Below the pieces are notes generated by a model. It did no database searches. It had not been told where the DNA came from and worked only from the letters and a program-made list of their open reading frames with translations. A DNA stretch of 52,018 nucleotides from a virus, in IMG/VR virus record IMGVR_UViG_3300044691_000304, positions 1-52,018 of that record. One strand, given 5' to 3'. This document shows, piece after piece, positions 1 through 52,018 of the stretch (positions are counted from its first letter, which is position 1; each line of letters begins with the position of its first letter). The translations under genes and the position numbers were made by a program.

Positions 1-89
1 GCGTGAACGAAGTCCTGTTTATCGCGCCAGTAGATCGGCTTATTATCGACGGTGCGGAATATTTGGTTCGGTCCTAACGCGTCCGTCAT
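1..89 (-). CDS. Small leftward early protein, 5' part of a gene that continues at the other end of the window
   Basis: Reading starts at the ATG at 89-87 behind an AGGACGA ribosome site. It gives 29 codons beginning MTDALGPNQIF and runs off the window at base 1 without a stop. Joined to the reverse strand from base 52018, the frame continues exactly (the codon split between bases 2-1 and 52018 becomes GCC) and ends at 51790, giving 105 residues. The join is inference but is supported by frame, strand and gene spacing. The gene follows the methyltransferase gene by 35 bases in the same leftward operon. I do not recognise the family. It is acidic, with no membrane segment or metal-binding cysteines. 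Confidence 0.65.
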   Translation of the reverse strand, partial: MTDALGPNQIFRTVDNKPIYWRDKQDFVH

Positions 90-124
90 TCGTTCGTCCT
101 GCCTGCTTGTCTGTTGAGGGGGGA

Positions 125-769
125 TCAGGCGGCCTGTGCCTGTTGTTTCGGTTTGTTGGCTTCGAACGTCGCGTATGAAAATCCCATCGGCGTAGCGCTG
201 CGAAAGTTGGCGCGCTCGTCACCGGGCGGGGCTTTGTGGATTCGGTCGTCAGGCTCACCAAGCCACGGCGCGGGGCAGGGGTTCGGCATCACAAAGCCGC
301 CGCCGCTCCAGATGCAGGTTTTCTTGGTGTAGTTATCATCAGCGCAACGCGCCGCGTATTGCCAAGGATGGAAATAATGGTCGGGCTTGCCGATGTGCGG
401 GACGCTCGACAAAAATCCGACAGAATTTTCCAGCATGTAGGGGATGCGCGCCCATTCAAAACACTGGCGCGCCGCTTCGAACATTTCGAGAGCATCGCGA
501 AGCAGATAGCCGCGCTTTTTCGCGAAGTCCCGCGCGCCAGAGCCCGCTACATCGGTGCAGGGCGTGAAGGCGGCGCCGAAGATCGGACGATAACCGGCGG
601 GTAGCGTGTAGGAGCGAACATCGCCCCAGACGTAATGAACTTTGCCTTCAACGCGATCTTGCCGGATGCTGTGCTGCGTATCGACGCAAAAGCATTCGAT
701 ACCAGCCTCAGCCCATGGCCTCGCCATGTTGCCGGTAAGATCACAGAGGAAGATTGCTGCATCGATCAT
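125..769 (-). CDS. Cytosine DNA methyltransferase-like protein
   Basis: This 214-residue protein looks like a compact phage C5-cytosine DNA methyltransferase. The N-terminus has a SAM-site-like start (FLCDLTGNMARPWAEAG) followed by an acidic strand end. FTPCTD near residue 70 matches the catalytic Pro-Cys loop, and LENSVG near 115 matches the ENV motif. It is much shorter than Dcm or HhaI (over 320 residues), so the target-recognition part is reduced or absent. Its ATG overlaps the stop of the 45-residue gene before it (ATGA), so the two are translationally coupled. As the second gene after the leftward early promoter it probably acts early, for example by protecting incoming DNA from host restriction. 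Activity and target site cannot be read from sequence. Confidence 0.7.
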   Translation of the reverse strand: MIDAAIFLCDLTGNMARPWAEAGIECFCVDTQHSIRQDRVEGKVHYVWGDVRSYTLPAGYRPIFGAAFTPCTDVAGSGARDFAKKRGYLLRDALEMFEAARQCFEWARIPYMLENSVGFLSSVPHIGKPDHYFHPWQYAARCADDNYTKKTCIWSGGGFVMPNPCPAPWLGEPDDRIHKAPPGDERANFRSATPMGFSYATFEANKPKQQAQAA

Positions 770-903
770 CGCGCGGCAACCTCGTAAGCCATGCCAATCG
801 ACGGGCAGGCAATCGGGTCACCTCCGAGCGTCACACCGAAGACTAGAAACTCGTTCCCGATGTCCCAGATTTCGATCTGGCCCTGTTTGAAGATCAATCT
901 CAT
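766..903 (-). CDS. Small unknown protein, first gene of the leftward operon
   Basis: A 45-residue reading frame begins at the ATG at 903-901 behind a strong GGGGAGACGG ribosome site and ends at 766. Its TGA overlaps the start of the methyltransferase gene. The protein begins MRLIFKQGQIEIWDIG and has no recognisable domain; alternating hydrophobic residues suggest a small beta-rich fold. It is the first gene downstream of the operator-controlled leftward promoter, a position that in lambdoid phages often holds early regulators. No function is assigned. Confidence 0.7.
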   Translation of the reverse strand: MRLIFKQGQIEIWDIGNEFLVFGVTLGGDPIACPSIGMAYEVAAR

Positions 904-950
904 TTCCGTCTCCCCGTTCAGGCCGCCTGATGTTGGCGGCTGATGGATGC

Positions 951-980
951 AGTATCACCACAAGTGATATTGGAGTGCAA
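951..980 (-). promoter_or_regulatory. Leftward early promoter (PL-like)
   Basis: On the minus strand a -35 box TTGCAC (975-980) and a -10 box TGATAC (952-957) are separated by 17 bases. Operator 953-969 covers the -10 box and operator 989-1003 lies just upstream of the -35 box. This is the arrangement expected for a repressor-controlled lambdoid PL promoter. It would drive the leftward operon that runs through base 1 and on from the right end of the window. Confidence 0.65.
953..969. promoter_or_regulatory. Operator O1, overlapping the leftward promoter
   Basis: TATCAC-n5-GTGATA forms an interrupted palindrome. Its 15-bp core is identical, in inverted orientation, to the operator at 1452-1466 in the repressor/Cro intergenic region. 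It covers the -10 box of the leftward promoter. It is the predicted binding site of the 109-residue repressor and probably also of the Cro-like protein. Confidence 0.7.
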
Positions 981-988
981 GAGAAATC

Positions 989-1003
989 TTCACCGTGGGT
1001 GAT
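989..1003. promoter_or_regulatory. Operator O2
   Basis: TTCACC-GTG-GGTGAT is a second member of the TCACC-n3-GGTGA operator family, 20 bases beyond O1 (start to end) and immediately upstream of the -35 box of the leftward promoter. Two sites at one promoter suggest cooperative repressor binding. Confidence 0.65.
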
Positions 1004-1020
1004 TTTATTTTCAGGGCAAA

Positions 1021-1044
1021 GAAAAACCCGGCTCTAAGGCCGGG
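1021..1044 (-). terminator. Rho-independent terminator after the repressor gene
   Basis: On the minus strand CCCGGC and GCCGGG pair around a six-base loop and are followed by TTTTT. It lies 25 bases beyond the stop of the repressor gene and insulates it from the leftward early promoter. Confidence 0.8.
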
Positions 1045-1068
1045 CGGTATCCGAATCGGGGTAGCGGG

Positions 1069-1398
1069 CTAGGTTCCCGTTTTCGTGACGGTTTTGGCGA
1101 TATCCACGATCATTTTCCGCTCCCCGGGCTTGGCTTGTTCCCAGATCGACCAAATGGCGTCCCCCTCGGCCGGGTTCCGCATAAGAAGGCTCGCCACATC
1201 GGTTTGCAGGGCCTCTGCCACGGCCTCTAGCGTCTCCTGTGTATACCCGCGCTTCCCGTTCTCAAGCATGGATAGGTGGCTCTGGGTCATATCGAGCCGG
1301 TCTGCGAGCTGTTCCTGGTTCAATCCGCGGTGCTCGCGCCATTGGCGGATATAGGTGGCCCGGAACTTTGACCGCTGGGGTGGCAGTTTTTTCCTCAT
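1069..1398 (-). CDS. CI-like prophage repressor (XRE family HTH)
   Basis: The 109-residue protein carries an XRE/lambda-repressor-type helix-turn-helix at residues 18-55, with the recognition-helix region TQSHLSMLENGKRGY. The remaining C-terminal half ends in a basic tail and lacks the LexA-like autoprotease domain of lambda CI, so induction must work differently from RecA-driven self-cleavage. It is transcribed away from the Cro-like gene. Operators sit in the 92-base gap between them and again at the leftward promoter, and a terminator follows. Known role of the family: binding paired operators to silence the lytic promoters. Assignment as the lysogeny repressor rests on position and domain. 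Confidence 0.85.
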   Translation of the reverse strand: MRKKLPPQRSKFRATYIRQWREHRGLNQEQLADRLDMTQSHLSMLENGKRGYTQETLEAVAEALQTDVASLLMRNPAEGDAIWSIWEQAKPGERKMIVDIAKTVTKTGT

Positions 1399-1412
1399 TT
1401 CCGCATTGAAAA

Positions 1413-1427
1413 CTCACCCCGGGTGAA
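1413..1427. promoter_or_regulatory. Operator O3, next to the repressor start
   Basis: TCACC-CCG-GGTGA at 1414-1426 is a perfect inverted repeat 15 bases before the repressor ATG. This position suits autoregulation of the repressor gene, analogous to OR3 in lambda. Confidence 0.65.
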
Positions 1428-1451
1428 AAACTATCGGCTGAGGGTGATAAA

Positions 1452-1466
1452 ATCACTTGTGGTGAT
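1452..1466. promoter_or_regulatory. Operator O4, next to the Cro-like gene
   Basis: ATCAC-n5-GTGAT, identical to the reverse complement of O1. It overlaps the predicted -35 element of the rightward promoter. Extra half-sites (GGGTGAT at 1442-1448) lie next to it but their second halves are degraded. Confidence 0.7.
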
Positions 1467-1484
1467 AATCACTCTGGGTTATAC
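1457..1484 (+). promoter_or_regulatory. Candidate rightward early promoter (PR-like)
   Basis: A weak -35 TTGTGG (1457-1462) and a good -10 TTATAC (1479-1484) are 16 bases apart. Transcription would begin about six bases later, at or next to the ATG at 1491. The Cro-like message may thus be leaderless, although a GAGGG also touches the ATG. O4 overlaps the -35 box. Confidence 0.45.
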
Positions 1485-1490
1485 GAGGGC

Positions 1491-1712
1491 ATGGCTAGAC
1501 CCGAAAAAACCCATCCCCTGTACCGCTGGCGCAAGCTGAACGGGGACAAAACCCTTCAGGAAGTCGCTGACCTCGTTGGCGTCACGCAGTCGCACCTTTC
1601 CGAAATCGAGAACTGGAAAAACGAGCCCTCGCTAGACCTCGCTGCACGTCTTCACACGCACACCGGGATCGACATGAAGGCTTTTGTTAAGGCGACGGAG
1701 AGCGCCGCATGA
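1491..1712 (+). CDS. Cro-like regulator (XRE family HTH)
   Basis: The 73-residue protein is essentially one XRE helix-turn-helix domain. LQEVADLVGVTQSHLSEIEN at residues 22-41 is the HTH, and its TQSHLS recognition helix is the same as in the divergent repressor (TQSHLSMLEN). This fits two regulators that read the same operators. It starts at 1491 directly after operator O4, and its stop overlaps the start of the next gene (ATGA). It is the expected antagonist of the repressor and the first gene of the rightward early operon. Confidence 0.8.
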   Translation: MARPEKTHPLYRWRKLNGDKTLQEVADLVGVTQSHLSEIENWKNEPSLDLAARLHTHTGIDMKAFVKATESAA

Positions 1713-2203
1713 GCTCCGTAGTTTATTTCATTCAACTGCAGCCGATCGGGCCAATCAAGATTGGTTTCACGAACGGCAATGTTGCCCTTCGGATGAAGGC
1801 ACTCCAGCAAACCAGCCCGCACATACTCAAATGGATCGGATGGTTCCCCGGCGGCAGAAAAGATGAACTTTCTGCGCACCATCGATTGGTAAATTCCAAG
1901 CTTCGCGCCGAATGGTTTCACCCGACGCGCGAAGTTCTCGATTTTGTTCAGGAAAAATCTCCAGACTTCTCTGAGAAGAAATACAGAGATGAGATTTTTA
2001 TGGAGACTGAACGCGCCTTGGTTAGGCGCGTCCTTCCGCGATGGAAGGATGCAACGCTCGGAGCACGGCAGAAAATCCTGAATGAGTCTGGCTTTGATAA
2101 CCGGAACCTTTGTAGGTGGCTTGAATGCCTCCGCGCTCCTGATCCCGTCCACGCCAGAAAGGCTGCTGATTGCGCTGCGGAATTGCTGAGGGCACTTCAA
2201 TGA
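1709..2203 (+). CDS. T5orf172/MUG113-type GIY-YIG nuclease-like protein
   Basis: Residues 1-80 match the T5orf172 pattern: an opening VYFIQ strand, then PIKIGFT, an Arg plus LQ helix, a Glu and His (DELSAHHRL near 52-60), and AEWFHP near 68. This is the GIY-YIG nuclease core. The C-terminal half (about 85 residues) is helical and resembles no domain I know. It overlaps the Cro-like gene by four bases, so it is expressed early in the lytic programme. Nucleases of this class occur in phages as recombination, host-takeover or homing-type enzymes. The substrate is unknown. Confidence 0.65.
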   Translation: MSSVVYFIQLQPIGPIKIGFTNGNVALRMKALQQTSPHILKWIGWFPGGRKDELSAHHRLVNSKLRAEWFHPTREVLDFVQEKSPDFSEKKYRDEIFMETERALVRRVLPRWKDATLGARQKILNESGFDNRNLCRWLECLRAPDPVHARKAADCAAELLRALQ

Positions 2204-2445
2204 GCCAGCGCAGCCCCACCCCAGATGTGCAGACCTTTGACCGGCTTTTCGTCCAGTATTTCGCGCGTCATCCGGTTGGCCATCTCGGCGCCAGCAAGAG
2301 AAATAACCAAATTCAGTTGCGCACCGCTTCCGATGATAAAGCCGACGCAACGCAGCACTCCATTGATATTCCGGTACGCGCCAAACCCGTCCAGATAAAA
2401 AGTCGGGCAGTTGGCTGCCTGCATCAGCAGCTCTTCGTCTTGCAT
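2197..2445 (-). CDS. Small conserved phage protein, family A
   Basis: I chose the ATG at 2445-2443 because an AGGGGGAA ribosome site precedes it, giving 82 residues. The core TFYLDGFGAYRNINGVLRCVGF followed by a helical region resembles the second minus-strand protein nearby (2596-2829), which has LFFDGIHEVRIIEGIVRVVIF, so the two are probably diverged paralogues of one fold. It is transcribed against its neighbours and overlaps the end of the preceding plus-strand gene by seven bases. Counter-oriented single genes in early regions are often expressed in the lysogen. Function unknown. Confidence 0.65.
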   Translation of the reverse strand: MQDEELLMQAANCPTFYLDGFGAYRNINGVLRCVGFIIGSGAQLNLVISLAGAEMANRMTREILDEKPVKGLHIWGGAALAH

Positions 2446-2595
2446 TGCATTCCCCCTGTAAGGATGAGGACGCAACGTTGCGCAACCTTCCGACACGCGC
2501 AATTAAATTATGACGGTTTCTTGTCATTTCGGGAAAGCGTTGCGCCGCAGCCACAAATTGTGAAAACTTTAAACACTGTTCACGTTCGCGAGACA

Positions 2596-2829
2596 TCAAC
2601 TTTCTGCGGGCTTGACACCACCCTTTGCGGCTTCGGTCAGCGCAATGACGAGAGCCTGGATCACGTCGGGCAATTCGGAAAGCGGCAATGCGAGGCGCGC
2701 GACGATAACGCCAACAGCGTTCTGTCGGCTGAAAATCACAACGCGAACGATGCCCTCGATAATTCTCACCTCGTGAATGCCGTCGAAAAACAGTTCGACC
2801 ACATTGTGGGGATCAACCACGTCAATCAT
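2596..2829 (-). CDS. Small conserved phage protein, family A paralogue
   Basis: This 77-residue protein has a GGAGAAAG ribosome site seven bases before its ATG. It has the pattern F-DG-n3-R-I-G-R-V-F shared with the 82-residue protein at 2197-2445, followed by LPL/ALV-type hydrophobic helices. The acidic N-terminus starts MIDVVDPHNVVELF. It sits 150 bases upstream of its paralogue on the same strand. It is not a recognised domain; structural similarity between the two is inferred from pattern only. Confidence 0.65.
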   Translation of the reverse strand: MIDVVDPHNVVELFFDGIHEVRIIEGIVRVVIFSRQNAVGVIVARLALPLSELPDVIQALVIALTEAAKGGVKPAES

Positions 2830-2951
2830 TTGCTTTCTCCGTTGAAATCCAATTCCCAGTTCGTCGCGGGCGACTCCCGACGAATTGCGCCGGTCGCTAA
2901 ACCCACCCCCGGCCTTGCGATCGGCGCAAACCTTTCAAACACAGGTGCAGC

Positions 2952-3251
2952 ATGACGTTTCACGTTGGGCAGAAGGTTGCGTGTCTAATTGAGGCCTCCG
3001 ACGCCACAAGAAAGAAATTTCCAGAAGCCGTCTGGCCCTCGAAGAACGCCGTCTACACCATCCGCAGCATGTTTCCGTACATGGGAAGAACGTTGCTTAG
3101 GTTTTGCGAATTGGACAACTCGCAAAGCACATGGGGAGGCGTCGAGCGCGGCTTTAACTCCAAATATTTCCGCCCCATCGTCGAACGCAAAACAGACATC
3201 TCCATATTCACCGCCATGCTCAATCCCTCAAAGCAGGGAGTAGACGCATGA
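2952..3251 (+). CDS. Conserved small phage early protein
   Basis: The 99-residue protein starts MTFHVGQKVACL behind AGGTGCAGC. It resembles a widespread alphaproteobacterial phage protein with an SH3-like beta barrel start (FHVGQKV, AVYTIRSM, GRTLLRFCEL) and a conserved tail ERKTDISIFTAMLNP. No enzymatic motif is visible. It opens a chain of four genes joined by ATGA overlaps (2952-3653), so all should be co-translated. Confidence 0.75.
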   Translation: MTFHVGQKVACLIEASDATRKKFPEAVWPSKNAVYTIRSMFPYMGRTLLRFCELDNSQSTWGGVERGFNSKYFRPIVERKTDISIFTAMLNPSKQGVDA

Positions 3252-3310
3252 CCTGTTTAAAAATTTGGCTCATCGTCAACGAACTCTATTTCATTTGGGT
3301 GCTTCAATGA
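3248..3310 (+). CDS. 20-residue hydrophobic peptide
   Basis: A reading frame of 20 codons (starts MTCLKIWLIVNELYF) begins inside the stop of the previous gene (ATGA), and its own TGA overlaps the next ATG. It would be a single short membrane helix. Existence rests on the precise coupling on both sides rather than on homology. It may be a translational coupler rather than a functional peptide. Confidence 0.4.
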   Translation: MTCLKIWLIVNELYFIWVLQ

Positions 3311-3423
3311 CCGTTATGCTTGCTTTAATTTTCGCATGTCTTTTCGGTGCCATCATTATTGAGGTTCACGACCGCTGGCGTATCCACCGCATCATTCAGA
3401 GACGATTGTCGAGGAGGCCATGA
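3307..3423 (+). CDS. Small single-span membrane protein
   Basis: The 38-residue product begins MTVMLALIFACLFGAIIIEV, a clean membrane helix, followed by a very basic tail (HDRWRIHRIIQRRLSRRP). That charge distribution predicts N-out/C-in topology. It overlaps both neighbours by four bases. Small membrane proteins of this kind in early operons can act in superinfection exclusion; no specific role can be assigned. Confidence 0.5.
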   Translation: MTVMLALIFACLFGAIIIEVHDRWRIHRIIQRRLSRRP

Positions 3424-3653
3424 CGACCCGCGCGACCATCGGGGGCGAACAATCGCGCGGGTCTCTGCGCGGCAGCAAATACGCACTGCCTAGCAATTCT
3501 ATTTTATCCGCGCCTGAACCTTCCTTCGGACGCTCGCATATCACGCAGGCGCTGATTGACGGCTTCGCGGTGATCTCTGGATTGTTCTTTTTCTGCTCGG
3601 TCGCGGCCAGTATCCCGGTCGCAATCTTCTTGATGATCTTTTGTAGTTTCTAA
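3420..3653 (+). CDS. Small membrane protein with C-terminal span
   Basis: The 77-residue product has a polar first half and a hydrophobic stretch of about 25 residues at the C-terminus (GFAVISGLFFFCSVAAS...). It is coupled to the previous gene by ATGA. Its third codon positions are GC-rich like the surrounding genes. A competing minus-strand frame (3504-3731) is AT-rich at third positions, which favours this strand. Function unknown. Confidence 0.5.
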   Translation: MTTRATIGGEQSRGSLRGSKYALPSNSILSAPEPSFGRSHITQALIDGFAVISGLFFFCSVAASIPVAIFLMIFCSF

Positions 3654-3763
3654 CCATCGAACCACGTTCGCGGTTGCCGCCGCGAGCGTAATAAAACTGA
3701 GTTCTTCATTATCGTTTGCCGCGTTTCTCATGTCCGCAATCAACCATGAGAAGGTTTGTAGAA

Positions 3764-4150
3764 ATGCCAAAAGAGTTCCATCAAATGAACAGTGCGGTAT
3801 CGGACTTAGAGACGCTCAACGGGTTGGCTAGATCGCTGGAGCGATCGGAAGCCCGCAGGATTGGAACAACGCCTTCCAAGGTCCGCAAAGCCGTTGCGCG
3901 GCGCCTTGGAATTACGAAAAGCACCCTTGAGAACTTTCTCTCCCGCCGAACCAAGGTCGTCCCGCACTGGTTGATGACATGCATTCGCGCCGAGCTGATT
4001 TCGGTTCTCCAATTGGAAGTTCAAAATCTTGAGCACGAAATCCAACTCCATCGGCAAGCTGGCGCGGACCATACTGGGACTGCGTTGGTCGCGGTTGAAA
4101 CTCAGCTTGCGGCGGCTCGTCAAATTCTTCGTGAGGAAGTGAAATCGTAG
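3764..4150 (+). CDS. Putative DNA-binding early protein (HTH plus coiled coil)
   Basis: I start at the ATG at 3764 (128 residues), preceded by GAGAAGG at about ten bases. The middle (TPSKVRKAVARRLGITKSTLENFLSRRTK, residues 38-66) looks like a helix-turn-helix. The segment that follows (ISVLQLEVQNLEHEIQLHRQ) is a heptad-rich coiled coil. This combination recurs in rhizobial phages just before replication genes. A role in replication control or transcription is inferred from position. The ATG at 3785 is an alternative start. Confidence 0.65.
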   Translation: MPKEFHQMNSAVSDLETLNGLARSLERSEARRIGTTPSKVRKAVARRLGITKSTLENFLSRRTKVVPHWLMTCIRAELISVLQLEVQNLEHEIQLHRQAGADHTGTALVAVETQLAAARQILREEVKS

Positions 4151-4161
4151 GGGAGGGGAAA

Positions 4162-4668
4162 TTGCTACACAATCCATATGAAGGCACAACGCCATCGCAG
4201 AGATTAGCAGCTATTGATCGCCGTGAGCGGCTGTTTCGATTGAGCGCGCCAGCGGTCAAAATTCGCGACGCTGTCCCGCCGACCGTTGACGATATCACGG
4301 CGGACATCCTTGAAAAGAGTTGGGCCGATCGGCAGAAAGCAGGCTGGTTCTCCATCGTTTCGGAAACCAGCGGGCCGAAGATCGAGGATATCATCCGCGC
4401 CGTTTGCAAACATTACGGCGTTGCCAAGATAGACCTTCTCTCTGCGCGGCGCACGATGAACGTCGTTCGGCCTCGCCAGGTTGGCTACTACCTCTCCAAG
4501 ACACTCACCAAGCATTCTTTGCCGGAAATCGGGCGAAGGTTCGGCGGCAAAGACCACACATCAATTCTGGCCGGCGTTCGCAGGATTACATGCCTCCGCA
4601 CAACCGATGCGCAGATTGACAGCGATGTCCGCGAAATTGCCTCGGCGTTGGGAGGGTTCATTGTCTAA
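4162..4668 (+). CDS. DnaA domain IV-like replication protein
   Basis: The C-terminal half matches the origin-binding domain of DnaA. A helix starts at EDIIRAVCKHYGVAKIDLLS (residues 76-95), and GRRFGGKDHTSILAGVRRI (residues 124-142) is the DnaA signature that contacts DnaA boxes. The AAA+ ATPase part is absent; residues 1-60 are unrelated. The gene starts with TTG at 4162 behind GGGAGGGGAAA, the strongest ribosome site in the region. Such proteins are thought to bind DnaA boxes on phage DNA, either to recruit or to compete with host DnaA. It leads a replication block with GapR-like, HNH and DUF1376 genes. Confidence 0.8.
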   Translation: MLHNPYEGTTPSQRLAAIDRRERLFRLSAPAVKIRDAVPPTVDDITADILEKSWADRQKAGWFSIVSETSGPKIEDIIRAVCKHYGVAKIDLLSARRTMNVVRPRQVGYYLSKTLTKHSLPEIGRRFGGKDHTSILAGVRRITCLRTTDAQIDSDVREIASALGGFIV

Positions 4669-4852
4669 GCCAACCCCCATCCACCTTGTGGTGGCCCGCC
4701 TGAAGCCGCTGAGCCTTCCCCAGCAGATCCACCACCTCCGCGCCCTCGTCGCTCTGGAGCGCCCCTACAGCGTCCGCAGGAACGAGCTGGAGAGCCTTTT
4801 GCGCGGAAAGATGGAACGGCAGCTTCGCAAGGAAACGAGGAGCGCAGCGTGA
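4661..4852 (+). CDS. Small basic protein, TTG start
   Basis: A TTG at 4661 lies four bases after GGAGGG and inside the end of the DnaA-like gene, giving 63 residues beginning with KPTPIHLVVARLK after the first few codons. It is helical and strongly basic (an Arg/Lys-rich C-terminus ending RKETRSAA), which suggests nucleic-acid binding. Its stop overlaps the GTG start of the next gene. No family recognised. Confidence 0.55.
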   Translation: MSKPTPIHLVVARLKPLSLPQQIHHLRALVALERPYSVRRNELESLLRGKMERQLRKETRSAA

Positions 4853-5091
4853 TTTGGATTGCAAAATTGGCGTACCTGACGAGCCCGGCGCCAGACACAT
4901 TTATGTTGAACCTCCAGATTGAGAAGGGAGACCTCGTTCAATTTGAAATCTCCCGCGCCCATCTCGCCAACATCATCATAGACGGCGCGTCGTTCTCTTT
5001 GCGTGAAACATCAGTAAATCACCGCGTTCCGAATATTTCCACAACAGAGAGCGCAGAGAATGGCCACGATAGGCGACAACTCCCAGCTTAA
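4849..5091 (+). CDS. Small phage protein, GTG start
   Basis: Starts at a GTG (4849) overlapping the previous stop (GTGA), six bases after AGGAG, and encodes 80 residues. The segment TFMLNLQIEKGDLVQFEISRAHLANIIIDGASF looks like a small beta-sheet/helix domain common in phage replication blocks. The C-terminal 30 residues overlap the start of the GapR-like gene and are of low complexity. No function known. Confidence 0.6.
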   Translation: MIWIAKLAYLTSPAPDTFMLNLQIEKGDLVQFEISRAHLANIIIDGASFSLRETSVNHRVPNISTTESAENGHDRRQLPA

Positions 5092-5302
5092 GGCAATCGT
5101 AGAGCGGATCGAACACGTCGAGGGCGAGATCAAAGAGCTTCAGACGGGTAAGGGCGAGATTTACCAGGAAGCAAAATCTCACGGCTACGATACCAAGGTT
5201 TTACGGAAAGTCATTGCCCTTCGCCGGATGGACCCTGATGCGCGCGCCGAACAGGCATCGATCATGGAAACTTATATGCACGCGCTGGGCATGGAAGCAT
5301 GA
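5060..5302 (+). CDS. GapR-like protein (DUF2312)
   Basis: The 80-residue protein matches DUF2312/GapR end to end. It has a long coiled helix (IVERIEHVEGEIKELQTGKGEIYQEAK), the GYDTKVLRKVIALRRMDPDAR segment and the closing YMHALGM. Caulobacter GapR is a dimer or tetramer that clamps overtwisted DNA ahead of polymerases and helps topoisomerases. A phage copy in a replication block may do this for phage replication forks or displace the host protein. Start ATG at 5060; it overlaps the previous gene by 32 bases and the next by four. Confidence 0.85.
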   Translation: MATIGDNSQLKAIVERIEHVEGEIKELQTGKGEIYQEAKSHGYDTKVLRKVIALRRMDPDARAEQASIMETYMHALGMEA

Positions 5303-5658
5303 ACGAGGATTGGGGCGACTGGGGCGCGGCGCAGGCCAAGCTTAAGCAGGTGATGCGGCGCAATGAGCGATTGCAGGCCGCTCGGGCTATTGGGACACAT
5401 ACCGCGGCAGAATGGAACATTCTTCACGACGTATTCGGCCGCTGCGTTGTTTGCGGGGTTCGTTGCGAGGAAGTGCACGGCGGTCGCGTTACCAAGGATC
5501 ATATCGCCCCGATCGTGGATGGCGGCTGTGACTGCATAGCCAACCTTCAGCCAGCATGCCGTCAATGCAACAGCCGTGGCATCTGGGAGGATTTGAGGGA
5601 GCATGTGCTTCCGGGGTGGCAGACGATCTACCTGCACAGGCTCGGGGCCTATTACTGA
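5299..5658 (+). CDS. HNH endonuclease-like protein
   Basis: The 119-residue protein shows an HNH fold with structural zinc: CVVCG (residues 49-53), the KDHIAPI strand with the catalytic His near 67, GGCDCIANLQPACRQCN near 74-91 supplying the N and the second Cys pair. The N-terminus is a basic helix. Homologues occur in many tailed phages near replication or packaging genes and can nick DNA. Here it sits between GapR-like and DUF1376 genes with overlaps on both sides (ATGA and TGATG). Confidence 0.75.
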   Translation: MNEDWGDWGAAQAKLKQVMRRNERLQAARAIGTHTAAEWNILHDVFGRCVVCGVRCEEVHGGRVTKDHIAPIVDGGCDCIANLQPACRQCNSRGIWEDLREHVLPGWQTIYLHRLGAYY

Positions 5659-6185
5659 TGAAACGCGCCTGGATGCCGCTTTATATCGGGGACTATCTCG
5701 GCGACACCGGGCATCTCACGACAACTCAGCACGGCGCCTACCTGCTTCTGATGATGCATTATTGGCGCAAAGATGAATTGCCCGATGATGACAAGCAGTT
5801 GGCTAAAATAACGAAACTCCCACTCAAAGTCTGGACGGAGTATCGGGAAACAATTCAGGCGTTCTTCTATGACGGCTGGCGTCATAAGCGAATAGACGAA
5901 GAAATATACAAGATGATGACCACCTCGGAGAAGAGATCGCGGGCTGGTTACCTTGGCGGGATCAAATCTGCCATGTCGCGAATGAAGCTAGAGGACACGT
6001 CGCTATCCAAGCACGCCTCGCGTCAAGCAAATGCTTGGCCCGGCTTAACCCCGGCTGAGGCCCGGCTCGACCACTCACACTCACAAAGTAAGAATAGTAA
6101 GGAAGAGGGCTCGGCAAACGGCAAGGATGAAAAACCAAGGATCACAGCCCAAGGATCACAGCTTCTCCAGAACTCGCGGCGATGA
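5658..6185 (+). CDS. DUF1376 (YdaU-like) replication protein, C-terminus altered by a tandem duplication
   Basis: Starting at the ATG at 5658 (TGATG overlap) it encodes 175 residues. Residues 1-90 match DUF1376 (WMPLYIGDYLGDTGHLTTTQHGAYLLLMMHYW...), a winged-helix domain found in phage replication initiators and helicase-loader genes. The end is disturbed by a perfect 14-bp tandem duplication (6135-6162). Without it the frame would read RITASPELAAMMARKLNA and stop at 6206, just before the ribosome site of the next gene. With it the frame ends early in a short unrelated tail. The N-terminal domain is intact, so the protein may still function. Confidence 0.75.
   Translation: MKRAWMPLYIGDYLGDTGHLTTTQHGAYLLLMMHYWRKDELPDDDKQLAKITKLPLKVWTEYRETIQAFFYDGWRHKRIDEEIYKMMTTSEKRSRAGYLGGIKSAMSRMKLEDTSLSKHASRQANAWPGLTPAEARLDHSHSQSKNSKEEGSANGKDEKPRITAQGSQLLQNSRR
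6135..6162. repeat. Perfect 14-bp tandem duplication inside the DUF1376 gene
   Basis: Two adjacent exact copies of CCAAGGATCACAGC at 6135-6148 and 6149-6162. Fourteen is not a multiple of three, so it shifts the reading frame of the DUF1376 gene. Probable replication slippage. Confidence 0.85.
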
Positions 6186-6234
6186 TGGCAAGGAAACTCA
6201 ATGCGTAATCCACAGGAAGGGGGGATATCGGAAA

Positions 6235-6477
6235 ATGACTAGGGATGAGGCGATCAATAAGTTTTTGCATACGCGTTTGCACATGTTTGGCGAACGAAAG
6301 GCCGAAAACTGGATTGAAGTTTTCGAGGTGCTCGGCATGCTCAAGCTTGATGAGCCGAAGAGATCGCAAACTGTAGAAGAGAGGTTTGAAATTGTTGTTT
6401 GTCATCTTGGAATGCGGGACCTTGATGCATTCTGCACGAAGCTAGACAGCTTTGGCCTAAAGATCGTCGAGAAATAA
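6235..6477 (+). CDS. Small unknown phage protein
   Basis: The ATG at 6235 follows GGGGGG/CGGAAA and gives 80 residues beginning MTRDEAINKFLHTRLHMFG. It is helical with an even charge pattern (IEVFEVLGMLKLDEPKRSQTVEERFEIVVCHLGM) and has no known motif. A longer in-frame start at 6127 would overlap the DUF1376 gene; its extra residues look like translated DUF1376 sequence, so I rejected it. If the 14-bp duplication were absent, the DUF1376 gene would end 26 bases upstream of this start, normal operon spacing. Confidence 0.6.
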   Translation: MTRDEAINKFLHTRLHMFGERKAENWIEVFEVLGMLKLDEPKRSQTVEERFEIVVCHLGMRDLDAFCTKLDSFGLKIVEK

Positions 6478-6487
6478 TTTAAAACCG

Positions 6488-6513
6488 AGGGGCAATGAAC
6501 ACGATGGCTAGGA
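6488..6513 (+). repeat. 26-bp direct repeat, copy 1 (ribosome site plus start codons)
   Basis: The 26 bases here, from AGGGGCA through the ATG and the codons for MNTMAR, recur exactly at 6717-6742 before the 312-residue protein. The repeat spacing is 229 bp. The repeated unit is a translation-initiation region, so the two genes share their first six codons. Confidence 0.85.
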
Positions 6514-6590
6514 AAGAACTGATTCAATCGGACACGGAGCAAGTTGCTCTGGTTTGCGATCACCCTTCAGGGGAATGGGCTGAAAAGTGA
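6495..6590 (+). CDS. 31-residue peptide sharing its start with the downstream 312-residue gene
   Basis: Begins MNTMARKELIQSDTEQ and ends at 6590, overlapping the GTG of the next small gene. Its ribosome site and first codons are an exact copy of those of the gene at 6724. It may be a genuine small gene, or the remnant 5' end of a gene whose body was replaced. No homology is visible in the remaining 25 residues. Confidence 0.4.
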   Translation: MNTMARKELIQSDTEQVALVCDHPSGEWAEK

Positions 6591-6727
6591 GAAAGTTTCA
6601 GGCACAGATTTGGTGGGCGCTGCAATACCCGGTTTGGTGGGCAGCTCCTAATTCTCGCCTCTTCCACGCGGTTCGGGTGAAATATGCGCGGGTTGTTGGC
6701 GCTTGGCTTAAACAGAAGGGGCAATGA
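6587..6727 (+). CDS. Small basic phage protein, GTG start
   Basis: GTG at 6587 (overlapping the previous stop) to TGA at 6727, whose bases overlap the ATG at 6724. The 46 residues begin MRKFQAQIWWALQYPVWWAAPNS and are rich in Trp and basic residues (RLFHAVRVKYARVVGAW). The amphipathic character suggests membrane-surface or nucleic-acid contact. Coupling at both ends supports it as a real gene. Confidence 0.55.
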   Translation: MRKFQAQIWWALQYPVWWAAPNSRLFHAVRVKYARVVGAWLKQKGQ

Positions 6728-6742
6728 ACACGATGGCTAGGA
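6717..6742 (+). repeat. 26-bp direct repeat, copy 2
   Basis: Second exact copy of the initiation-region repeat described at 6488-6513; it supplies the start of the 312-residue gene. Confidence 0.85.
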
Positions 6743-7662
6743 CGGAAATCGACATTGAGCTTTTGTTGACGTGGGCCTACCGCGACGAACTGTCCAAGCG
6801 CTCGGTATCCGCAGCTGAAGGCATCTGGGACCGCATCCAGGAGAACCAGCACCATGGCGGTATCGATCACGGACATGGCGCGGCGCAGCGCTACGCACAT
6901 TTCGGCCTGCCTGATCCGGACGCGGAGCGGATCGAGCGGGCAGTGTCCAATCTCGAAGAGTTGGTCATTGACTGGGAGCAGAGCTTCGACACGATCGCGG
7001 CCGAACTGTCGGGCCTGATCTCGGTCAACGATGTCTCACCGAACTACGCGCGCAAACGAGAGGCGAAGGTCAGATGGGGCGAGGCAGGATCCAAGGCGCT
7101 CAAGGTGTTCTTCGGAGAGGGCAACGAGCGACAGGCGCATGATCGTCCCCGAGATATCCTGATGGTCGGCGGCATCAAGACCGGCGTCTTGGTCACCATG
7201 CACGCCATCAAGGGTACACGGCCGGATTGGCAGGAAGACGACGTCAGGCCCGGCATGGTGCCACACAGCCTCCGTGAGAGCCTTCCGACTGTGCACGGCA
7301 ATTGCGAGGGCAAGAACCGTTACAGCGCAGGCAGCTATTGCCCGCTCAAGTGGAGCCCATCCCCGCTGAACGTGGTCACCAGCAGGGCGGACTATGCAGC
7401 ATGGCATCAGGGCTTGTGCACCCTCGCCAGCACCCTGCAGCTCGCCAAGTTCATCGCGCTACCGCCCAAGGCGCCGGCTACCCCATGGATCGAGAACGAC
7501 GAACCGAAGGGCAACGTCATCCCGGTCATGCCGACGGTGTGCAACCACGTGAGCGCGTGGGGTACGCTGCCGCTCCATCCCATCCGTGGCCGCAAGGGCG
7601 CGCCGCTGCGCCAGGCCAAGGCTGGGCCAGTGCGGTATCCATTGGCATGCACAGGCCTGTGA
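6724..7662 (+). CDS. Conserved phage protein upstream of terminase, unknown function
   Basis: The 312-residue protein begins MNTMARTEIDIELLLTWAYRDELSKR. The first 130 residues are predicted helical and acidic. The middle carries WGEAGSKALKVFFGEG, and residues 150-250 include single Cys and His residues (NCEGKNRYSAGSYCPLKW). It does not match a family I can name. Related proteins precede the terminase genes in rhizobial phages (recollection, unverified). It has GC-rich third positions like the late genes. It could be a late regulator, but that is inferred from position only. Confidence 0.6.
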   Translation: MNTMARTEIDIELLLTWAYRDELSKRSVSAAEGIWDRIQENQHHGGIDHGHGAAQRYAHFGLPDPDAERIERAVSNLEELVIDWEQSFDTIAAELSGLISVNDVSPNYARKREAKVRWGEAGSKALKVFFGEGNERQAHDRPRDILMVGGIKTGVLVTMHAIKGTRPDWQEDDVRPGMVPHSLRESLPTVHGNCEGKNRYSAGSYCPLKWSPSPLNVVTSRADYAAWHQGLCTLASTLQLAKFIALPPKAPATPWIENDEPKGNVIPVMPTVCNHVSAWGTLPLHPIRGRKGAPLRQAKAGPVRYPLACTGL

Positions 7663-7922
7663 GCAGTAGAAGAACGGAGTTGACTTGCGGTCGAACTGTT
7701 GACATGTATCAAACCATCGGAACTTTGTTCGACAGCCCGCCCGGCAAAACGCCGCGGCGGGTTTCGCATTTCATGAAGCCGCTCCCCGATCCCTCGCTAA
7801 CCATCCAAGCATTCACGGGTCCTCCCGGCAGCTTGAACCAATACGGGCAAACTGAGCGCTCGACATCGCTAGTGCCAGACTTTCGGATGCATGCAACGGG
7901 AATGGCCTTGATTGGCGAGTAA
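7663..7922. other. Intergenic region before terminase; candidate cos site and promoter
   Basis: This 260-base gap precedes the small terminase gene, the place where lambda-type phages keep cos. It contains a GC-rich, two-fold symmetric core CGCCGCGGCG (7750-7759) flanked by CCCGCC and GGCGGG arms. TTGACT (7680-7685) with CATGTA 17 bases on and a second TTGACA (7699-7704) are weak promoter candidates. A 72-codon frame (7704-7922) spans the region, but it lacks a ribosome site and domain, so I do not call it a gene. The cos assignment is positional inference. Confidence 0.35.
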
Positions 7923-8486
7923 ATGGCAGAAGAACCGCTCATCTCGATCGCCGCCGCCGCCCGCGAGATCGGTCTCAACAAGAGCACGCTGAGCCGGCAA
8001 GTCAAGTCAGGCGCCATTCGGTCGCACGATGGAATGGTAAGGCTCTCAGAGGTTTACGAGGATCGCGTCAAGAATATTGACGCCACGATCTGGAGTAACC
8101 GGACGAAGAAGGGCGCCGCACAGACGGACGCACCGTTGCATGCAACGGTTGGAGGCGACGATCTCAGGAAGGTCAAGATCGACGGCGTCGTACTCGACAT
8201 CAATGCCGCGAAGGCGCTGAAGGAAACCTACCTCGGGCGCCTCGCTCAACTGAAATTCGAACAAGAGAGCGCGGGTCTGGTTCAGCGCGACGCCGTGCAC
8301 AAGGCGGTCTTTGATCTGTTTCGCCGAAACCGGGATTCCTGGACGAACTGGACCGCTCAGGTCTCGCCGATGATGGCCGCGGCGCTGGGCGTCGACCAAG
8401 TCAAGCTTGCCGTCGTCATGGAAGAATATGTCCGACAGCAGCTCGCCGAACACTCCCAATCGGCGCTTCGTATCCCAGGCCTATGA
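7923..8486 (+). CDS. Terminase small subunit (Nu1-like)
   Basis: The 187-residue protein has an N-terminal winged HTH (ISIAAAAREIGLNKSTLSRQVKSGAIRSHDGMVRLSEV, residues 8-45) as in lambda Nu1 and other small terminases. A long amphipathic middle helix follows (ALKETYLGRLAQLKFEQESAGLVQRDAV). It binds the cos/pac DNA and delivers it to the large subunit. Start ATG 7923 follows the previous frame by no gap; the end overlaps the TerL gene by 59 bases. Confidence 0.8.
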   Translation: MAEEPLISIAAAAREIGLNKSTLSRQVKSGAIRSHDGMVRLSEVYEDRVKNIDATIWSNRTKKGAAQTDAPLHATVGGDDLRKVKIDGVVLDINAAKALKETYLGRLAQLKFEQESAGLVQRDAVHKAVFDLFRRNRDSWTNWTAQVSPMMAAALGVDQVKLAVVMEEYVRQQLAEHSQSALRIPGL

Positions 8487-10359
8487 CGCGGTCGCCAAGG
8501 CCGCCTCTGAAGCGCTCGCGCCGGAGCCTAACCTAACCGTCAGCCAATGGGCGGACGCGCACCGCTACCTCTCCCAGAAGGCAGCAAGCGAGCCTGGGCG
8601 CTGGCGCACCGATCGCACACCATATCTGCGGGCGATCATGGATGCCCTGTCAGCGTCCTCGCCAGCGCAGCGCATCGTGTTCATGAAGGGCGCGCAGATC
8701 GGCGCCACCGAATCCGGGTTGAACTGGATCGGCTACGTTGTCCACCAGGCGCCGGGCCCGATGCTATCGGTCCAGCCGACCGTCGACATGGCGAAGCGCT
8801 ATTCGAAACAGCGCATTGCGCCGATGATCGAGGAAAGCGAGTCGCTTCGGGATCTGGTCAAGGAAGCCCGCGAGCGCGACAGCGGCAACACGGTTCTATC
8901 GAAAGAGTTTCCGGGCGGCGTGCTGGTGATGACCGGCGCGAATTCCGCGGTCGGGCTCCGGTCAATGCCGGCACGGTATGTATTCCTGGATGAGGTCGAT
9001 GGGTATCCGGGCGACGTCGACGGGGAGGGCGATCCGGTCGCGCTCGCCGAGGCCCGAACCAGAACCTTCCAGCGTCGCAAGGTCTACATGGTGTCGACGC
9101 CAACGATCGCGGGACGTTCAAGGGTAGAGCGGGAGTTTTCCAAGTCGGATCAGCGGCGGTTCTTCCTGCCCTGTCCGGACTGCGGTCACTTTCAGACGCT
9201 CAAGTTCGCAAACCTGAAATGGGACAAGGGCGATCCGAAGTCGGCGCAGTATATCTGCGAAGAGTGCGGATCCTGCCTCGGCGAACAGCATAAGACGGAG
9301 ATGCTGCGCCGCGGCGAGTGGCGGGCGACGGCCGAAGGTGATGGGCGGACCATCGGGTTTCATCTGTCATCGCTCTATTCGCCGGTTGGCTGGATGTCAT
9401 GGGTTGAAATAGCCCAACGTTGGGAAGCGGCACAGGGCGATCCTGATCTGCTGAAGGAATTCATCAACACCGTTCTCGGCGAGGTCTGGCAGGCCAAGGG
9501 CGACGCTCCGGAATGGGATGCCGTCTACCGCCAGCGCGGCTCGTATCGCGCCGGCACGGTCCCGCGCGGCGCGCTGGTGCTATTTGCCGGCGTTGACGTG
9601 CAAAAGGACCGCCTCGAGGTCGGGGTCTGGGGGTTTGGTCGCAACCGACACCGGTGGTTAATTGAACATCGCGTGTTGCCGGGCCCAACAAACCGTCCGG
9701 AGGTCTGGAACGATCTTGCGGCGATGTTCGATGAGACATGGCCGCACGAATGCGGGACAGAAATGTCGGTTCGCGACTGGGGTGTCGACTCCGGTGCCTT
9801 CAGTTCGGAGGTCGGGGCATTTGTTCGAGGCCAACAGGGCCGCGGGAACGTCTCGGCGGTCGACGGTCAGGACAGTTACGTCGCAGCCTTCATCGGCGTC
9901 GGCGGTATGGATCTCACGATCAACGGCAAGAAGCTGAAACGCGGCCTGAAGACGCTCAAAATCGGCGTCTCGTACTGCAAACAGGAAATTGTCGGGCAGT
10001 TGGCGCTGAACAAGCCGGAGGACGGCGCGCCGTATCCGCCGGGATTCGTGCATCTGCCGGAAAACGTCACCGAAGATCAGGTCAAGCAGCTCACGTCCGA
10101 ATCTCTCGTCACGAAAATGGTCAAGGGCCGCTCGAAACGCGAGTGGCAGATCATCGAAGGGCGCCGGAACGAAGTTCTCGACTGCGCCAACTACGCGCGC
10201 GGGCTCGCCGGGCGCCGTCAATGGGATCAATGGCGCGATATGCGCTTCAGAGAACTCGAAGCGCTGCTGAATTTGCCGCCGGACGATCCGACGACGCCAG
10301 CACCTCCGGTGCCATCACGCTTTCGCCGGCCAAGCGGTCGTTCGTCATTCATGAGGTAG
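8428..10359 (+). CDS. Terminase large subunit, GpA family
   Basis: I start at the ATG at 8428 (GGAAG site), giving 643 residues. ATPase domain: KGAQIGATE Walker A-like (about 87-95) and YVFLDEVDGYP Walker B (about 184-192). A Cys4 zinc ribbon follows (CPDC near 249, CEEC near 277). The C-terminal nuclease region has FAGVDVQKDRLEVGVWGFGR with the first metal Asp and DWGVDSGAF further on. This is the lambda gpA type, which cuts at cos sites and pumps DNA into the prohead. Length agrees with lambda gpA (641). The family choice supports a cos-packaging phage. Confidence 0.92.
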   Translation: MSDSSSPNTPNRRFVSQAYDAVAKAASEALAPEPNLTVSQWADAHRYLSQKAASEPGRWRTDRTPYLRAIMDALSASSPAQRIVFMKGAQIGATESGLNWIGYVVHQAPGPMLSVQPTVDMAKRYSKQRIAPMIEESESLRDLVKEARERDSGNTVLSKEFPGGVLVMTGANSAVGLRSMPARYVFLDEVDGYPGDVDGEGDPVALAEARTRTFQRRKVYMVSTPTIAGRSRVEREFSKSDQRRFFLPCPDCGHFQTLKFANLKWDKGDPKSAQYICEECGSCLGEQHKTEMLRRGEWRATAEGDGRTIGFHLSSLYSPVGWMSWVEIAQRWEAAQGDPDLLKEFINTVLGEVWQAKGDAPEWDAVYRQRGSYRAGTVPRGALVLFAGVDVQKDRLEVGVWGFGRNRHRWLIEHRVLPGPTNRPEVWNDLAAMFDETWPHECGTEMSVRDWGVDSGAFSSEVGAFVRGQQGRGNVSAVDGQDSYVAAFIGVGGMDLTINGKKLKRGLKTLKIGVSYCKQEIVGQLALNKPEDGAPYPPGFVHLPENVTEDQVKQLTSESLVTKMVKGRSKREWQIIEGRRNEVLDCANYARGLAGRRQWDQWRDMRFRELEALLNLPPDDPTTPAPPVPSRFRRPSGRSSFMR

Positions 10360-10363
10360 TTCG

Positions 10364-10582
10364 ATGGCCACTACGGCCGCTCAATTGCAGGCGTATATCG
10401 ACGCGCTGAAGGCGGCCCGCGGTAGCGGCGCGCTGTCGGTACGCCACGGCGAGGAAATGGTGACGTTTCGCAGCCTGTCCGAGATCAATTCGGCGATCGC
10501 CGCTAACGAGCAGGAGCTTTCGACGATGGGCGGTATGAAAACCGTGCGCGGCTATCGCATCACGACGCACAAGAACCTTTGA
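10364..10582 (+). CDS. gpW-like head-tail joining protein
   Basis: The 72-residue protein resembles lambda gpW: two helices around a beta hairpin (AAQLQAYIDALKAARGSGALSVRHGEEMVTFRSLSEINSAIAANEQEL). It lies between terminase and portal, exactly where W sits in lambda. In lambda it plugs the portal after packaging so that the connector and tail can attach. The end overlaps the portal start. Confidence 0.75.
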   Translation: MATTAAQLQAYIDALKAARGSGALSVRHGEEMVTFRSLSEINSAIAANEQELSTMGGMKTVRGYRITTHKNL

Positions 10583-12138
10583 TGCTCGCCAGAACGCCGC
10601 GTCCGCCTTCGCTATTGTCCAGGCTCGCAAGTGCTGCGCGCTATGTAATGCAGGCGAACGAGCCGGGCACCGATCCATTTATGCTGAGTTCGCGCAATAC
10701 CGGGCTCGAAGCCGGGCGTTTCTCGCGCCGGCTCGCTGGCTGGATGCCGTCACGGGCCCATATCAATACGCTGATCGCGGCATCGGGGCGAACGGTTGTC
10801 GCGCGCTCGCGGTATCTGGTCCGAAACAACCCGTATGCGCAGGGCGCAACGGAATGTTTCACTGCCAACCTTGTCGGCGCCGGCATTATGCCGAGTTGGA
10901 CCCTCAAGGACGAGGTGAAAAAAAAAGAACTGCAGGATCTTTGGCTGAAATGGACCGACGAGGCTGATTCCGAGGGTCTCACCGACTTCTACGGCCTGCA
11001 GCGCCGCGTTGGGCGTGAGCTTTTCATCGCAGGTGAGTGTTTTATTCGGCGAAGGCCCCGGTTTGCGCGCGACGGGCTGACGGTTCCGATCCAGTTGCAG
11101 GTGATCCCGAGCGAGCAACTGCCGCTTGAGCGCAATATGGTGATGGACAACGGCAACCGCGTCCGCCAGGGCATCGAATTCGACCGGGTTGGGCGTCGCG
11201 TCGCCTATCATTTCTGGAAAGTGCATCCCGGCGACATCACCGAGACGACAAACCAGGGCGTCATCACGATCGTTCCGGCTTCCGACGTCCTTCACGTTTA
11301 CGACCCGATCGAGGCCGGGCAGATTCGAGGATTGCCGCGGCTCACTCCCGCAATTGTCGCGTTGTGGATGCTCGATAATTACGATGACGCCGAGCTGGAG
11401 CGCAAGCGCGTCACGGCGCTGTTTACCGCGTTCGTCAAGCGCAACGATCCCGACGGGACGATGTTCAACGAGAGGGCCGAAGAAGCGGCGAAGAGTGGCA
11501 ACGGCATCGCGGAAATCTCTCTGGAGCCGGGCACGCTTCACACGTTGCTGCCGGGTGAGGATATCGTAACCGCGGCGCCGGCCGACGTCGGGCAAAGTTA
11601 CGATCCGTTCCAGTACCGGATGCTGACGCGCATCTGTTCGCCGCTCGGGCTGCCTTACTCCGCTGTGACCGGAGATATGGTCAAGGCGAACTATTCCAAC
11701 CAGCGCGCCGCGATTTTGGAAATGCGCCGACGCCTGGAGCCGCTTCAATTCGGCGTCATCGTGCATCAGAGTTGCCGGCCGATCGCGGCATGGTTTTTGG
11801 ATGCAGCTGTTCTGTCCGGCGCTATCGAGCTTGACGGGTATGCCGCCGATCCATCGGTCTACCGCAGCATCACATGGATCCCGCCGAAATGGGACTGGGT
11901 CGATCCAGAGAAGGACATCACGGCGGAAGCGCTGATGGTCAATAATGGCTTCAAGGCCCGCAGTACAGTTATCGAGGCCACCGGAAGCGACCCGATCGAT
12001 GTTGATCGTCGCATTTCCGAAGATCAGAAGCGCGCCAAAGAACTTGGCCTCGTGTTCGTTGGGACTGCGACGCCGGCGAAAGAGATCGCAAATCCACCGC
12101 CGGACGATAATGCAAACGCCGATCCATCGGCCGCCTGA
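10582..12138 (+). CDS. Portal protein, lambda gpB family
   Basis: The 518-residue protein (ATG 10582 in a TGATG overlap; a TTG one codon earlier is possible) has the lambda-type portal pattern: ARSRYLVRNNPYAQGATECFTANLVGAGI near 70-100, LQVIPSEQLP near 175, and GLPYSAVTGDMVKANYSNQRAAILEMRR near 355-382. It forms the dodecameric channel at one capsid vertex through which DNA enters and leaves. The C-terminal 20 residues are acidic and disordered (PPPDDNANADPSAA). Confidence 0.9.
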   Translation: MLARTPRPPSLLSRLASAARYVMQANEPGTDPFMLSSRNTGLEAGRFSRRLAGWMPSRAHINTLIAASGRTVVARSRYLVRNNPYAQGATECFTANLVGAGIMPSWTLKDEVKKKELQDLWLKWTDEADSEGLTDFYGLQRRVGRELFIAGECFIRRRPRFARDGLTVPIQLQVIPSEQLPLERNMVMDNGNRVRQGIEFDRVGRRVAYHFWKVHPGDITETTNQGVITIVPASDVLHVYDPIEAGQIRGLPRLTPAIVALWMLDNYDDAELERKRVTALFTAFVKRNDPDGTMFNERAEEAAKSGNGIAEISLEPGTLHTLLPGEDIVTAAPADVGQSYDPFQYRMLTRICSPLGLPYSAVTGDMVKANYSNQRAAILEMRRRLEPLQFGVIVHQSCRPIAAWFLDAAVLSGAIELDGYAADPSVYRSITWIPPKWDWVDPEKDITAEALMVNNGFKARSTVIEATGSDPIDVDRRISEDQKRAKELGLVFVGTATPAKEIANPPPDDNANADPSAA

Positions 12139-12155
12139 AACAAAGGAGCTTTGCT

Positions 12156-13124
12156 ATGAAGCGTTGGTTCACGATGAAGCTGAACGATAACGAAACCGGA
12201 GAGATCATGATCTATGACATGATCGGCAAGGATCCGTGGACCGGTGAGGGCATGGACGCGACCGACTTCGACACCGAGTTGAAAGCGCTCGGCGCGGTCA
12301 AGAACATCAACCTGCGCATCAACTCGCCGGGCGGCGACGTGTTCGATGGGCTTGCGATATTCAACATGATCAAGAACCATCCGGCCACGGTGACGGCATC
12401 GGTGGACGGTATCGCAGCGTCAGCTGCATCCCTTATCGCGATGGCAGCCGACAAGATCGTGATGCCGGAAAATTCCTTCATGCTGATCCACAAGCCGCGC
12501 GGCATGGTGTTCGGCACCGATGACGACATGGTGTCGATGGCCGGCGATCTGGAGCGGATGGGTGCGACGTTCTCGAATGCTTACGCGGCGCGCACCGGCC
12601 AGAAGGCCGAAGACGTCACAGCGCTGATGTGTGAAGATCGCCTGATGTCGGCAACCGAGGCAAAATCGCTCGGCTATGCCGACGACCTCTCTTCGCCGGT
12701 CAAAATGGCGGCGGCTTATGACCTGAAGCGGCTGCCCGAAAAGGCGCGCGCCGTGATGACGGCTGCGGTGGCCGCGGACGAACCGGAAGTGGTTGTCCCG
12801 GCCGTTGTCGAGCCGGTCGTCGTGGATCCCGTTGTCGAGCCCGTGGTCGAGCCGGCGGTTATCGTCGCATACGGCGACGCGGATATCCACGCTACACTCG
12901 ACCTGTGCCTGCTCGCCAACTGCAGCGGCAAAGCCAGCGCCTTCATCAAGGCAAAAACGCCGATCACAAAGGTGCGGGAACAACTTTTGGCCGCGCGCGC
13001 CAGCGCCTCTGATGCCCTCGATGTCGATACGGTCCCGCCGATTACGCCGGAAGCCCATCTTAACGAATGGCGCGGCCTGCAAGCCCGCGTCAAGGCCGAA
13101 ATGGGCATCGGCAAGCGCAAGTAA
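12156..13124 (+). CDS. Head maturation protease (ClpP/SppA type) with C-terminal scaffold-like region
   Basis: Residues 1-190 are a ClpP-fold protease: INSPGGDVFDG (55-65), nucleophile Ser89 in GIAASAASLI, His112 in MLIHKP, and a late LGYADD that should supply the acid. It corresponds to lambda gpC, which processes the prohead. Residues 200-237 are a low-complexity Val-Pro-Glu repeat (VVEP units) linking to a helical C-terminal domain that may serve as scaffold, as the Nu3 part does in lambda. An internal start giving a separate scaffold was looked for; no strong ribosome site was seen. RBS AGGAG precedes the ATG. Confidence 0.88.
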   Translation: MKRWFTMKLNDNETGEIMIYDMIGKDPWTGEGMDATDFDTELKALGAVKNINLRINSPGGDVFDGLAIFNMIKNHPATVTASVDGIAASAASLIAMAADKIVMPENSFMLIHKPRGMVFGTDDDMVSMAGDLERMGATFSNAYAARTGQKAEDVTALMCEDRLMSATEAKSLGYADDLSSPVKMAAAYDLKRLPEKARAVMTAAVAADEPEVVVPAVVEPVVVDPVVEPVVEPAVIVAYGDADIHATLDLCLLANCSGKASAFIKAKTPITKVREQLLAARASASDALDVDTVPPITPEAHLNEWRGLQARVKAEMGIGKRK

Positions 13125-13182
13125 AACCTCGCGGCGAGGTTTCGCCGTCTATCCACCAAACATCTAACGACGGAGAAATCTG

Positions 13183-13566
13183 ATGAGCGTTCTTACCAAC
13201 CATCTTCGAGCCGGCAACTTTATCCAGAGCGAGGCCAATGGCTTTCGCTCCCGCGATCAGGTCACGATCCACGGTGGTTTTACCGGTGCGGTGAAGCTTC
13301 TGGCCGGCACCGTTCTGGGGAAACTCACCTCGGGCGGCAAATACGTGATTTCGCCGCATTCCGGCGCCGACGGCTCGCAGACCGGCGTCGCCATCCTGTT
13401 CGATGATTGCGATCCGACGCTCGGCGATGTTCTCGCCACGGTCGTCAGCGGCGATGCCGAAGTCGACGGCAATGCGCTGATCTATGATGCCACCGTGACC
13501 TCGGGCGCGTTCACCACCACCAAGAATACCGAACTTGCCGCAGTCGGCATCAAGGTTCGATTCTGA
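13183..13566 (+). CDS. Head decoration protein (gpD family)
   Basis: The 127-residue protein matches lambda gpD-type decoration proteins: an N-terminal arm, then GTVLGKLTSGGKYVISPH, GVAILFDDCDP and a C-terminal GIKVRF. Trimers of this protein staple the capsid after DNA filling. A rho-independent terminator follows 13 bases after the stop, unusual between decoration and capsid genes, so the major capsid gene probably has its own promoter or relies on read-through. Confidence 0.85.
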   Translation: MSVLTNHLRAGNFIQSEANGFRSRDQVTIHGGFTGAVKLLAGTVLGKLTSGGKYVISPHSGADGSQTGVAILFDDCDPTLGDVLATVVSGDAEVDGNALIYDATVTSGAFTTTKNTELAAVGIKVRF

Positions 13567-13579
13567 TTTCGAATAATGG

Positions 13580-13604
13580 CGGCTGAATAAGCTTCAGCCG
13601 TTTT
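13580..13604 (+). terminator. Rho-independent terminator between decoration and capsid genes
   Basis: CGGCTGAA and TTCAGCCG pair around a five-base loop and are followed by TTTT. It lies inside the late operon, 202 bases before the major capsid gene. Confidence 0.75.
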
Positions 13605-13630
13605 CCCATCGCTACGGGACGGGCGAAAGC

Positions 13631-13784
13631 AACGTCGGATGACGTCGCGGCCCTTAGACGGAAACGTCCCACCTTTCGAAAAATATCCAAAGCCTGAAAA
13701 AGACGAGCGCTGTTGAAGCGTCCGTTCGCAATCCCGCGCGTGAAGCGTCGGACAGTTCAACCCGCAACGTCGCGATGACGTCGC
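13631..13784 (+). repeat. Leader repeats before the major capsid gene
   Basis: Two copies of a small hairpin element, ACGTC-(4-5 nt)-GACGT followed by CGC, occur at 13631-13648 and 13764-13784. Two TGAAGCGTC motifs lie between them (13714-13722 and 13741-13749). The same set (hairpin plus TGAAGCGTC) reappears at 16934-16995 before the major tail gene. These non-coding leaders precede the two most abundant virion proteins, so a role in mRNA stability, translation or promoter function is possible. Confidence 0.6.
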
Positions 13785-13805
13785 AGCCTCAAATGGAGAA
13801 ATGCA

Positions 13806-14852
13806 ATGCCTCTTACCATGGACGTCTTTGCTCAGGACGCCTTCAGCGCCCAGAACCTCACCGCCGGAATCGACAAGGAGGGCTATACCCCGACCTTCCT
13901 GCGCTCGCTGCCCGGCCTGTTCGTGCCGCCGCCGCTCGGTCAACCGATGTCGAAGAATATCATGATCGAGACGCGCTTGAATGCGCCGACCTTGATCCAG
14001 ACTTCGCAGCGTGGCTCGCCGCCTGTCGAGGGCCGCACTGACGAAAAAACCCGCGACGTTCGCCCGTTTACTGTTCCCCGGATTGCGAAGTCGAAGCGTC
14101 TGGAAGCCCCGACGATCGCCGGTATCCGCGCGTTCGGATCGATCACGGAAATGCAGTCGATGGAGATGATGATCCAGCGGTTGCAATACCTGATGCAGAA
14201 CGATGTGGCGCTGACATGGGAAAATATGTGCCTTGGTGCCGTGCAGGGTATCACCAAGGACGCGGATGGCACGAACATCTATGACTGGACCGCCGCGACC
14301 GCGTTCAACCAGGCAATTCCGAACGAAGCGACTTGGGCGATGTCCAACACCACGGATGACGGGTCGACCCGCGCTGCATGCGCTGTTGCAGTCCGCTCTG
14401 TCACGCGAGCGCTGAAGGGTTTGGGCGGCAATAACGTCCGTTTCCAGGCTATCTGCAGCGATAGCTTCTGGGACAAACTGATCGCGTCCAAGGAAGTGCG
14501 CGCCACCTATCTCAACTATACGGCGGCGGCTTCGTTGCGTGAGGGCTCGGCGTGGGAAAACTTTACCTATGGCGGCATCAACTTCACCAACTATCGCGGC
14601 ACGGATGATGGCACCACCGTCGCGCTTGCCGACAAGAAGTGCAAAATCTTCCCGGTCAACGCCGGCATTTTCCAGATGGCCTACGCGCCCGCCGACGAGC
14701 GTTTCGAGTTCGTCGACACCCCCGGCCAGGAGTCCTATTCCTGGATCGTGCCCGATCTGCTGCGCAATACCTATGCCGACGTCGAGATGTATTCCTATCC
14801 GCTCGCCATCTGCACGATGCCCAGCGCACTCTACCCGGCTGCCATCTCCTGA
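13806..14852 (+). CDS. Major capsid protein, lambda gpE family
   Basis: The 348-residue protein matches the gpE family of HK97-fold capsid proteins over its whole length (lambda gpE has 341 residues). Features are the N-terminal segment with LPGLFVPPPLGQP, VRPFTVPRIAKSKRLEAPTIAGIRAFGS and the C-terminal PDLLRNTYADVEMYSYPLAICTMP. It has a GGAG ribosome site and the repeat-containing leader described above. No scaffold delta domain is fused to it. Confidence 0.92.
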   Translation: MPLTMDVFAQDAFSAQNLTAGIDKEGYTPTFLRSLPGLFVPPPLGQPMSKNIMIETRLNAPTLIQTSQRGSPPVEGRTDEKTRDVRPFTVPRIAKSKRLEAPTIAGIRAFGSITEMQSMEMMIQRLQYLMQNDVALTWENMCLGAVQGITKDADGTNIYDWTAATAFNQAIPNEATWAMSNTTDDGSTRAACAVAVRSVTRALKGLGGNNVRFQAICSDSFWDKLIASKEVRATYLNYTAAASLREGSAWENFTYGGINFTNYRGTDDGTTVALADKKCKIFPVNAGIFQMAYAPADERFEFVDTPGQESYSWIVPDLLRNTYADVEMYSYPLAICTMPSALYPAAIS

Positions 14853-14858
14853 TCCTGC

Positions 14859-15470
14859 ATGTGGCAGGGCGAGACGATCTTTCTGGTCGGCGGCGGTCCA
14901 TCCGTCGCCGGCCAAAACATCAAGTTGCTGCGAGGCCGCAAGGTCATTGCAGTAAATTCGAGTTTTGTAATCGTTCCATCTGCCGACGTGCTGTTCTTCG
15001 GGGATGGCCGCTGGTGGAATCTCAATCGCGAAGTCGTCTTGCGGGATTTCAAGGGCGAGATCGTCACCGTCGCCAGCGAAAGCATCGGCGACAAGGAAGC
15101 CGCTTCTAGGCTCCGGCTGCTGAAGAAGTCGCTCGAATGGAGTGACGACCACGGAACGGCCTTTGTGCGCCGAACCTCCGTGACCGGCGCCATCAATTTT
15201 GGCTACCATCGCGGCGCGCGAAAGTTCGTGCTGATCGGTATCGATGGCGGCCCGGTAAACGGCAAGACGCATCACCATAAGCCACATCCATGGGCGCAGC
15301 CGCCTAGCTGGCCGTCTGAACAGCTAAAAGATTTTACGGCAATGGCCGATGCCCTGAAGACTCGGGGCGTCTCGATCGTCAATGCAAGTCCCGGTTCGGC
15401 CGTGAAACTTTGGCCGATCGTCGACCTCGAATTGATTTGCGCGCGGGAGGATAGGGCATGGGCTTCCTGA
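14859..15470 (+). CDS. DUF115/MptE-like Rossmann protein, possible glycosyltransferase
   Basis: The 203-residue protein starts with a nucleotide-binding-like loop, IFLVGGGPSVAGQNIKLLRGRKVIAVN (residues 7-33), then ADVLFFGDGRWW, a middle TSVTGAINFGYHRGARKFVLIGIDG and a final VSIVNASPGSAVKLWP. This pattern is shared with the DUF115/MptE-like superfamily, which includes motility-associated Maf glycosyltransferases and sugar-transfer proteins. It is inserted between capsid and connector genes, a place with no lambda equivalent. Virion glycosylation is a possibility, but the substrate is unknown. It overlaps the next gene by 13 bases. Confidence 0.55.
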   Translation: MWQGETIFLVGGGPSVAGQNIKLLRGRKVIAVNSSFVIVPSADVLFFGDGRWWNLNREVVLRDFKGEIVTVASESIGDKEAASRLRLLKKSLEWSDDHGTAFVRRTSVTGAINFGYHRGARKFVLIGIDGGPVNGKTHHHKPHPWAQPPSWPSEQLKDFTAMADALKTRGVSIVNASPGSAVKLWPIVDLELICAREDRAWAS

Positions 15471-15814
15471 CCTCTTCGCGGGCCGTCACCCGCCCGGTTC
15501 TGCAGACCGCATCGCCAGATCTGTCCGCATCGGAACAGCTTGACCGTCATCTAGCATCGGCGATAGCCGAATTGTCCCAACAACCAAAGGCCGATTCCAT
15601 GAGCATTACGGGTGCAGCGCCGGCCACTCTTTCCGTCAAACAGATGATCGAGCAGAGCCGCCAGACCGTGAAAGCAGCGCATGAGAAGCTGCAGACCAAT
15701 GCCGCCAAGGTGCAGCAAGCCGCCGCGGCCCTCGACAGCCTCGGCGATGATCTCGGCAAGGAAGGCGACGATCTGCTTGCGATGGTCGGGCAATACAAGA
15801 ACGATCTCGGCTGA
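15458..15814 (+). CDS. Small helical virion-region protein
   Basis: The 118-residue protein has a polar N-terminus and a long predicted coiled coil (VKQMIEQSRQTVKAAHEKLQTNAAKVQQAAAALDSL, residues 59-95). It overlaps the end of the DUF115-like gene. The later ATG at 15599 (MSITGAAPATL) could be the true start, leaving a 71-residue coiled-coil protein. It is not a recognised connector. It may be the local counterpart of lambda FI, a chaperone-like helper of capsid filling, by position only. Confidence 0.5.
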   Translation: MGFLTSSRAVTRPVLQTASPDLSASEQLDRHLASAIAELSQQPKADSMSITGAAPATLSVKQMIEQSRQTVKAAHEKLQTNAAKVQQAAAALDSLGDDLGKEGDDLLAMVGQYKNDLG

Positions 15815-15820
15815 TTTCAA

Positions 15821-16135
15821 ATGAACGACGTCGTTGTCCGCGGAAACATCCTGCAGGTAACCGCGAGTCCGCAGGACGTCAGCGGCAATCCGATCGCGCC
15901 GGCGTCCGTCGCCATGTATCTGACTTACACCTCGGACGCGGCGGGTACGCTGACGGCGCACAATCCGATCGCTATGGTCAGCGATACCGCCGGTACCACT
16001 TGGACCGCAGATTTCGATACCTCGATTGCCATGGAAGGTCCGCTGTACGGCTCAGTGCGGGCGGTTAACCCCTCTGCCGCATTCGACTTCATCCGCCGCC
16101 TTGTCGCCAATCCGGCCAATCCTGATCCGGCATGA
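15821..16135 (+). CDS. Small beta-rich head-tail region protein
   Basis: The 104-residue product has an Ig-like alternation of strands (VVVRGNILQVTASPQDVSGNPIAPASVAMYLTYTS, then TTWTADFDTSIAMEGPLYGSVRA). No catalytic motif is visible. It lies between the helical protein and the FII-like connector, with an ATGA overlap to the next gene. It may be a minor capsid or neck protein. Confidence 0.55.
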   Translation: MNDVVVRGNILQVTASPQDVSGNPIAPASVAMYLTYTSDAAGTLTAHNPIAMVSDTAGTTWTADFDTSIAMEGPLYGSVRAVNPSAAFDFIRRLVANPANPDPA

Positions 16136-16470
16136 TCGACTTTTCAGCGCTGCTCTATGATCCGATTTATGCGGTGCTTGGCGTGCCGGCGATCGTGACT
16201 CCGTCGACCGATGCTTCGGATATCCCGCTCACCGTGATCGACAAAACAGAGGGCGTTATGATCGAGGAGGGTAATGCCATCTCGATCGCGACCACAAAGC
16301 CGGCCGCGATGGTGCGTGTGAGCGAATTATCATCATTGGGGCTGACGCGCTCCGATCTGAAGCAGGGTCGCATCTCTTTCAATAACGGCAATTGGACCAT
16401 CGTGGCGACGCAGCCGAAGCCCGGCCCGAACGGCCCCGGTGAGGTCTATCTGATCCTGCAGGGCTGCTGA
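16132..16470 (+). CDS. Head-tail connector, gpFII/Phage_attach-like
   Basis: At 112 residues it is close to lambda gpFII (117) and shares its layout: an acidic start (MIDFSALLYDPIYAVLG), a strand pair, VRVSELSSLGLTRSDLKQGRISFNNGNWTIV with the R-L-n-R-G-D-like turn, and a terminal GEVYLILQGC strand. Such proteins form the ring under gpW to which the tail docks. Similarity is at pattern level only. Overlaps flank it on both sides. Confidence 0.55.
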   Translation: MIDFSALLYDPIYAVLGVPAIVTPSTDASDIPLTVIDKTEGVMIEEGNAISIATTKPAAMVRVSELSSLGLTRSDLKQGRISFNNGNWTIVATQPKPGPNGPGEVYLILQGC

Positions 16471-16913
16471 TGTCGGACGCCCGCGAAGCCATTCTATCGC
16501 GCCTAGTCGCTTTGATGGCGACTGTTGTCGGAGTCGACTCCGTCTCGCGCAATGTGATTGTTGACGACGACGGCAGCGCCAAACGCATCACGGTCATGGA
16601 AGGCGACGAGATCGCGGACGACAGCGATCCGGTTCAACGGCCGCCCAACGCGCCGCGCAAGATCCATATGCAGCCGCAGTTGATCCTGTCGGCGCAAGCC
16701 AAGTTCGCCGATGTCGGCGCTGATTTATCCATCCTGCGCGGTCAGGCAATCAAGCTGATAGCGACCGACGCTCAGTTGATCGCGCTGACAATCAATGGCC
16801 GCTCCGGCCGTTATATCGGCATGGAAAGCGATCTTGCGTTCGGCCGCGCGATGTTCGGTCAAATGGCGTTGAAATTTGACTTCGCCTATCTGCTGCTCCC
16901 CGATCAATTCTGA
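16470..16913 (+). CDS. Tail terminator protein, gpU-like
   Basis: The 147-residue protein has the tail-terminator arrangement: an N-terminal helix (AREAILSRLVALMATV), strand RKIHMQPQLILSAQAKF, then GMESDLAFGRAMFGQMALKFDFAYLL near the end. Lambda gpU caps the tail tube at its head-proximal end and fixes tail length. The position directly before the major tail protein agrees. Confidence 0.65.
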   Translation: MSDAREAILSRLVALMATVVGVDSVSRNVIVDDDGSAKRITVMEGDEIADDSDPVQRPPNAPRKIHMQPQLILSAQAKFADVGADLSILRGQAIKLIATDAQLIALTINGRSGRYIGMESDLAFGRAMFGQMALKFDFAYLLLPDQF

Positions 16914-16933
16914 TGAAATCTGCAAACGCGGAA

Positions 16934-16995
16934 CGCTGTGAAGCGTCCCGCGGCGCTCCCGCGCGCCTAGCCCCGCAACGTCGTGACGACGTCGC
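16934..16995 (+). repeat. Leader repeats before the major tail gene
   Basis: TGTGAAGCGTCCC (16938-16950) and the hairpin element ACGTC-GTGAC-GACGT followed by CGC (16978-16995) recur here in the same order as in the leader of the major capsid gene. The loop sequences differ while the stem is kept, so the stem appears conserved. Confidence 0.6.
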
Positions 16996-17018
16996 ATCCC
17001 ATAGAAGGAAAACCGCCT

Positions 17019-17537
17019 ATGACCGTCTGGACTCATATCGGCAACGTGACGGATTGGAGCATCACGCCGAATCCGACCATCGTGAAGCACAAGAATACGC
17101 AGGGCGGCCTCAAGCGTGTCGACTTGACCGCGATGACGCTGGTCGAAATGTCCTTCGCGACCAAACTCGACGAATGGACCGTTGACAATGTGATGATGGC
17201 GCTGCTTGGCACCGACACCGGCAGCACGGCGGGCGCGGTCATCAGCATCGGCACGGCTATCGTGCAGCGGCAAATGAAGTTTGTCGGCGCCAACCTGTAC
17301 GGTCCGAACTGGACCATCATCCTGCCGAGCGTGTTCATCAATGCTAAGGAAGCGCTGCAATTTCTGGGCAGCGACGACTTCGCATCCATCCCGCTATCCG
17401 GTGATATCCTCTACAACGCCGCGATCTCGGCATTCGGAACAGCCCAGCACACCGCGGGCGGCAACGTGATCGTCACGCCGGACACGCTGAACTATTATCT
17501 CGGTACCGGATCGGTCTACACCGCGCCGCTCGCGTAA
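17019..17537 (+). CDS. Major tail (tube) protein
   Basis: The ATG at 17019 behind GAAGGAAAA gives 172 residues beginning MTVWTHIGNVTDWSITPNP. The content is beta-rich: TIVKHKNTQGGLKRVDLTAMTLVEMSFATKLDEW, VISIGTAIVQRQMKFVGANLYGPNWTIILPSVFINA. This resembles siphovirus tube proteins of the gpV type. It lies between the tail terminator and the tail assembly chaperone. Confidence 0.75.
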   Translation: MTVWTHIGNVTDWSITPNPTIVKHKNTQGGLKRVDLTAMTLVEMSFATKLDEWTVDNVMMALLGTDTGSTAGAVISIGTAIVQRQMKFVGANLYGPNWTIILPSVFINAKEALQFLGSDDFASIPLSGDILYNAAISAFGTAQHTAGGNVIVTPDTLNYYLGTGSVYTAPLA

Positions 17538-17546
17538 TAGTCACTC

Positions 17547-18008
17547 ATGGACCTGCAGAGTATCGCGCCGGCCACAAAGACCGTTCCGCTCGGTAGCGGG
17601 ACGGTTGAGATCACCGGGTTATCGATCCGCAAGTTGACGCAGTTGGTGCTTCAGTTTCCCGAATTGCTGGCGCTGGCCGCCGGCAAGATGGATCTTGCGT
17701 CATTGGTGGTGTCGGCGCCTGACGCGATGCTGGCCGTGTTTGCGGTTGGCGTAGCGACTCCAACGAAACCGAAATTCTGGGAATTCTGGAAGCGGTTTCG
17801 CGATGAGGCTGCCATCCTCCGCGCCTTCGATGAAGCATCGACGGGTCAACAGATCGATATCCTGACGCAGATGTTTGAGATCACTTTTGCGGGTGAGAGT
17901 GCCCGCCCTTTCCTCGCGGGCGTTCTAAAGATGATCCGCGCGCCCGAAATAAGCCAAGACCCGCCCGAAACATCAGCGCCGAATACGCCGGACTCGTCGA
18001 GTCCCTGA
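17547..18008 (+). CDS. Tail assembly chaperone, gpG-like (unshifted product)
   Basis: The 153-residue protein begins with a beta-rich domain (TKTVPLGSGTVEITGLSIRKLTQLVLQFPELLALAAG) as in other tail assembly chaperones, then a helical body, and ends in a low-complexity PETSAPNTPDSSSP tail. That tail is the part replaced when ribosomes shift frame. It coats the tape measure protein before the tube polymerises. Confidence 0.7.
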   Translation: MDLQSIAPATKTVPLGSGTVEITGLSIRKLTQLVLQFPELLALAAGKMDLASLVVSAPDAMLAVFAVGVATPTKPKFWEFWKRFRDEAAILRAFDEASTGQQIDILTQMFEITFAGESARPFLAGVLKMIRAPEISQDPPETSAPNTPDSSSP

Positions 18009-18178
18009 TCAGTCATGGGCACGCTTCAGAGGATGTCTGGTGCTACACGCCGCGGCAAGCTTCTGGATTTGCGAAGCTGGCGAACAAACGGCTCAAGCGC
18101 GATTTTTCGCTGGCGATACTGGCAGCGCGTGGCAAGAGCGACGACGTCAAGAAAACCTTTGATGACTGGGATCGGTAA
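17547..18178 (+). CDS. Tail assembly chaperone, gpG-T-like -1 frameshift product
   Basis: From about 17930 the -1 frame is open to the TAA at 18176-18178 and reads AEYAGLVESLISHGHASEDVWCYTPRQASGFAKLANK and on to KKTFDDWDR. That is a convincing gpT-type domain with no ribosome site of its own, ending directly before the next ATG. A -1 shift near the end of the G frame would fuse it to gpG, as in lambda and most long-tailed phages. No canonical GGGAAAG heptamer is present. A-AAG at 17927-17930 and C-CCG at 17960-17963 are the best slip candidates. The exact site is undetermined. Confidence 0.65.
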
Positions 18179-18817
18179 ATGGGCCTGCGCTACGATATCA
18201 TCGGCGATTACCCGAAGATGATGAAGGCGCAGCAGGAGAAGCTTGCCCGCGTCGCGACAACGACCATGCGCGCTGTCGGCGACATCATCAAGCGGGACGG
18301 CCGGGCCGCGATTGGTGCTGGTGGATTTTCGTCGCGGTTTCAGAATGCGTTTCGTGTCGAAAATTATCCCAAGTCGGGTGACGCTCTAAGTCCAGCCGTC
18401 TTCGCCTATCACAAGGTTCCGTGGGCCGGTCAGTTCGAGAATCCGGAGCCCGTTTCCGGCCATCCGCTGTTGTGGATTCCGATCGAGGCCAATCTTCCCC
18501 TGCAGGCGCGCGGCAAGCGCTGGACGCCGAAGGATTTCACCAACCAGATCGGCCCGCTGCGCAGCGGGCGCGGCGGACGGAAGCCACTGCTGTTCGGCCA
18601 GGTCCGCGTCGGTAAATCTGGCGGCGTGCTGGCGCTGCCTTCCAAGCGCGGCAACCAGCACTTTTCGAAACAAGACAAAGAATGGCGCCCCGTGTTTGTC
18701 GGCGTCTCGTCCGTGACCGACCCGAAGCGATTCGATATTACGGCTGTCGTGGAAAAGGCTGACGGTCAGATCACCGATCTCTACGTCAAGGCGTGGGGGG
18801 AATCCGAGCGTGGCTGA
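18179..18817 (+). CDS. Tail-region protein, DUF6441-like
   Basis: The 212-residue protein begins with a helical segment (KMMKAQQEKLARVATTTMRAVGDIIKRDGRAAIGAGGF), then SRFQNAFRVENYP, SPAVFAYHKVPWAGQFENP and a Leu-Trp-Ile-Pro strand. This recalls DUF6441 proteins that sit beside tape measure genes in alphaproteobacterial phages, and more loosely the lambda gpZ neck family. It starts at the base after the T-frame stop and overlaps the tape measure gene by eight bases. A neck or tail-completion role is inferred. Confidence 0.5.
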   Translation: MGLRYDIIGDYPKMMKAQQEKLARVATTTMRAVGDIIKRDGRAAIGAGGFSSRFQNAFRVENYPKSGDALSPAVFAYHKVPWAGQFENPEPVSGHPLLWIPIEANLPLQARGKRWTPKDFTNQIGPLRSGRGGRKPLLFGQVRVGKSGGVLALPSKRGNQHFSKQDKEWRPVFVGVSSVTDPKRFDITAVVEKADGQITDLYVKAWGESERG

Positions 18818-21185
18818 CAACAAGATTGTTCATCGCATTTCGCTCGAAGGCGCCGACAAGATATCCAAGCAATTGGAGTCGATCGGGACTGAGGGCGACA
18901 AGGCCGGCAAGCGGATCAAGCAATCTTTCGAAGATGCTTCATCCGGTGCCGACAAGGCTGGCAATTCGTTCGGCGGCCTCGGCGGAAAGACCGAGGAAAG
19001 CCGTGCTGCAGCGGAGCGGCTGAGGGAAGTGCTGCATACGCTTCACCCGATCTTGGATCAGGTCGGGCTCGGCATCGGCAATCTCGGCGCCTTCGCGCGC
19101 GTGGCAGGCGCTGGCTTCGTTGCGTTCGGTGCGGCGATCATCGGATCCGCGATCGTTGGACTGGCGAGGCTTGCCGATCAGGCGGCGACGACAAAGAAGC
19201 GGCTGGATGATCTGAGCCCGGGACAGGGCGCCAGCCATTTTGCCGGGCTGCAGGAAGATGCAAAAAACCTGCACAAGGACGTCGACGATCTCGTTCCGGC
19301 GTTCAAGCAACTGCTGGGACTCAGGAACGACCTCAATGCAGGTGACGGACACGTAAAATATGCACCCGGCAAGGAGCCGTTCAATCTTCCGGGCGGCCCT
19401 CTCGGTGATGATAAACTACATGCCGCAAATCGCGCTCTGCAGTCGATGTTTTCAGCCGGCAAGGCCGATGATCCAAGCAAGGCCGCTGCTGACTTTGCGG
19501 CGGCGATCCGGAAGGGCGGGGGCAATCTCACGCCGGAGGCGCTACAGGGCGCGGCGGACGCTTCCGAGGGCGCAGCCAACAAGATCGCGCGGTCGCTCCC
19601 GGAGGGCTTTGGGAGCTATCAGCAGGCGGTAAAATTCCTCCAAGGCGGCGGCAAGATCGGGCCGGAAGAACTGATCCCGAGCCTCGCCAAGGCCGCGCCG
19701 GGGGCTGAAAAGGATGCTGAGGCGGCGCGCGGTCTCGGTGATTCGTTCGGGGAGCTTGGGGCCAGCGCCAAGCGGCTGACGGAGGAATTTGCGAGCGCCG
19801 GAGGCGACCTTGCCCAGAAGATCGAGGGCGTCGCTCGGGCTATCGATGCGGTGACTGACCGTTACGAAAAATTTATTAACCCGAAAGAGTTTGAACCAGG
19901 CGGCGGCAAGTTCATCGGGCCGGTTCGGCCTGCCGATGTCAAGCAGCAGCATCAGGCTTCCGATAATCTTGAGGATGTTCTTTTTGGCGGCAAGCCAAGC
20001 GTGCGCCGGTCGTTCCTAAATGGCATTGGAGGGTTTGGAGGGGCATTCGAGACTGAGCACGGCGATCTTCTCGGTCGTCTTGTCGGTTATATTAGAGGTG
20101 CAGGAAAAGGAGCATCGAAGAGCGCCTTCGAATTGCCCGAGGGCAATCCGCTAGGTGTTATCTCCACTTTCGGTAAGAAGGCTGCGACCGATCCCGCAGC
20201 CCTCGCGGGCGGTAAGGATGAATCTCTTCCGCCGCTTGGCGGATTTACTCCGCCCAATGCCGGAAAATTTCTAACCGAGACGGACGCAAGAACTCAAGGT
20301 ACAGGAATTCCCGCAGGAAAAGTATCGTCCGAGCCCCTGCCGGCTCCGGAGACCAACAAAGAAGGTGGCGGGATCAAGATCCTTGACGAAGGTCAGCACA
20401 GCAAAAATCCTCCGGGCATTTTTGACCGATTGAAGCAACGCAGCGATGCGGGCGATACGGGCCAGCCTCAACAGGTCGCCGATCTCGGCAGCACCCTGCG
20501 CCAGATACTGGATTCCTTCGTCAGCCGGGTTGATCCCGCAAACGATAGGTCGAAGCTCGATCTTCGCGGCGAGCCGGCACCTGGCGGCGGCATTCGAGGC
20601 GAAGGCGCCGATCAGGCCGACAAGGCGGTTGCTGATCTCGGCAGCACAGCCGAGAGCGCCGGCAGTGGCCTCGCGACGCTGGCGGGCGCCGTCTCCGATG
20701 CCATCGCACAGATTCAATCCGGCTCCGCTCAGCAGCCGGCGCATGCGGCTATGGGCGGCTTAATCCGGCGCTTTGACGGCGGCGGTCACGTCAGCGGGCC
20801 CGGTACGTCAACATCTGACTCGATCCCGGCCATGCTCAGCAACGGTGAGTTCGTCCTACAGAAAAAGGCCGTTGACCGCATCGGCGTCGGGAACGCGCAC
20901 CGCCTAAATGCCATCGGGCTTGCCGGCGGCGGGATGATCGATGTGTCGCACCTCATTCCCCATTTTGCGGCCGGCGGCATGCCGGATATCTCGGCGCCTC
21001 CGCTCGGCGACTTCAACGCATCCGCCGGCGGAATGGACCTGTCGCACTACGGCACCGTCGATCTTCAAACCGATCATGGCAGTCACCGCGTGATCACGCA
21101 TGAAGACACGATGCGCCATTTGAACACGGCCGCGGTTGAGGCGAAGACGTTCTCAACAGGAACAAAGCCGGGCTGGCATCGATGA
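18810..21185 (+). CDS. Tape measure protein
   Basis: The 791-residue protein has the usual tape measure organisation: a long alpha-helical N-terminus with Lys/Gly/Ser-rich repeats, a hydrophobic segment at 93-122 (GAFARVAGAGFVAFGAAIIGSAIVGLARL), a long Gly/Asp/Ala-rich middle, and a C-terminal GGLIRRFDGGGHVSGPG...DSIPAMLSNGEFVLQKKAVDRIG block. That block is a common ending of phage tape measures. It sets tail length and can be injected with the DNA. It is the longest gene of the tail shaft block and overlaps the next gene by four bases. Confidence 0.85.
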   Translation: MADNKIVHRISLEGADKISKQLESIGTEGDKAGKRIKQSFEDASSGADKAGNSFGGLGGKTEESRAAAERLREVLHTLHPILDQVGLGIGNLGAFARVAGAGFVAFGAAIIGSAIVGLARLADQAATTKKRLDDLSPGQGASHFAGLQEDAKNLHKDVDDLVPAFKQLLGLRNDLNAGDGHVKYAPGKEPFNLPGGPLGDDKLHAANRALQSMFSAGKADDPSKAAADFAAAIRKGGGNLTPEALQGAADASEGAANKIARSLPEGFGSYQQAVKFLQGGGKIGPEELIPSLAKAAPGAEKDAEAARGLGDSFGELGASAKRLTEEFASAGGDLAQKIEGVARAIDAVTDRYEKFINPKEFEPGGGKFIGPVRPADVKQQHQASDNLEDVLFGGKPSVRRSFLNGIGGFGGAFETEHGDLLGRLVGYIRGAGKGASKSAFELPEGNPLGVISTFGKKAATDPAALAGGKDESLPPLGGFTPPNAGKFLTETDARTQGTGIPAGKVSSEPLPAPETNKEGGGIKILDEGQHSKNPPGIFDRLKQRSDAGDTGQPQQVADLGSTLRQILDSFVSRVDPANDRSKLDLRGEPAPGGGIRGEGADQADKAVADLGSTAESAGSGLATLAGAVSDAIAQIQSGSAQQPAHAAMGGLIRRFDGGGHVSGPGTSTSDSIPAMLSNGEFVLQKKAVDRIGVGNAHRLNAIGLAGGGMIDVSHLIPHFAAGGMPDISAPPLGDFNASAGGMDLSHYGTVDLQTDHGSHRVITHEDTMRHLNTAAVEAKTFSTGTKPGWHR

Positions 21186-21634
21186 CCAATCCACTTGAGA
21201 CCATAGGAACCATCCTGACGATGTCGGACGGCGCCGACGTCATGCCGTTCTATTCTGCGCGCGGGATGAAGCAGACGCTTGATCCGATCGGTCAAAGCAA
21301 CGTACAGCGGACGACGGTCAACGCGCAGCGGGTCAATCTGGCACTGTCGAAGTTCAAGAAATATTCCTCCATCATATCAGCAAGCGATGTTCGGCCGCCG
21401 CTGCGCGAGGACGTCTGGCCCGGTCGAATCGTTACAGTTAGCTGTGCCTATCTTCTGTTTTACGCGACTAGCGGCGGCTCTCCGGCACGGACGCCGGTCT
21501 CCGGCAGTCAGTTCACGGAAGGCAACTTCACCTTCTATCGGCCGCAGATCGATTTCATGATTGGCCAGCGCTCAGGCGCGTTCGACGAGTGGGAAGCCGG
21601 TCTTTCGTGGTCCGTCCCCATGGTTGAGGTCTGA
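21182..21634 (+). CDS. Minor tail protein (distal tail candidate)
   Basis: The 150-residue protein directly follows the tape measure gene and begins MTNPLETIGTILTMSDGADVMPFYSARGMKQTLDPIGQ. The rest is beta-rich with a DVWPGRIVTVSCAYLLFY strand pair and a final YRPQIDFMIGQRSGAFDEWEAGLSWSVPMVE. The position fits a distal tail or gpM-like protein that caps the tube end. No family is certain. Confidence 0.6.
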   Translation: MTNPLETIGTILTMSDGADVMPFYSARGMKQTLDPIGQSNVQRTTVNAQRVNLALSKFKKYSSIISASDVRPPLREDVWPGRIVTVSCAYLLFYATSGGSPARTPVSGSQFTEGNFTFYRPQIDFMIGQRSGAFDEWEAGLSWSVPMVEV

Positions 21635-21635
21635 C

Positions 21636-24281
21636 GTGCCGATCGACGCGGGACCTTTCTTCTTTGCGTGGACCGACGCCGGCGTGGCGTTCGATCCTGA
21701 CGTCCACAACGTTATGGACGAATATATCTTCTCGTTCCGCCGCGCCTTGACCGAGGGTGATAAGCCAAAACTTGAAGTTGAGATGATGAACCCGCATGTC
21801 GGAATTCTCAATCCTGACCGCAAGCAATGGGCCTGGCTTTCCTATGACACGGGATCGACGGCGGGAATTATTCCACTGTTCTACGGCCGTGTCGTGGCGA
21901 CGCCAGCCAGTATCTTCCTGGAAGTCATCACGCTTCAATTCGTGTCATGGCCGACCGACTATTTCGCGCGGGTCCAGCGCGTCGCCGAAACCATGAAGAT
22001 TGCGCCGTTCTACGACCCGGTGTTTATCGACCCGTCAAAGCGCGACGATCCGGATACGATCCTGGAAGCCTATTCCAAGCTGTGGCATGTCGATCCGGTA
22101 ACGCTGGAAGTGACGGCGAGCGACATCCTGATTGGCGAAGACGGCAACGTCGACTTCGCGGCCGACGATTTCTTCTATGACAATTTCGACATGCGGCCGA
22201 AGGCGCCCCCACTTACCGCGGTGTTGGTCGACGCCACCGTGAGCTGGACGCAGACCGCGCGCGGGCTCGTCGACATGGGCAATCGGGTGATCCAGTCCTA
22301 TGGCGGCGACGGCATCATCAACGACTGGCCGAAGCCGCTGCAGTCGCTCGACGGTGGTTGGTCGGTGCAATACTCGATCGCGGTCGACGTCTTCGGTATC
22401 ATTTCGGCGTTGACGGGGAGTTCATCCTATAGCTGGACCAACACAGCGAAACAGCACAATGACGGCGACTCCCTAAGTCTCAGCATTTCGCAAACGGTTC
22501 CGCAGCTGCCGGGACCGTATGTGTCCTATATTTTGACGGCGAAGATACAGCCCGGGCAACTCGATCCGTTCGCCGTCGACGGTGATGGTGATCCATCGCC
22601 GCTCAATGTTCCTGCCAGCGCCGATATCTCGACGGTCTATTGCCCGCTGTGGCAGGTCAACACCTCGCTGGTATTGCGCTATGACGCTGCGCGGCAACGC
22701 ACCGAGCGCGTCATTATCCTGTTGCAGGGCGATCTGCAGGCGACCGTCAACGATCCGCTGGTCACGCAAAACAGCGAAACGATTACCAAGCCCGGCGCCG
22801 ATGTCGGCGTGCCGATCGTCAGCCTGTTGAATTCAACGACCGTGCGCGGGACGCTGGTCGAAGTCGATCAGATTATCTTCCCAGATGATCCGACGCTGCC
22901 GGGCGGTCGAACCGCACAGATTTGCACCGTTTCCGGCATCACGGACGCAATTGATCCTGAGTTCTCCGACATTCATGGAGATACAACGGTCGACGGTGGT
23001 GCGATATGGGCTTCGCTCGGCTCGGTAATCCCGAGCGACGGCGCGCCTGACTGGACGCCAGTCAGCCACGTTCCAGCCGGCGAGATCATCCAGCCGCGGC
23101 TGCCGCTGTGGACCACATGGCGGGTCACGCTGCAGCCTGGATTGGCGCAGTTCCCCAAGGTCGGGGTTGGGATTTCGCCCTACCAGATCGTGCAGGGTAG
23201 TAACGGCTACTTCTTCACCGCGACGCTGGATGGGACGACCGATATCGTCGAACCGGCATGGCCGTCGACCTATGGCACGACTATCGTTGACGGCAGCGTC
23301 ACATGGACCTGCATCGGCAACACGCTGCCGGACGGCACCACGCGCTTCATTACTCCGAACGGCGGCACGACCAGCGCGCTGGGGCTGATCCCGCCATTCA
23401 ACAATGCGCTGCACGCGCAGACCAATGACAACGGAATTACTTGGATCTCGATCGGCTCGGGCGATATCCCGGCCGGCGGCACGCCGGGGAACGTATGGGC
23501 TCGGTCCTATTTTCCATCGACTGGGGGCCAGAAGAGCCTGCAATACCTGATCGCCGTGGCTCGCGCCCATATGCTGATGCGGGCTCGCGCGGTTGAAATC
23601 AGTTTTGATTGTTCGTTCGACCGCGGGATTGCCTTGACGTGCCGCAAGACGGCGACACCGCATGATAGCCGTATCCCCGGTGGCGTGGCAGAAGGCAAGA
23701 TCACCCAAGCCGTTCTATCGATGGATGGCGATAGCGGGCAGGCAATCTGTCACGTCACGCTTGGATGTGCGATCGGATACGGCCAAGTCGTGGAAGAGGT
23801 TGCGGGTACGCCCGTTTACGTTGACGCCAGCGTCTTGGGCGACGACGTCCAGCAGTTCACCGGGCAAACGATTGTTCTTCCGACCTTGACCGACGTCGGC
23901 TATTCGCCCCCGGTTGCGACTTCGGACGATGATGGGCTCGTGTTCCCGCTGACCAAAGATCAGATCGTGATCAGTGAGGGGATCAAGGGCTCGCTCAACG
24001 ATCAGAAGGGAGCGATCATGTCGTCGTTTGCCTCGATGGCGAAGGCGGCGCAGACCGCACAAATTCCGGTAACGGCGATATCGCAGTCGATCATCAATCA
24101 GCGAATTGAGATTTTGGCGCAGGCAAACTCGGTGTCTCGCGCCTTGCAGCGGAATGCAATCTACTACGACGCGCAAATCAAGCCGGTCAATTCCGGTCCG
24201 TTCTTTGCCGTCTACAAGATCGCGACGACAAAGCTGCAGGCACCGCAAGGCATCAATCAGGAGGCAGCGAGTACGCCATGA
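21636..24281 (+). CDS. Large tail tip/hub protein candidate, GTG start
   Basis: I start at the GTG at 21636, six bases after GAGG and immediately after the previous stop, giving 881 residues beginning MPIDAGPFFFAWTDAG. The N-terminal 300 residues (FRRALTEGDKPKLEVEMMNPH, LFYGRVVATPASIFLEVITLQFVSWPTDYFARVQ) suit a tail-hub domain. The middle holds repeated beta modules with WTCIGNTLPDG/WISIGSGDIPAGG-type motifs. The end is helical. It is the only large structural protein before the fibres, so it probably takes the role of lambda gpL/gpJ. I did not see an NlpC/P60 peptidase motif. Confidence 0.6.
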   Translation: MPIDAGPFFFAWTDAGVAFDPDVHNVMDEYIFSFRRALTEGDKPKLEVEMMNPHVGILNPDRKQWAWLSYDTGSTAGIIPLFYGRVVATPASIFLEVITLQFVSWPTDYFARVQRVAETMKIAPFYDPVFIDPSKRDDPDTILEAYSKLWHVDPVTLEVTASDILIGEDGNVDFAADDFFYDNFDMRPKAPPLTAVLVDATVSWTQTARGLVDMGNRVIQSYGGDGIINDWPKPLQSLDGGWSVQYSIAVDVFGIISALTGSSSYSWTNTAKQHNDGDSLSLSISQTVPQLPGPYVSYILTAKIQPGQLDPFAVDGDGDPSPLNVPASADISTVYCPLWQVNTSLVLRYDAARQRTERVIILLQGDLQATVNDPLVTQNSETITKPGADVGVPIVSLLNSTTVRGTLVEVDQIIFPDDPTLPGGRTAQICTVSGITDAIDPEFSDIHGDTTVDGGAIWASLGSVIPSDGAPDWTPVSHVPAGEIIQPRLPLWTTWRVTLQPGLAQFPKVGVGISPYQIVQGSNGYFFTATLDGTTDIVEPAWPSTYGTTIVDGSVTWTCIGNTLPDGTTRFITPNGGTTSALGLIPPFNNALHAQTNDNGITWISIGSGDIPAGGTPGNVWARSYFPSTGGQKSLQYLIAVARAHMLMRARAVEISFDCSFDRGIALTCRKTATPHDSRIPGGVAEGKITQAVLSMDGDSGQAICHVTLGCAIGYGQVVEEVAGTPVYVDASVLGDDVQQFTGQTIVLPTLTDVGYSPPVATSDDDGLVFPLTKDQIVISEGIKGSLNDQKGAIMSSFASMAKAAQTAQIPVTAISQSIINQRIEILAQANSVSRALQRNAIYYDAQIKPVNSGPFFAVYKIATTKLQAPQGINQEAASTP

Positions 24282-24499
24282 CCCTCGAAACTATCATTCG
24301 CCCGTTCCAGACCAACGACGTCGCGCCAGCGCGTCAGTACTTCAATGCCGGACAGGTCGGAGTGCCCAATGTGCGGCTGCAGTTCGGCCGCAGCGGGCAG
24401 GGCAAGACCTTCACCGGCAGTTTCTCGAGTCGGCAGTCGAACTACATGACGCAGTACGACAACGAGAAGCCCCGGGCTGACTTCGGGACCGCGTTCTGA
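24278..24499 (+). CDS. Small tail-tip protein
   Basis: The 73-residue product is coupled to the hub gene (ATGA) and begins MTLETIIRPFQTNDVAPARQYF. It contains GQVGVPNVRLQFGRSGQGKTFTGSFSSRQSNYMTQYDNE, a beta-hairpin-rich stretch. Small proteins of this type accompany tip proteins in rhizobial phages; the role is unknown. Confidence 0.6.
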   Translation: MTLETIIRPFQTNDVAPARQYFNAGQVGVPNVRLQFGRSGQGKTFTGSFSSRQSNYMTQYDNEKPRADFGTAF

Positions 24500-24502
24500 C
24501 GC

Positions 24503-26359
24503 ATGACGAACGCGCCTCCCACTCGAAAGACGCACGTTATCCGCATTCTAGGCACGAACAAGAACGGAGATGTCCTTTCCGATATCTGGGCCGACGTGGA
24601 GCGGATCGACGAAGCCAGGACCGTCTACCAGACAGCGGACGTCAACTGGCAGGGCTCGGTCCGGCGCCTGAAATGGCAGGACGATCCGGACAGCGACAGT
24701 TTCGCGCCGGACGGTCCGCGGTCGCGCAAAACCCGGATCGTCAAGGTCTGCTCGCCGGACGAGCCCAACCAGGACGATCCGTCGGAGTGGATCCCGATCC
24801 CGGTCATCGACCGGATGCGGTCGTCGATCTCGGATCAGAACGACGTCCGCTCCTTCGTCAATGGCGAGGGCGGCCACGCTCGCGCGGTGGAAGCGCGCCG
24901 CATCCTGCATTACGATACATCGATCGACGATGACGCACAGGCCGCGTTCGACGCCGACCCGACGCGAAAAGTCTATGTCGTTTCTGGCGATCGCTATTCT
25001 CGAAAGGACGACACCAAGGACGACAGCCAGTGGATCGAGCATGAGATCGTCACCTATCTCAAAAACCGGACGACGGGCCAAAGCAAGACGGGCGTAGGCG
25101 ACGACCAGAGCAAGCAAACCAAGCTGCTCAATCAATATTTGATCGATGAATCGGAACCAGCAAAGCTGGAGATCGTCGGGACCAATGGCATCAACCCACC
25201 GTGGCGGCTCGATCCATATCAGAACATCGTCAATATCAATTTAGGCGGAACAACGCAGCTTGATGTTTATCCCGACACGGAGCGGGTCAGAATTTCAGGA
25301 ATAGTCGGCCCCGGAGATGCGACCAAGATCACGATATCTGCGCTGGTTCAACTGGTCGTGAATCCAGCGCGCAAGCGCGATCCCTATGTCGGAACATGGC
25401 GAGACACCAGCTTCGGCGACCAGATCGGCGTTATCTCGTTTCAATACTTCGATCCCTTCAATGTGGTGCCGGCCACGGTCTTTGGCTGGGGCATCGAGCA
25501 GGGCGGCTCGATGGGCTTTCTCGCCAACTCCTACAAGCAGCAGAGCTATCCAAACACGTTCCTGATCGAGTCGGGCGACGATGGTGGGACTCCAATCGTG
25601 TCACCTGTCGGTGGATCTAATCTGTTGTACTCTACAAATGGACCCTTGGTGGACGTCGATCTTTCCGATGGACAGTTTCACCACGTCATGTTTGCCGCCG
25701 ATCTCTCGACGGCGTCGGTCTCGGGGTTCGTGCCGCCCTTGGGTGGCGATAACCCGTTTTCGGTATTTGCCGGCACCTTCGAAAGCGGACCTACGCTCGT
25801 CGGCGCGACCGACGGCATGGTGTGTCAGGCGTTCCCGACGTTTCTGCCTGGACGGGGGATAGACTCGATCTACGGCCCTGAACTGTTCCCGGACAACAAG
25901 GTGTGGGCCACATCCAATTTCATGACGGTCGGCACGCCGTGGCCTTTCCCGACCTCGGGATTATCCTCATGGAGCAGCAGCAGCGATGGTTCGGGGCACG
26001 ACTACACCGCATCGCTCCAGATCCCGCCGGTTGTTCTGGAGCTCGGCAAGGCCGAGGCGATGCTCGGCAGTTATGAGGGATACGGTAGCTCGGACCCGCT
26101 GTTCTCGATCGTCATCAGCAATTTGATGGTCTGGGTCGACAAGTTCATCGATCCACGCATCCATGCCGGCGATTTCGTGCAGCAGCGCGACCCGCAGATA
26201 TTTACGCAACCTGCGGCAATCATCGAACAATTCGGCATGCCCTATATCTGGTGCGACGGCACACCAGATCGCTTCATCAAAAATCGCGGGACAGGACCAA
26301 ATTTCACTAACCGCCTCGGTTTCATCCAGCCGTTTGCAAAGCGGCCACGCTTTGCTTGA
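24503..26359 (+). CDS. Tail fibre/adhesin with concanavalin-like domain
   Basis: The 618-residue protein starts with a domain that probably joins it to the tail (ILGTNKNGDVLSDIWADVERIDEARTVYQTADVNWQGSVRRLKW). Residues 245-560 are beta-rich and contain the LamG/concanavalin hallmark VDVDLSDGQFHHVMFAADL. The C-terminus is rich in aromatic residues (FGMPYIWCDGTPDRFIKN). Laminin-G-like domains in phage fibres bind surface glycans. An analogous LamG protein is encoded at 37489-38325. Confidence 0.6.
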   Translation: MTNAPPTRKTHVIRILGTNKNGDVLSDIWADVERIDEARTVYQTADVNWQGSVRRLKWQDDPDSDSFAPDGPRSRKTRIVKVCSPDEPNQDDPSEWIPIPVIDRMRSSISDQNDVRSFVNGEGGHARAVEARRILHYDTSIDDDAQAAFDADPTRKVYVVSGDRYSRKDDTKDDSQWIEHEIVTYLKNRTTGQSKTGVGDDQSKQTKLLNQYLIDESEPAKLEIVGTNGINPPWRLDPYQNIVNINLGGTTQLDVYPDTERVRISGIVGPGDATKITISALVQLVVNPARKRDPYVGTWRDTSFGDQIGVISFQYFDPFNVVPATVFGWGIEQGGSMGFLANSYKQQSYPNTFLIESGDDGGTPIVSPVGGSNLLYSTNGPLVDVDLSDGQFHHVMFAADLSTASVSGFVPPLGGDNPFSVFAGTFESGPTLVGATDGMVCQAFPTFLPGRGIDSIYGPELFPDNKVWATSNFMTVGTPWPFPTSGLSSWSSSSDGSGHDYTASLQIPPVVLELGKAEAMLGSYEGYGSSDPLFSIVISNLMVWVDKFIDPRIHAGDFVQQRDPQIFTQPAAIIEQFGMPYIWCDGTPDRFIKNRGTGPNFTNRLGFIQPFAKRPRFA

Positions 26360-26372
26360 TCGGAAATAAAGC

Positions 26373-28091
26373 ATGACTCTCCACTATCGCGAGACCGACG
26401 CCGTCTCCGGACGTTGGACCGGCAATACCAGCGGTGCAAGTCTGAGCGCGGCTCAGTTCGACGAGAACACCTACACGTTCGCAAAGGGTATTGAAGACCT
26501 CAACGCGGCTCTCTCTACCTCCGTCGTGAGCCTCTCCAGCATCTCACAGCCGCTGCCGAACGAACTGACGTTTCATCTGAGCGACGGATCGTCGCTGGGG
26601 CCGTTCACGATACCGGCGTCCGCCTTCCACAGCACAGGCGCGTGGGCGCCGAGCACGCCGCACGCCGTCAACGATACGTTCTACATCAATGGCGCCGTCT
26701 ATCTGGTGATCTTCCCGGACCCAGGCCAAAGTACGTTCGATGCCAGCGCCAATGACGGCCTCGGTCATAACTATTTCGAGGAGATGGTCCCCAACCCTGG
26801 CAATTCGATCGCGACCGGCGGCACGGCCGGCATGGTCTATACAAAGACTTCATCGACCGATTTCGCAGCGAGTTGGCAACTCACCCATGCCGTCAATGTG
26901 ACGTTCTCGCCGTCTACAGCAAGCGGCCTCGTTTCAAACAACGTTTCGGATGCTCTGGAAGAGATTGAAGCGTTGATCGGGACCGGCCCGGCGGGCTTCC
27001 TGCCGTTGTCCGGCGGTACGCTAACCGGAGCGCTTACGTTATCTGCCGATCCTGCAAGTGCGTTGCAGCCGGCCACGAAGCAATATGTCGATGGCATCGC
27101 GCTTAATCTCGGAACCAGGGGCAGGGTACGTGCAGCAACCACGGCAAACATCAATCTGGCCAGCGCGCTCGCAAGCGGATCCACCATAGATACCTCAGTG
27201 ACGCTGGCGACCGGCGATCTTGTGCTGGTGCGGTCACAATCTGCTCCGGCTAATAATGGCATTTACGTCGTTCCCGCATCCGGCGCCGCAAGCCGGTCGC
27301 CTGAGTTTGCGGCTTACAATGATCATCCGGGCTCACTGATCGCGGTTGAGGAAGGCACCAGCAATTCGCACACCATCTGGCTCTGTACCTCCAATACCGG
27401 GGGCACACTCGGCACGACGGCGATTGCCTTCAGCCAGTCGTCGGCGTCCGGGGCGTTGCTGTCGTCGAACAACCTGTCCGATGTCGGCAACGCGGGCACG
27501 GCACGCGCAAACCTCGGACTTGGCACTTCAGCGACGCATGCTTTAGGCGACTTTGCGCTGACGTCGAACAACCTGGCTGACATTGCAAACGCCGCATCGG
27601 CGCGCAGCAATCTGGGGCTGGGAAGCGCTGCGACGCATCCGGCTGGCGATTTTATGCAGAGCGGCAATAATCTGTCTGACCTCGCCAGCGCCGCGACCGC
27701 GCGCAGCAACCTAGGCGTTGCCACCAGCGCGATCGAATTCGTGATCGATGGCGGCGGGTCGACGATCACCACCGGGCTGAAGGGTTATCTGGAGATCCCG
27801 TTCGCCTGCACTATCACGGTCGGGACATTGCTGGGCGACCGGTCAGGCAGCGTCGTGGTCGACGTCTGGAAATGCTCCTACGCCAATTTCGACGCCGGTT
27901 CGACCCATCCGGTATCCGGCGACAAGATCACGTCCTCGGCGCCGCTGACGATTTCGACGGCGACAAAATCGCAGGACTCGACCCTGACCGGTTGGACCAC
28001 CTCGCTCAGCGCTGGCGACATCATCGCCTTTAACGTCAATAGTGTAACCTCGATGCAGCGGGTGACGGTCTCGCTCAAGGTCACCCGCTAA
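26373..28091 (+). CDS. Repetitive tail fibre protein
   Basis: The 572-residue fibre contains a phage-fibre repeat (LPLSGGTLTGALTLSADPASALQPATKQYVD, residues 209-239). Three tandem copies of NNLSD-n2-NA-n-TAR-NLGLG follow (residues 367-451), typical of trimeric shaft repeats that promote recombination between fibre genes. The C-terminal 120 residues form a different beta domain and may be the tip. The region 240-350 (RGRVRAATTANINLASAL, LVLVRSQSAPANNGIYVV) is another common fibre module. Confidence 0.8.
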   Translation: MTLHYRETDAVSGRWTGNTSGASLSAAQFDENTYTFAKGIEDLNAALSTSVVSLSSISQPLPNELTFHLSDGSSLGPFTIPASAFHSTGAWAPSTPHAVNDTFYINGAVYLVIFPDPGQSTFDASANDGLGHNYFEEMVPNPGNSIATGGTAGMVYTKTSSTDFAASWQLTHAVNVTFSPSTASGLVSNNVSDALEEIEALIGTGPAGFLPLSGGTLTGALTLSADPASALQPATKQYVDGIALNLGTRGRVRAATTANINLASALASGSTIDTSVTLATGDLVLVRSQSAPANNGIYVVPASGAASRSPEFAAYNDHPGSLIAVEEGTSNSHTIWLCTSNTGGTLGTTAIAFSQSSASGALLSSNNLSDVGNAGTARANLGLGTSATHALGDFALTSNNLADIANAASARSNLGLGSAATHPAGDFMQSGNNLSDLASAATARSNLGVATSAIEFVIDGGGSTITTGLKGYLEIPFACTITVGTLLGDRSGSVVVDVWKCSYANFDAGSTHPVSGDKITSSAPLTISTATKSQDSTLTGWTTSLSAGDIIAFNVNSVTSMQRVTVSLKVTR

Positions 28092-29476
28092 TGGCGCTCG
28101 CTCTTGATGGCCATGCAGCAACAATAATTAACACCAGTGGTACTACTGCCGCGTCGGTAACACTCACTACAACCAGCGCTGATGATGTTATCGTCGCGCT
28201 CGTTTCAATCTTTACAAATCAGGTGACGAACTCCGCGAGCACGGCTCCCGGCGTTCTCAATGTGAGCGGCGGCGGTCTCACCTGGGGTCTACGTTCCAGA
28301 GCGCGGCTCATCACATCTGTTTCCTCCGTTCCATTGATCGAGGAAGAGTGGGTTGCCCACGCGCCGTCGGCGCTTACCGCGCAGACGATAACGGCGTCGA
28401 TGGGAGGCGTCGGCACCAGCAACTTCATGGGCCTAGAGGTGTTCGGCGTTTCGGGCGCCGATACCGATGCTGTATTCGACACCAACGTGTCACTGCCAGC
28501 CATTGCGGCATTTGCAGCCTCTGGCGGCACGTCTTCACATCCGGTCACTGGAATTTCGACCACAAACGCAAACACGTTTGAGATCGCCGCGCTGGCGACG
28601 GCGGCGGGTGGTACGGGAACGGCAACCGCCGACAGCGGCTTTACGTTGCTCGACAGCAAGTGGTTCAGCGGCACCAACGCCGGGCATCAAGCGGAATATC
28701 AGATCAATTCTTCGCTGCTTTCCAGCGTCAGCCAAAACGTCTTCTCCAGCGTATCCGCGATTGGCACCAACTATATCGCTTTGGTTGACGCCATTATTGC
28801 TGCACCCGGCAGCGCGCGAGCAGGGCCGAAATTTGTCAATTCCGGCGGCGGCACATTATTTAACAGCACATCGGCCACGGCGGTGCTGCCGGGTTCGCTG
28901 GTTAACGGTAACCTCCTTCTGGCCCATATATCAGTCGGGTCATCAACGGCGACGCCCGTCTGGCCCGCCGGCTGGACCCCGATCGGCTCCAAATGGACGA
29001 TTGGCACCCAGACAGGTCACCAAGCTTATTGTTATGTTACAGGATCAGAAACCGCCCCGACCGTCACTTGGACTGGCACAGCCGGGGGCATGATCCAAGT
29101 CATTCAAATTAGCGGCACCGACGCGAGTAGTCCGATTGGGGCTACATCGCACAATTCGGCAAGCAGCGCGTCCGCTACTTGCACCGCCATCACGACGACG
29201 CGCGCCAACAGTCTGGTTTTGAATTTCCTTGACGTTGGCGAAGTCTTGGCAACGCCAGCACCGTATCCTTGGCGTTCTAGGGTGACTGGTGGCGGTACGT
29301 CCCCTGCGATTGGTTGCTGGCACATTGCCGATGAATTTCTACCTACGTCAGGGACGACGAGCGACAGTGTGAACCTCACGCTCTACGCCTCGTGTACGTA
29401 TCTGAATTTCACGACGGAAATTCTCGCTCCCGGTGTAGCTGCGTCGGTAAGGTCACAAGCCGTGATCATTTTCTGA
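28091..29476 (+). CDS. Two-domain beta-rich adhesin, last gene of the tail block
   Basis: The 461-residue protein overlaps the fibre gene (TAATG). It consists of two related beta domains. Residues 1-235 and 250-455 share the order of strands and motifs: HAATIINTSGTTAASVTL/ VIVALVSIF against LVNGNLLLAHISVG; SKWFSGTNAGHQAEY against SKWTIGTQTGHQAYCY; FGVSGADTDAVFD against ISGTDASSPIG. It probably arose by internal duplication. No enzymatic motif is seen. It is likely an accessory receptor-binding or virion surface protein. Confidence 0.55.
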   Translation: MALALDGHAATIINTSGTTAASVTLTTTSADDVIVALVSIFTNQVTNSASTAPGVLNVSGGGLTWGLRSRARLITSVSSVPLIEEEWVAHAPSALTAQTITASMGGVGTSNFMGLEVFGVSGADTDAVFDTNVSLPAIAAFAASGGTSSHPVTGISTTNANTFEIAALATAAGGTGTATADSGFTLLDSKWFSGTNAGHQAEYQINSSLLSSVSQNVFSSVSAIGTNYIALVDAIIAAPGSARAGPKFVNSGGGTLFNSTSATAVLPGSLVNGNLLLAHISVGSSTATPVWPAGWTPIGSKWTIGTQTGHQAYCYVTGSETAPTVTWTGTAGGMIQVIQISGTDASSPIGATSHNSASSASATCTAITTTRANSLVLNFLDVGEVLATPAPYPWRSRVTGGGTSPAIGCWHIADEFLPTSGTTSDSVNLTLYASCTYLNFTTEILAPGVAASVRSQAVIIF

Positions 29477-29485
29477 GGGAAAGGC

Positions 29486-29953
29486 TCAGTCGCCACGCTT
29501 ATAAATAGTCGTGGTGCGACTTTCCTGCGTTGCGCCTCTTGGCGCACCTTCTAGATCGTCCTTGATCCGCATGCAATTCGTCGGTGTGCAGTAATATGCG
29601 TAATATTCGTGGGTCTCTTTCTTCGAGTAAATGTTGACGCGGTGGCCTCTCGCTTCGCCCTCGACCAAGATGCGGGCGCTGTAGAGTTGCTTGCCCTCCG
29701 GGCCGTAGACGTAAATCACGGTTGAGCCAAGCCCGATCCCGGTCAGGGCTAGTTGGTGATCCGTGATGGCATTCGCTTCGACAACACCCTTGGATATTAC
29801 CTTCACGGTTTCGAACGGATTGGCGAACTTTAGAACCTCAACCGCGCCCATCGGAACGTTGATCTCTGAGTCGAAGATTACCTGATCCGGGTCCGCGGCA
29901 CTTACCGGCCCCGTTAGTAGCGCAATGAAAACCAAAGCCAAAAACAGTCTCAT
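29486..29953 (-). CDS. Secreted protein resembling the N-terminal domain of pilus/type II-III secretins
   Basis: I start at the ATG at 29953 (AGAGGA site), giving 155 residues with a signal peptide MRLFLALVFIALLTGPVSA. Residues 20-100 match the T2SS-T3SS_pil_N domain of CpaC/RcpA-type secretins: INVPMGAVEVLKFANPFETVKVISKGVVEANAITDHQLALTGIGLGSTVIYVYGPEG. The rest is a short basic tail with two Cys (YCTPTNC). The secretin barrel is absent. It is a lone minus-strand gene at the end of the tail operon, a typical moron position, and GCCCC-TAAA-GGGGC lies at about 29969-29982 upstream. An effect on Tad/Flp pilus assembly, for example to block superinfection, is inference. Confidence 0.65.
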   Translation of the reverse strand: MRLFLALVFIALLTGPVSAADPDQVIFDSEINVPMGAVEVLKFANPFETVKVISKGVVEANAITDHQLALTGIGLGSTVIYVYGPEGKQLYSARILVEGEARGHRVNIYSKKETHEYYAYYCTPTNCMRIKDDLEGAPRGATQESRTTTIYKRGD

Positions 29954-29988
29954 CTGAAGTCCTCTCAAGCCCCTAAAGGGGCGATAGC

Positions 29989-30015
29989 CTACCACCACAA
30001 CCCCACTGCGAACAA
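29989..30015 (+). repeat. Imperfect direct repeat, left border of the glycan cassette
   Basis: A 27-base C/A-rich sequence with core CAACCCCAC matches 33740-33766 at 22 of 27 positions. The two copies stand just before 30064 and just before 33799, bracketing the five-gene cassette. They could be related promoter or regulatory sites, or traces of the insertion. Confidence 0.4.
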
Positions 30016-30063
30016 GAGAACGAACCGTGTCTCAGTCGGTCGGTCGTTTGGATGGATGAGTAG

Positions 30064-30966
30064 ATGAAGCCGCAACTTCGCGTCCTTGGCATGTATGGAA
30101 TCGGTGACTGCATTTTCAACCGTGCACCGATCCGCGAACTGATGAAAAGCCACAGCGTGACGCTGGAGGGATTTTATCCGTCGATCGTGCACGATCTTGT
30201 CGCGGATGGATTGAAGTTCTCGATTCTCAATGGCCGGTTGCCGCCACGGATCAAGGATAGCGGGCATCCGACCGAATACGGACGCATCGCAGCCTCTATG
30301 CCGAATACGAAATTGACCTATGATCCTACCCAGATCAAAAAGGCCGGAAGCATTCTCGCAGCGCAGTTTGCCTCTGTTGGGCTGAAGATGCCGGCACAAC
30401 CGGATTTCAGCCTACCGATTCCAGCCTCGTGGCGCGACAAGGCAAGGGCGCTGATAGAGTGCTGGAAGCCGCCGCGGCCGATCATGATCTATCGGCCCAT
30501 CGTGCAAAACAAGGTTTGGGAATGCCCGTCGCGCAGTCCGGAACCGGTCGCCTATGCCGCGCTGTTCGCCGCGATCCGGGAACGCTTCTTTGTCGTCTCG
30601 ATTGCAGACCTGAAACAGCAGGAATGGATCGTTGGGCCAGAACAGGATGCCGATGTCAAACTGCATCACGGCGAGGTCGATTTCGAAACGCTGGCCGGGC
30701 TGTTCGCTGAATGCCAGATGGTATTCGCCAATCCGGGCTTTTCCCCGGTGCTGGCGCAGGCGGTCGGAACGCCGGTTATCATCGTCTATGGCGGGAACGA
30801 GAGCTTCCGCACCACCAATTCAGTTGGCGCGCATCTGGCGCCGACGCTGGCGATCGAGCCAATCAATCCCTGCGAGTGTCACGCGCGCACGCATAATTGC
30901 GACAAGCGGATCGATGTTTCGGCGGCGCTCGATCGCGTGAATGAGTTTGCGGGGCGCTACGCATGA
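30064..30966 (+). CDS. GT9-like (heptosyltransferase-type) glycosyltransferase
   Basis: The 300-residue protein has the GT-B/GT9 architecture: a short N-terminal Rossmann start (LRVLGMYGIGDCIFNRAPIRELMKSH), a linker and a C-terminal nucleotide-sugar domain with HHGEVDFETLAGLFAECQMVFANPGFSPVLAQAVGTPVIIVYGG (residues 200-243). That is the GT9 pattern of an acidic helix, a small-residue loop and GTPVI. GT9 enzymes add heptose or related sugars to lipopolysaccharide core. The acceptor here is unknown. First gene of a five-gene overlapping cassette. Confidence 0.65.
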   Translation: MKPQLRVLGMYGIGDCIFNRAPIRELMKSHSVTLEGFYPSIVHDLVADGLKFSILNGRLPPRIKDSGHPTEYGRIAASMPNTKLTYDPTQIKKAGSILAAQFASVGLKMPAQPDFSLPIPASWRDKARALIECWKPPRPIMIYRPIVQNKVWECPSRSPEPVAYAALFAAIRERFFVVSIADLKQQEWIVGPEQDADVKLHHGEVDFETLAGLFAECQMVFANPGFSPVLAQAVGTPVIIVYGGNESFRTTNSVGAHLAPTLAIEPINPCECHARTHNCDKRIDVSAALDRVNEFAGRYA

Positions 30967-31673
30967 AGGTCCTGATCTTTGCGACCACATGGGTCGACAC
31001 GCCGGAGCGCCGGAGGTTGATCCGGCAATGGGTCGAGCTACATACCGCGATCAACCCGGATTGTGATTTCATGCTGGTGGATTCGGCGTCGCCGCTTTTG
31101 GGTTTACCACCAAGCTTCGAACGCGCGACGCCGTATTGTTCGCACCATCAGGCCCGGCGGCTGGTTTCCTTTCTTGAAAATATCGGCCATCTTTCGCACA
31201 GCGGGAGGGATGGCTGGGGCCGGGCGTTCTGCCATGGCCTCATGGCTGCGATCGAGGATCGTTACGATTACGTGGTCCATATCGAGGGCGACAGCCTGTT
31301 CCGCCTTCCCGTGATGCCGATCGTCGAGCAGATGGCGCTTGGCGAGATCGATGTCACCTCAGTGCCGATCGGCTACGGCGAAGCGCAGCGGTCTACTTGG
31401 GTCGAAACCGGGCTCATGTTCTTCAGCGTTGACTATCTGCGCGAAAGCAATTTTATCGCCGGTTATGATTGGCCGAACCGGACTGCGAGGCCGCAGCCGG
31501 AAATCGTCATTCGCAAGATGCTCGGCAATGATCTAGTGATGCTGCCGATCAAAGCGGAGCGCAGCGACAAGGGCGAGATCACGGTCGACAACGTCACCGA
31601 ATACGACTGGATCACGCATTGCAAGCCTGAAGTTTATGATCGATTTGCGGCGCTAGAACATGCCGTGTCTTGA
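30963..31673 (+). CDS. GT-A-like glycosyltransferase candidate
   Basis: The 236-residue protein starts MKVLIFATTWVDTPERRRLIRQWVELH, as in GT-A nucleotide-sugar domains. It carries YDYVVHIEGDSLFRLP near 100-115, where EGDS may stand in for the metal-binding DxD. The later WVETGLMFFSVDYLRESNF and the closing VTEYDWITHCKP supply possible acceptor-site residues. It overlaps both neighbours (ATGA before, 14 bases after). I cannot name the GT family; a role with the preceding GT9-like enzyme is inferred from coupling. Confidence 0.5.
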   Translation: MKVLIFATTWVDTPERRRLIRQWVELHTAINPDCDFMLVDSASPLLGLPPSFERATPYCSHHQARRLVSFLENIGHLSHSGRDGWGRAFCHGLMAAIEDRYDYVVHIEGDSLFRLPVMPIVEQMALGEIDVTSVPIGYGEAQRSTWVETGLMFFSVDYLRESNFIAGYDWPNRTARPQPEIVIRKMLGNDLVMLPIKAERSDKGEITVDNVTEYDWITHCKPEVYDRFAALEHAVS

Positions 31674-32520
31674 AATAACGACGATGGTAGGATGTCCCAT
31701 GCGGTGCACGTTCTGCCCGCAGGACAAGCTGAGCGCCAATTACACGGATGAACTTCGCCATCTGACGCTGGACAATTTCAAGACGATCCTGGCGAAGGTG
31801 CCAAAATACGTTCGGATTGATTTCTCGGGAATGTCGGAGCCGTGGGCCAACCGTTTTGCAACGGGCATGCTCGATCACACTCTAAGCGAAGGTTATAGCG
31901 TCGCCGTCTATACGACGCTGCAGGGCATGCGGGACCCTGATCGCGTTATCGAACTGTTGTTTCGTCATATGGAGCAGGTCGAACATATCGTCGTCCATCT
32001 TCCGGACGTGAACGGCAACATGCGAGGATTCAGAGATAGCGATGGATATCGAGCGGCGCTGACTGCATTCGAACGGGCTCGCGATAACGGCCAATTGAGA
32101 GCGCTATCATTCATGACGATGGATGATGCCGGCCGGTCTCTGGACGATATCGCGACGCCTACTGATCTTGTCTGGAGTGCGCTGACCCGCGCGGGCAATG
32201 TTTCCGTGGAAGGGCAATCGATTGAAGAGAGTCCGTCTCACCGAACGCCGGTCTTGTGCAGCTATACGCCGTTCTACGATCAGAATGTTCTTCTCCCGAA
32301 CGGCGATGTTGTTCTGTGCTGCATGGATTATTCGATCAAACACAAGATCGGAAACTTGTTGAGCGGTGATTATTTCTCGCTGTTTTCCGGCAGTGGCATC
32401 AACGATCTACGCACCGAGAACATGAAGTTTTCCGATAAATCGATCTGCCGCAAATGTTCGCGCGCGACCGCTCTGGATATTATGGAAGATGCAAAGCAGC
32501 ACTGGCGCTGGCCGCAATGA
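31660..32520 (+). CDS. Radical SAM enzyme with SPASM-like C-terminus
   Basis: The 286-residue protein has the radical SAM cluster motif CPMRCTFC (Cys12, Cys16, Cys19). A radical SAM barrel follows, and after it comes a C-terminal SPASM-like region with cysteines in CSYTPFYDQNVLLPNGDVVLCCMDYS (about 210-236) and SICRKCSRA near 265-273. These would hold auxiliary iron-sulfur clusters. Such enzymes modify peptides or sugars (epimerisation, dehydrogenation, cross-linking). Between glycosyltransferases and methyltransferases, modification of a sugar or sugar-bearing protein is the likeliest role. There is no small precursor-peptide gene beside it. Confidence 0.75.
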   Translation: MPCLEITTMVGCPMRCTFCPQDKLSANYTDELRHLTLDNFKTILAKVPKYVRIDFSGMSEPWANRFATGMLDHTLSEGYSVAVYTTLQGMRDPDRVIELLFRHMEQVEHIVVHLPDVNGNMRGFRDSDGYRAALTAFERARDNGQLRALSFMTMDDAGRSLDDIATPTDLVWSALTRAGNVSVEGQSIEESPSHRTPVLCSYTPFYDQNVLLPNGDVVLCCMDYSIKHKIGNLLSGDYFSLFSGSGINDLRTENMKFSDKSICRKCSRATALDIMEDAKQHWRWPQ

Positions 32521-33167
32521 CGGATCATCCGCATCAATGGTACGGGTCTAGCACCTACGCGCAGCACGGCGATGATCTCGCGATCATCAACATCTTCGGA
32601 CGCATGGGACTTTCCAAGCCTAGCTATCTGGATATCGGTGCTCACCATCCGTTCGATCTTTCCAACACGGCGCTGCTCTACGCGCGCGGATCACGCGGCA
32701 TCAACGTGGAGGCCAACCCGGCCCTGATGGCAGCGTTTGAGAAAGACCGGCCCGAAGATAAAAACGTCTGCCTCGCGGTCGGGCCGCAGTCCGGCTCGGC
32801 AAAGCTATTCCGCATCAACAAAACATCCGGCTGCAATTCGCTGCTGCCGATCGAAGGCCACGGTGCGCTACTGGATGCGATCGATGTTCCCGTGATGACG
32901 GCGGACGAGATTGTAAGCATCTATGCCGATGGATGCTGGCCTGATCTTTTGACGCTGGACGCGGAGGGAATGGACTTCAGCATTCTTGCCAGCATCGATT
33001 ATTCTGGTAGATGTCCCAAGGTGATCTGTGCGGAGGCCAATTCTCCGGCCGGTGACGCGGGAAACGATATCCGGGCGCTGATGACGGAGCGCGGTTATTT
33101 CCTTCATTCGTGGTGCGGCAGCAACATGCTGTTCGTCCGCGCCGAGTTGAAAGATTGGCTGTACTGA
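32517..33167 (+). CDS. FkbM-family methyltransferase
   Basis: From the ATG at 32517 (ATGA overlap) it encodes 216 residues: SYLDIGAHHPFDLSNTALLYARGSRGINVEANP (SAM site with the acidic strand end), PVMTADEIVSIY, DLLTLDAEGMDFSIL and KVICAEAN. That is the FkbM pattern. FkbM enzymes O-methylate sugars and natural products. In this cassette it would methylate a glycan, which can hide or alter phage or host surface structures. Confidence 0.75.
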   Translation: MTDHPHQWYGSSTYAQHGDDLAIINIFGRMGLSKPSYLDIGAHHPFDLSNTALLYARGSRGINVEANPALMAAFEKDRPEDKNVCLAVGPQSGSAKLFRINKTSGCNSLLPIEGHGALLDAIDVPVMTADEIVSIYADGCWPDLLTLDAEGMDFSILASIDYSGRCPKVICAEANSPAGDAGNDIRALMTERGYFLHSWCGSNMLFVRAELKDWLY

Positions 33168-33694
33168 TGATCGGTCTCAATTTCGGCTGCGGAACGAACC
33201 GGCTTGAGGGCTGGCAGAATTTCGACGCCGAGATCAATATCGAAAAGCCGCTGCCGTTTCCGAATCACCATGCCGACTTCATCATGGCCGAACACGTCGT
33301 TGAGCATATCGATTATTATTCGGCGATCCGGTTCTTCAGAGAAGTCTTGATCGTCCTGAAATCCGGCGGCGTGTTTCGCATCATCGTTCCGTCGATCGAG
33401 CAAATTCAGAACTGCAATGATCCGGATTATTACAAGTTCGCCAGCAAATGGGGTCCGAGCGCGGATGCCCGCGGCGCGATGTTTGCGATCCTCTACGCGC
33501 ACGGCCACAAGACAGCGTGGACCGCATCGCTCATGGCGTCGACATTGTTCTATGTCGGCTTCGACCAAGTCCGGCAACGTGATCTGCATCTGTCTGACCA
33601 CTCGGAACTGTGCGACGTCGAAGGCCATCACAAGGTGATCGGAGAGAAGTTCAACGCGATCGAAAGCCTCGTTTTCGAAGCGACCAAATCCTAA
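33167..33694 (+). CDS. SAM-dependent methyltransferase (type 11-like)
   Basis: From the ATG at 33167 (TGATG overlap) it encodes 175 residues. MIGLNFGCGTNRLEGWQNFDAEIN is motif I of class I methyltransferases. ADFIMAEHVVEHI is the post-motif typical of predicted methyltransferases beside glycosyltransferases, and VLKSGGVFRIIVPSIEQI is the later strand. Second methyltransferase of the cassette and its last gene. Confidence 0.7.
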   Translation: MIGLNFGCGTNRLEGWQNFDAEINIEKPLPFPNHHADFIMAEHVVEHIDYYSAIRFFREVLIVLKSGGVFRIIVPSIEQIQNCNDPDYYKFASKWGPSADARGAMFAILYAHGHKTAWTASLMASTLFYVGFDQVRQRDLHLSDHSELCDVEGHHKVIGEKFNAIESLVFEATKS

Positions 33695-33739
33695 CCAGAT
33701 TTTGATCTACATTTTTAAACTTCCTCTCCCTTCCAAAAG

Positions 33740-33766
33740 CTATCACCCCAACCCCACAGTGAGCAA
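33740..33766 (+). repeat. Imperfect direct repeat, right border of the glycan cassette
   Basis: Second copy of the 27-base element at 29989-30015 (22/27 identical), 33 bases before the endolysin-like gene. Confidence 0.4.
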
Positions 33767-33798
33767 TACGGCCAATCGCCTTTTGGCGAGGAGAAACT

Positions 33799-34470
33799 AT
33801 GGAACCAGCATCAATTCGATACAAAAATCCGGGCGCAATGTGGGGGAATGCCCTTGCAATCAAGTGGGGAGCATCCAAACAAGCCGTGGTACTTCACGAC
33901 GGCAAGGGGCAGGGCAATAACATTGCAGTTTTCCCCACCTATGTGCAGGGCATCTGCGCCCAGATGGACCTTTGGCGGACCTCCGCGAACTACAAGAACA
34001 AGCGTTTCGCCGACGCTATCGCAATCTGGTGCGGCCACAACTCGATTGAAAGCTACATCAGCTTCGTAACTTCCCGAGTTCCGGGAATGACCCGCGATAC
34101 CGTCATGAATGACGCGTTCTGGCGCGGCTCTATGGCTATTGGCTTCCTGAAAGCGCAGGCCGGCCATGAAGCTGGAAAGACATATCCGGCCCCCGACGAA
34201 GATTGGACAGCCGCTCAGAAGCGCGTCCTCTCGGGTGTCCCAACGCCGAACACCGTGAAGAAAGCTAGCACCTCAACTGGGGCGGTTGTCCCGGTCGTGA
34301 TCGCCGCACATCAGTCCGGGATCAGCCTTCCGATCGCATTGGCTATCGGGCTCGGCCTCGCGCTCGTTGTCTTCCTCGTCTGGAAGTTCAAGTCAAAGCC
34401 TGCGGCAACGCAAGCGATCGAAGATACCCCGCATCCAGCCCTTGTTGCACCTGTGGAGCAGCCCAAATGA
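33799..34470 (+). CDS. Endolysin-like (structural protein P5-like) protein with C-terminal membrane anchor
   Basis: The 223-residue protein begins EPASIRYKNPGAMWGNALAIKWGASK and continues with GKGQGNNIAVFPTYVQGICAQMDLWR, AIAIWCGHNS and YISFVTSRVPGMTRDTV. I associate this domain with P5-like virion/endolysin proteins of rhizobial phages and assume muramidase activity, though the catalytic residue is not certain. Residues 178-200 form a membrane span (ISLPIALAIGLGLALVVFLVW) followed by a basic and Pro-rich tail, so it is anchored at the inner membrane. GAGGAGAAAC precedes the ATG, with a CGCC-TTTT-GGCG hairpin just upstream. First gene of the lysis and membrane cluster. Confidence 0.5.
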   Translation: MEPASIRYKNPGAMWGNALAIKWGASKQAVVLHDGKGQGNNIAVFPTYVQGICAQMDLWRTSANYKNKRFADAIAIWCGHNSIESYISFVTSRVPGMTRDTVMNDAFWRGSMAIGFLKAQAGHEAGKTYPAPDEDWTAAQKRVLSGVPTPNTVKKASTSTGAVVPVVIAAHQSGISLPIALAIGLGLALVVFLVWKFKSKPAATQAIEDTPHPALVAPVEQPK

Positions 34471-34829
34471 TTACTTTTCTTTTTCTTATTCTTCCCGGCC
34501 TCATCGCCGGATATTTTCTGTTCCTTCGCCCCGTACTTCATGCATTGCCGCAGTTCAAGAAGTTCTATGACGATGCTGATGGCTTCTGGGCGAAGGTCTC
34601 CGCACTGGCTGGCAACTCGCTCACTATCGCGTGGGGCTACTTCATGGCGGCGGTCGGCTTCCTCGGGACGTGGATTGAGCCGATTGGAAACATGCTCGGC
34701 GACCCCGACATCAAAACCCAGATCACCAATACGTTGCAGGCCAACCCGCAAGTGCTGGGCTATGTGCTGATGGGGATCTCTGCAATCACCATTGTAGCGC
34801 GGCTGCGCTCGATCACAAAGAGCTTCTGA
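34467..34829 (+). CDS. Membrane protein of the lysis cluster
   Basis: The 120-residue protein is coupled to the endolysin-like gene (ATGA). It starts with a hydrophobic helix (MITFLFLILPGLIAGYFLFLRPVL), has a central helix (NSLTIAWGYFMAAVGFLGTWI) and ends with a third (VLGYVLMGISAITIVARL). Three spans and a basic end are compatible with a holin or pinholin. Several proteins nearby look equally holin-like, so the real holin cannot be picked. Confidence 0.55.
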   Translation: MITFLFLILPGLIAGYFLFLRPVLHALPQFKKFYDDADGFWAKVSALAGNSLTIAWGYFMAAVGFLGTWIEPIGNMLGDPDIKTQITNTLQANPQVLGYVLMGISAITIVARLRSITKSF

Positions 34830-34830
34830 C

Positions 34831-35280
34831 ATGCTGTCCATCGTCATGGCGATTGCGCCGCTCTTGATCGGCAAGCTGGCCGATGCATTTTCCGCCTATG
34901 AGAAGAAGCAAATCTCACTCGCGGAATTGAACGCTAAGGTTTCCGAAGCATTGATGGACTGCTTTAGCGAGGTCATGAAATCGCAGTCCGATGCGTTGGC
35001 AAAGACGTTCGCCAGTTTCGGCCAGATCATGATCAATTCGCGCCTAGTCCGGATCGTTTGGGCAACCGTTGTTATTTCCCAGCTTGGCGTTCTGCTCTGG
35101 CTGCAAGTCGGAATCTCTGCGCTGCTCTACTATCACGGTGGACACTCATGGCCGTCTGCGGGCGCTACAGGCGATTGGGCGTATCTACTCGTTGCCGGGC
35201 TGCTTGGCCTTGGTCCCGTTGTGCTCAATTCAGGTCCCGGGAAAGTCAATTTGGACAGTCTCAAAAAGACGGTTGGGTGA
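34831..35280 (+). CDS. Membrane protein, 3TM holin-like
   Basis: The 149-residue protein has an N-terminal helix (LSIVMAIAPLLIGKLADAF), an amphipathic middle (LAELNAKVSEALMDCFSEVMKSQSDALAKTFASFGQIMINSRLVR) and two further spans. The amphipathic helix followed by IVWATVVISQLGVLLWLQV recalls the GTA-type 3TM holin family. It overlaps the next gene by one base. Confidence 0.5.
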   Translation: MLSIVMAIAPLLIGKLADAFSAYEKKQISLAELNAKVSEALMDCFSEVMKSQSDALAKTFASFGQIMINSRLVRIVWATVVISQLGVLLWLQVGISALLYYHGGHSWPSAGATGDWAYLLVAGLLGLGPVVLNSGPGKVNLDSLKKTVG

Positions 35281-35696
35281 TGACAAAAGGCGTCAACTAC
35301 TACGTAGAAGGGAGGGTATTTGAATGGGCCATGGGCCTGTCAATGTTCTTCGTCGGCATTCAATTTCTGATCTGGCCTGACACTATCGGCGGCAGCGCGT
35401 TCCAGCATTTAACAGCCGTGATGAGCCAGCAAACCTTGACATGGGTGCTGCTGTTCATCGGCTGGAGTCGATGCTCGGCGCTGATGTTGAACGGGCAGCG
35501 GTTGGCTGGCATCAAGTTCGGCCCTCATGCCCGCGCTGTGGGCAGCATTCTATCAGCCGTTATATGGGCGCAGTTTGTAATTGCGCTGATGCAGTTATCG
35601 ATCATCCAGGGCTATCCATCTCCGGGTATTCCGTTCTGGGCAACCTTCACGCTTGGCGAAATTTACGTTGCCTATACGACGGTGAAAAATGGATGA
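35280..35696 (+). CDS. Polytopic membrane protein
   Basis: From the ATG at 35280 (TGATG) it encodes 138 residues with four hydrophobic stretches, e.g. EWAMGLSMFFVGIQFLIWP, LTWVLLFIGWSRCSALML and VGSILSAVIWAQFVIALMQLSI. It is not a known holin. Its place inside the lysis cluster suggests membrane work at the end of infection. Confidence 0.55.
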   Translation: MTKGVNYYVEGRVFEWAMGLSMFFVGIQFLIWPDTIGGSAFQHLTAVMSQQTLTWVLLFIGWSRCSALMLNGQRLAGIKFGPHARAVGSILSAVIWAQFVIALMQLSIIQGYPSPGIPFWATFTLGEIYVAYTTVKNG

Positions 35697-35970
35697 AGTG
35701 ACAAAGGCGCTCGGGCCGTGGCCGATCTTGCAAATGGTTTTTGGGGTTGTCGTTCTAGGCCTCGGCGTGTGGTCAATCATGCGCGGGATCAAGGGCAAGG
35801 AGGATAAGTCCTCCGACGATGACAAGCGGGCGACATGGGAAGCCTATAACCAGTTGGGCAATATCGAAGAGAACACTTTCAAGATCGTCAAAGCCCAAGA
35901 GCAGATTGCATTAGCCGTCAATCGGCTGGTCGATGTGGTTTGGAATAACCGCAACATTCCGCCGCGGTAA
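35689..35970 (+). CDS. Single-span membrane protein with helical tail
   Basis: The 93-residue product has one membrane helix (ILQMVFGVVVLGLGVWSIMRGI, residues 13-34) and a charged helical region (DDDKRATWEAYNQLGNIEENTFKIVKAQEQIALAVNRLVDVVW). One span plus a periplasmic coiled coil is the layout of inner-membrane spanins (Rz). No matching outer-membrane lipoprotein with a lipobox was found, so this stays tentative. It overlaps the previous gene by eight bases. Confidence 0.5.
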   Translation: MDEVTKALGPWPILQMVFGVVVLGLGVWSIMRGIKGKEDKSSDDDKRATWEAYNQLGNIEENTFKIVKAQEQIALAVNRLVDVVWNNRNIPPR

Positions 35971-36023
35971 GGACATCACGGCGATTCCGCCGAGACGCAT
36001 CACGAATAAGAAGGAAAATCGCC

Positions 36024-36266
36024 ATGAGTGCAGGAGCGGTATTGCTAGGATTTCTCAACGTGGCGCTGACGTGCGCCATCATCATCTTTATCGCAGCCGT
36101 AATCGTTTGGGTGCTGCGATGGATGGGCGTTGCTATCGATGTCATGGTCTACAAGTGGGGCCAGATTATCGTTGGCCTGCTGTGCCTGATCGTCATCGTC
36201 GGATGGTTGCTGTCGCTGCTAGGAGGCGGCGTTGGCTATGCCCCTCACTTTCTCGGGCGATGGTAG
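36024..36266 (+). CDS. Two-span membrane protein, holin-like
   Basis: The 80-residue product has two strong spans (VLLGFLNVALTCAIIIFIAAVIVWVL and IIVGLLCLIVIVGWLLSLL) joined by a short loop, the layout of class II holins. A good GAAGG site lies upstream of the ATG. Length and topology fit a holin better than its larger neighbours. Confidence 0.5.
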   Translation: MSAGAVLLGFLNVALTCAIIIFIAAVIVWVLRWMGVAIDVMVYKWGQIIVGLLCLIVIVGWLLSLLGGGVGYAPHFLGRW

Positions 36267-36334
36267 ATCAACCAATATCGATCCTATGCCATCCCCAGAG
36301 CCCTTTAAGCCAGGGGTGTGCAAAGGATGTTGAA

Positions 36335-36697
36335 ATGAAATCATTCGGATTTTTCCGACACCAGAATCGAGAACCGTTTGCCGATGCCCCGGATTGGGCT
36401 CTCGAAATCGCCATCATGCTGGGCATCGTTATCGCAAACCAGGAGACTATCATGGCTACCCTCGCAGACGCACAGGCCGCGCAGGCCATCACCGACCAGA
36501 AGATTGCGACGATCGGCACCGACGTGCAGACGTTGCTTGCCAAGATCGCGGCTATTCCGACCGGCGGTCTTACTCCCGAACAGCAGGCCGCTATCGATGA
36601 TATCGCGGCGCATGCTGGCAAGATCAACGACGCGCTATCGGCGGTTGATACTTCCGTCAATCCGGCTGCAACACCTCCAGCCACTCCGGCGGCCTAA
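36335..36697 (+). CDS. Small helical protein before a terminator
   Basis: The ATG at 36335 (AAGGATGTTGAA upstream) gives 120 residues beginning MKSFGFFRHQNREPFADAPDWALEIAIMLGIVI. A long helical repeat region follows (ATLADAQAAQAITDQKIATIGTDVQTLLAKIAAIP), and the tail is Pro/Ala-rich. An internal ATG at 36452 would leave only the helical part. Proteins of this pattern are common small phage products without known function. A strong terminator follows directly. Confidence 0.55.
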   Translation: MKSFGFFRHQNREPFADAPDWALEIAIMLGIVIANQETIMATLADAQAAQAITDQKIATIGTDVQTLLAKIAAIPTGGLTPEQQAAIDDIAAHAGKINDALSAVDTSVNPAATPPATPAA

Positions 36698-36703
36698 GCG
36701 CTA

Positions 36704-36736
36704 CCGGGCGCATCACCCGCCCGGCTTTCCTTTTTC
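36704..36736 (+). terminator. Rho-independent terminator
   Basis: CCGGGCG and CGCCCGG pair around a seven-base loop and are followed by CTTTCCTTTTTC. It lies seven bases after the stop of the 120-residue gene and probably ends the main late and lysis transcript. Confidence 0.8.
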
Positions 36737-36758
36737 ATCACCATTATGGAATTCATCA

Positions 36759-37277
36759 ATGCTCCGCATCATGATTGCGGCGACGGTGCTTTGCGCGCTG
36801 ACCGCCAATGCTGAAGCTCGCCAGCATCACAGGGCCACTTATCTGGCCGATCCCGGCTGCAATGTCACAATGCCATGCGAGGGCGTGGCACCATCTCCCC
36901 GTGGCGAGATGATCGCCATGCATATGGGCTTCGGGGCGGCCCAGAAGATCTACACGCCACGGCACGTTTCGGACGGCTCCATTGTCAGCCATCCCGCCGG
37001 ATGCCCCTCACGGGCCTTCTGTGGTTGCGGGGCGGCCGTTCGGGTATTCGGCTCGCCAGTCCGGTCTCTTTGGCTTGCGGCCAACTGGTTCCGGTTTCCC
37101 CGGGCCGCGCCGGGCGCTGGCATGGTCGCGGTGCGGCGGCATCATGTCTTCGTGCTGGAGGCTAATTTGGGCGGCGGTCTTTGGCAGGTTTTTGACGCCA
37201 ATTCGGGCCGGGGCTTGACCCGCATTCATGCCCGGTCGCTTGCCGGATATACCATCGTCAATCCGCGGGCTGGTTGA
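36759..37277 (+). CDS. Secreted CHAP/NlpC-like hydrolase candidate
   Basis: From the ATG at 36759 it encodes 172 residues with a signal peptide (MLRIMIAATVLCALTANAEA). The mature part contains CPSRAFCGCGAAVRVFG near residues 88-104, LAANWFRFPRAAPGAGMVAVRRHHVFVLEA near 111-140 and VFDANSG near 148-154. The order Cys, Val-Arg-His-His, Asn is like the Cys-His-Asn triad of CHAP or NlpC/P60 peptidases, but this is pattern reading only. A secreted cell-wall hydrolase just after the lysis genes would make sense. Confidence 0.45.
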   Translation: MLRIMIAATVLCALTANAEARQHHRATYLADPGCNVTMPCEGVAPSPRGEMIAMHMGFGAAQKIYTPRHVSDGSIVSHPAGCPSRAFCGCGAAVRVFGSPVRSLWLAANWFRFPRAAPGAGMVAVRRHHVFVLEANLGGGLWQVFDANSGRGLTRIHARSLAGYTIVNPRAG

Positions 37278-37360
37278 TGATACCGATCAGAGGATGGATC
37301 GTTGTCGCGGTCTGGACAATCGCGCTAATCGCGTTCGGATTCCCAGGCGCGAGCGCATGA
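37277..37360 (+). CDS. 27-residue hydrophobic peptide
   Basis: A TGATG overlap links this frame to the previous gene. The peptide starts MIPIRGWIVVAVWTIALIAFG and ends in ASA, so it is a single span or a bare signal sequence. Existence rests on coupling and composition. Confidence 0.4.
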   Translation: MIPIRGWIVVAVWTIALIAFGFPGASA

Positions 37361-37488
37361 TGAGGGACAGTTCGCGGGGCTTTAAACACTCGCTCAGCGC
37401 ATAATTTCGTCAGGACCGGGTTTACCCAGTGTTTCCCGGAGCAGCCTTGGGGCGCGCCTAATTCAATCTACTGGGCCAAGGAAATCAA

Positions 37489-38325
37489 ATGCTGATCCGT
37501 CAAGGCACTAATCAAGCGTTCGGGTTTCCGATTGCCGGACCGCAAGCGCAGCCCGTCGTATCGGATGGAGGAGGCGGCGGGGCCTATGTAGCGAAGGCGG
37601 TGCATTTCGAATCCGGCACTTTCCTGAACACGGATAGTCTTGTGGCTGGAGCCGACAGCCAGTTTGAGTCTGCGTCATTTTTCTTCAAGACGACGACTGC
37701 AGACACTTACTCGACGATCTACCAGAACGCAGGGGCTGTCAGTTCCTATAGCTGTTTGATCACTCCGGCCAGTGGGGGTAACCAACCGGGTTTCTTCGTC
37801 GATATGGTGGACGCGACCGATACCAACACGATGTCTAACCAAACGCTCGGGTCGCCAGCGGGGATACCAATCACGGATGGCAACTGGCACTCGTGCGTCC
37901 TCTCTGGTCAGTCGAACTTAGACGCTGGATCGAAGGTATTTAGGGTATACATCGACAACGTGGACATCGGAGTGAACTATGACGATATCCACTTGTCATT
38001 CGTGATGACCAATAATGGTGTGCAGTTCACGATTGGTGATGACACCTTCGGTGATTTTTTCATAGGCGATTTGTGCGACCTGCGCATCGACGACAAGACG
38101 TGGCTTGCTGGCGGCGACATTCCGGAGGCGACGCGCAGGCTGCTGGTGACCGCAGATAACAAGCCGGTTGACCCGGCGACGGCTACAGCTACGCTGGGCA
38201 CTCCGCTGATGCTGTTCTCCGCTTCTGGCGGCGACGCCTTGACGTTCGCCACCAACAAAGGCACTGGTGGCGCGTTCACTCTCACCGGCACGCTGACCGA
38301 CGCCACCACAAGCCCGAGTGATTGA
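37489..38325 (+). CDS. LamG/concanavalin-like adhesin
   Basis: The 278-residue protein has a Gly-rich segment (GGGGGAYVAK) followed by a LamG-like domain: AVHFESGTFLNTDSLVAGADSQFESASFFFKTT, ITDGNWHSCVLSG, KVFRVYIDNVDIG and GDDTFGDFFIGDLCDLRI. The NWHSC/VYIDNV pair is the domain hallmark. It probably binds glycans on the host surface as part of the tail or as a virion decoration. It has an AAGGAAATCAA ribosome site and a 128-base gap before it, separate from the lysis block. Confidence 0.65.
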   Translation: MLIRQGTNQAFGFPIAGPQAQPVVSDGGGGGAYVAKAVHFESGTFLNTDSLVAGADSQFESASFFFKTTTADTYSTIYQNAGAVSSYSCLITPASGGNQPGFFVDMVDATDTNTMSNQTLGSPAGIPITDGNWHSCVLSGQSNLDAGSKVFRVYIDNVDIGVNYDDIHLSFVMTNNGVQFTIGDDTFGDFFIGDLCDLRIDDKTWLAGGDIPEATRRLLVTADNKPVDPATATATLGTPLMLFSASGGDALTFATNKGTGGAFTLTGTLTDATTSPSD

Positions 38326-38327
38326 CT

Positions 38328-38702
38328 GTGACCGATGCCCGCATCACGCGGCTAGAGGATCGTGTCCGGGAATTGCAAATCATCCTTGGGACCGACGATT
38401 CAATAAGCGACGCCTATCGATCGCTGGGGTTGTCAAAGACGCATTGCGCGGTTCTTGGCTTCCTGATGAAGCGGGATGTTGCGCCGAGAGAGCAGATATA
38501 CACCGTTCTCTATGGAGCGAGGCCCAGCAACCGACAGCCGGATATCAAGACGATTGACGCACACATCTGTTACATTCGACGCGCACTTACGCCGATCGGC
38601 GTCGGGATCGTTACAGTCTTTGGGTCTGGCTGGAAGATGATGCCGGCGGACAAGATCAAGCTGAAGAACTGGCTTGCGGGAATCACATCAGCGACCACCT
38701 AA
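38328..38702 (+). CDS. Stand-alone OmpR-type winged-helix DNA-binding protein
   Basis: I start at the GTG at 38328 (124 residues); a TTG at 38322 is possible. An N-terminal short coiled coil (RITRLEDRVRELQIIL) is followed by a Trans_reg_C winged helix: LSKTHCAVLGFLMKRDVAPREQIYTVLYG, KTIDAHICYIRRALTPIGVGIVTVFGSGWKM. The IDAHICYIRRAL recognition helix and the GSGWKM wing are clear. No receiver domain is present. A regulator between tail-adhesin genes is unusual; it may control late or lysogenic adhesin expression, or host genes. Confidence 0.75.
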   Translation: MTDARITRLEDRVRELQIILGTDDSISDAYRSLGLSKTHCAVLGFLMKRDVAPREQIYTVLYGARPSNRQPDIKTIDAHICYIRRALTPIGVGIVTVFGSGWKMMPADKIKLKNWLAGITSATT

Positions 38703-38719
38703 ACACAAGGATATAACCA

Positions 38720-39148
38720 ATGGCGACATTTAACAAATTCAACTGCTTTGCGCTCGACGTTGCGAACGCGCTTCACGACATGAAAACGGGCACGTCGCAC
38801 GTTTACAAGGTCTATCTGACCAACACGCTACCCGTCGCCACGAACACGGTCTATAACACTCCAGCCGATCTCTCTACGGCAAACGGCTACACTGCCGGCG
38901 GCGTTTCGGTCGGCGTCATTACAGGGTCGCAAACCTCCGGCGTGTTCAAGTTTATCGGCGGTACGGACCCTGTAGTGACGGCAACCGGCGCGGTGGGGCC
39001 GTTCCGCTATGCTGTGCTGTATAATGCCACATCGGCCACGAAGCCGCTTATCGGTTGGTGGGACTATGGTTCAAACATCACTCTTGCCAACGGCGAGACT
39101 TTCACGGTCGACCTCGATCAGACAAACGGCATTCTGACGCTCACCTAA
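38720..39148 (+). CDS. Conserved small virion protein of the fibre region
   Basis: The 142-residue protein begins MATFNKFNCFALDVANALHDMKTGTSHVYKVYLTNTLPVATNTVYNTPADLSTANGYTAGG. This N-terminal pattern is widespread in phage structural proteins near the tail fibres. The remainder is beta-rich and ends TFTVDLDQTNGILTLT. Role in assembly or display unknown. It has a normal operon gap of three bases before the next gene. Confidence 0.65.
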   Translation: MATFNKFNCFALDVANALHDMKTGTSHVYKVYLTNTLPVATNTVYNTPADLSTANGYTAGGVSVGVITGSQTSGVFKFIGGTDPVVTATGAVGPFRYAVLYNATSATKPLIGWWDYGSNITLANGETFTVDLDQTNGILTLT

Positions 39149-39151
39149 CCA

Positions 39152-42100
39152 GTGAAAATTAATCTAAGGATAGGCTTGTTTTCGCGGCTTGTTATTGCCG
39201 CTAGCCCATCCGTGTCCAGCGTCTTGACGCTCGCCAAAAGCTCTTTTGTCGTCAAAATTATTAAGGCGCCTAAAAACCACCGCGCTGCCGTCGTTTTGTC
39301 GGCCGGTGTCGGATCTTTTGCGATGACCGCTCAGGATGCGGTCATCACGGTCCAACGTGGGCTGGCGGCGGATGTCGGATCATTTTCGATTGCGGGCGTC
39401 GCTGGAGCCTTGACTAAGGAGGCTCCTGGCGAGTTCGTCCTTGCCGCATTACACGCTGCATTCACGGTATCTGGTCAAGACGCGGTCCTTCGCAGCGCGC
39501 GCGTTTTGGTGGCCAGTGTCGGATCGCTTGCGCTATCAGGTCAAGCGGCGATTCTTACGATGCGGCGTAGGCTAGTGGCTGCGACTGGATCGTTCTTGCT
39601 ATCTGGTCAAGCTGCGATCCCGACGACGCAGCGTAGGGTAGCGGCGGCGGCGGGATCGCTTTCGGTGGCCGGCATTGCTGCGGGCTTGACCAAAACGACG
39701 CCGGGCGCGCTCGTTCTCGCTGCGGCGCCGGGGTCGTTCACCGTATCCGGTCAAGCGGCGGCCCTTTCCAGTAGTGCTGCATCATTTACCCCAGCCTGGC
39801 GAACGCTTCAGCTAGGCGCAGGCGGCCAGATCACCAACATCGATATCATGGCCGACGGCACCACGGTCATCAGAACGGACACCTATGGAGCCTATCTAAA
39901 GCTCGGCTCCGGTTCGGCTAGTTGGGGTGGCAGCAGCTACGCGGCGCCCGCATGGCAGCAGCTATTCACCGTCAACACGATGGCGGGAATGACCCAGGCC
40001 GATTTCTTTGTATTTGTCGACGCCCTCAACATGGGCTGCTTCGAAATAGCGGTCGCACCGAGTAACACCAACGTCGCCTATGCGATCGTCGCCGGCTATG
40101 TCTGGGTCACCCAGAACCTGCAGGCCGGAGCGAACGTCTCCTGGACGCGGCTTTCTCTCACGTCGACCTATAGCGGCAATACCAACGGGTCGAAAGAGCG
40201 CAGCAAGTTCATCGCAATCGATCCGAATGATCCGGACAAGGCCGTGTTTTCGGTTTCCGGCGGCGTTTACTACACGCTCAACGGCACCGGCGCCACCCCG
40301 ACGTTCACGGCGACATCCATCACGCAAGCCGCAACGCCCAATATCATTGCCTGGGATCCGGCTTCTTCTTCGCATCTGTGGATCGGCAAAGACGGTACCG
40401 GGGTCTACGAGAGTACGACTGGGCCGAGCGGCGCCTTCACACTGACGAGCGGGACGCAAACCGGCGTCTACAAGATGGTCTGCGATAAATTCTCGCAGCT
40501 TTGGTTGCTGACGGTCGCGACCGGCATCAGCAATATCTACCGGTTCAAGAACGGCGTCGGCTGGACCACGGTTGCAATAGGGGCGACCGACAGCTGGGTC
40601 AATATCGCCATCGATCCCGCCAGCGCATCAAGCGCCGCAAACCACGTTGTTGTCACCAGCTACGGCGGCCAGCCGAACGTCAGTTCGAATAATGGTAGTA
40701 GCTGGACGGGGGCGTTCTCTAATCAGACGGTAAGTATCCCCGGAACCGAGCCGAGTTGGTTCGCTAATGCCAATCAGAGCAGCGGCGGCATTATTTTCCT
40801 GAGTACGCTCGATATTGAGTTTGATGGCTCAGGAAATCTGTATAACGCGGCCGGCATCGGAGTCTGGACAACGCCGGCGCCAGTATCGGCCAGCAGCGCC
40901 GTATGGACCTCGTTCTCGCTTGGGATCGAGCAGCTTATTCCGAACAGGGTTATTTCTCCGCCGGGTGGATCGCCGGTCGTTGCGACTTGGGATCGTGCGT
41001 TCTTCCTGTGTCAGAACCCTGATATTTTCCCCACCAAGAATTTGCCGATCGATAGCAGCAACATCATCTGCGACGGCTGGGCGATTGACTACGCCTCCAA
41101 TGATCCGACGTTCCTCGCCGGATGGGCGGGGCGCGCCAGCAACCAAGGCTGTTCCTCGACGGACGGCGGTAACACCTTCACCCGATGGACCGGATTCCCG
41201 GCCGCGACCAACATCGGCGGCGACATCGCGGTCTCCACATCGCTCAACTTTGTCCTGTTCCCCGGCAACGGCGGCGGCCAATCGTTGCAATACACCCTGG
41301 ATGGTGGCGCGACGTGGGCGGCCTGCGTCGGTATCACGGGAGTCTACGGTTCCCAGAGCGGGTTTAATGCGCTCGCGGCAGAGCGCGCCGGGGCGTCCGG
41401 CACTTTCTGCGCGGTCGATTTCTCGACCGGTGATTTCTACAAATCGACCAACGGGGGCGCTAACTGGACCAAGGTCGCGACGTTCGCAGCCTCCGGTGTC
41501 GATGGCGGCGGCGCCGATGTGTTCGAGTCGATGCCCGGCCAGGCGGGGACCTACTTCTTCTCAGGCGGTGGCAGCAGCGGCACGCACCCGCACACCAATC
41601 GTCTCTGGAAGAGTACGAACTACTGCTCCAACTGGTCCGCCATCAGCAATGTCGTTGAAGTCTGGGCGTTTGGCTTCGGCGCGCCGAAACCCGGATTCAC
41701 CCCCGCCACGATCTATATCGTCGGCTGGTACAATGGCGTCTTCGGCTTCTACCAGAGCAGCGATATCGGCGCGACCTGGACCGCCTGCCAACTGTCGGCG
41801 GGTCAGACGACATTCCCCATGGGAGCGGTCTCATATCCCTACAGCCTGACCGGAGACATGAACGTCTACGGCCGGATGTACACCGGGGTGAACGGGGCCG
41901 GGTTTGCCTATGTGGACACGCAGGACGCCTGCCCCTGGGTGAACTTCTCGAACGCCAAGCCGCATCAGAATTTCACCGGTACCGTCACGCTGACGGCCAA
42001 GCACTCCGGGCTGGTGCCTGTTTCAGGCGTTCAGTTCAGCGTGGACGGCGTGAACATCGGCTCGGCTCAAACCGGTGCGGGACCATATTCCGTCTCGTGG

Positions 42101-42199
42101 GTGACCGGAGGCGTCACAACCGGGGCGCACACTTTGAAGGTGACGGCGACCGGGGCCAACGGCAGCGGATCATTTTCGATCCCTATCACGACTCATTGA
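39152..42199 (+). CDS. Tail spike candidate: N-terminal repeats, beta-propeller with Asp-boxes, Ig-like C-terminus
   Basis: From a GTG at 39152 it encodes 1015 residues. Residues 45-210 hold about seven degenerate repeats built on GSF/L-n-S-GQ-AA-L-T with VLAA between them. Residues 210-930 form a beta-propeller of the sialidase/GH74 superfamily with Asp-box motifs SSNNGSSW, STNGGANW, STNYCSNW and SSDIGATW. The C-terminal 80 residues are an Ig-like domain (TVTLTAKHSGLVPVSGVQFSVDG). GH74-type propellers cut beta-glucan or xyloglucan chains, so this may be a depolymerase for plant-associated or capsular polysaccharide. The catalytic acids cannot be fixed by eye. Confidence 0.65.
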   Translation: MKINLRIGLFSRLVIAASPSVSSVLTLAKSSFVVKIIKAPKNHRAAVVLSAGVGSFAMTAQDAVITVQRGLAADVGSFSIAGVAGALTKEAPGEFVLAALHAAFTVSGQDAVLRSARVLVASVGSLALSGQAAILTMRRRLVAATGSFLLSGQAAIPTTQRRVAAAAGSLSVAGIAAGLTKTTPGALVLAAAPGSFTVSGQAAALSSSAASFTPAWRTLQLGAGGQITNIDIMADGTTVIRTDTYGAYLKLGSGSASWGGSSYAAPAWQQLFTVNTMAGMTQADFFVFVDALNMGCFEIAVAPSNTNVAYAIVAGYVWVTQNLQAGANVSWTRLSLTSTYSGNTNGSKERSKFIAIDPNDPDKAVFSVSGGVYYTLNGTGATPTFTATSITQAATPNIIAWDPASSSHLWIGKDGTGVYESTTGPSGAFTLTSGTQTGVYKMVCDKFSQLWLLTVATGISNIYRFKNGVGWTTVAIGATDSWVNIAIDPASASSAANHVVVTSYGGQPNVSSNNGSSWTGAFSNQTVSIPGTEPSWFANANQSSGGIIFLSTLDIEFDGSGNLYNAAGIGVWTTPAPVSASSAVWTSFSLGIEQLIPNRVISPPGGSPVVATWDRAFFLCQNPDIFPTKNLPIDSSNIICDGWAIDYASNDPTFLAGWAGRASNQGCSSTDGGNTFTRWTGFPAATNIGGDIAVSTSLNFVLFPGNGGGQSLQYTLDGGATWAACVGITGVYGSQSGFNALAAERAGASGTFCAVDFSTGDFYKSTNGGANWTKVATFAASGVDGGGADVFESMPGQAGTYFFSGGGSSGTHPHTNRLWKSTNYCSNWSAISNVVEVWAFGFGAPKPGFTPATIYIVGWYNGVFGFYQSSDIGATWTACQLSAGQTTFPMGAVSYPYSLTGDMNVYGRMYTGVNGAGFAYVDTQDACPWVNFSNAKPHQNFTGTVTLTAKHSGLVPVSGVQFSVDGVNIGSAQTGAGPYSVSWVTGGVTTGAHTLKVTATGANGSGSFSIPITTH

Positions 42200-42234
42200 G
42201 AGGCAGCGCGGCTGATCAGGGATAGCAAGCCGGA

Positions 42235-42441
42235 CTAGGATGGTGGTTGGCCAGCACCGTCAGGGTGCGGCGTCGGTGCGGCCTTGATGCTCAAGGCAAT
42301 GTCATCACTGAACACCATCCGAGCGGTCGCTTCAAACGCCTGAAGCCATCGGACGCGATCCGCCATCGGCCATTCATCGCCCGGCGGCGGCAGCAGCTTG
42401 AACAGTTCGCGCATGACGGGTGGCATTTCATCGTAGGTCAT
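42235..42441 (-). CDS. Small conserved rhizobial phage protein
   Basis: The 68-residue protein starts MTYDEMPPVMRELFKLLPPPGDEWPMADRVRWLQAFEA with an AGGAG site seven bases upstream. Helix plus Pro-rich loop, no known domain. It is on the minus strand, convergent with the tail-spike gene, and ends 36 bases from it. It lies between the late operon and the terminator hairpin at 42587. Confidence 0.7.
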   Translation of the reverse strand: MTYDEMPPVMRELFKLLPPPGDEWPMADRVRWLQAFEATARMVFSDDIALSIKAAPTPHPDGAGQPPS

Positions 42442-42586
42442 GCTATATCTCCTTTGCCGATGCGGTTGAAAAACGGTAATCCAGCCCTACTAGGGTTTCG
42501 CGGTTCGCGGACGCAAGTGGACTATCGCACGGGAGAGTAGGCGAGGGCGTCGGACATCTTGTTACCCGAGATCGCTTTATTCCCAG

Positions 42587-42610
42587 AAGCAGCCCCCGCG
42601 GGGGCTGCTT
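42587..42610. terminator. Perfect palindromic terminator hairpin, likely two-way
   Basis: A 24-base perfect palindrome AAGCAGCCCC...CTGCTT is followed by TTTCGT on the plus strand. The transposon inserted only a few bases to its right. Before the insertion it stood 42 bases beyond the last gene of the leftward operon (47090-47242). Confidence 0.7.
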
Positions 42611-42615
42611 TCGTC
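42608..42615 (+). repeat. Target site duplication, left copy
   Basis: CTTTCGTC, identical and in direct orientation to 47062-47069. Eight bases is the duplication length known for IS1595-family elements. Confidence 0.9.
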
Positions 42616-42638
42616 CGGCATTAGGTAGCAAACTCACC
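42616..42638 (+). repeat. Transposon terminal inverted repeat, left
   Basis: CGGCATTAGG...AAACTCACC, 23 bases, exact inverted match to 47039-47061; similarity stops at the next base on both sides. Confidence 0.92.
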
Positions 42639-42865
42639 AAGCCCGAAAATCGCGAGATACCGCCCGTTTCGGCGCGTTTTCGGCTGTCCGCGACAGAATC
42701 ACCGGGTCGGGCGCGCCCCTCGAATCACACCGGGGAACTTTGAGTCAAGGCCAGACTCAAGAGTTATCCACATTTTCAGCCAAGTTGTTTCGGGGGGAAA
42801 CAACGAACATTCATTGATGGAATGCAAGGTTTACCTTGACTGCCACAAGCCAGAAGGCGCATATC
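42639..42865. other. Left-end non-coding region of the transposon with two hairpins
   Basis: With 42442-42586 outside the element this makes a 424-base stretch without a convincing gene. Inside the element it holds two perfect hairpins: TTGAGTC/GACTCAA with a seven-base loop (42740-42760) and GTTGTTTC/GAAACAAC around a GGGGG loop (42784-42804). They lie 60-125 bases upstream of the first cargo gene and could be operators, attenuators or transposase-binding features. Confidence 0.5.
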
Positions 42866-43330
42866 ATGATCATGGCAACCGACCCCTTCGCAATGCTGCG
42901 CTACCGGCGAAAAGAGATCGCCGCCGAGTCGCACGACCTCAGAGCAAAGCTACAGGCCCTTGAGGCCGAAGACGAGGAATTGGCTTCGGCAGAGAAGGTG
43001 ATTTCGCGCTTTGGTGGGGTCGAAGTCCCCGACCCGGAAACGACCCCCTCCAGCAACGGAAAGCCGATCGGAACGCCGACGACGCCGAACATGATTTTAG
43101 CGCTGCTCAAGGAAGCTGTGGCCCAAGGCAAGCCGGGGCTTGAGCCGAAAGATATGCAGATGACGATTGCAAGGCGATGGTGGCCGACCGTCAAGTCCGA
43201 GGATGTCGGCCCGACCGCGTGGCGTATGTGGAAAGACGGCAGACTTACGAAATCTGGCTCTGTTTACATGATTCCAGGCAGCTCAGCGGCCGCAGACCTC
43301 CTTGGGGAGGACCCTGCGACCGCTGGTTAG
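42866..43330 (+). CDS. Cargo protein: coiled coil plus winged-helix-like domain (left end)
   Basis: I use the ATG at 42866 (AGAAGG eight bases upstream); a TTG at 42836 is possible. The 154 residues comprise an N-terminal coiled coil (RYRRKEIAAESHDLRAKLQALEAEDEELASAEKVI), a Pro/Ser linker, and a C-terminal winged-helix-like part (PNMILALLKEAVAQG, ...DVGPTAWRMWKDGRLTKSGSVYMIPG). The layout mirrors the protein at the other end (46526-46969), in opposite orientation. It may sense or regulate; no catalytic motif. Confidence 0.65.
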   Translation: MIMATDPFAMLRYRRKEIAAESHDLRAKLQALEAEDEELASAEKVISRFGGVEVPDPETTPSSNGKPIGTPTTPNMILALLKEAVAQGKPGLEPKDMQMTIARRWWPTVKSEDVGPTAWRMWKDGRLTKSGSVYMIPGSSAAADLLGEDPATAG

Positions 43331-43458
43331 CTTTTGGGGGTAGCACGTTGCGGGCTGTCGGTTGTCCACCCACCGGCCCGAGGATGCGAGTTCCTCTACC
43401 TCCACCTAGTCCCCTCTCGCGTCAACGGGAGGGTCGGAAGGCCCCATAAAGGGGCCGG

Positions 43459-43507
43459 GAACGGGTCGTTATCGTGTTTGACCGCGGTGGCGGCCCGTTC
43501 TTCTTTT
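43459..43507 (+). terminator. Candidate terminator after the left-end cargo gene
   Basis: GAACGGG (43459-43465) and CCCGTTC (43494-43500) can pair around a 28-base internal region and are followed by TTCTTTT. A second hairpin GGCCCC-ATAAA-GGGGCC lies just upstream (about 43440-43456). Confidence 0.5.
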
Positions 43508-43549
43508 ACCCTAACCTGAATCGGCTAGGTTCGTCTAGGACAAATGGTC

Positions 43550-43774
43550 CTATGGTTTCAAAACACTGATCCCGCTAGCTTTATCGTCATCCCAGAATGA
43601 AACGCCGCCCTTTTCCAGCACAGCTTGCATTGCCGCTAGATTGTTCCGCGTCGGAACCCTGCGGGTCGCCTCAAAGTCCCGAACCGTCGAAACGCCGACG
43701 TTCGCGCTTTTTGCAAGCGCGTCTTGAGGCAAACCTAGCCATGCTCGCGCGGCTCGGCATTGTTCAGGGCTCAT
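43550..43774 (-). CDS. Small XRE-family HTH regulator
   Basis: The 74-residue protein is a single HTH domain: QCRAARAWLGLPQDALAKSANVGVSTVRDFEATRRVPTRNNLAAMQAVLEKGGVSFWDD. The ending with GVSFWDDD is typical of the rhizobial small XRE family. Encoded divergently from the transposase with 108 bases between the starts, it could repress the transposase promoter. Confidence 0.8.
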   Translation of the reverse strand: MSPEQCRAARAWLGLPQDALAKSANVGVSTVRDFEATRRVPTRNNLAAMQAVLEKGGVSFWDDDKASGISVLKP

Positions 43775-43882
43775 CCGGCGAAAATAGTGACGTAAAAGAA
43801 TTTCGTCAAGGTCAACGATTTAAGTTGACGCCATTACTTTCAGCGCTTATCACTGAGGTCAACGGAAACCGTTGGTCTCAGA

Positions 43883-44845
43883 ATGTCGCAGCACTTCCTT
43901 CTCACGGCAAAGGCGAGGTCGCTAAGTTTAGCGAAGGTCGCCCGTTTGTCGGACGAGGAAGCCTATCAGACCTTCAAGCTGATCCGTTGGGCCGCCACTG
44001 ACGGCGCTCCGGTCTGCCCGCGTTGCGGCTGTGTCGCCGTCTATACCTACGCGACCCGCAAGCTGTTCAAGTGCAAAGCCTGCAACCACCAATTCAGCGT
44101 TACCAGCGGGACGATTTTCGCCAGCCGCAAGTTGCCAATTCGCGACTACCTCCTGGCGATTGCAATTTTCGTCAACGGCGCGAAGGGCCATGCCGCCCTT
44201 CAACTGAGCCGCGACTTGGATTGCCAGTACAAGACAGCCTTTGTCATGTCGCACAAAATCCGCGAAGCGCTCGCGTCGGAAGCCAAGGGCGCGACCGTTT
44301 CCGGTGAGGTCGAAGTGGACGGCGCATACTTCGGCGGCCACGTTCGCCCGGCGAACAAAAAGACTGATCGCAAGGACCGTCGCCTTGCGGAAAACCAGAC
44401 CGGCAAGCGCCGCGTGGTTGTCATCATGCGCGAGCGCGGCGGTCGCACGCTGCCTTTCGTGTTCAAGTCTGAGGATGCTTCGGTCGTCACCATCGCCCGC
44501 ACCGTTGCGCCCGGCAGCACGGTCTATGCCGACGAGGCAACCCATTGGGACGCGCTACATGCGCGCTTCCTGACGAAGCGTATTAATCACTCTGAGGCGT
44601 ATTCAACGGACGAAGCCAACACTAATCAAGCGGAGTCGTTTTTCTCGCGACTTCGCCGTGCAGAGATCGGCATTCATCACCACGTCGCAGGCCCGTATCT
44701 TTCGGCCTATGCCAGCGAAATGGCTTGGCGCGAAAACAATCGCCGCGTGAGCAATGGCGAGCAATATTTGATGACGACTAGCGCAGCCCTCACTCACCCG
44801 GTTTCGCGGCAGTGGAAGGGCTATTGGCAGCGCGCGCAACGGTAA
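43883..44845 (+). CDS. IS1595-family transposase (ISXO2-like DDE)
   Basis: The 320-residue protein has an N-terminal zinc ribbon (CPRCGC at 45-50, CKACNHQF at 64-71), then GTIFASRKLPIRDYLLAIAIF. The DDE core has Asp146 in EVEVDGAYFGGH, Asp217 in VYADEATHWD and Glu251 in NQAESFFSRLRRAEIGIHHH, and the closing AWRENNRR. Full length with all catalytic residues, so the element should be mobile. The opening MSQHFLLTAKARSLSLAKVARLSDEEAY is typical of the family. Confidence 0.95.
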   Translation: MSQHFLLTAKARSLSLAKVARLSDEEAYQTFKLIRWAATDGAPVCPRCGCVAVYTYATRKLFKCKACNHQFSVTSGTIFASRKLPIRDYLLAIAIFVNGAKGHAALQLSRDLDCQYKTAFVMSHKIREALASEAKGATVSGEVEVDGAYFGGHVRPANKKTDRKDRRLAENQTGKRRVVVIMRERGGRTLPFVFKSEDASVVTIARTVAPGSTVYADEATHWDALHARFLTKRINHSEAYSTDEANTNQAESFFSRLRRAEIGIHHHVAGPYLSAYASEMAWRENNRRVSNGEQYLMTTSAALTHPVSRQWKGYWQRAQR

Positions 44846-44854
44846 TTTTGCGCC

Positions 44855-45061
44855 CTATTCGGTGGTCGGAACGGCCTGCTCCTCGTGATATTTTTCAGCA
44901 ATCATCTGCTCAATGCGCTGGGTGAGGACGTATCGCGCTATGTCCCCTTCGGACGCGCCCAAGGCCGTTTTCCGCTTGAGGAGCCGGAGGTAAGCATACA
45001 CGTTCCGCGATACGGTTAGCCGTATCAGGATCGTATCTTCCTTTTGGGGAGCCCCCGCCAT
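44855..45061 (-). CDS. Small RHH-like cargo protein
   Basis: The 68-residue protein (MAGAPQKEDTILIRLTVSRNVYAYLRLLKRKTALGASEGDIARYVLTQRIEQMIAE) has a strand followed by two helices, as in ribbon-helix-helix regulators. It is convergent with the transposase, nine bases apart. It may regulate transposition or be part of the tRNA/toxin group; not proven. Confidence 0.55.
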   Translation of the reverse strand: MAGAPQKEDTILIRLTVSRNVYAYLRLLKRKTALGASEGDIARYVLTQRIEQMIAEKYHEEQAVPTTE

Positions 45062-45153
45062 ACTCTACTCGGCGCAATTTTATGCGTAAAAGCGACATTA
45101 AAATGCTTGCCTGAAAGAGTCGACTCTGGCATTGTATTTGCGATAAAGAAAAA

Positions 45154-45174
45154 GGCCCCCTCATCGAGGGAGCC
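45154..45174 (-). terminator. Terminator for the tRNA-like gene
   Basis: On the minus strand GGCTCCCTC-GAT-GAGGGGGCC forms a nine-pair stem (one G-T) followed by TTTTTC. It stands 14 bases after the encoded CCA of the tRNA-like gene. Confidence 0.8.
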
Positions 45175-45187
45175 TTGATCTACCGGA

Positions 45188-45264
45188 TGGTACTAGGGGT
45201 CGGATTCGAACCAACAACCCTCTCGCGACCAACGAGCCACTCTACCAATTGAGCTACACCTAGC
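45188..45264 (-). tRNA. tRNA-Thr(GGT)-like gene, degenerate, inside the transposon
   Basis: The minus strand folds as a tRNA: D arm GCTC-AATTGGTA-GAGT, anticodon arm GCTCG-TTGGTCG-CGAGA with anticodon GGT, T arm GTTGG-TTCGAAT-CCGAC and an encoded ACCA end. The best acceptor register (GCTAGGT with CCCTAGT) has one mismatch and leaves three instead of two linker bases. The anticodon stem has one G-A mismatch and position 37 is C rather than a purine. C2-G71, anticodon GGU and A73 agree with threonine identity. It has its own terminator, so it may be expressed; it could also be a decaying copy. Confidence 0.6.
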
Positions 45265-45301
45265 CCACCCGTTTCGGAAGCTGCTCTAACAGCCTCCACA
45301 G

Positions 45302-45333
45302 AACGCCCCGAGGAATCGGGGCGTTTTGTTTTT
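45302..45333 (+). terminator. Orphan plus-strand terminator
   Basis: AACGCCCCGA and TCGGGGCGTT form a perfect ten-pair stem with a GGAA loop, followed by TTGTTTTT. No plus-strand gene lies directly upstream: the transposase ends 450 bases earlier, and the tRNA-like gene is on the other strand. A small RNA or antisense transcript across the tRNA region may end here. 45334-45534 holds no other feature I can support. Confidence 0.7.
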
Positions 45334-45534
45334 ACGCCATCTTAACCGCGGTTGTCTATGATTAGCAGTCGTTCCTGAATCAAATACTAAATATGGTGGA
45401 AAGGTCGGGATAACAGGAATCTATCCCGCGCCTGTGACGGCTCAAGTATCAGTGAGTCCTCAGGGATTCCCAAGGGAAAAAATATCAGCCATTGGCCGAC
45501 GCCGCTGTTCACAGGCGTCCAGGATCAAAAGATT

Positions 45535-45915
45535 TCATTTTAGAAATCGCTTGCCTGCAAAGCCCAGAGCCCCGCCAAATCCGCCGGTAAATAGAAATTG
45601 GTATATTTCTTTAAGCTCGGTGTTCCCAAGCCAACGTCGGTCAAGCGGCATGACGTCGTTTAGGACGATTGCGCCCAAGAGAACGGCCGCCATCAAACCC
45701 ATAAAGTACATTCCACAAACAACAAGCTTGTGTATGTGACCATCAGCCTTATCCGACCTAAGAAGCTGATTAAATTTGTTGACTGCTTCCCGATCAGAAA
45801 GATCGATGCCTGCGGCAATGGCAGAGGCTTCGCCAAGAGCTTGCGTGCCCTCGCCCGCTTCAATTGGCGTCGGTTGCGGTAGGTTAAGCGGCGGCGCCAT
45901 GAGCCCTGTGTTCAT
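45535..45915 (-). CDS. Membrane protein partner of the DUF4065 protein, toxin candidate
   Basis: The 126-residue protein (ATG 45915; ATG 45900 also possible) has a polar Pro-rich start, a helical linker (DLSDREAVNKFNQLLRSDKADGHIH), a membrane span KLVVCGMYFMGLMAAVLLGAIVL and a weaker second hydrophobic region ending GFAGKRFLK. Its start overlaps the end of the DUF4065 gene by 32 bases. Panacea systems (DUF4065 antitoxins) are known to pair with varied toxins, including membrane-active ones, which makes this the toxin candidate. The pairing is inference. Confidence 0.6.
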   Translation of the reverse strand: MNTGLMAPPLNLPQPTPIEAGEGTQALGEASAIAAGIDLSDREAVNKFNQLLRSDKADGHIHKLVVCGMYFMGLMAAVLLGAIVLNDVMPLDRRWLGNTELKEIYQFLFTGGFGGALGFAGKRFLK

Positions 45916-46366
45916 TCAGGGCTTTATAGTGTGCCGCGATATTGGAATTTGAAATGACGGCATTCTTGCCGGCATTATTCCAAGCATCAGACCACGGCGT
46001 ATCGGGCTGATGGGTCATGTTGGAAAGCTGCACGCCACTCAGATGACCATAAGCCTTATAAACAGCGGCTATCAGGGATTTAGCTTCTGGCGATAACTCT
46101 TGCGGGTCAGTGTCGCCTGGAATTGGGAAGCCAACGGGCTGAGCCCCAAACTGCTTGATGGCATGGTACAGCGACGGGACAACCGGCCCGTATTGCCACG
46201 CCTGCGCCGGCTCGTTGAGAAGCGGTCCACTCAAGTGAATGAACGACCAGCCATGGGTTATGTAAACGAGCTTTAGGAGTTTGAGAGGAGTCAGACCGCG
46301 CGGCGGGTCATCGGTTTGCGCCAATCGCAAAAACTCGTTTGCCACTTTGATTGCGTTGTAGGGCAT
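45884..46366 (-). CDS. DUF4065 (Panacea) protein, antitoxin candidate
   Basis: From the ATG at 46366 (AGGTGG six bases upstream) it encodes 160 residues. The DUF4065 pattern is clear: MPYNAIKVANEFLRLA, LTPLKLLKLVYITHGWSFIHL, AWQYGPVVPSLYHAIKQFG and LSNMTHQPDTPWSDAWN. The domain occurs in SocA-like proteins and in Panacea antitoxins that neutralise many toxin types. No separate DNA-binding domain is attached. It is the first gene of a two-gene minus-strand unit with the membrane protein. Confidence 0.8.
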   Translation of the reverse strand: MPYNAIKVANEFLRLAQTDDPPRGLTPLKLLKLVYITHGWSFIHLSGPLLNEPAQAWQYGPVVPSLYHAIKQFGAQPVGFPIPGDTDPQELSPEAKSLIAAVYKAYGHLSGVQLSNMTHQPDTPWSDAWNNAGKNAVISNSNIAAHYKALNEHRAHGAAA

Positions 46367-46525
46367 TGGTACCACCTGTGGACCGCATACACATAGCGAT
46401 TCGCCGTTAACAAGTCCATACGCCAGCGGGCTAAACTCTTGAAATGACTGAAGGTTTCAAAGTTGCCGATTCGTTTTCTGCAATGGATAGAACAACCTAC
46501 GGTAAAATTACCGCGTCAGAATTAT

Positions 46526-46969
46526 TTACGAGGTCTGCCGGTTAATCTCCCAAAGCATGTACTGCCCCGGCCCCTGATCGCACCGGACAACCCCGTTTTC
46601 CTTCTGCCCCCGTAAGGCGACTCCGACCCGCTTTGTCATGAGCCTGAGAAGGCGCAAATCGCTCTTATCCAGAGCCCTCTCAATGAGAAGCTGCACGGCA
46701 ATGTCCCGCGTGGTGAGCGGTTCGGCGGCCTGCCGTAGCACGCTCAGGATAATCCGGCTCATCTGGCCCCGGTTGCTCCAATCCTTCGGAGGTCGGAACG
46801 CCTTGGGCTTGATGGTCTCAACCTGAAAGTCCGGGTCAAACTGGACAATGGTCGCGTCCAGGCTTTCGAGGTCCAGCACCATCTTTCGCAGGGCCTCATG
46901 GGTGTTTTCGATATCGCCCGCCAGTTGGGCGCGGCGCTTTACCAGCCCGTTCAAAACCAATTCGCTCAT
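46526..46969 (-). CDS. Cargo protein: coiled coil plus winged-helix-like domain (right end)
   Basis: The 147-residue protein has an N-terminal coiled coil (LVKRRAQLAGDIENTHEALRKMVLDLESLDATIVQFDPDF), a conserved basic stretch (IKPKAFRPPKDWSNRGQMSRIILSVLRQAAEPLTTRDIAVQLL) that looks like a winged helix, and an end VRCDQGPGQYMLWEI. Related proteins are common beside mobile elements in alphaproteobacteria (recollection, unverified). It runs inward from the right transposon end, mirroring the left-end cargo gene. A perfect 22-base palindrome lies seven bases before its ATG. Confidence 0.7.
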   Translation of the reverse strand: MSELVLNGLVKRRAQLAGDIENTHEALRKMVLDLESLDATIVQFDPDFQVETIKPKAFRPPKDWSNRGQMSRIILSVLRQAAEPLTTRDIAVQLLIERALDKSDLRLLRLMTKRVGVALRGQKENGVVRCDQGPGQYMLWEINRQTS

Positions 46970-46975
46970 GGATCA

Positions 46976-46997
46976 CCCGTGAAATTAATTTCACGGG
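46976..46997. promoter_or_regulatory. Perfect 22-bp palindrome upstream of the right-end cargo gene
   Basis: CCCGTGAAATT and AATTTCACGGG form an uninterrupted two-fold symmetric site, 46976-46997, covering the leader of the gene that ends at 46526. A DNA-binding product and an adjoining palindrome suggest autoregulation. Confidence 0.7.
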
Positions 46998-47038
46998 AAA
47001 GGTAGCCCGGCAGGCAGCATGGCGGCCAGATATGGTAA

Positions 47039-47061
47039 GGTGAGTTTGCTACCTAATGCCG
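47039..47061 (-). repeat. Transposon terminal inverted repeat, right
   Basis: Exact inverted copy of 42616-42638. Confidence 0.92.
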
Positions 47062-47069
47062 CTTTCGTC
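47062..47069 (+). repeat. Target site duplication, right copy
   Basis: CTTTCGTC, direct repeat of 42608-42615. Confidence 0.9.
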
Positions 47070-47089
47070 TGGGGTGTGGCGATCCTCGC

Positions 47090-47242
47090 TTAACTGCGTG
47101 GCGACTCGTATCGGAGCGCCCGATCATGACACCAATCGGAAGCTGAGTGTGCCCAGCAGCCGATGAAAAGAAACGGAAAGCCGACGACATAGACCAGCAG
47201 TTCGGCGAGCTTCCATCCGATGAACTTAAGGCTTTTCTTCAT
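47090..47242 (-). CDS. Small membrane protein, last gene of the leftward operon
   Basis: A 50-residue frame with a GGAGGATAGG ribosome site directly upstream begins MKKSLKFIGWKLAELL and has one span (LLVYVVGFPFLFIGCW) followed by a His/Cys/Arg-rich tail. The transposon lies 28 bases beyond its stop and separates it from the terminator hairpin at 42587. Possibly an exclusion or lysogenic conversion protein; not known. Confidence 0.65.
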   Translation of the reverse strand: MKKSLKFIGWKLAELLVYVVGFPFLFIGCWAHSASDWCHDRALRYESPRS

Positions 47243-47263
47243 CCTATCCTCCGTAACTGTTTA

Positions 47264-47416
47264 TCACCGCCGACGCTTTGGCTTCTGCGCCATCATCTTA
47301 ATCCAGTCGCCGCGCTGTTTCATGCATTCCAGCGGCGTATAGTGGCCGTCCCGCTCAAAACGAACGAGATGTCGGTTGATGCCCCGGATCGTCGGCTTAA
47401 CTTCAGGTTTTTGCAT
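47264..47416 (-). CDS. Small basic protein
   Basis: From the ATG at 47416 (AGGAATCGAGC upstream) it encodes 50 residues: MQKPEVKPTIRGINRHLVR and a C-terminus ending MMAQKPKRRR. Strongly basic, so RNA or DNA binding is plausible. A longer frame to 47482 lies over the neighbouring zinc-ribbon gene and is rejected. Confidence 0.6.
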   Translation of the reverse strand: MQKPEVKPTIRGINRHLVRFERDGHYTPLECMKQRGDWIKMMAQKPKRRR

Positions 47417-47429
47417 GCTCGATTCCTGC

Positions 47430-47594
47430 TCAAGATGGAGGGGGTGCGGCGTCCGCGCATGGGTGGCACCAAATATGTCCATCTACCCATGCTTCCTCGC
47501 CTCCAGTCGGCGTCCCGCACTTTTGGCACCTTCTTTCCGAAGGGTCACGTTCGGTTGTACCGTGAATTCGATCCCATCCTTCATCATATGTCAT
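47430..47594 (-). CDS. Small zinc-ribbon protein
   Basis: A 54-residue frame starting MTYDEGWDRIHGTTERDP, with CQKC and later WCHPC supplying a four-Cys zinc site. Its ATG overlaps the stop of the gene before it (ATGA), and AGGA lies nine bases upstream. One of at least seven small metal-binding proteins in this operon. Confidence 0.7.
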   Translation of the reverse strand: MTYDEGWDRIHGTTERDPSERRCQKCGTPTGGEEAWVDGHIWCHPCADAAPPPS

Positions 47595-47746
47595 GGTGCT
47601 ATCCTCGGTGACCCTGCCTCACCGGCCCAAGGATGCTTCCGGTAGTTCCCGATTTGCTCGATTACGGTACGGGCGAGGGATGGGGCATCCGGTCGGCTGG
47701 CGACGCTGCTGCGGAGGTCGCTTTCGAGGGTGGTTAGGTCGGTCAT
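47591..47746 (-). CDS. Small helical protein
   Basis: From the ATG at 47746, five bases after GGGAGG, it encodes 51 residues: MTDLTTLESDLRSSVASRPDAPSLARTVIEQIGNYRKHPW and a short tail. No domain recognised. It is the first gene after the integrase and the putative attP region, in the same direction. Confidence 0.6.
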   Translation of the reverse strand: MTDLTTLESDLRSSVASRPDAPSLARTVIEQIGNYRKHPWAGEAGSPRIAP

Positions 47747-47792
47747 GCCAGCCTCCCGCATGAACGGTTCGGGGAAACGGAGGCCAAAAACG

Positions 47793-47965
47793 GTTTTACA
47801 GTCGGGCACGATGTTCTGCCGACGTTCACGGTTTTACGTGATTTTGTTGTAAAACGTATGTCATTGAGAGGGCTAAGTAATTGCCCTGAATGACATGCTA
47901 GGCAAGAATATCCCATGTGTTGATTTCCTTGGATAATTTGGCGGTTACTGTAAAACGTTTTACAG
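47793..47965. promoter_or_regulatory. Putative attP / integrase arm region
   Basis: Between the 51-residue gene and the integrase stop the motif TTTTACR or its complement occurs at least five times (about 47796, 47831, 47851, and twice in the palindrome). The last is a perfect 18-base palindrome CTGTAAAACG/CGTTTTACAG (47948-47965) that includes the integrase stop codon. Clusters of short repeats beside an integrase gene are typical of arm-type sites and attP. The core cannot be fixed without a host sequence. Confidence 0.45.
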
Positions 47966-49009
47966 CTTTCGTTCTTTTGATGTTCTATGGTCGTCCATTT
48001 TAATCAGGGCCGCCTTGCCCCCGATCTTGCGATCAGCGTACCGGCAGTAGCGAGAAATCGTGCTCAGCGACATGCCAACAATGTCGCCAATCTGACCCGT
48101 TGAAAGCCCCTCCTGGCGTAAGCGAATAACGGCTGTGCAGCGGAGGCCGTGCAGGGTAACGCCCTTAAGCTCAGGTATGTTCTCTATCGCCTCATCGAAA
48201 TGGCGCCAGAAACTTTTCCTCTTATACACATCGCCGTTGGGCTGGCGGAGAAACGGCCCCGGCACCTTTCCCCACGTCGCCATCTCGACAGCAAGTTCCG
48301 GCACGATCGGACACCAGACTTCCACGCCGGTTTTGTTCTGGCCCAGACTGAACCCGCCATCGTCAATATCGGTCGGCCCGAGGCGCACCACATCTTGGCC
48401 TCGCTGGCCGGTGTAGAGGTACAGCATGAAGCCCTTCCGGACGTCGCCAGTGAGCTTGGCCTTGGCGGCAGCTATCTGCGCTTCGTTCCATGGCTTGTGG
48501 CCTCCGGTGACTTTGTAGGCCTTCACGCCCTCGGTCATGCTCTGGGTTACGAGATCCTTGACCCTCGCCCAGCCCGAGAATGACTTCATACAACTCAGAA
48601 AATGGTTTGCCTTTGACGGCGTGTCGGCCATCTCTTCCATTAGTGCCTTGACATGCGCCGGCCGGATTCCGCTTACCGGGAGATCTCCCCAAGCCTTCTT
48701 GGCGAAACTCAACGACCTCCCGTAGTGATAAAGCGTGATCGGCGTAATGGTCTTGCCAGCCACGGTCAGATACTGATCGATCGCAAGGCTGACTGTGTTC
48801 GTCTGCGGCAGCTTGCTCTTGCCTTGCGCCTCTCGCAGCACCGCCCAGAACTCCGGCGTCTGGGGATCGTGGTCGATCTTGATGCGCGGACCTTGCGCGG
48901 ACGTGCCTCTACCGGCCTGAAAGTAATAATACTCGTGCCCCCGAGACGTGACCTTGTGAACGCCTTTAGGCAGAACCACGGCGGCCCTCTGTCGCTGTTT
49001 TGATGGCAT
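47960..49009 (-). CDS. Tyrosine-family integrase
   Basis: The 349-residue protein has an N-terminal arm-binding part, a SAM-like core-binding domain (LAIDQYLTVAGKTITPITLYHYGRSLSF) and a catalytic domain. The latter has Arg203 in YTGQRGQDVV, Lys226, His287-n2-Arg290 in LHGLRCTA, and the nucleophile Tyr321 or Tyr324 in ISRYCRYAD. The usual second His/Trp position is Met (IVGMS), a variant I recall from some rhizobial phage integrases. It inserts the phage into the host chromosome. The excisionase-like gene overlaps its start by 44 bases. Confidence 0.92.
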   Translation of the reverse strand: MPSKQRQRAAVVLPKGVHKVTSRGHEYYYFQAGRGTSAQGPRIKIDHDPQTPEFWAVLREAQGKSKLPQTNTVSLAIDQYLTVAGKTITPITLYHYGRSLSFAKKAWGDLPVSGIRPAHVKALMEEMADTPSKANHFLSCMKSFSGWARVKDLVTQSMTEGVKAYKVTGGHKPWNEAQIAAAKAKLTGDVRKGFMLYLYTGQRGQDVVRLGPTDIDDGGFSLGQNKTGVEVWCPIVPELAVEMATWGKVPGPFLRQPNGDVYKRKSFWRHFDEAIENIPELKGVTLHGLRCTAVIRLRQEGLSTGQIGDIVGMSLSTISRYCRYADRKIGGKAALIKMDDHRTSKERKL

Positions 49010-49244
49010 TTCTCGCCCCTACCATGAAAGGGTCGCTATCGTCCGTCGTTCCAGCAAGGCTGGCAAGGGCGGTTTCAACCGCTATCCACGACCATCGGAC
49101 GCACCCTGGCGTCAGTTTGGTGGCCGGCGGGATCACGCCGCGCCTCACAAGCTCGTCAATAGTGCTCTCGGATATGCTCAATTCCCAAGCCAGTTCCTTG
49201 CGGCTCATGAAAGACGGGGGGCGTGGTGCAATGACGCGCGTCAC
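48966..49244 (-). CDS. Excisionase-like HTH protein (AlpA/MerR-type)
   Basis: A GTG at 49244 after GGAGGCGG gives 92 residues. MSRKELAWELSISESTIDELVRRGVIPPATKLTPGCVRWSWIAVETAL is a winged HTH like those of AlpA and excisionases. It overlaps the integrase start by 44 bases and the previous gene by four (GTGA), the usual xis-int layout. It would bend attachment DNA to drive excision. Confidence 0.75.
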   Translation of the reverse strand: MTRVIAPRPPSFMSRKELAWELSISESTIDELVRRGVIPPATKLTPGCVRWSWIAVETALASLAGTTDDSDPFMVGARNAIKTATEGRRGSA

Positions 49245-49402
49245 TGACCGCCTCCATGGTGATCTGAAGACACTGTGGACGAGTCGTCCTCATCATCACG
49301 GTCATCGTCGGGCCGGCAGAGGTTGCCGCCGCAACGCAGGCAAACCTCGCACTCTAATGCGATCTGGTCGTCTTCCCACTTGTCACAGGCTGCGCAATAC
49401 AT
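49241..49402 (-). CDS. Small zinc-ribbon protein with acidic tail
   Basis: A 53-residue frame (ATG 49402 in a TAATG overlap) begins MYCAACDKWEDDQIALECEV and has CAAC near the start and a second set CEVCLRCGGNLC, enough for one or two zinc sites. It then has a very acidic tail (PDDDRDDEDDSS). Acidic zinc proteins of phages can mimic DNA or bind host factors; no target is known. Confidence 0.65.
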   Translation of the reverse strand: MYCAACDKWEDDQIALECEVCLRCGGNLCRPDDDRDDEDDSSTVSSDHHGGGQ

Positions 49403-49833
49403 TAGGGGGCCTCACGATCTGCCGGAGGGAGCGTGGAAGCATCTCGGAGGTGCGCGCGTAACCAGCCGGCGCAAATCGCTAAGGCTTCTGACTGCGCCTG
49501 CGATGAAATTCGCTGGTAGGCAATTGGCCCCCACGAAACCCAGCATTCAAATTGAAAGCCGTTTTCGTGGTGCTCGGACGTCTTTAGCTGATATGACCAT
49601 CCGGCTGGGCGAAGGGTCATGGCGGCGTCAATCGAGGACGTGTATTGAGGCGCACAATATCTGGCATCTTCTGTCGCCATCTTCTCGGGCGCGCCACAGG
49701 GGATTTGCGCGCTCCGATATGCCCGATCCCACGATTCCCCGCCGAGCGCCTGGAATATATCGCCGTCAAGCGTCCGGATTTTCCCGGCCGCCTTTTCGCA
49801 GGCCCCAGCCAGTTCTTTAAGGTCAAGCGTCAT
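49402..49833 (-). CDS. Phage ABA-sandwich domain protein
   Basis: From the ATG at 49833 (GGGAGAGCGCA upstream) it encodes 143 residues. RYCAPQYTSSIDAAMTLRPAGWSYQL, FQFECWVSWGP and AQSEALAICAGWLRAHL are the pattern of the phage ABA-sandwich domain, a small fold common in phage early operons. Function unknown. Coupled to both neighbours by overlaps. Confidence 0.7.
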   Translation of the reverse strand: MTLDLKELAGACEKAAGKIRTLDGDIFQALGGESWDRAYRSAQIPCGAPEKMATEDARYCAPQYTSSIDAAMTLRPAGWSYQLKTSEHHENGFQFECWVSWGPIAYQRISSQAQSEALAICAGWLRAHLRDASTLPPADREAP

Positions 49834-50356
49834 TGCGCTCTCCCGGTGTTCCCACATTATCTGAAGACACCGCGTGACCGTAATTGATCGAATGATCCGA
49901 CGGGAAGTAGCCGCGGAAATCGAAAATGGCTTCGTTTAAGTCCGGATGCCGCCAATTCATCGCACCTTCGTGCGAGCGCTCGCTAAGCGTGATCTCGATA
50001 TGCCGGAATCCCTTTGGCGAGATATCAGCTCGGATACGCGCTTCATGGCAAAGGAAAACTAGTCGGGTCAATTGGTGGAAGTCAAACGTCGCCATTGAGT
50101 TACTCCAACCCACAGCTACCATGCGCGGCATCCAATAGACGGTCTCCCACGAGATAGGCGCGTTGTAGATCCCACCGCCAACAATGCCTAGGATATCGAA
50201 TGCGCGCCGCTGGAACGGGTTTAATTCGTCGGGCGCCGCAAGCCAGCCTTTATTTTCGGCGGCCTTGCGCACGTCGCGAGCCGTTCGGTGCAGCTTCTTG
50301 CCAGCCTCAATGTTCCGCTCAACCCAGCCGGCGTGATCCATGCTGACGTAACTCAT
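49823..50356 (-). CDS. Unknown leftward early protein
   Basis: From the ATG at 50356 (GAGGCGGGTC) it encodes 177 residues beginning MSYVSMDHAGWVERNIEAGKKLHRTARDVRKAAENKGWL. The N-terminal part is helical and basic; the middle (WETVYWMPRMVAVGWSNSMATFDFHQLTRLVFLCHEARIRADIS) is aromatic-rich. No known domain. Its upstream leader is duplicated before the Lar-like gene (50548-50573). Confidence 0.65.
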   Translation of the reverse strand: MSYVSMDHAGWVERNIEAGKKLHRTARDVRKAAENKGWLAAPDELNPFQRRAFDILGIVGGGIYNAPISWETVYWMPRMVAVGWSNSMATFDFHQLTRLVFLCHEARIRADISPKGFRHIEITLSERSHEGAMNWRHPDLNEAIFDFRGYFPSDHSINYGHAVSSDNVGTPGERNDA

Positions 50357-50550
50357 GACCCGCCTCGTTGTGATCCCACTGGGACGGTGAGGGCGTTGTG
50401 CGCCCTGATCGCGTCTAGCTTGCGGCCTTCGCACGAACTGATGTGGGTGCAACTGTCGCATTCAACGCGCGACCATCCACTTTCGTATGTGTAGCAAGCG
50501 ACATTAAGCGATTGGCATTTGGGGCACGGCTTCATTCTGGGATAGGTCAT
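50353..50550 (-). CDS. Lar-like zinc-ribbon protein
   Basis: The 65-residue protein has MKPCPKCQSLNVACYTYESGWSRVECDSC and SCEGRKLDAIRAHN, close to the restriction-alleviation (Lar) family pattern KPCPFCG...V.C..CG...AI..WN. Rac Lar dampens type I restriction, so together with the early methyltransferase it would fit an anti-restriction set. It overlaps the next gene (ATGA) and ends in the QRGGS tail also found on the previous gene. Confidence 0.65.
   Translation of the reverse strand: MTYPRMKPCPKCQSLNVACYTYESGWSRVECDSCTHISSCEGRKLDAIRAHNALTVPVGSQRGGS
50354..50379 (-). repeat. 26-bp gene-junction repeat, copy 1
   Basis: Matches 50548-50573 at 25 of 26 bases. Each copy contains the C-terminal QRGGS codons of one gene and the ribosome site and ATG of the next. 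Confidence 0.8.
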
Positions 50551-50942
50551 GACCCGCCTCGTTGTGTTCCCACAACACCATGGGACCCATCCCTATGCTC
50601 ATGAGGCAAGTCAGGAAGCGGCAATGTCTGCCCCGCTAGCGCGTGAGTGCAGTCGCCGAGAAACTGCACCATGCCGCCTTTGATGAACGTGTGGCAGCTG
50701 GAACACTTGAACGGCGCGGCCCTATCTGGGTGCTCTGCGTTGTAGGTGCACCAGCAACTTGGGCCAGTCCAGCCGGGTGCGTAGTGGCCGCTGGTGACGA
50801 GTACGGAAGGCGAAAAGGTCGGCGCTTCAAGGTTTCCATCAAACTGCCAGCCAGCGTTGACGGCGTGCATCTCTTCGCACCCTTGGCACCAATAGCTAAA
50901 GCCGCCCTCTACATTGCGCAGTTTCGCTGAGAGTTGACCCAT
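50547..50942 (-). CDS. DUF6527-family protein
   Basis: From the ATG at 50942 it encodes 131 residues. GGFSYWCQGCEEMHAVNAGWQFDGNLEAPTFSPSVLV and CHTFIKGGMVQFLGDCTHALAGQTLPLPDLP match DUF6527, with Cys pairs that probably bind zinc. The domain is common in phages infecting many hosts, function unknown. Longer frames to 51095 overlap the preceding gene and are rejected. Confidence 0.8.
   Translation of the reverse strand: MGQLSAKLRNVEGGFSYWCQGCEEMHAVNAGWQFDGNLEAPTFSPSVLVTSGHYAPGWTGPSCWCTYNAEHPDRAAPFKCSSCHTFIKGGMVQFLGDCTHALAGQTLPLPDLPHEHRDGSHGVVGTQRGGS
50548..50573 (-). repeat. 26-bp gene-junction repeat, copy 2
   Basis: Second copy of the junction described at 50354-50379; an 11-base part (GTGTTCCCACA, 50564-50574) also occurs at 49846-49856, at the start of the ABA-sandwich gene. 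Confidence 0.8.
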
Positions 50943-50943
50943 C

Positions 50944-51120
50944 TCAGATAAATCCCTTATCCTGCGCCAGCCATTCTGGCATCGTGAAGGTGCCGTCCGG
51001 GTTTTGTTCGACTTGCGACTTCGGCACCCATTCAGTCGTTTTGCCGTCGTAAATTCGAAATGCCTTATCGGTCTCGCCGCGAAGCTCGCCCGCAATATCG
51101 ATCAGCTCGCGCTTACCCAT
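50944..51120 (-). CDS. Small acidic phage protein
   Basis: From the ATG at 51120 (GGGGGAG upstream) it encodes 58 residues: MGKRELIDIAGELRGETDKAFRIYDGKTTEWVPKSQVEQNPDGTFTMPEWLAQDKGFI in two halves, a helix and a small beta sheet. Similar short proteins with the IYDGKTTEWVPKSQ core are widespread in phages (recollection). No function assigned. Confidence 0.7.
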   Translation of the reverse strand: MGKRELIDIAGELRGETDKAFRIYDGKTTEWVPKSQVEQNPDGTFTMPEWLAQDKGFI

Positions 51121-51310
51121 TGCCGCGCTCCCCCGATGCGGACACATCTGCGGGGATAGGAATCGCGTCTTGGCAGTTGTCGTCAGTCAGTTCGGTGACA
51201 ACAAGGAAGCCCTTGCCCGCGCAATGTTCGCAGCGGTCGCCATCCCACTCATCGATTGGATCTATGTTGCCTTCGCCGTCGCAATTCCAGCAGGGGACTT
51301 TATACTTCAC
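51113..51310 (-). CDS. Small DnaJ-type zinc-finger protein, GTG start
   Basis: GTG at 51310 after AGGGGGCGGCA gives 65 residues. CWNCDGEG and CEHCAGKG are two CxxCxGxG half-sites as in DnaJ central domains, forming one zinc centre. Overlaps its neighbours on both sides. May bind proteins or nucleic acid. Confidence 0.7.
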   Translation of the reverse strand: MKYKVPCWNCDGEGNIDPIDEWDGDRCEHCAGKGFLVVTELTDDNCQDAIPIPADVSASGERGNG

Positions 51311-51608
51311 TGCCGCCCCCTGTCGTTTGTTTTGACACAGCAGCGAGTACAGGCTTGCGGCTATCATAGGACGCGCCGCAATCCTGACAGTGCCAGAAGC
51401 TATAGCTGGTGCCCATGTTTGCTCCGATTCCACCGCCGCCGATCTTCCTGATATGATTGCAATTCTTGCGCTTCTCCTCGGCGCGGTAAGCGTCGCTTGC
51501 CGTGATAATCACATAGATTAGATCGCGACGTTCATCTTGATTGAAGATATCGCGGAACATGCCGTCCAGTTTGCATGCGGCTTCGTCGGCGGCTTCGATT
51601 TCACTCAC
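51300..51608 (-). CDS. Leftward early protein with zinc ribbon, GTG start
   Basis: GTG at 51608 after AGGAGACCACCA gives 102 residues. A helical N-terminus (SEIEAADEAACKLDGMFRDIFNQDERRDLIYVIITASDAYRAEE) precedes NCNHIRKIGGG and SFWHCQDCGASY, a possible C-H-C-C zinc site. Coupled by GTGA to the gene before it. Confidence 0.65.
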   Translation of the reverse strand: MSEIEAADEAACKLDGMFRDIFNQDERRDLIYVIITASDAYRAEEKRKNCNHIRKIGGGGIGANMGTSYSFWHCQDCGASYDSRKPVLAAVSKQTTGGGSEV

Positions 51609-51793
51609 TGGTGGTCTCCTGTGGGGGATCGCTGACGTTGCATCTCGGCGCAATAGTGCTCCCAGCAAAGGAAGCGATGGCCGTTAAGGCAAATCATTCC
51701 GTGGTCGCCGCAAACTTCGCAACACCCCGGCGATTGGCCCGTGCTGTTGCTGGTATATGTCGGCACTTGGCGAAACCAGTTCCACCATTTCAT
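51605..51793 (-). CDS. Small Cys/His-rich protein
   Basis: From the ATG at 51793 (GGAGAGACCCC) it encodes 62 residues: MKWWNWFRQVPTYTSNS, then CCEVCGDHGMICLNGHRFLCWEHYCAEM, with Cys and His spaced like a cross-brace zinc finger (PHD/RING-like). Overlaps both neighbours by four bases. Confidence 0.65.
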   Translation of the reverse strand: MKWWNWFRQVPTYTSNSTGQSPGCCEVCGDHGMICLNGHRFLCWEHYCAEMQRQRSPTGDHQ

Positions 51794-52018
51794 GGGGTCT
51801 CTCCATTCGGGCGCGAGATCGAGGGACCGTCCTGCACGCCGACGCTGCGCAACTTGATCCATTCATCGAGCGGCATTTCGATTTCGCTGAAAACTCGGTC
51901 GCCGGGAGAGCGGACCTTGATTGTCACGGTATCGTCCACGTTATGGATGATGAATGCCGTTCCCGGATCGTTGTCTTCGGGGCCAAAATAGTCCAGCGGC
52001 CCATAGTTCAATCTGCTG
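51790..52018 (-). CDS. 3' part of the gene that crosses the window ends
   Basis: The frame runs from the window end to the TGA at 51790. Visible protein: SRLNYGPLDYFGPEDNDPGTAFIIHNVDDTVTIKVRSPGDRVF and on to PSISRPNGETP. A TTG at 52011 could start it, but there is no ribosome site. Joining base 52018 to base 1 gives a 105-residue protein starting at base 89 behind a good site. Function unknown. Confidence 0.65.
   Translation of the reverse strand, partial: SRLNYGPLDYFGPEDNDPGTAFIIHNVDDTVTIKVRSPGDRVFSEIEMPLDEWIKLRSVGVQDGPSISRPNGETP

Follow-up and report, generated by a model that had tools for sequence, protein, structure and literature searches.

The genes described here probably encode an assembly line with which a phage, inside the host cytoplasm, adds glycans to proteins of its own particle (capsid, tail or both); we assign this reading a probability of roughly 0.6. 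They lie in the window, that is, the whole stretch of 52,018 nucleotides of the IMG/VR virus record IMGVR_UViG_3300044691_000304 (Table 1). The observations comprise the gene content, the gene overlaps, the domains and predicted folds of the proteins, the fusion of four activities in relatives and the adjacency to the capsid gene, from which we infer the acceptor, the sugars, the order of the steps and the benefit to the phage. Under this model, the GT42/Maf-like enzyme (hereafter ST), the GT9-like enzyme or both would link the initial sugar, which may be a heptose drawn from the ADP-heptose pool of the host, to Ser or Thr of a virion protein. The chain would be extended by the GT-A enzyme and its hydroxyl groups capped by the type 11 and FkbM methyltransferases, whereas the radical SAM (rSAM) enzyme could, as an option, oxidize, epimerize or dehydrate one of the sugars. 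The benefit might lie in hiding receptor-binding or antigenic surfaces, in particle stability or in the avoidance of unproductive adsorption.

Table 1. Genes of the proposed pathway and candidate acceptors in the window
Feature	Position	Strand	Basis
Major capsid protein, proposed acceptor or neighbor	13806..14852	+	phrog_29 major head protein 1.4e-29
GT42/Maf-like ('alpha-2,3-sialyltransferase', phrog_4603) transferase (ST), 203 aa	14859-15470	+	phrog_4603 5.7e-31
Tail fiber/virion protein, 24.7% Ser+Thr	26373..28091	+	phrog_2282 tail fiber and others
Ser/Thr-rich (26.2%) protein, tail region, upstream of block	28091..29476	+	composition; without family match
GT9-like (GT-B) glycosyltransferase, 300 aa	30064..30966	+	fold model, profile A1, phrog_6804 9.5e-26
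GT-A glycosyltransferase, 236 aa	30963..31673	+	fold model; without Pfam or PHROG family
Radical SAM enzyme, C-terminal SPASM/twitch-type domain, 286 aa	31660..32520	+	PF04055, PF13186 above cut-off
FkbM-family methyltransferase, 216 aa	32517..33167	+	PF05050 2.5e-13; TIGR01444 above cut-off
Class I (type 11) SAM methyltransferase, 175 aa	33167..33694	+	PF08241 4.4e-6, above cut-off

Five of these genes form a block (30064-33694) in which the open reading frames follow each other head to tail on one strand and, with refined starts, overlap by 4, 14, 4 and 1 bp. The starts of the FkbM and type 11 genes in the preliminary description (32454 and 33110) are those of the longest ORFs; judging from the sequence, starts at 32517, through an ATGA overlap with the rSAM stop codon, and at 33167, through TAATG, are more likely. 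The block is located between the tail and lysis genes, and its 5' neighbor is a divergent moron encoding a secreted, pilus-secretin-like protein. A promoter scan of the block yielded nothing usable, with no promoter-like site seen; the phage is temperate (integrase gene at 47960-49009), and the five genes might be expressed independently, as from a prophage. A nucleotide search of the 20-38 kb portion of the window against phage records returned no matches. Homologues of the block genes co-occur repeatedly on contigs of other phages, so their grouping is not due to chance. The preliminary description had recognized a single glycan-modifying unit of five overlapping genes in a phage, and both this claim and the enzyme assignments hold, the latter through Pfam for the rSAM enzyme and the two methyltransferases and through predicted folds for the two glycosyltransferases (GTs).

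The predicted structure of the GT9-like protein (pLDDT 92.7) has a GT-B fold resembling those of WaaC, WaaF and TibC, with an N-terminal Asp; in Foldseek, the best match was TibC (4rap, 1e-9), and WaaF (1psw) was found at 1.8e-9. At the sequence level, Pfam gave no matches, and the family profile A1 reached WaaF (1psw) with an E of only 0.0023. Asp15, located in a GxGD motif, is invariant across the homologues and is likely to be equivalent to the catalytic Asp of WaaC. TibC is a protein O-heptosyltransferase (PMC4358343). The window protein shares with TibC and the BAHT enzymes the GT-B fold and, probably, a four-ligand metal-binding motif, at a sequence identity of 12-13%. However, BAHT enzymes possess an N-terminal beta-barrel and a four-Cys iron finger, whereas the window protein lacks the barrel and carries a CxC-x4-[H/C]xC motif at its C-terminus, a putative metal site, and so falls outside the BAHT definition. 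The model of the GT-A protein (pLDDT 88.5) produced 410 PDB matches at E<=0.001, including LARGE1, UGGT, LgtC and domain 1 of PBCV-1 A064R (2p6w); an HIEGDSL motif is nearly invariant in its homologues, and relatives of the gene were not found among annotated phages.

The rSAM protein contains the CX3CX2C motif and five conserved C-terminal Cys residues, as in radical SAM/SPASM enzymes. In viral metagenomes, we found 71 rSAM loci, and outside branch A of the rSAM tree, GTs are located beside the rSAM gene in 61 of 65 loci; furthermore, in about 55 phages, the replication region contains a related rSAM gene together with further GTs. Because most relatives with the transferase fusion have no rSAM gene nearby, the sequence comparison indicates that this enzyme is an optional add-on rather than a central component of the set.

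The sixth pathway gene, absent from the set originally described, encodes ST and lies directly 3' of the major capsid gene. Members of the ST family match PF01973 (best 4.9e-7) and, weakly, CstI/CstII; given the weak similarity to CstI/II and to Maf-type proteins, we did not adopt a true sialyltransferase role. In the window, this gene alone adjoins the capsid gene, and the block is about 15 kb away, after the tail fibers. In 14 of the 25 records with ST, the window included, the ST domain starts 13-491 bp after the major capsid gene; the capsid families in these records differ, yet seven share one, so that not all cases are independent. In one relative (L107), a T4-type capsid gene is followed by the GT-A gene at a distance of 78 bp, and in another (L005), the set is located between the portal and head closure Hc1 genes. 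By contrast, capsid genes of these types went undetected in the examined flanks of all 68 control loci, which carry rSAM only.

In many relatives, the activities are joined in a single protein: viral contigs yielded 9 ORFs with the ST-GT9-GTA-MT11 architecture, ST being the N-terminal domain, and 14 with GT9-GTA-MT11, three of these ORFs being re-fetches of one contig. The type 11 methyltransferase homologue is the C-terminal domain of the fused protein, and an FkbM gene adjoins the fusion ORF in many relatives; among annotated phages, the methyltransferase has a single relative. Additional genes occur in some loci, namely a heptose-phosphate-kinase-like gene (3k85, 1.4e-36) with a sugar epimerase in L009 and nucleotide-sugar dehydrogenase-like and epimerase-like genes in L108; in L093, the set adjoins a DnaB-like gene, as judged by eye. 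The comparison of gene order in related phages that the preliminary description had proposed reveals recurrent cassettes, with ST often behind the capsid gene. The description of the set as unusual applies among annotated isolates only, given that related sets are frequent in viral metagenomes, where rSAM loci number 71 and fused or clustered sets about 24.

Either host lipopolysaccharide (LPS) or the virion had been proposed as the target, and the comparative evidence favors the virion. In the window and in many relatives, the coding sequence of the pathway's first domain immediately follows the major capsid gene; in others, it is found amid the head-neck genes. The enzymes, moreover, are soluble, and a flippase or a lipid-carrier enzyme is lacking. 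The fusions, the similarity of the GT9-like model to a protein O-heptosyltransferase and the additional sugar genes of L009 and L108 point the same way. As expected of phage-encoded virion glycosylation, the phage encodes GTs (two proteins with GT folds, and ST), and structural genes of the virion are close by: the capsid gene next to ST in the window, and head operons around the relatives. Counting against the virion are the distance between the block and the capsid gene, the possible independent expression of the block, and the placement of rSAM genes in replication regions, of the L093 set next to a DnaB-like gene and of the L003 rSAM gene in a thymine-hypermodification locus. Apart from the capsid protein, possible acceptors are the tail fiber/virion protein, which has a counterpart in L008 and L009, and the Ser/Thr-rich protein encoded upstream of the block.

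Modification of the host surface is in our judgment unlikely. In this scenario, the LPS core or O-antigen would be altered, either in lysogens, giving superinfection exclusion, or at a late stage of infection, and adsorption of other phages or of released progeny would be blocked. LPS is also a substrate of GT9 and GT42-type enzymes, the phage is temperate, and the moron preceding a block placed between tail and lysis genes is reminiscent of moron islands. However, the block lacks a membrane-bound GT as well as the flippase and lipid-carrier enzyme, relatives reside within operons of head genes, whose expression normally comes late and does not occur in lysogens, and LPS modification does not readily explain a four-enzyme fusion next to the capsid gene. 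Serotype conversion of the gtrABC type was rejected, considering that none of the block proteins has a convincing membrane helix and that bactoprenol-linked membrane GTs are missing.

Hypermodification of DNA, whereby the GTs, the rSAM enzyme and the methyltransferases would decorate a modified base of the phage genome, appears highly improbable. In L003, the neighbors of an rSAM gene of the same subclade as that in the window are a thymidylate-synthase-like gene and a sequence for a 5-hmdU DNA kinase domain, and group B rSAM cassettes are found near DNA polymerase and helicase genes; but the hmdU kinase domain is absent from the window and 46 other records, thymidylate synthase is absent from the window (neither PF00303 nor PF18723 was detected there), and both the capsid adjacency and the protein-heptosyltransferase-like fold fit this scenario poorly. 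Still less credible is maturation of a peptide or protein by the rSAM enzyme (a RiPP-like crosslink or epimerization), the GTs being bystanders or glycosylating the modified peptide: SPASM-domain rSAM enzymes often act on peptides, but the overlapping block genes leave no room for a small precursor ORF, no NCBIfam RiPP-maturase model matched above the cut-off, in agreement with the earlier argument against RiPP synthesis, and rSAM is missing from most transferase fusions and is otherwise typically accompanied by GTs outside branch A.

Glycosylation of virions by phages is already known. The mycobacteriophages Che8 (gp110), Corndog (gp38) and Myrna encode GTs that act on proteins of the capsid and tail (PMC12363180, citing Freeman et al. 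2023); as described in that source, these are single GTs, with no mention of a methyltransferase/rSAM set or a four-domain fusion. In the chlorovirus PBCV-1, the A064R protein, a GT-GT-MT fusion, and the separate methyltransferase A061L finish the glycan of the major capsid protein (PMC9614988). The parallel consists in two GTs and a methyltransferase within one protein, as in the fusions of the window's relatives with their predicted activities, and in a second methyltransferase encoded by a separate gene. The GT-A model matches A064R domain 1 (2p6w, TM-target 0.63) at 11% sequence identity, as one of hundreds of GT-A matches; moreover, the PBCV-1 glycan is an N-glycan of a eukaryotic virus, and GT9, GT42-like and rSAM components are absent. 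The Pseudomonas phages D3, PAJU2, PP9W2 and Psp6 carry ST-like, GT9 (25-28% identical to the window protein) and methyltransferase genes between the capsid and tail genes; in D3, these are orf7, orf12 and orf13, respectively, located among the head-neck genes. These genes are unfused, with no rSAM, FkbM or GT-A partner seen, and the D3-type methyltransferase has no detectable relation to that of the window. The ST homologue in PAJU2, ORF010, was deposited as a 'structural protein'.

More tentatively, and at somewhat less than even odds, tailed phages of Gram-negative bacteria could possess a self-contained line for capsid glycosylation, in many cases one four-domain protein whose gene directly follows that of the capsid. 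Such a line would decorate HK97-fold capsid proteins with an oligosaccharide that is based on heptose, methylated and, in the present phage, tailored by radical SAM chemistry; it would be the bacterial equivalent of the chlorovirus A064R system, overlooked so far even in the classical phage D3. In the literature searched, which left out many subscription papers, we found no description of phage radical SAM/FkbM/GT sets or of capsid-linked heptosyltransferases, nor of a multi-enzyme, capsid-linked and radical-SAM-tailored form of virion glycosylation. D3 and its relatives offer a ready laboratory system in which the capsid-linked reading can be tested. If this reading is correct, virion glycosylation would be a recurrent, modular trait of many phages, carried out by dedicated multi-enzyme proteins, rather than a peculiarity of mycobacteriophages; radical SAM chemistry would join viral glycan synthesis, with a bearing on how phage surfaces are recognized by antibodies, hosts and environments.

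The window, an IMG/VR virus record 52,018 bases long, represents a temperate tailed phage, with terminase large subunit, portal, head protease, tape measure, tail fibre and integrase present. The five genes that the preliminary description had read as a glycan-modification cassette, at 30064-33694, are genuine and arranged head to tail, with overlaps between neighbours of 4, 14, 4 and 1 bp that suggest translational coupling. Radical_SAM with SPASM, FkbM and Methyltransf_11 (MT11) domains exceed the Pfam cut-off in the block proteins. The Pfam search yielded no matches for either block transferase, and structure was used as the test instead. The first is predicted to adopt a GT-B fold (pLDDT 92.7), its model matching TibC (1e-9), WaaF (1.8e-9) and WaaC; the profile of this GT9-like family, D3-type members included, finds WaaF at E 0.0023. 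The second has a predicted GT-A fold (GTA; pLDDT 88.5), with LARGE1, UGGT, LgtC and a domain of PBCV-1 A064R among its structural matches and a nearly invariant HIEGDSL motif.

Features of the window and of compared loci (block gene starts read from the overlaps)
Feature	Record	Positions	Strand	Remarks
DnaA C-terminal DNA-binding domain	window	4162-4668	+	small protein; PF08299, 8e-26
Major capsid protein	window	13806-14852		phrog_29
ST	window	14859-15470		203 aa; phrog_4603 'alpha-2,3-sialyltransferase'; six bases past capsid gene
Pilus-secretin N-terminal domain	window	29486-29998	-	likely start 29954; PF13629, 3e-11
GT9-like	window	30064-30966
GTA	window	30963-31673
Radical SAM	window	31660-32520
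FkbM	window	32517-33167
MT11	window	33167-33694
Bacterial Ig-like domain (Big_7)	window	39152-42199	+	1015 aa; Ser+Thr 20.7%
Transposase	window	43883-44845	+	IS1595/ISXO2-type
tRNA-Thr(GGT)	window	45188-45264	-	integrase 2.7 kb off
T4-type major capsid gene, then single-gene GT-A domain, family 2 GT	L107 (185-kb contig)	6460-10410
ST-like (orf7), GT9 (orf12), methyltransferase (orf13)	Pseudomonas phage D3 (L113)	5951-9143		amid head-neck genes
Radical SAM locus	L003 (viral contig)	3950-16330

A sixth gene, ST, is joined to the block because relatives fuse or cluster the corresponding parts. Its product is a putative GT42/Maf-like transferase: family members match PF01973 (MptE-like), a domain that also occurs in Maf flagellin transferases, and are weakly, colinearly similar to the CstI/CstII sialyltransferases. 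Profile searches of all fetched loci detected ST-GT9-GTA-MT11 as one polypeptide in 9 ORFs and a GT9-GTA-MT11 fusion in 14, and in many cases FkbM follows immediately as a separate gene; 3 of these 23 ORFs are re-fetches of the same contigs. In the related contig L002, the unfused order is capsid, ST, GT9, radical SAM, GTA, FkbM, MT11, and in the window the four fusible parts are separate genes at two places. Because these parts are fused in some genomes, there is good evidence that they act together where, as in the window, they are separate. We have high confidence in the content of this six-gene set and in its linkage, and we put the probability that it makes a glycan at about 0.85.

In 14 of 25 ST-bearing records, including the window, the first pathway domain starts 13-491 bp beyond the end of a capsid gene, a count that overstates independence because 7 capsid-adjacent records have one capsid family in common by sequence. 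By PHROG, the neighbouring capsids are of the phrog_29, protease-capsid/D3-like and T4 gp23 types; three capsid families are involved, one only via the lone GT-A gene of L107, where this sole pathway domain lies 78 bp from the capsid gene. As a control, queries restricted to these capsid families detected no capsid gene in the flanks of 68 radical SAM-only loci. Elsewhere, the L005 set is placed between portal and head closure Hc1, and five others (L008, L009, L104-L106) come after tail fibre or tail genes, as the block follows tail genes in the window. D3-like Pseudomonas phages carry ST, GT9 and methyltransferase between capsid and tail genes, an arrangement that, in D3 itself, predicts a glycosylated virion.

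In the radical SAM enzyme, each of the 77 sequences spanning the CX3CX2C motif has it unchanged. Five conserved C-terminal cysteines (199, 219, 220, 262 and 265 in the window) are consistent with one auxiliary cluster. The family is largely viral in our search (71 viral versus 3 bacterial loci), these counts being lower bounds biased toward close kin because the scan requires exact short peptides. Its tree has two branches. Apart from L003, the members of branch A (the window and L002-L009) occur with the transferase set; those of branch B, from about 60 phages, lie in replication regions with GT10 fucosyltransferase-like, FkbM-like, family 2 GT and further GT-like genes, a second, widespread phage glycan cassette seen in L022, L060 and about 50 other viral contigs. 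Outside branch A, 61 of 65 loci have such a transferase within 3 kb. Many fused-transferase loci lack the radical SAM gene, and in eight of their records this absence holds from end to end. Judged from these gene neighbourhoods, the enzyme is thus probably an optional tailoring enzyme that accompanies glycosyltransferases. The exception, which belongs to the window's own subclade, cautions against over-reading this link: in L003 the gene stands beside an hmdU DNA kinase domain, a thymidylate-synthase-like gene, a helicase and a DNA polymerase, a thymine/DNA hypermodification locus. Both the kinase domain and the thymidylate-synthase-like gene are absent from the window.

The GT9-like protein has a conserved CxC-x4-[H/C]xC motif, a putative metal site, as the His/Cys interchange at one position would fit. 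The closest structure, TibC, O-heptosylates a protein (PMC4358343) but has its own four-cysteine iron finger, unlike the phage motif, so that the likeness is one of analogy, not membership. The L009 set includes a sugar epimerase and a heptose-phosphate-kinase-like gene (3k85, 1.4e-36), the latter below the NCBIfam heptose-kinase cut-off and hence assigned at family level only; because of these two genes, heptose is our best, tentative guess for the donor sugar.

Divergent from the cassette, the secreted pilus-secretin-domain protein, without relatives among annotated phages, is a possible moron interfering with Flp/Tad pili. The Ig-like protein may likewise belong to the phage surface or tail.

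As a working model, chlorovirus PBCV-1 comes closest: there A064R unites two glycosyltransferases and a methyltransferase, and A061L contributes another methyl group to the glycan of the capsid (PMC9614988). Capsid and tail glycosylation is already known in mycobacteriophages (PMC12363180). Our literature search, incomplete in coverage, found no account of a multi-enzyme, capsid-linked, radical SAM-tailored phage pathway. What is new is a multi-enzyme, often fused pathway, tied to the capsid gene, with radical SAM and double methyltransferase tailoring.

With 19-residue hydropathy peaking at 1.83 or below, the pathway enzymes are soluble, and no flippase or lipid-carrier enzyme is found among the pathway genes, so a cytoplasmic protein would be the simplest fit as acceptor; a virion protein is the somewhat favoured candidate. 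Under this model, the donor sugar might be heptose, the glycan would be built on a cytoplasmic protein, and the position beside capsid and tail genes would allow acceptor and enzymes to be expressed together.
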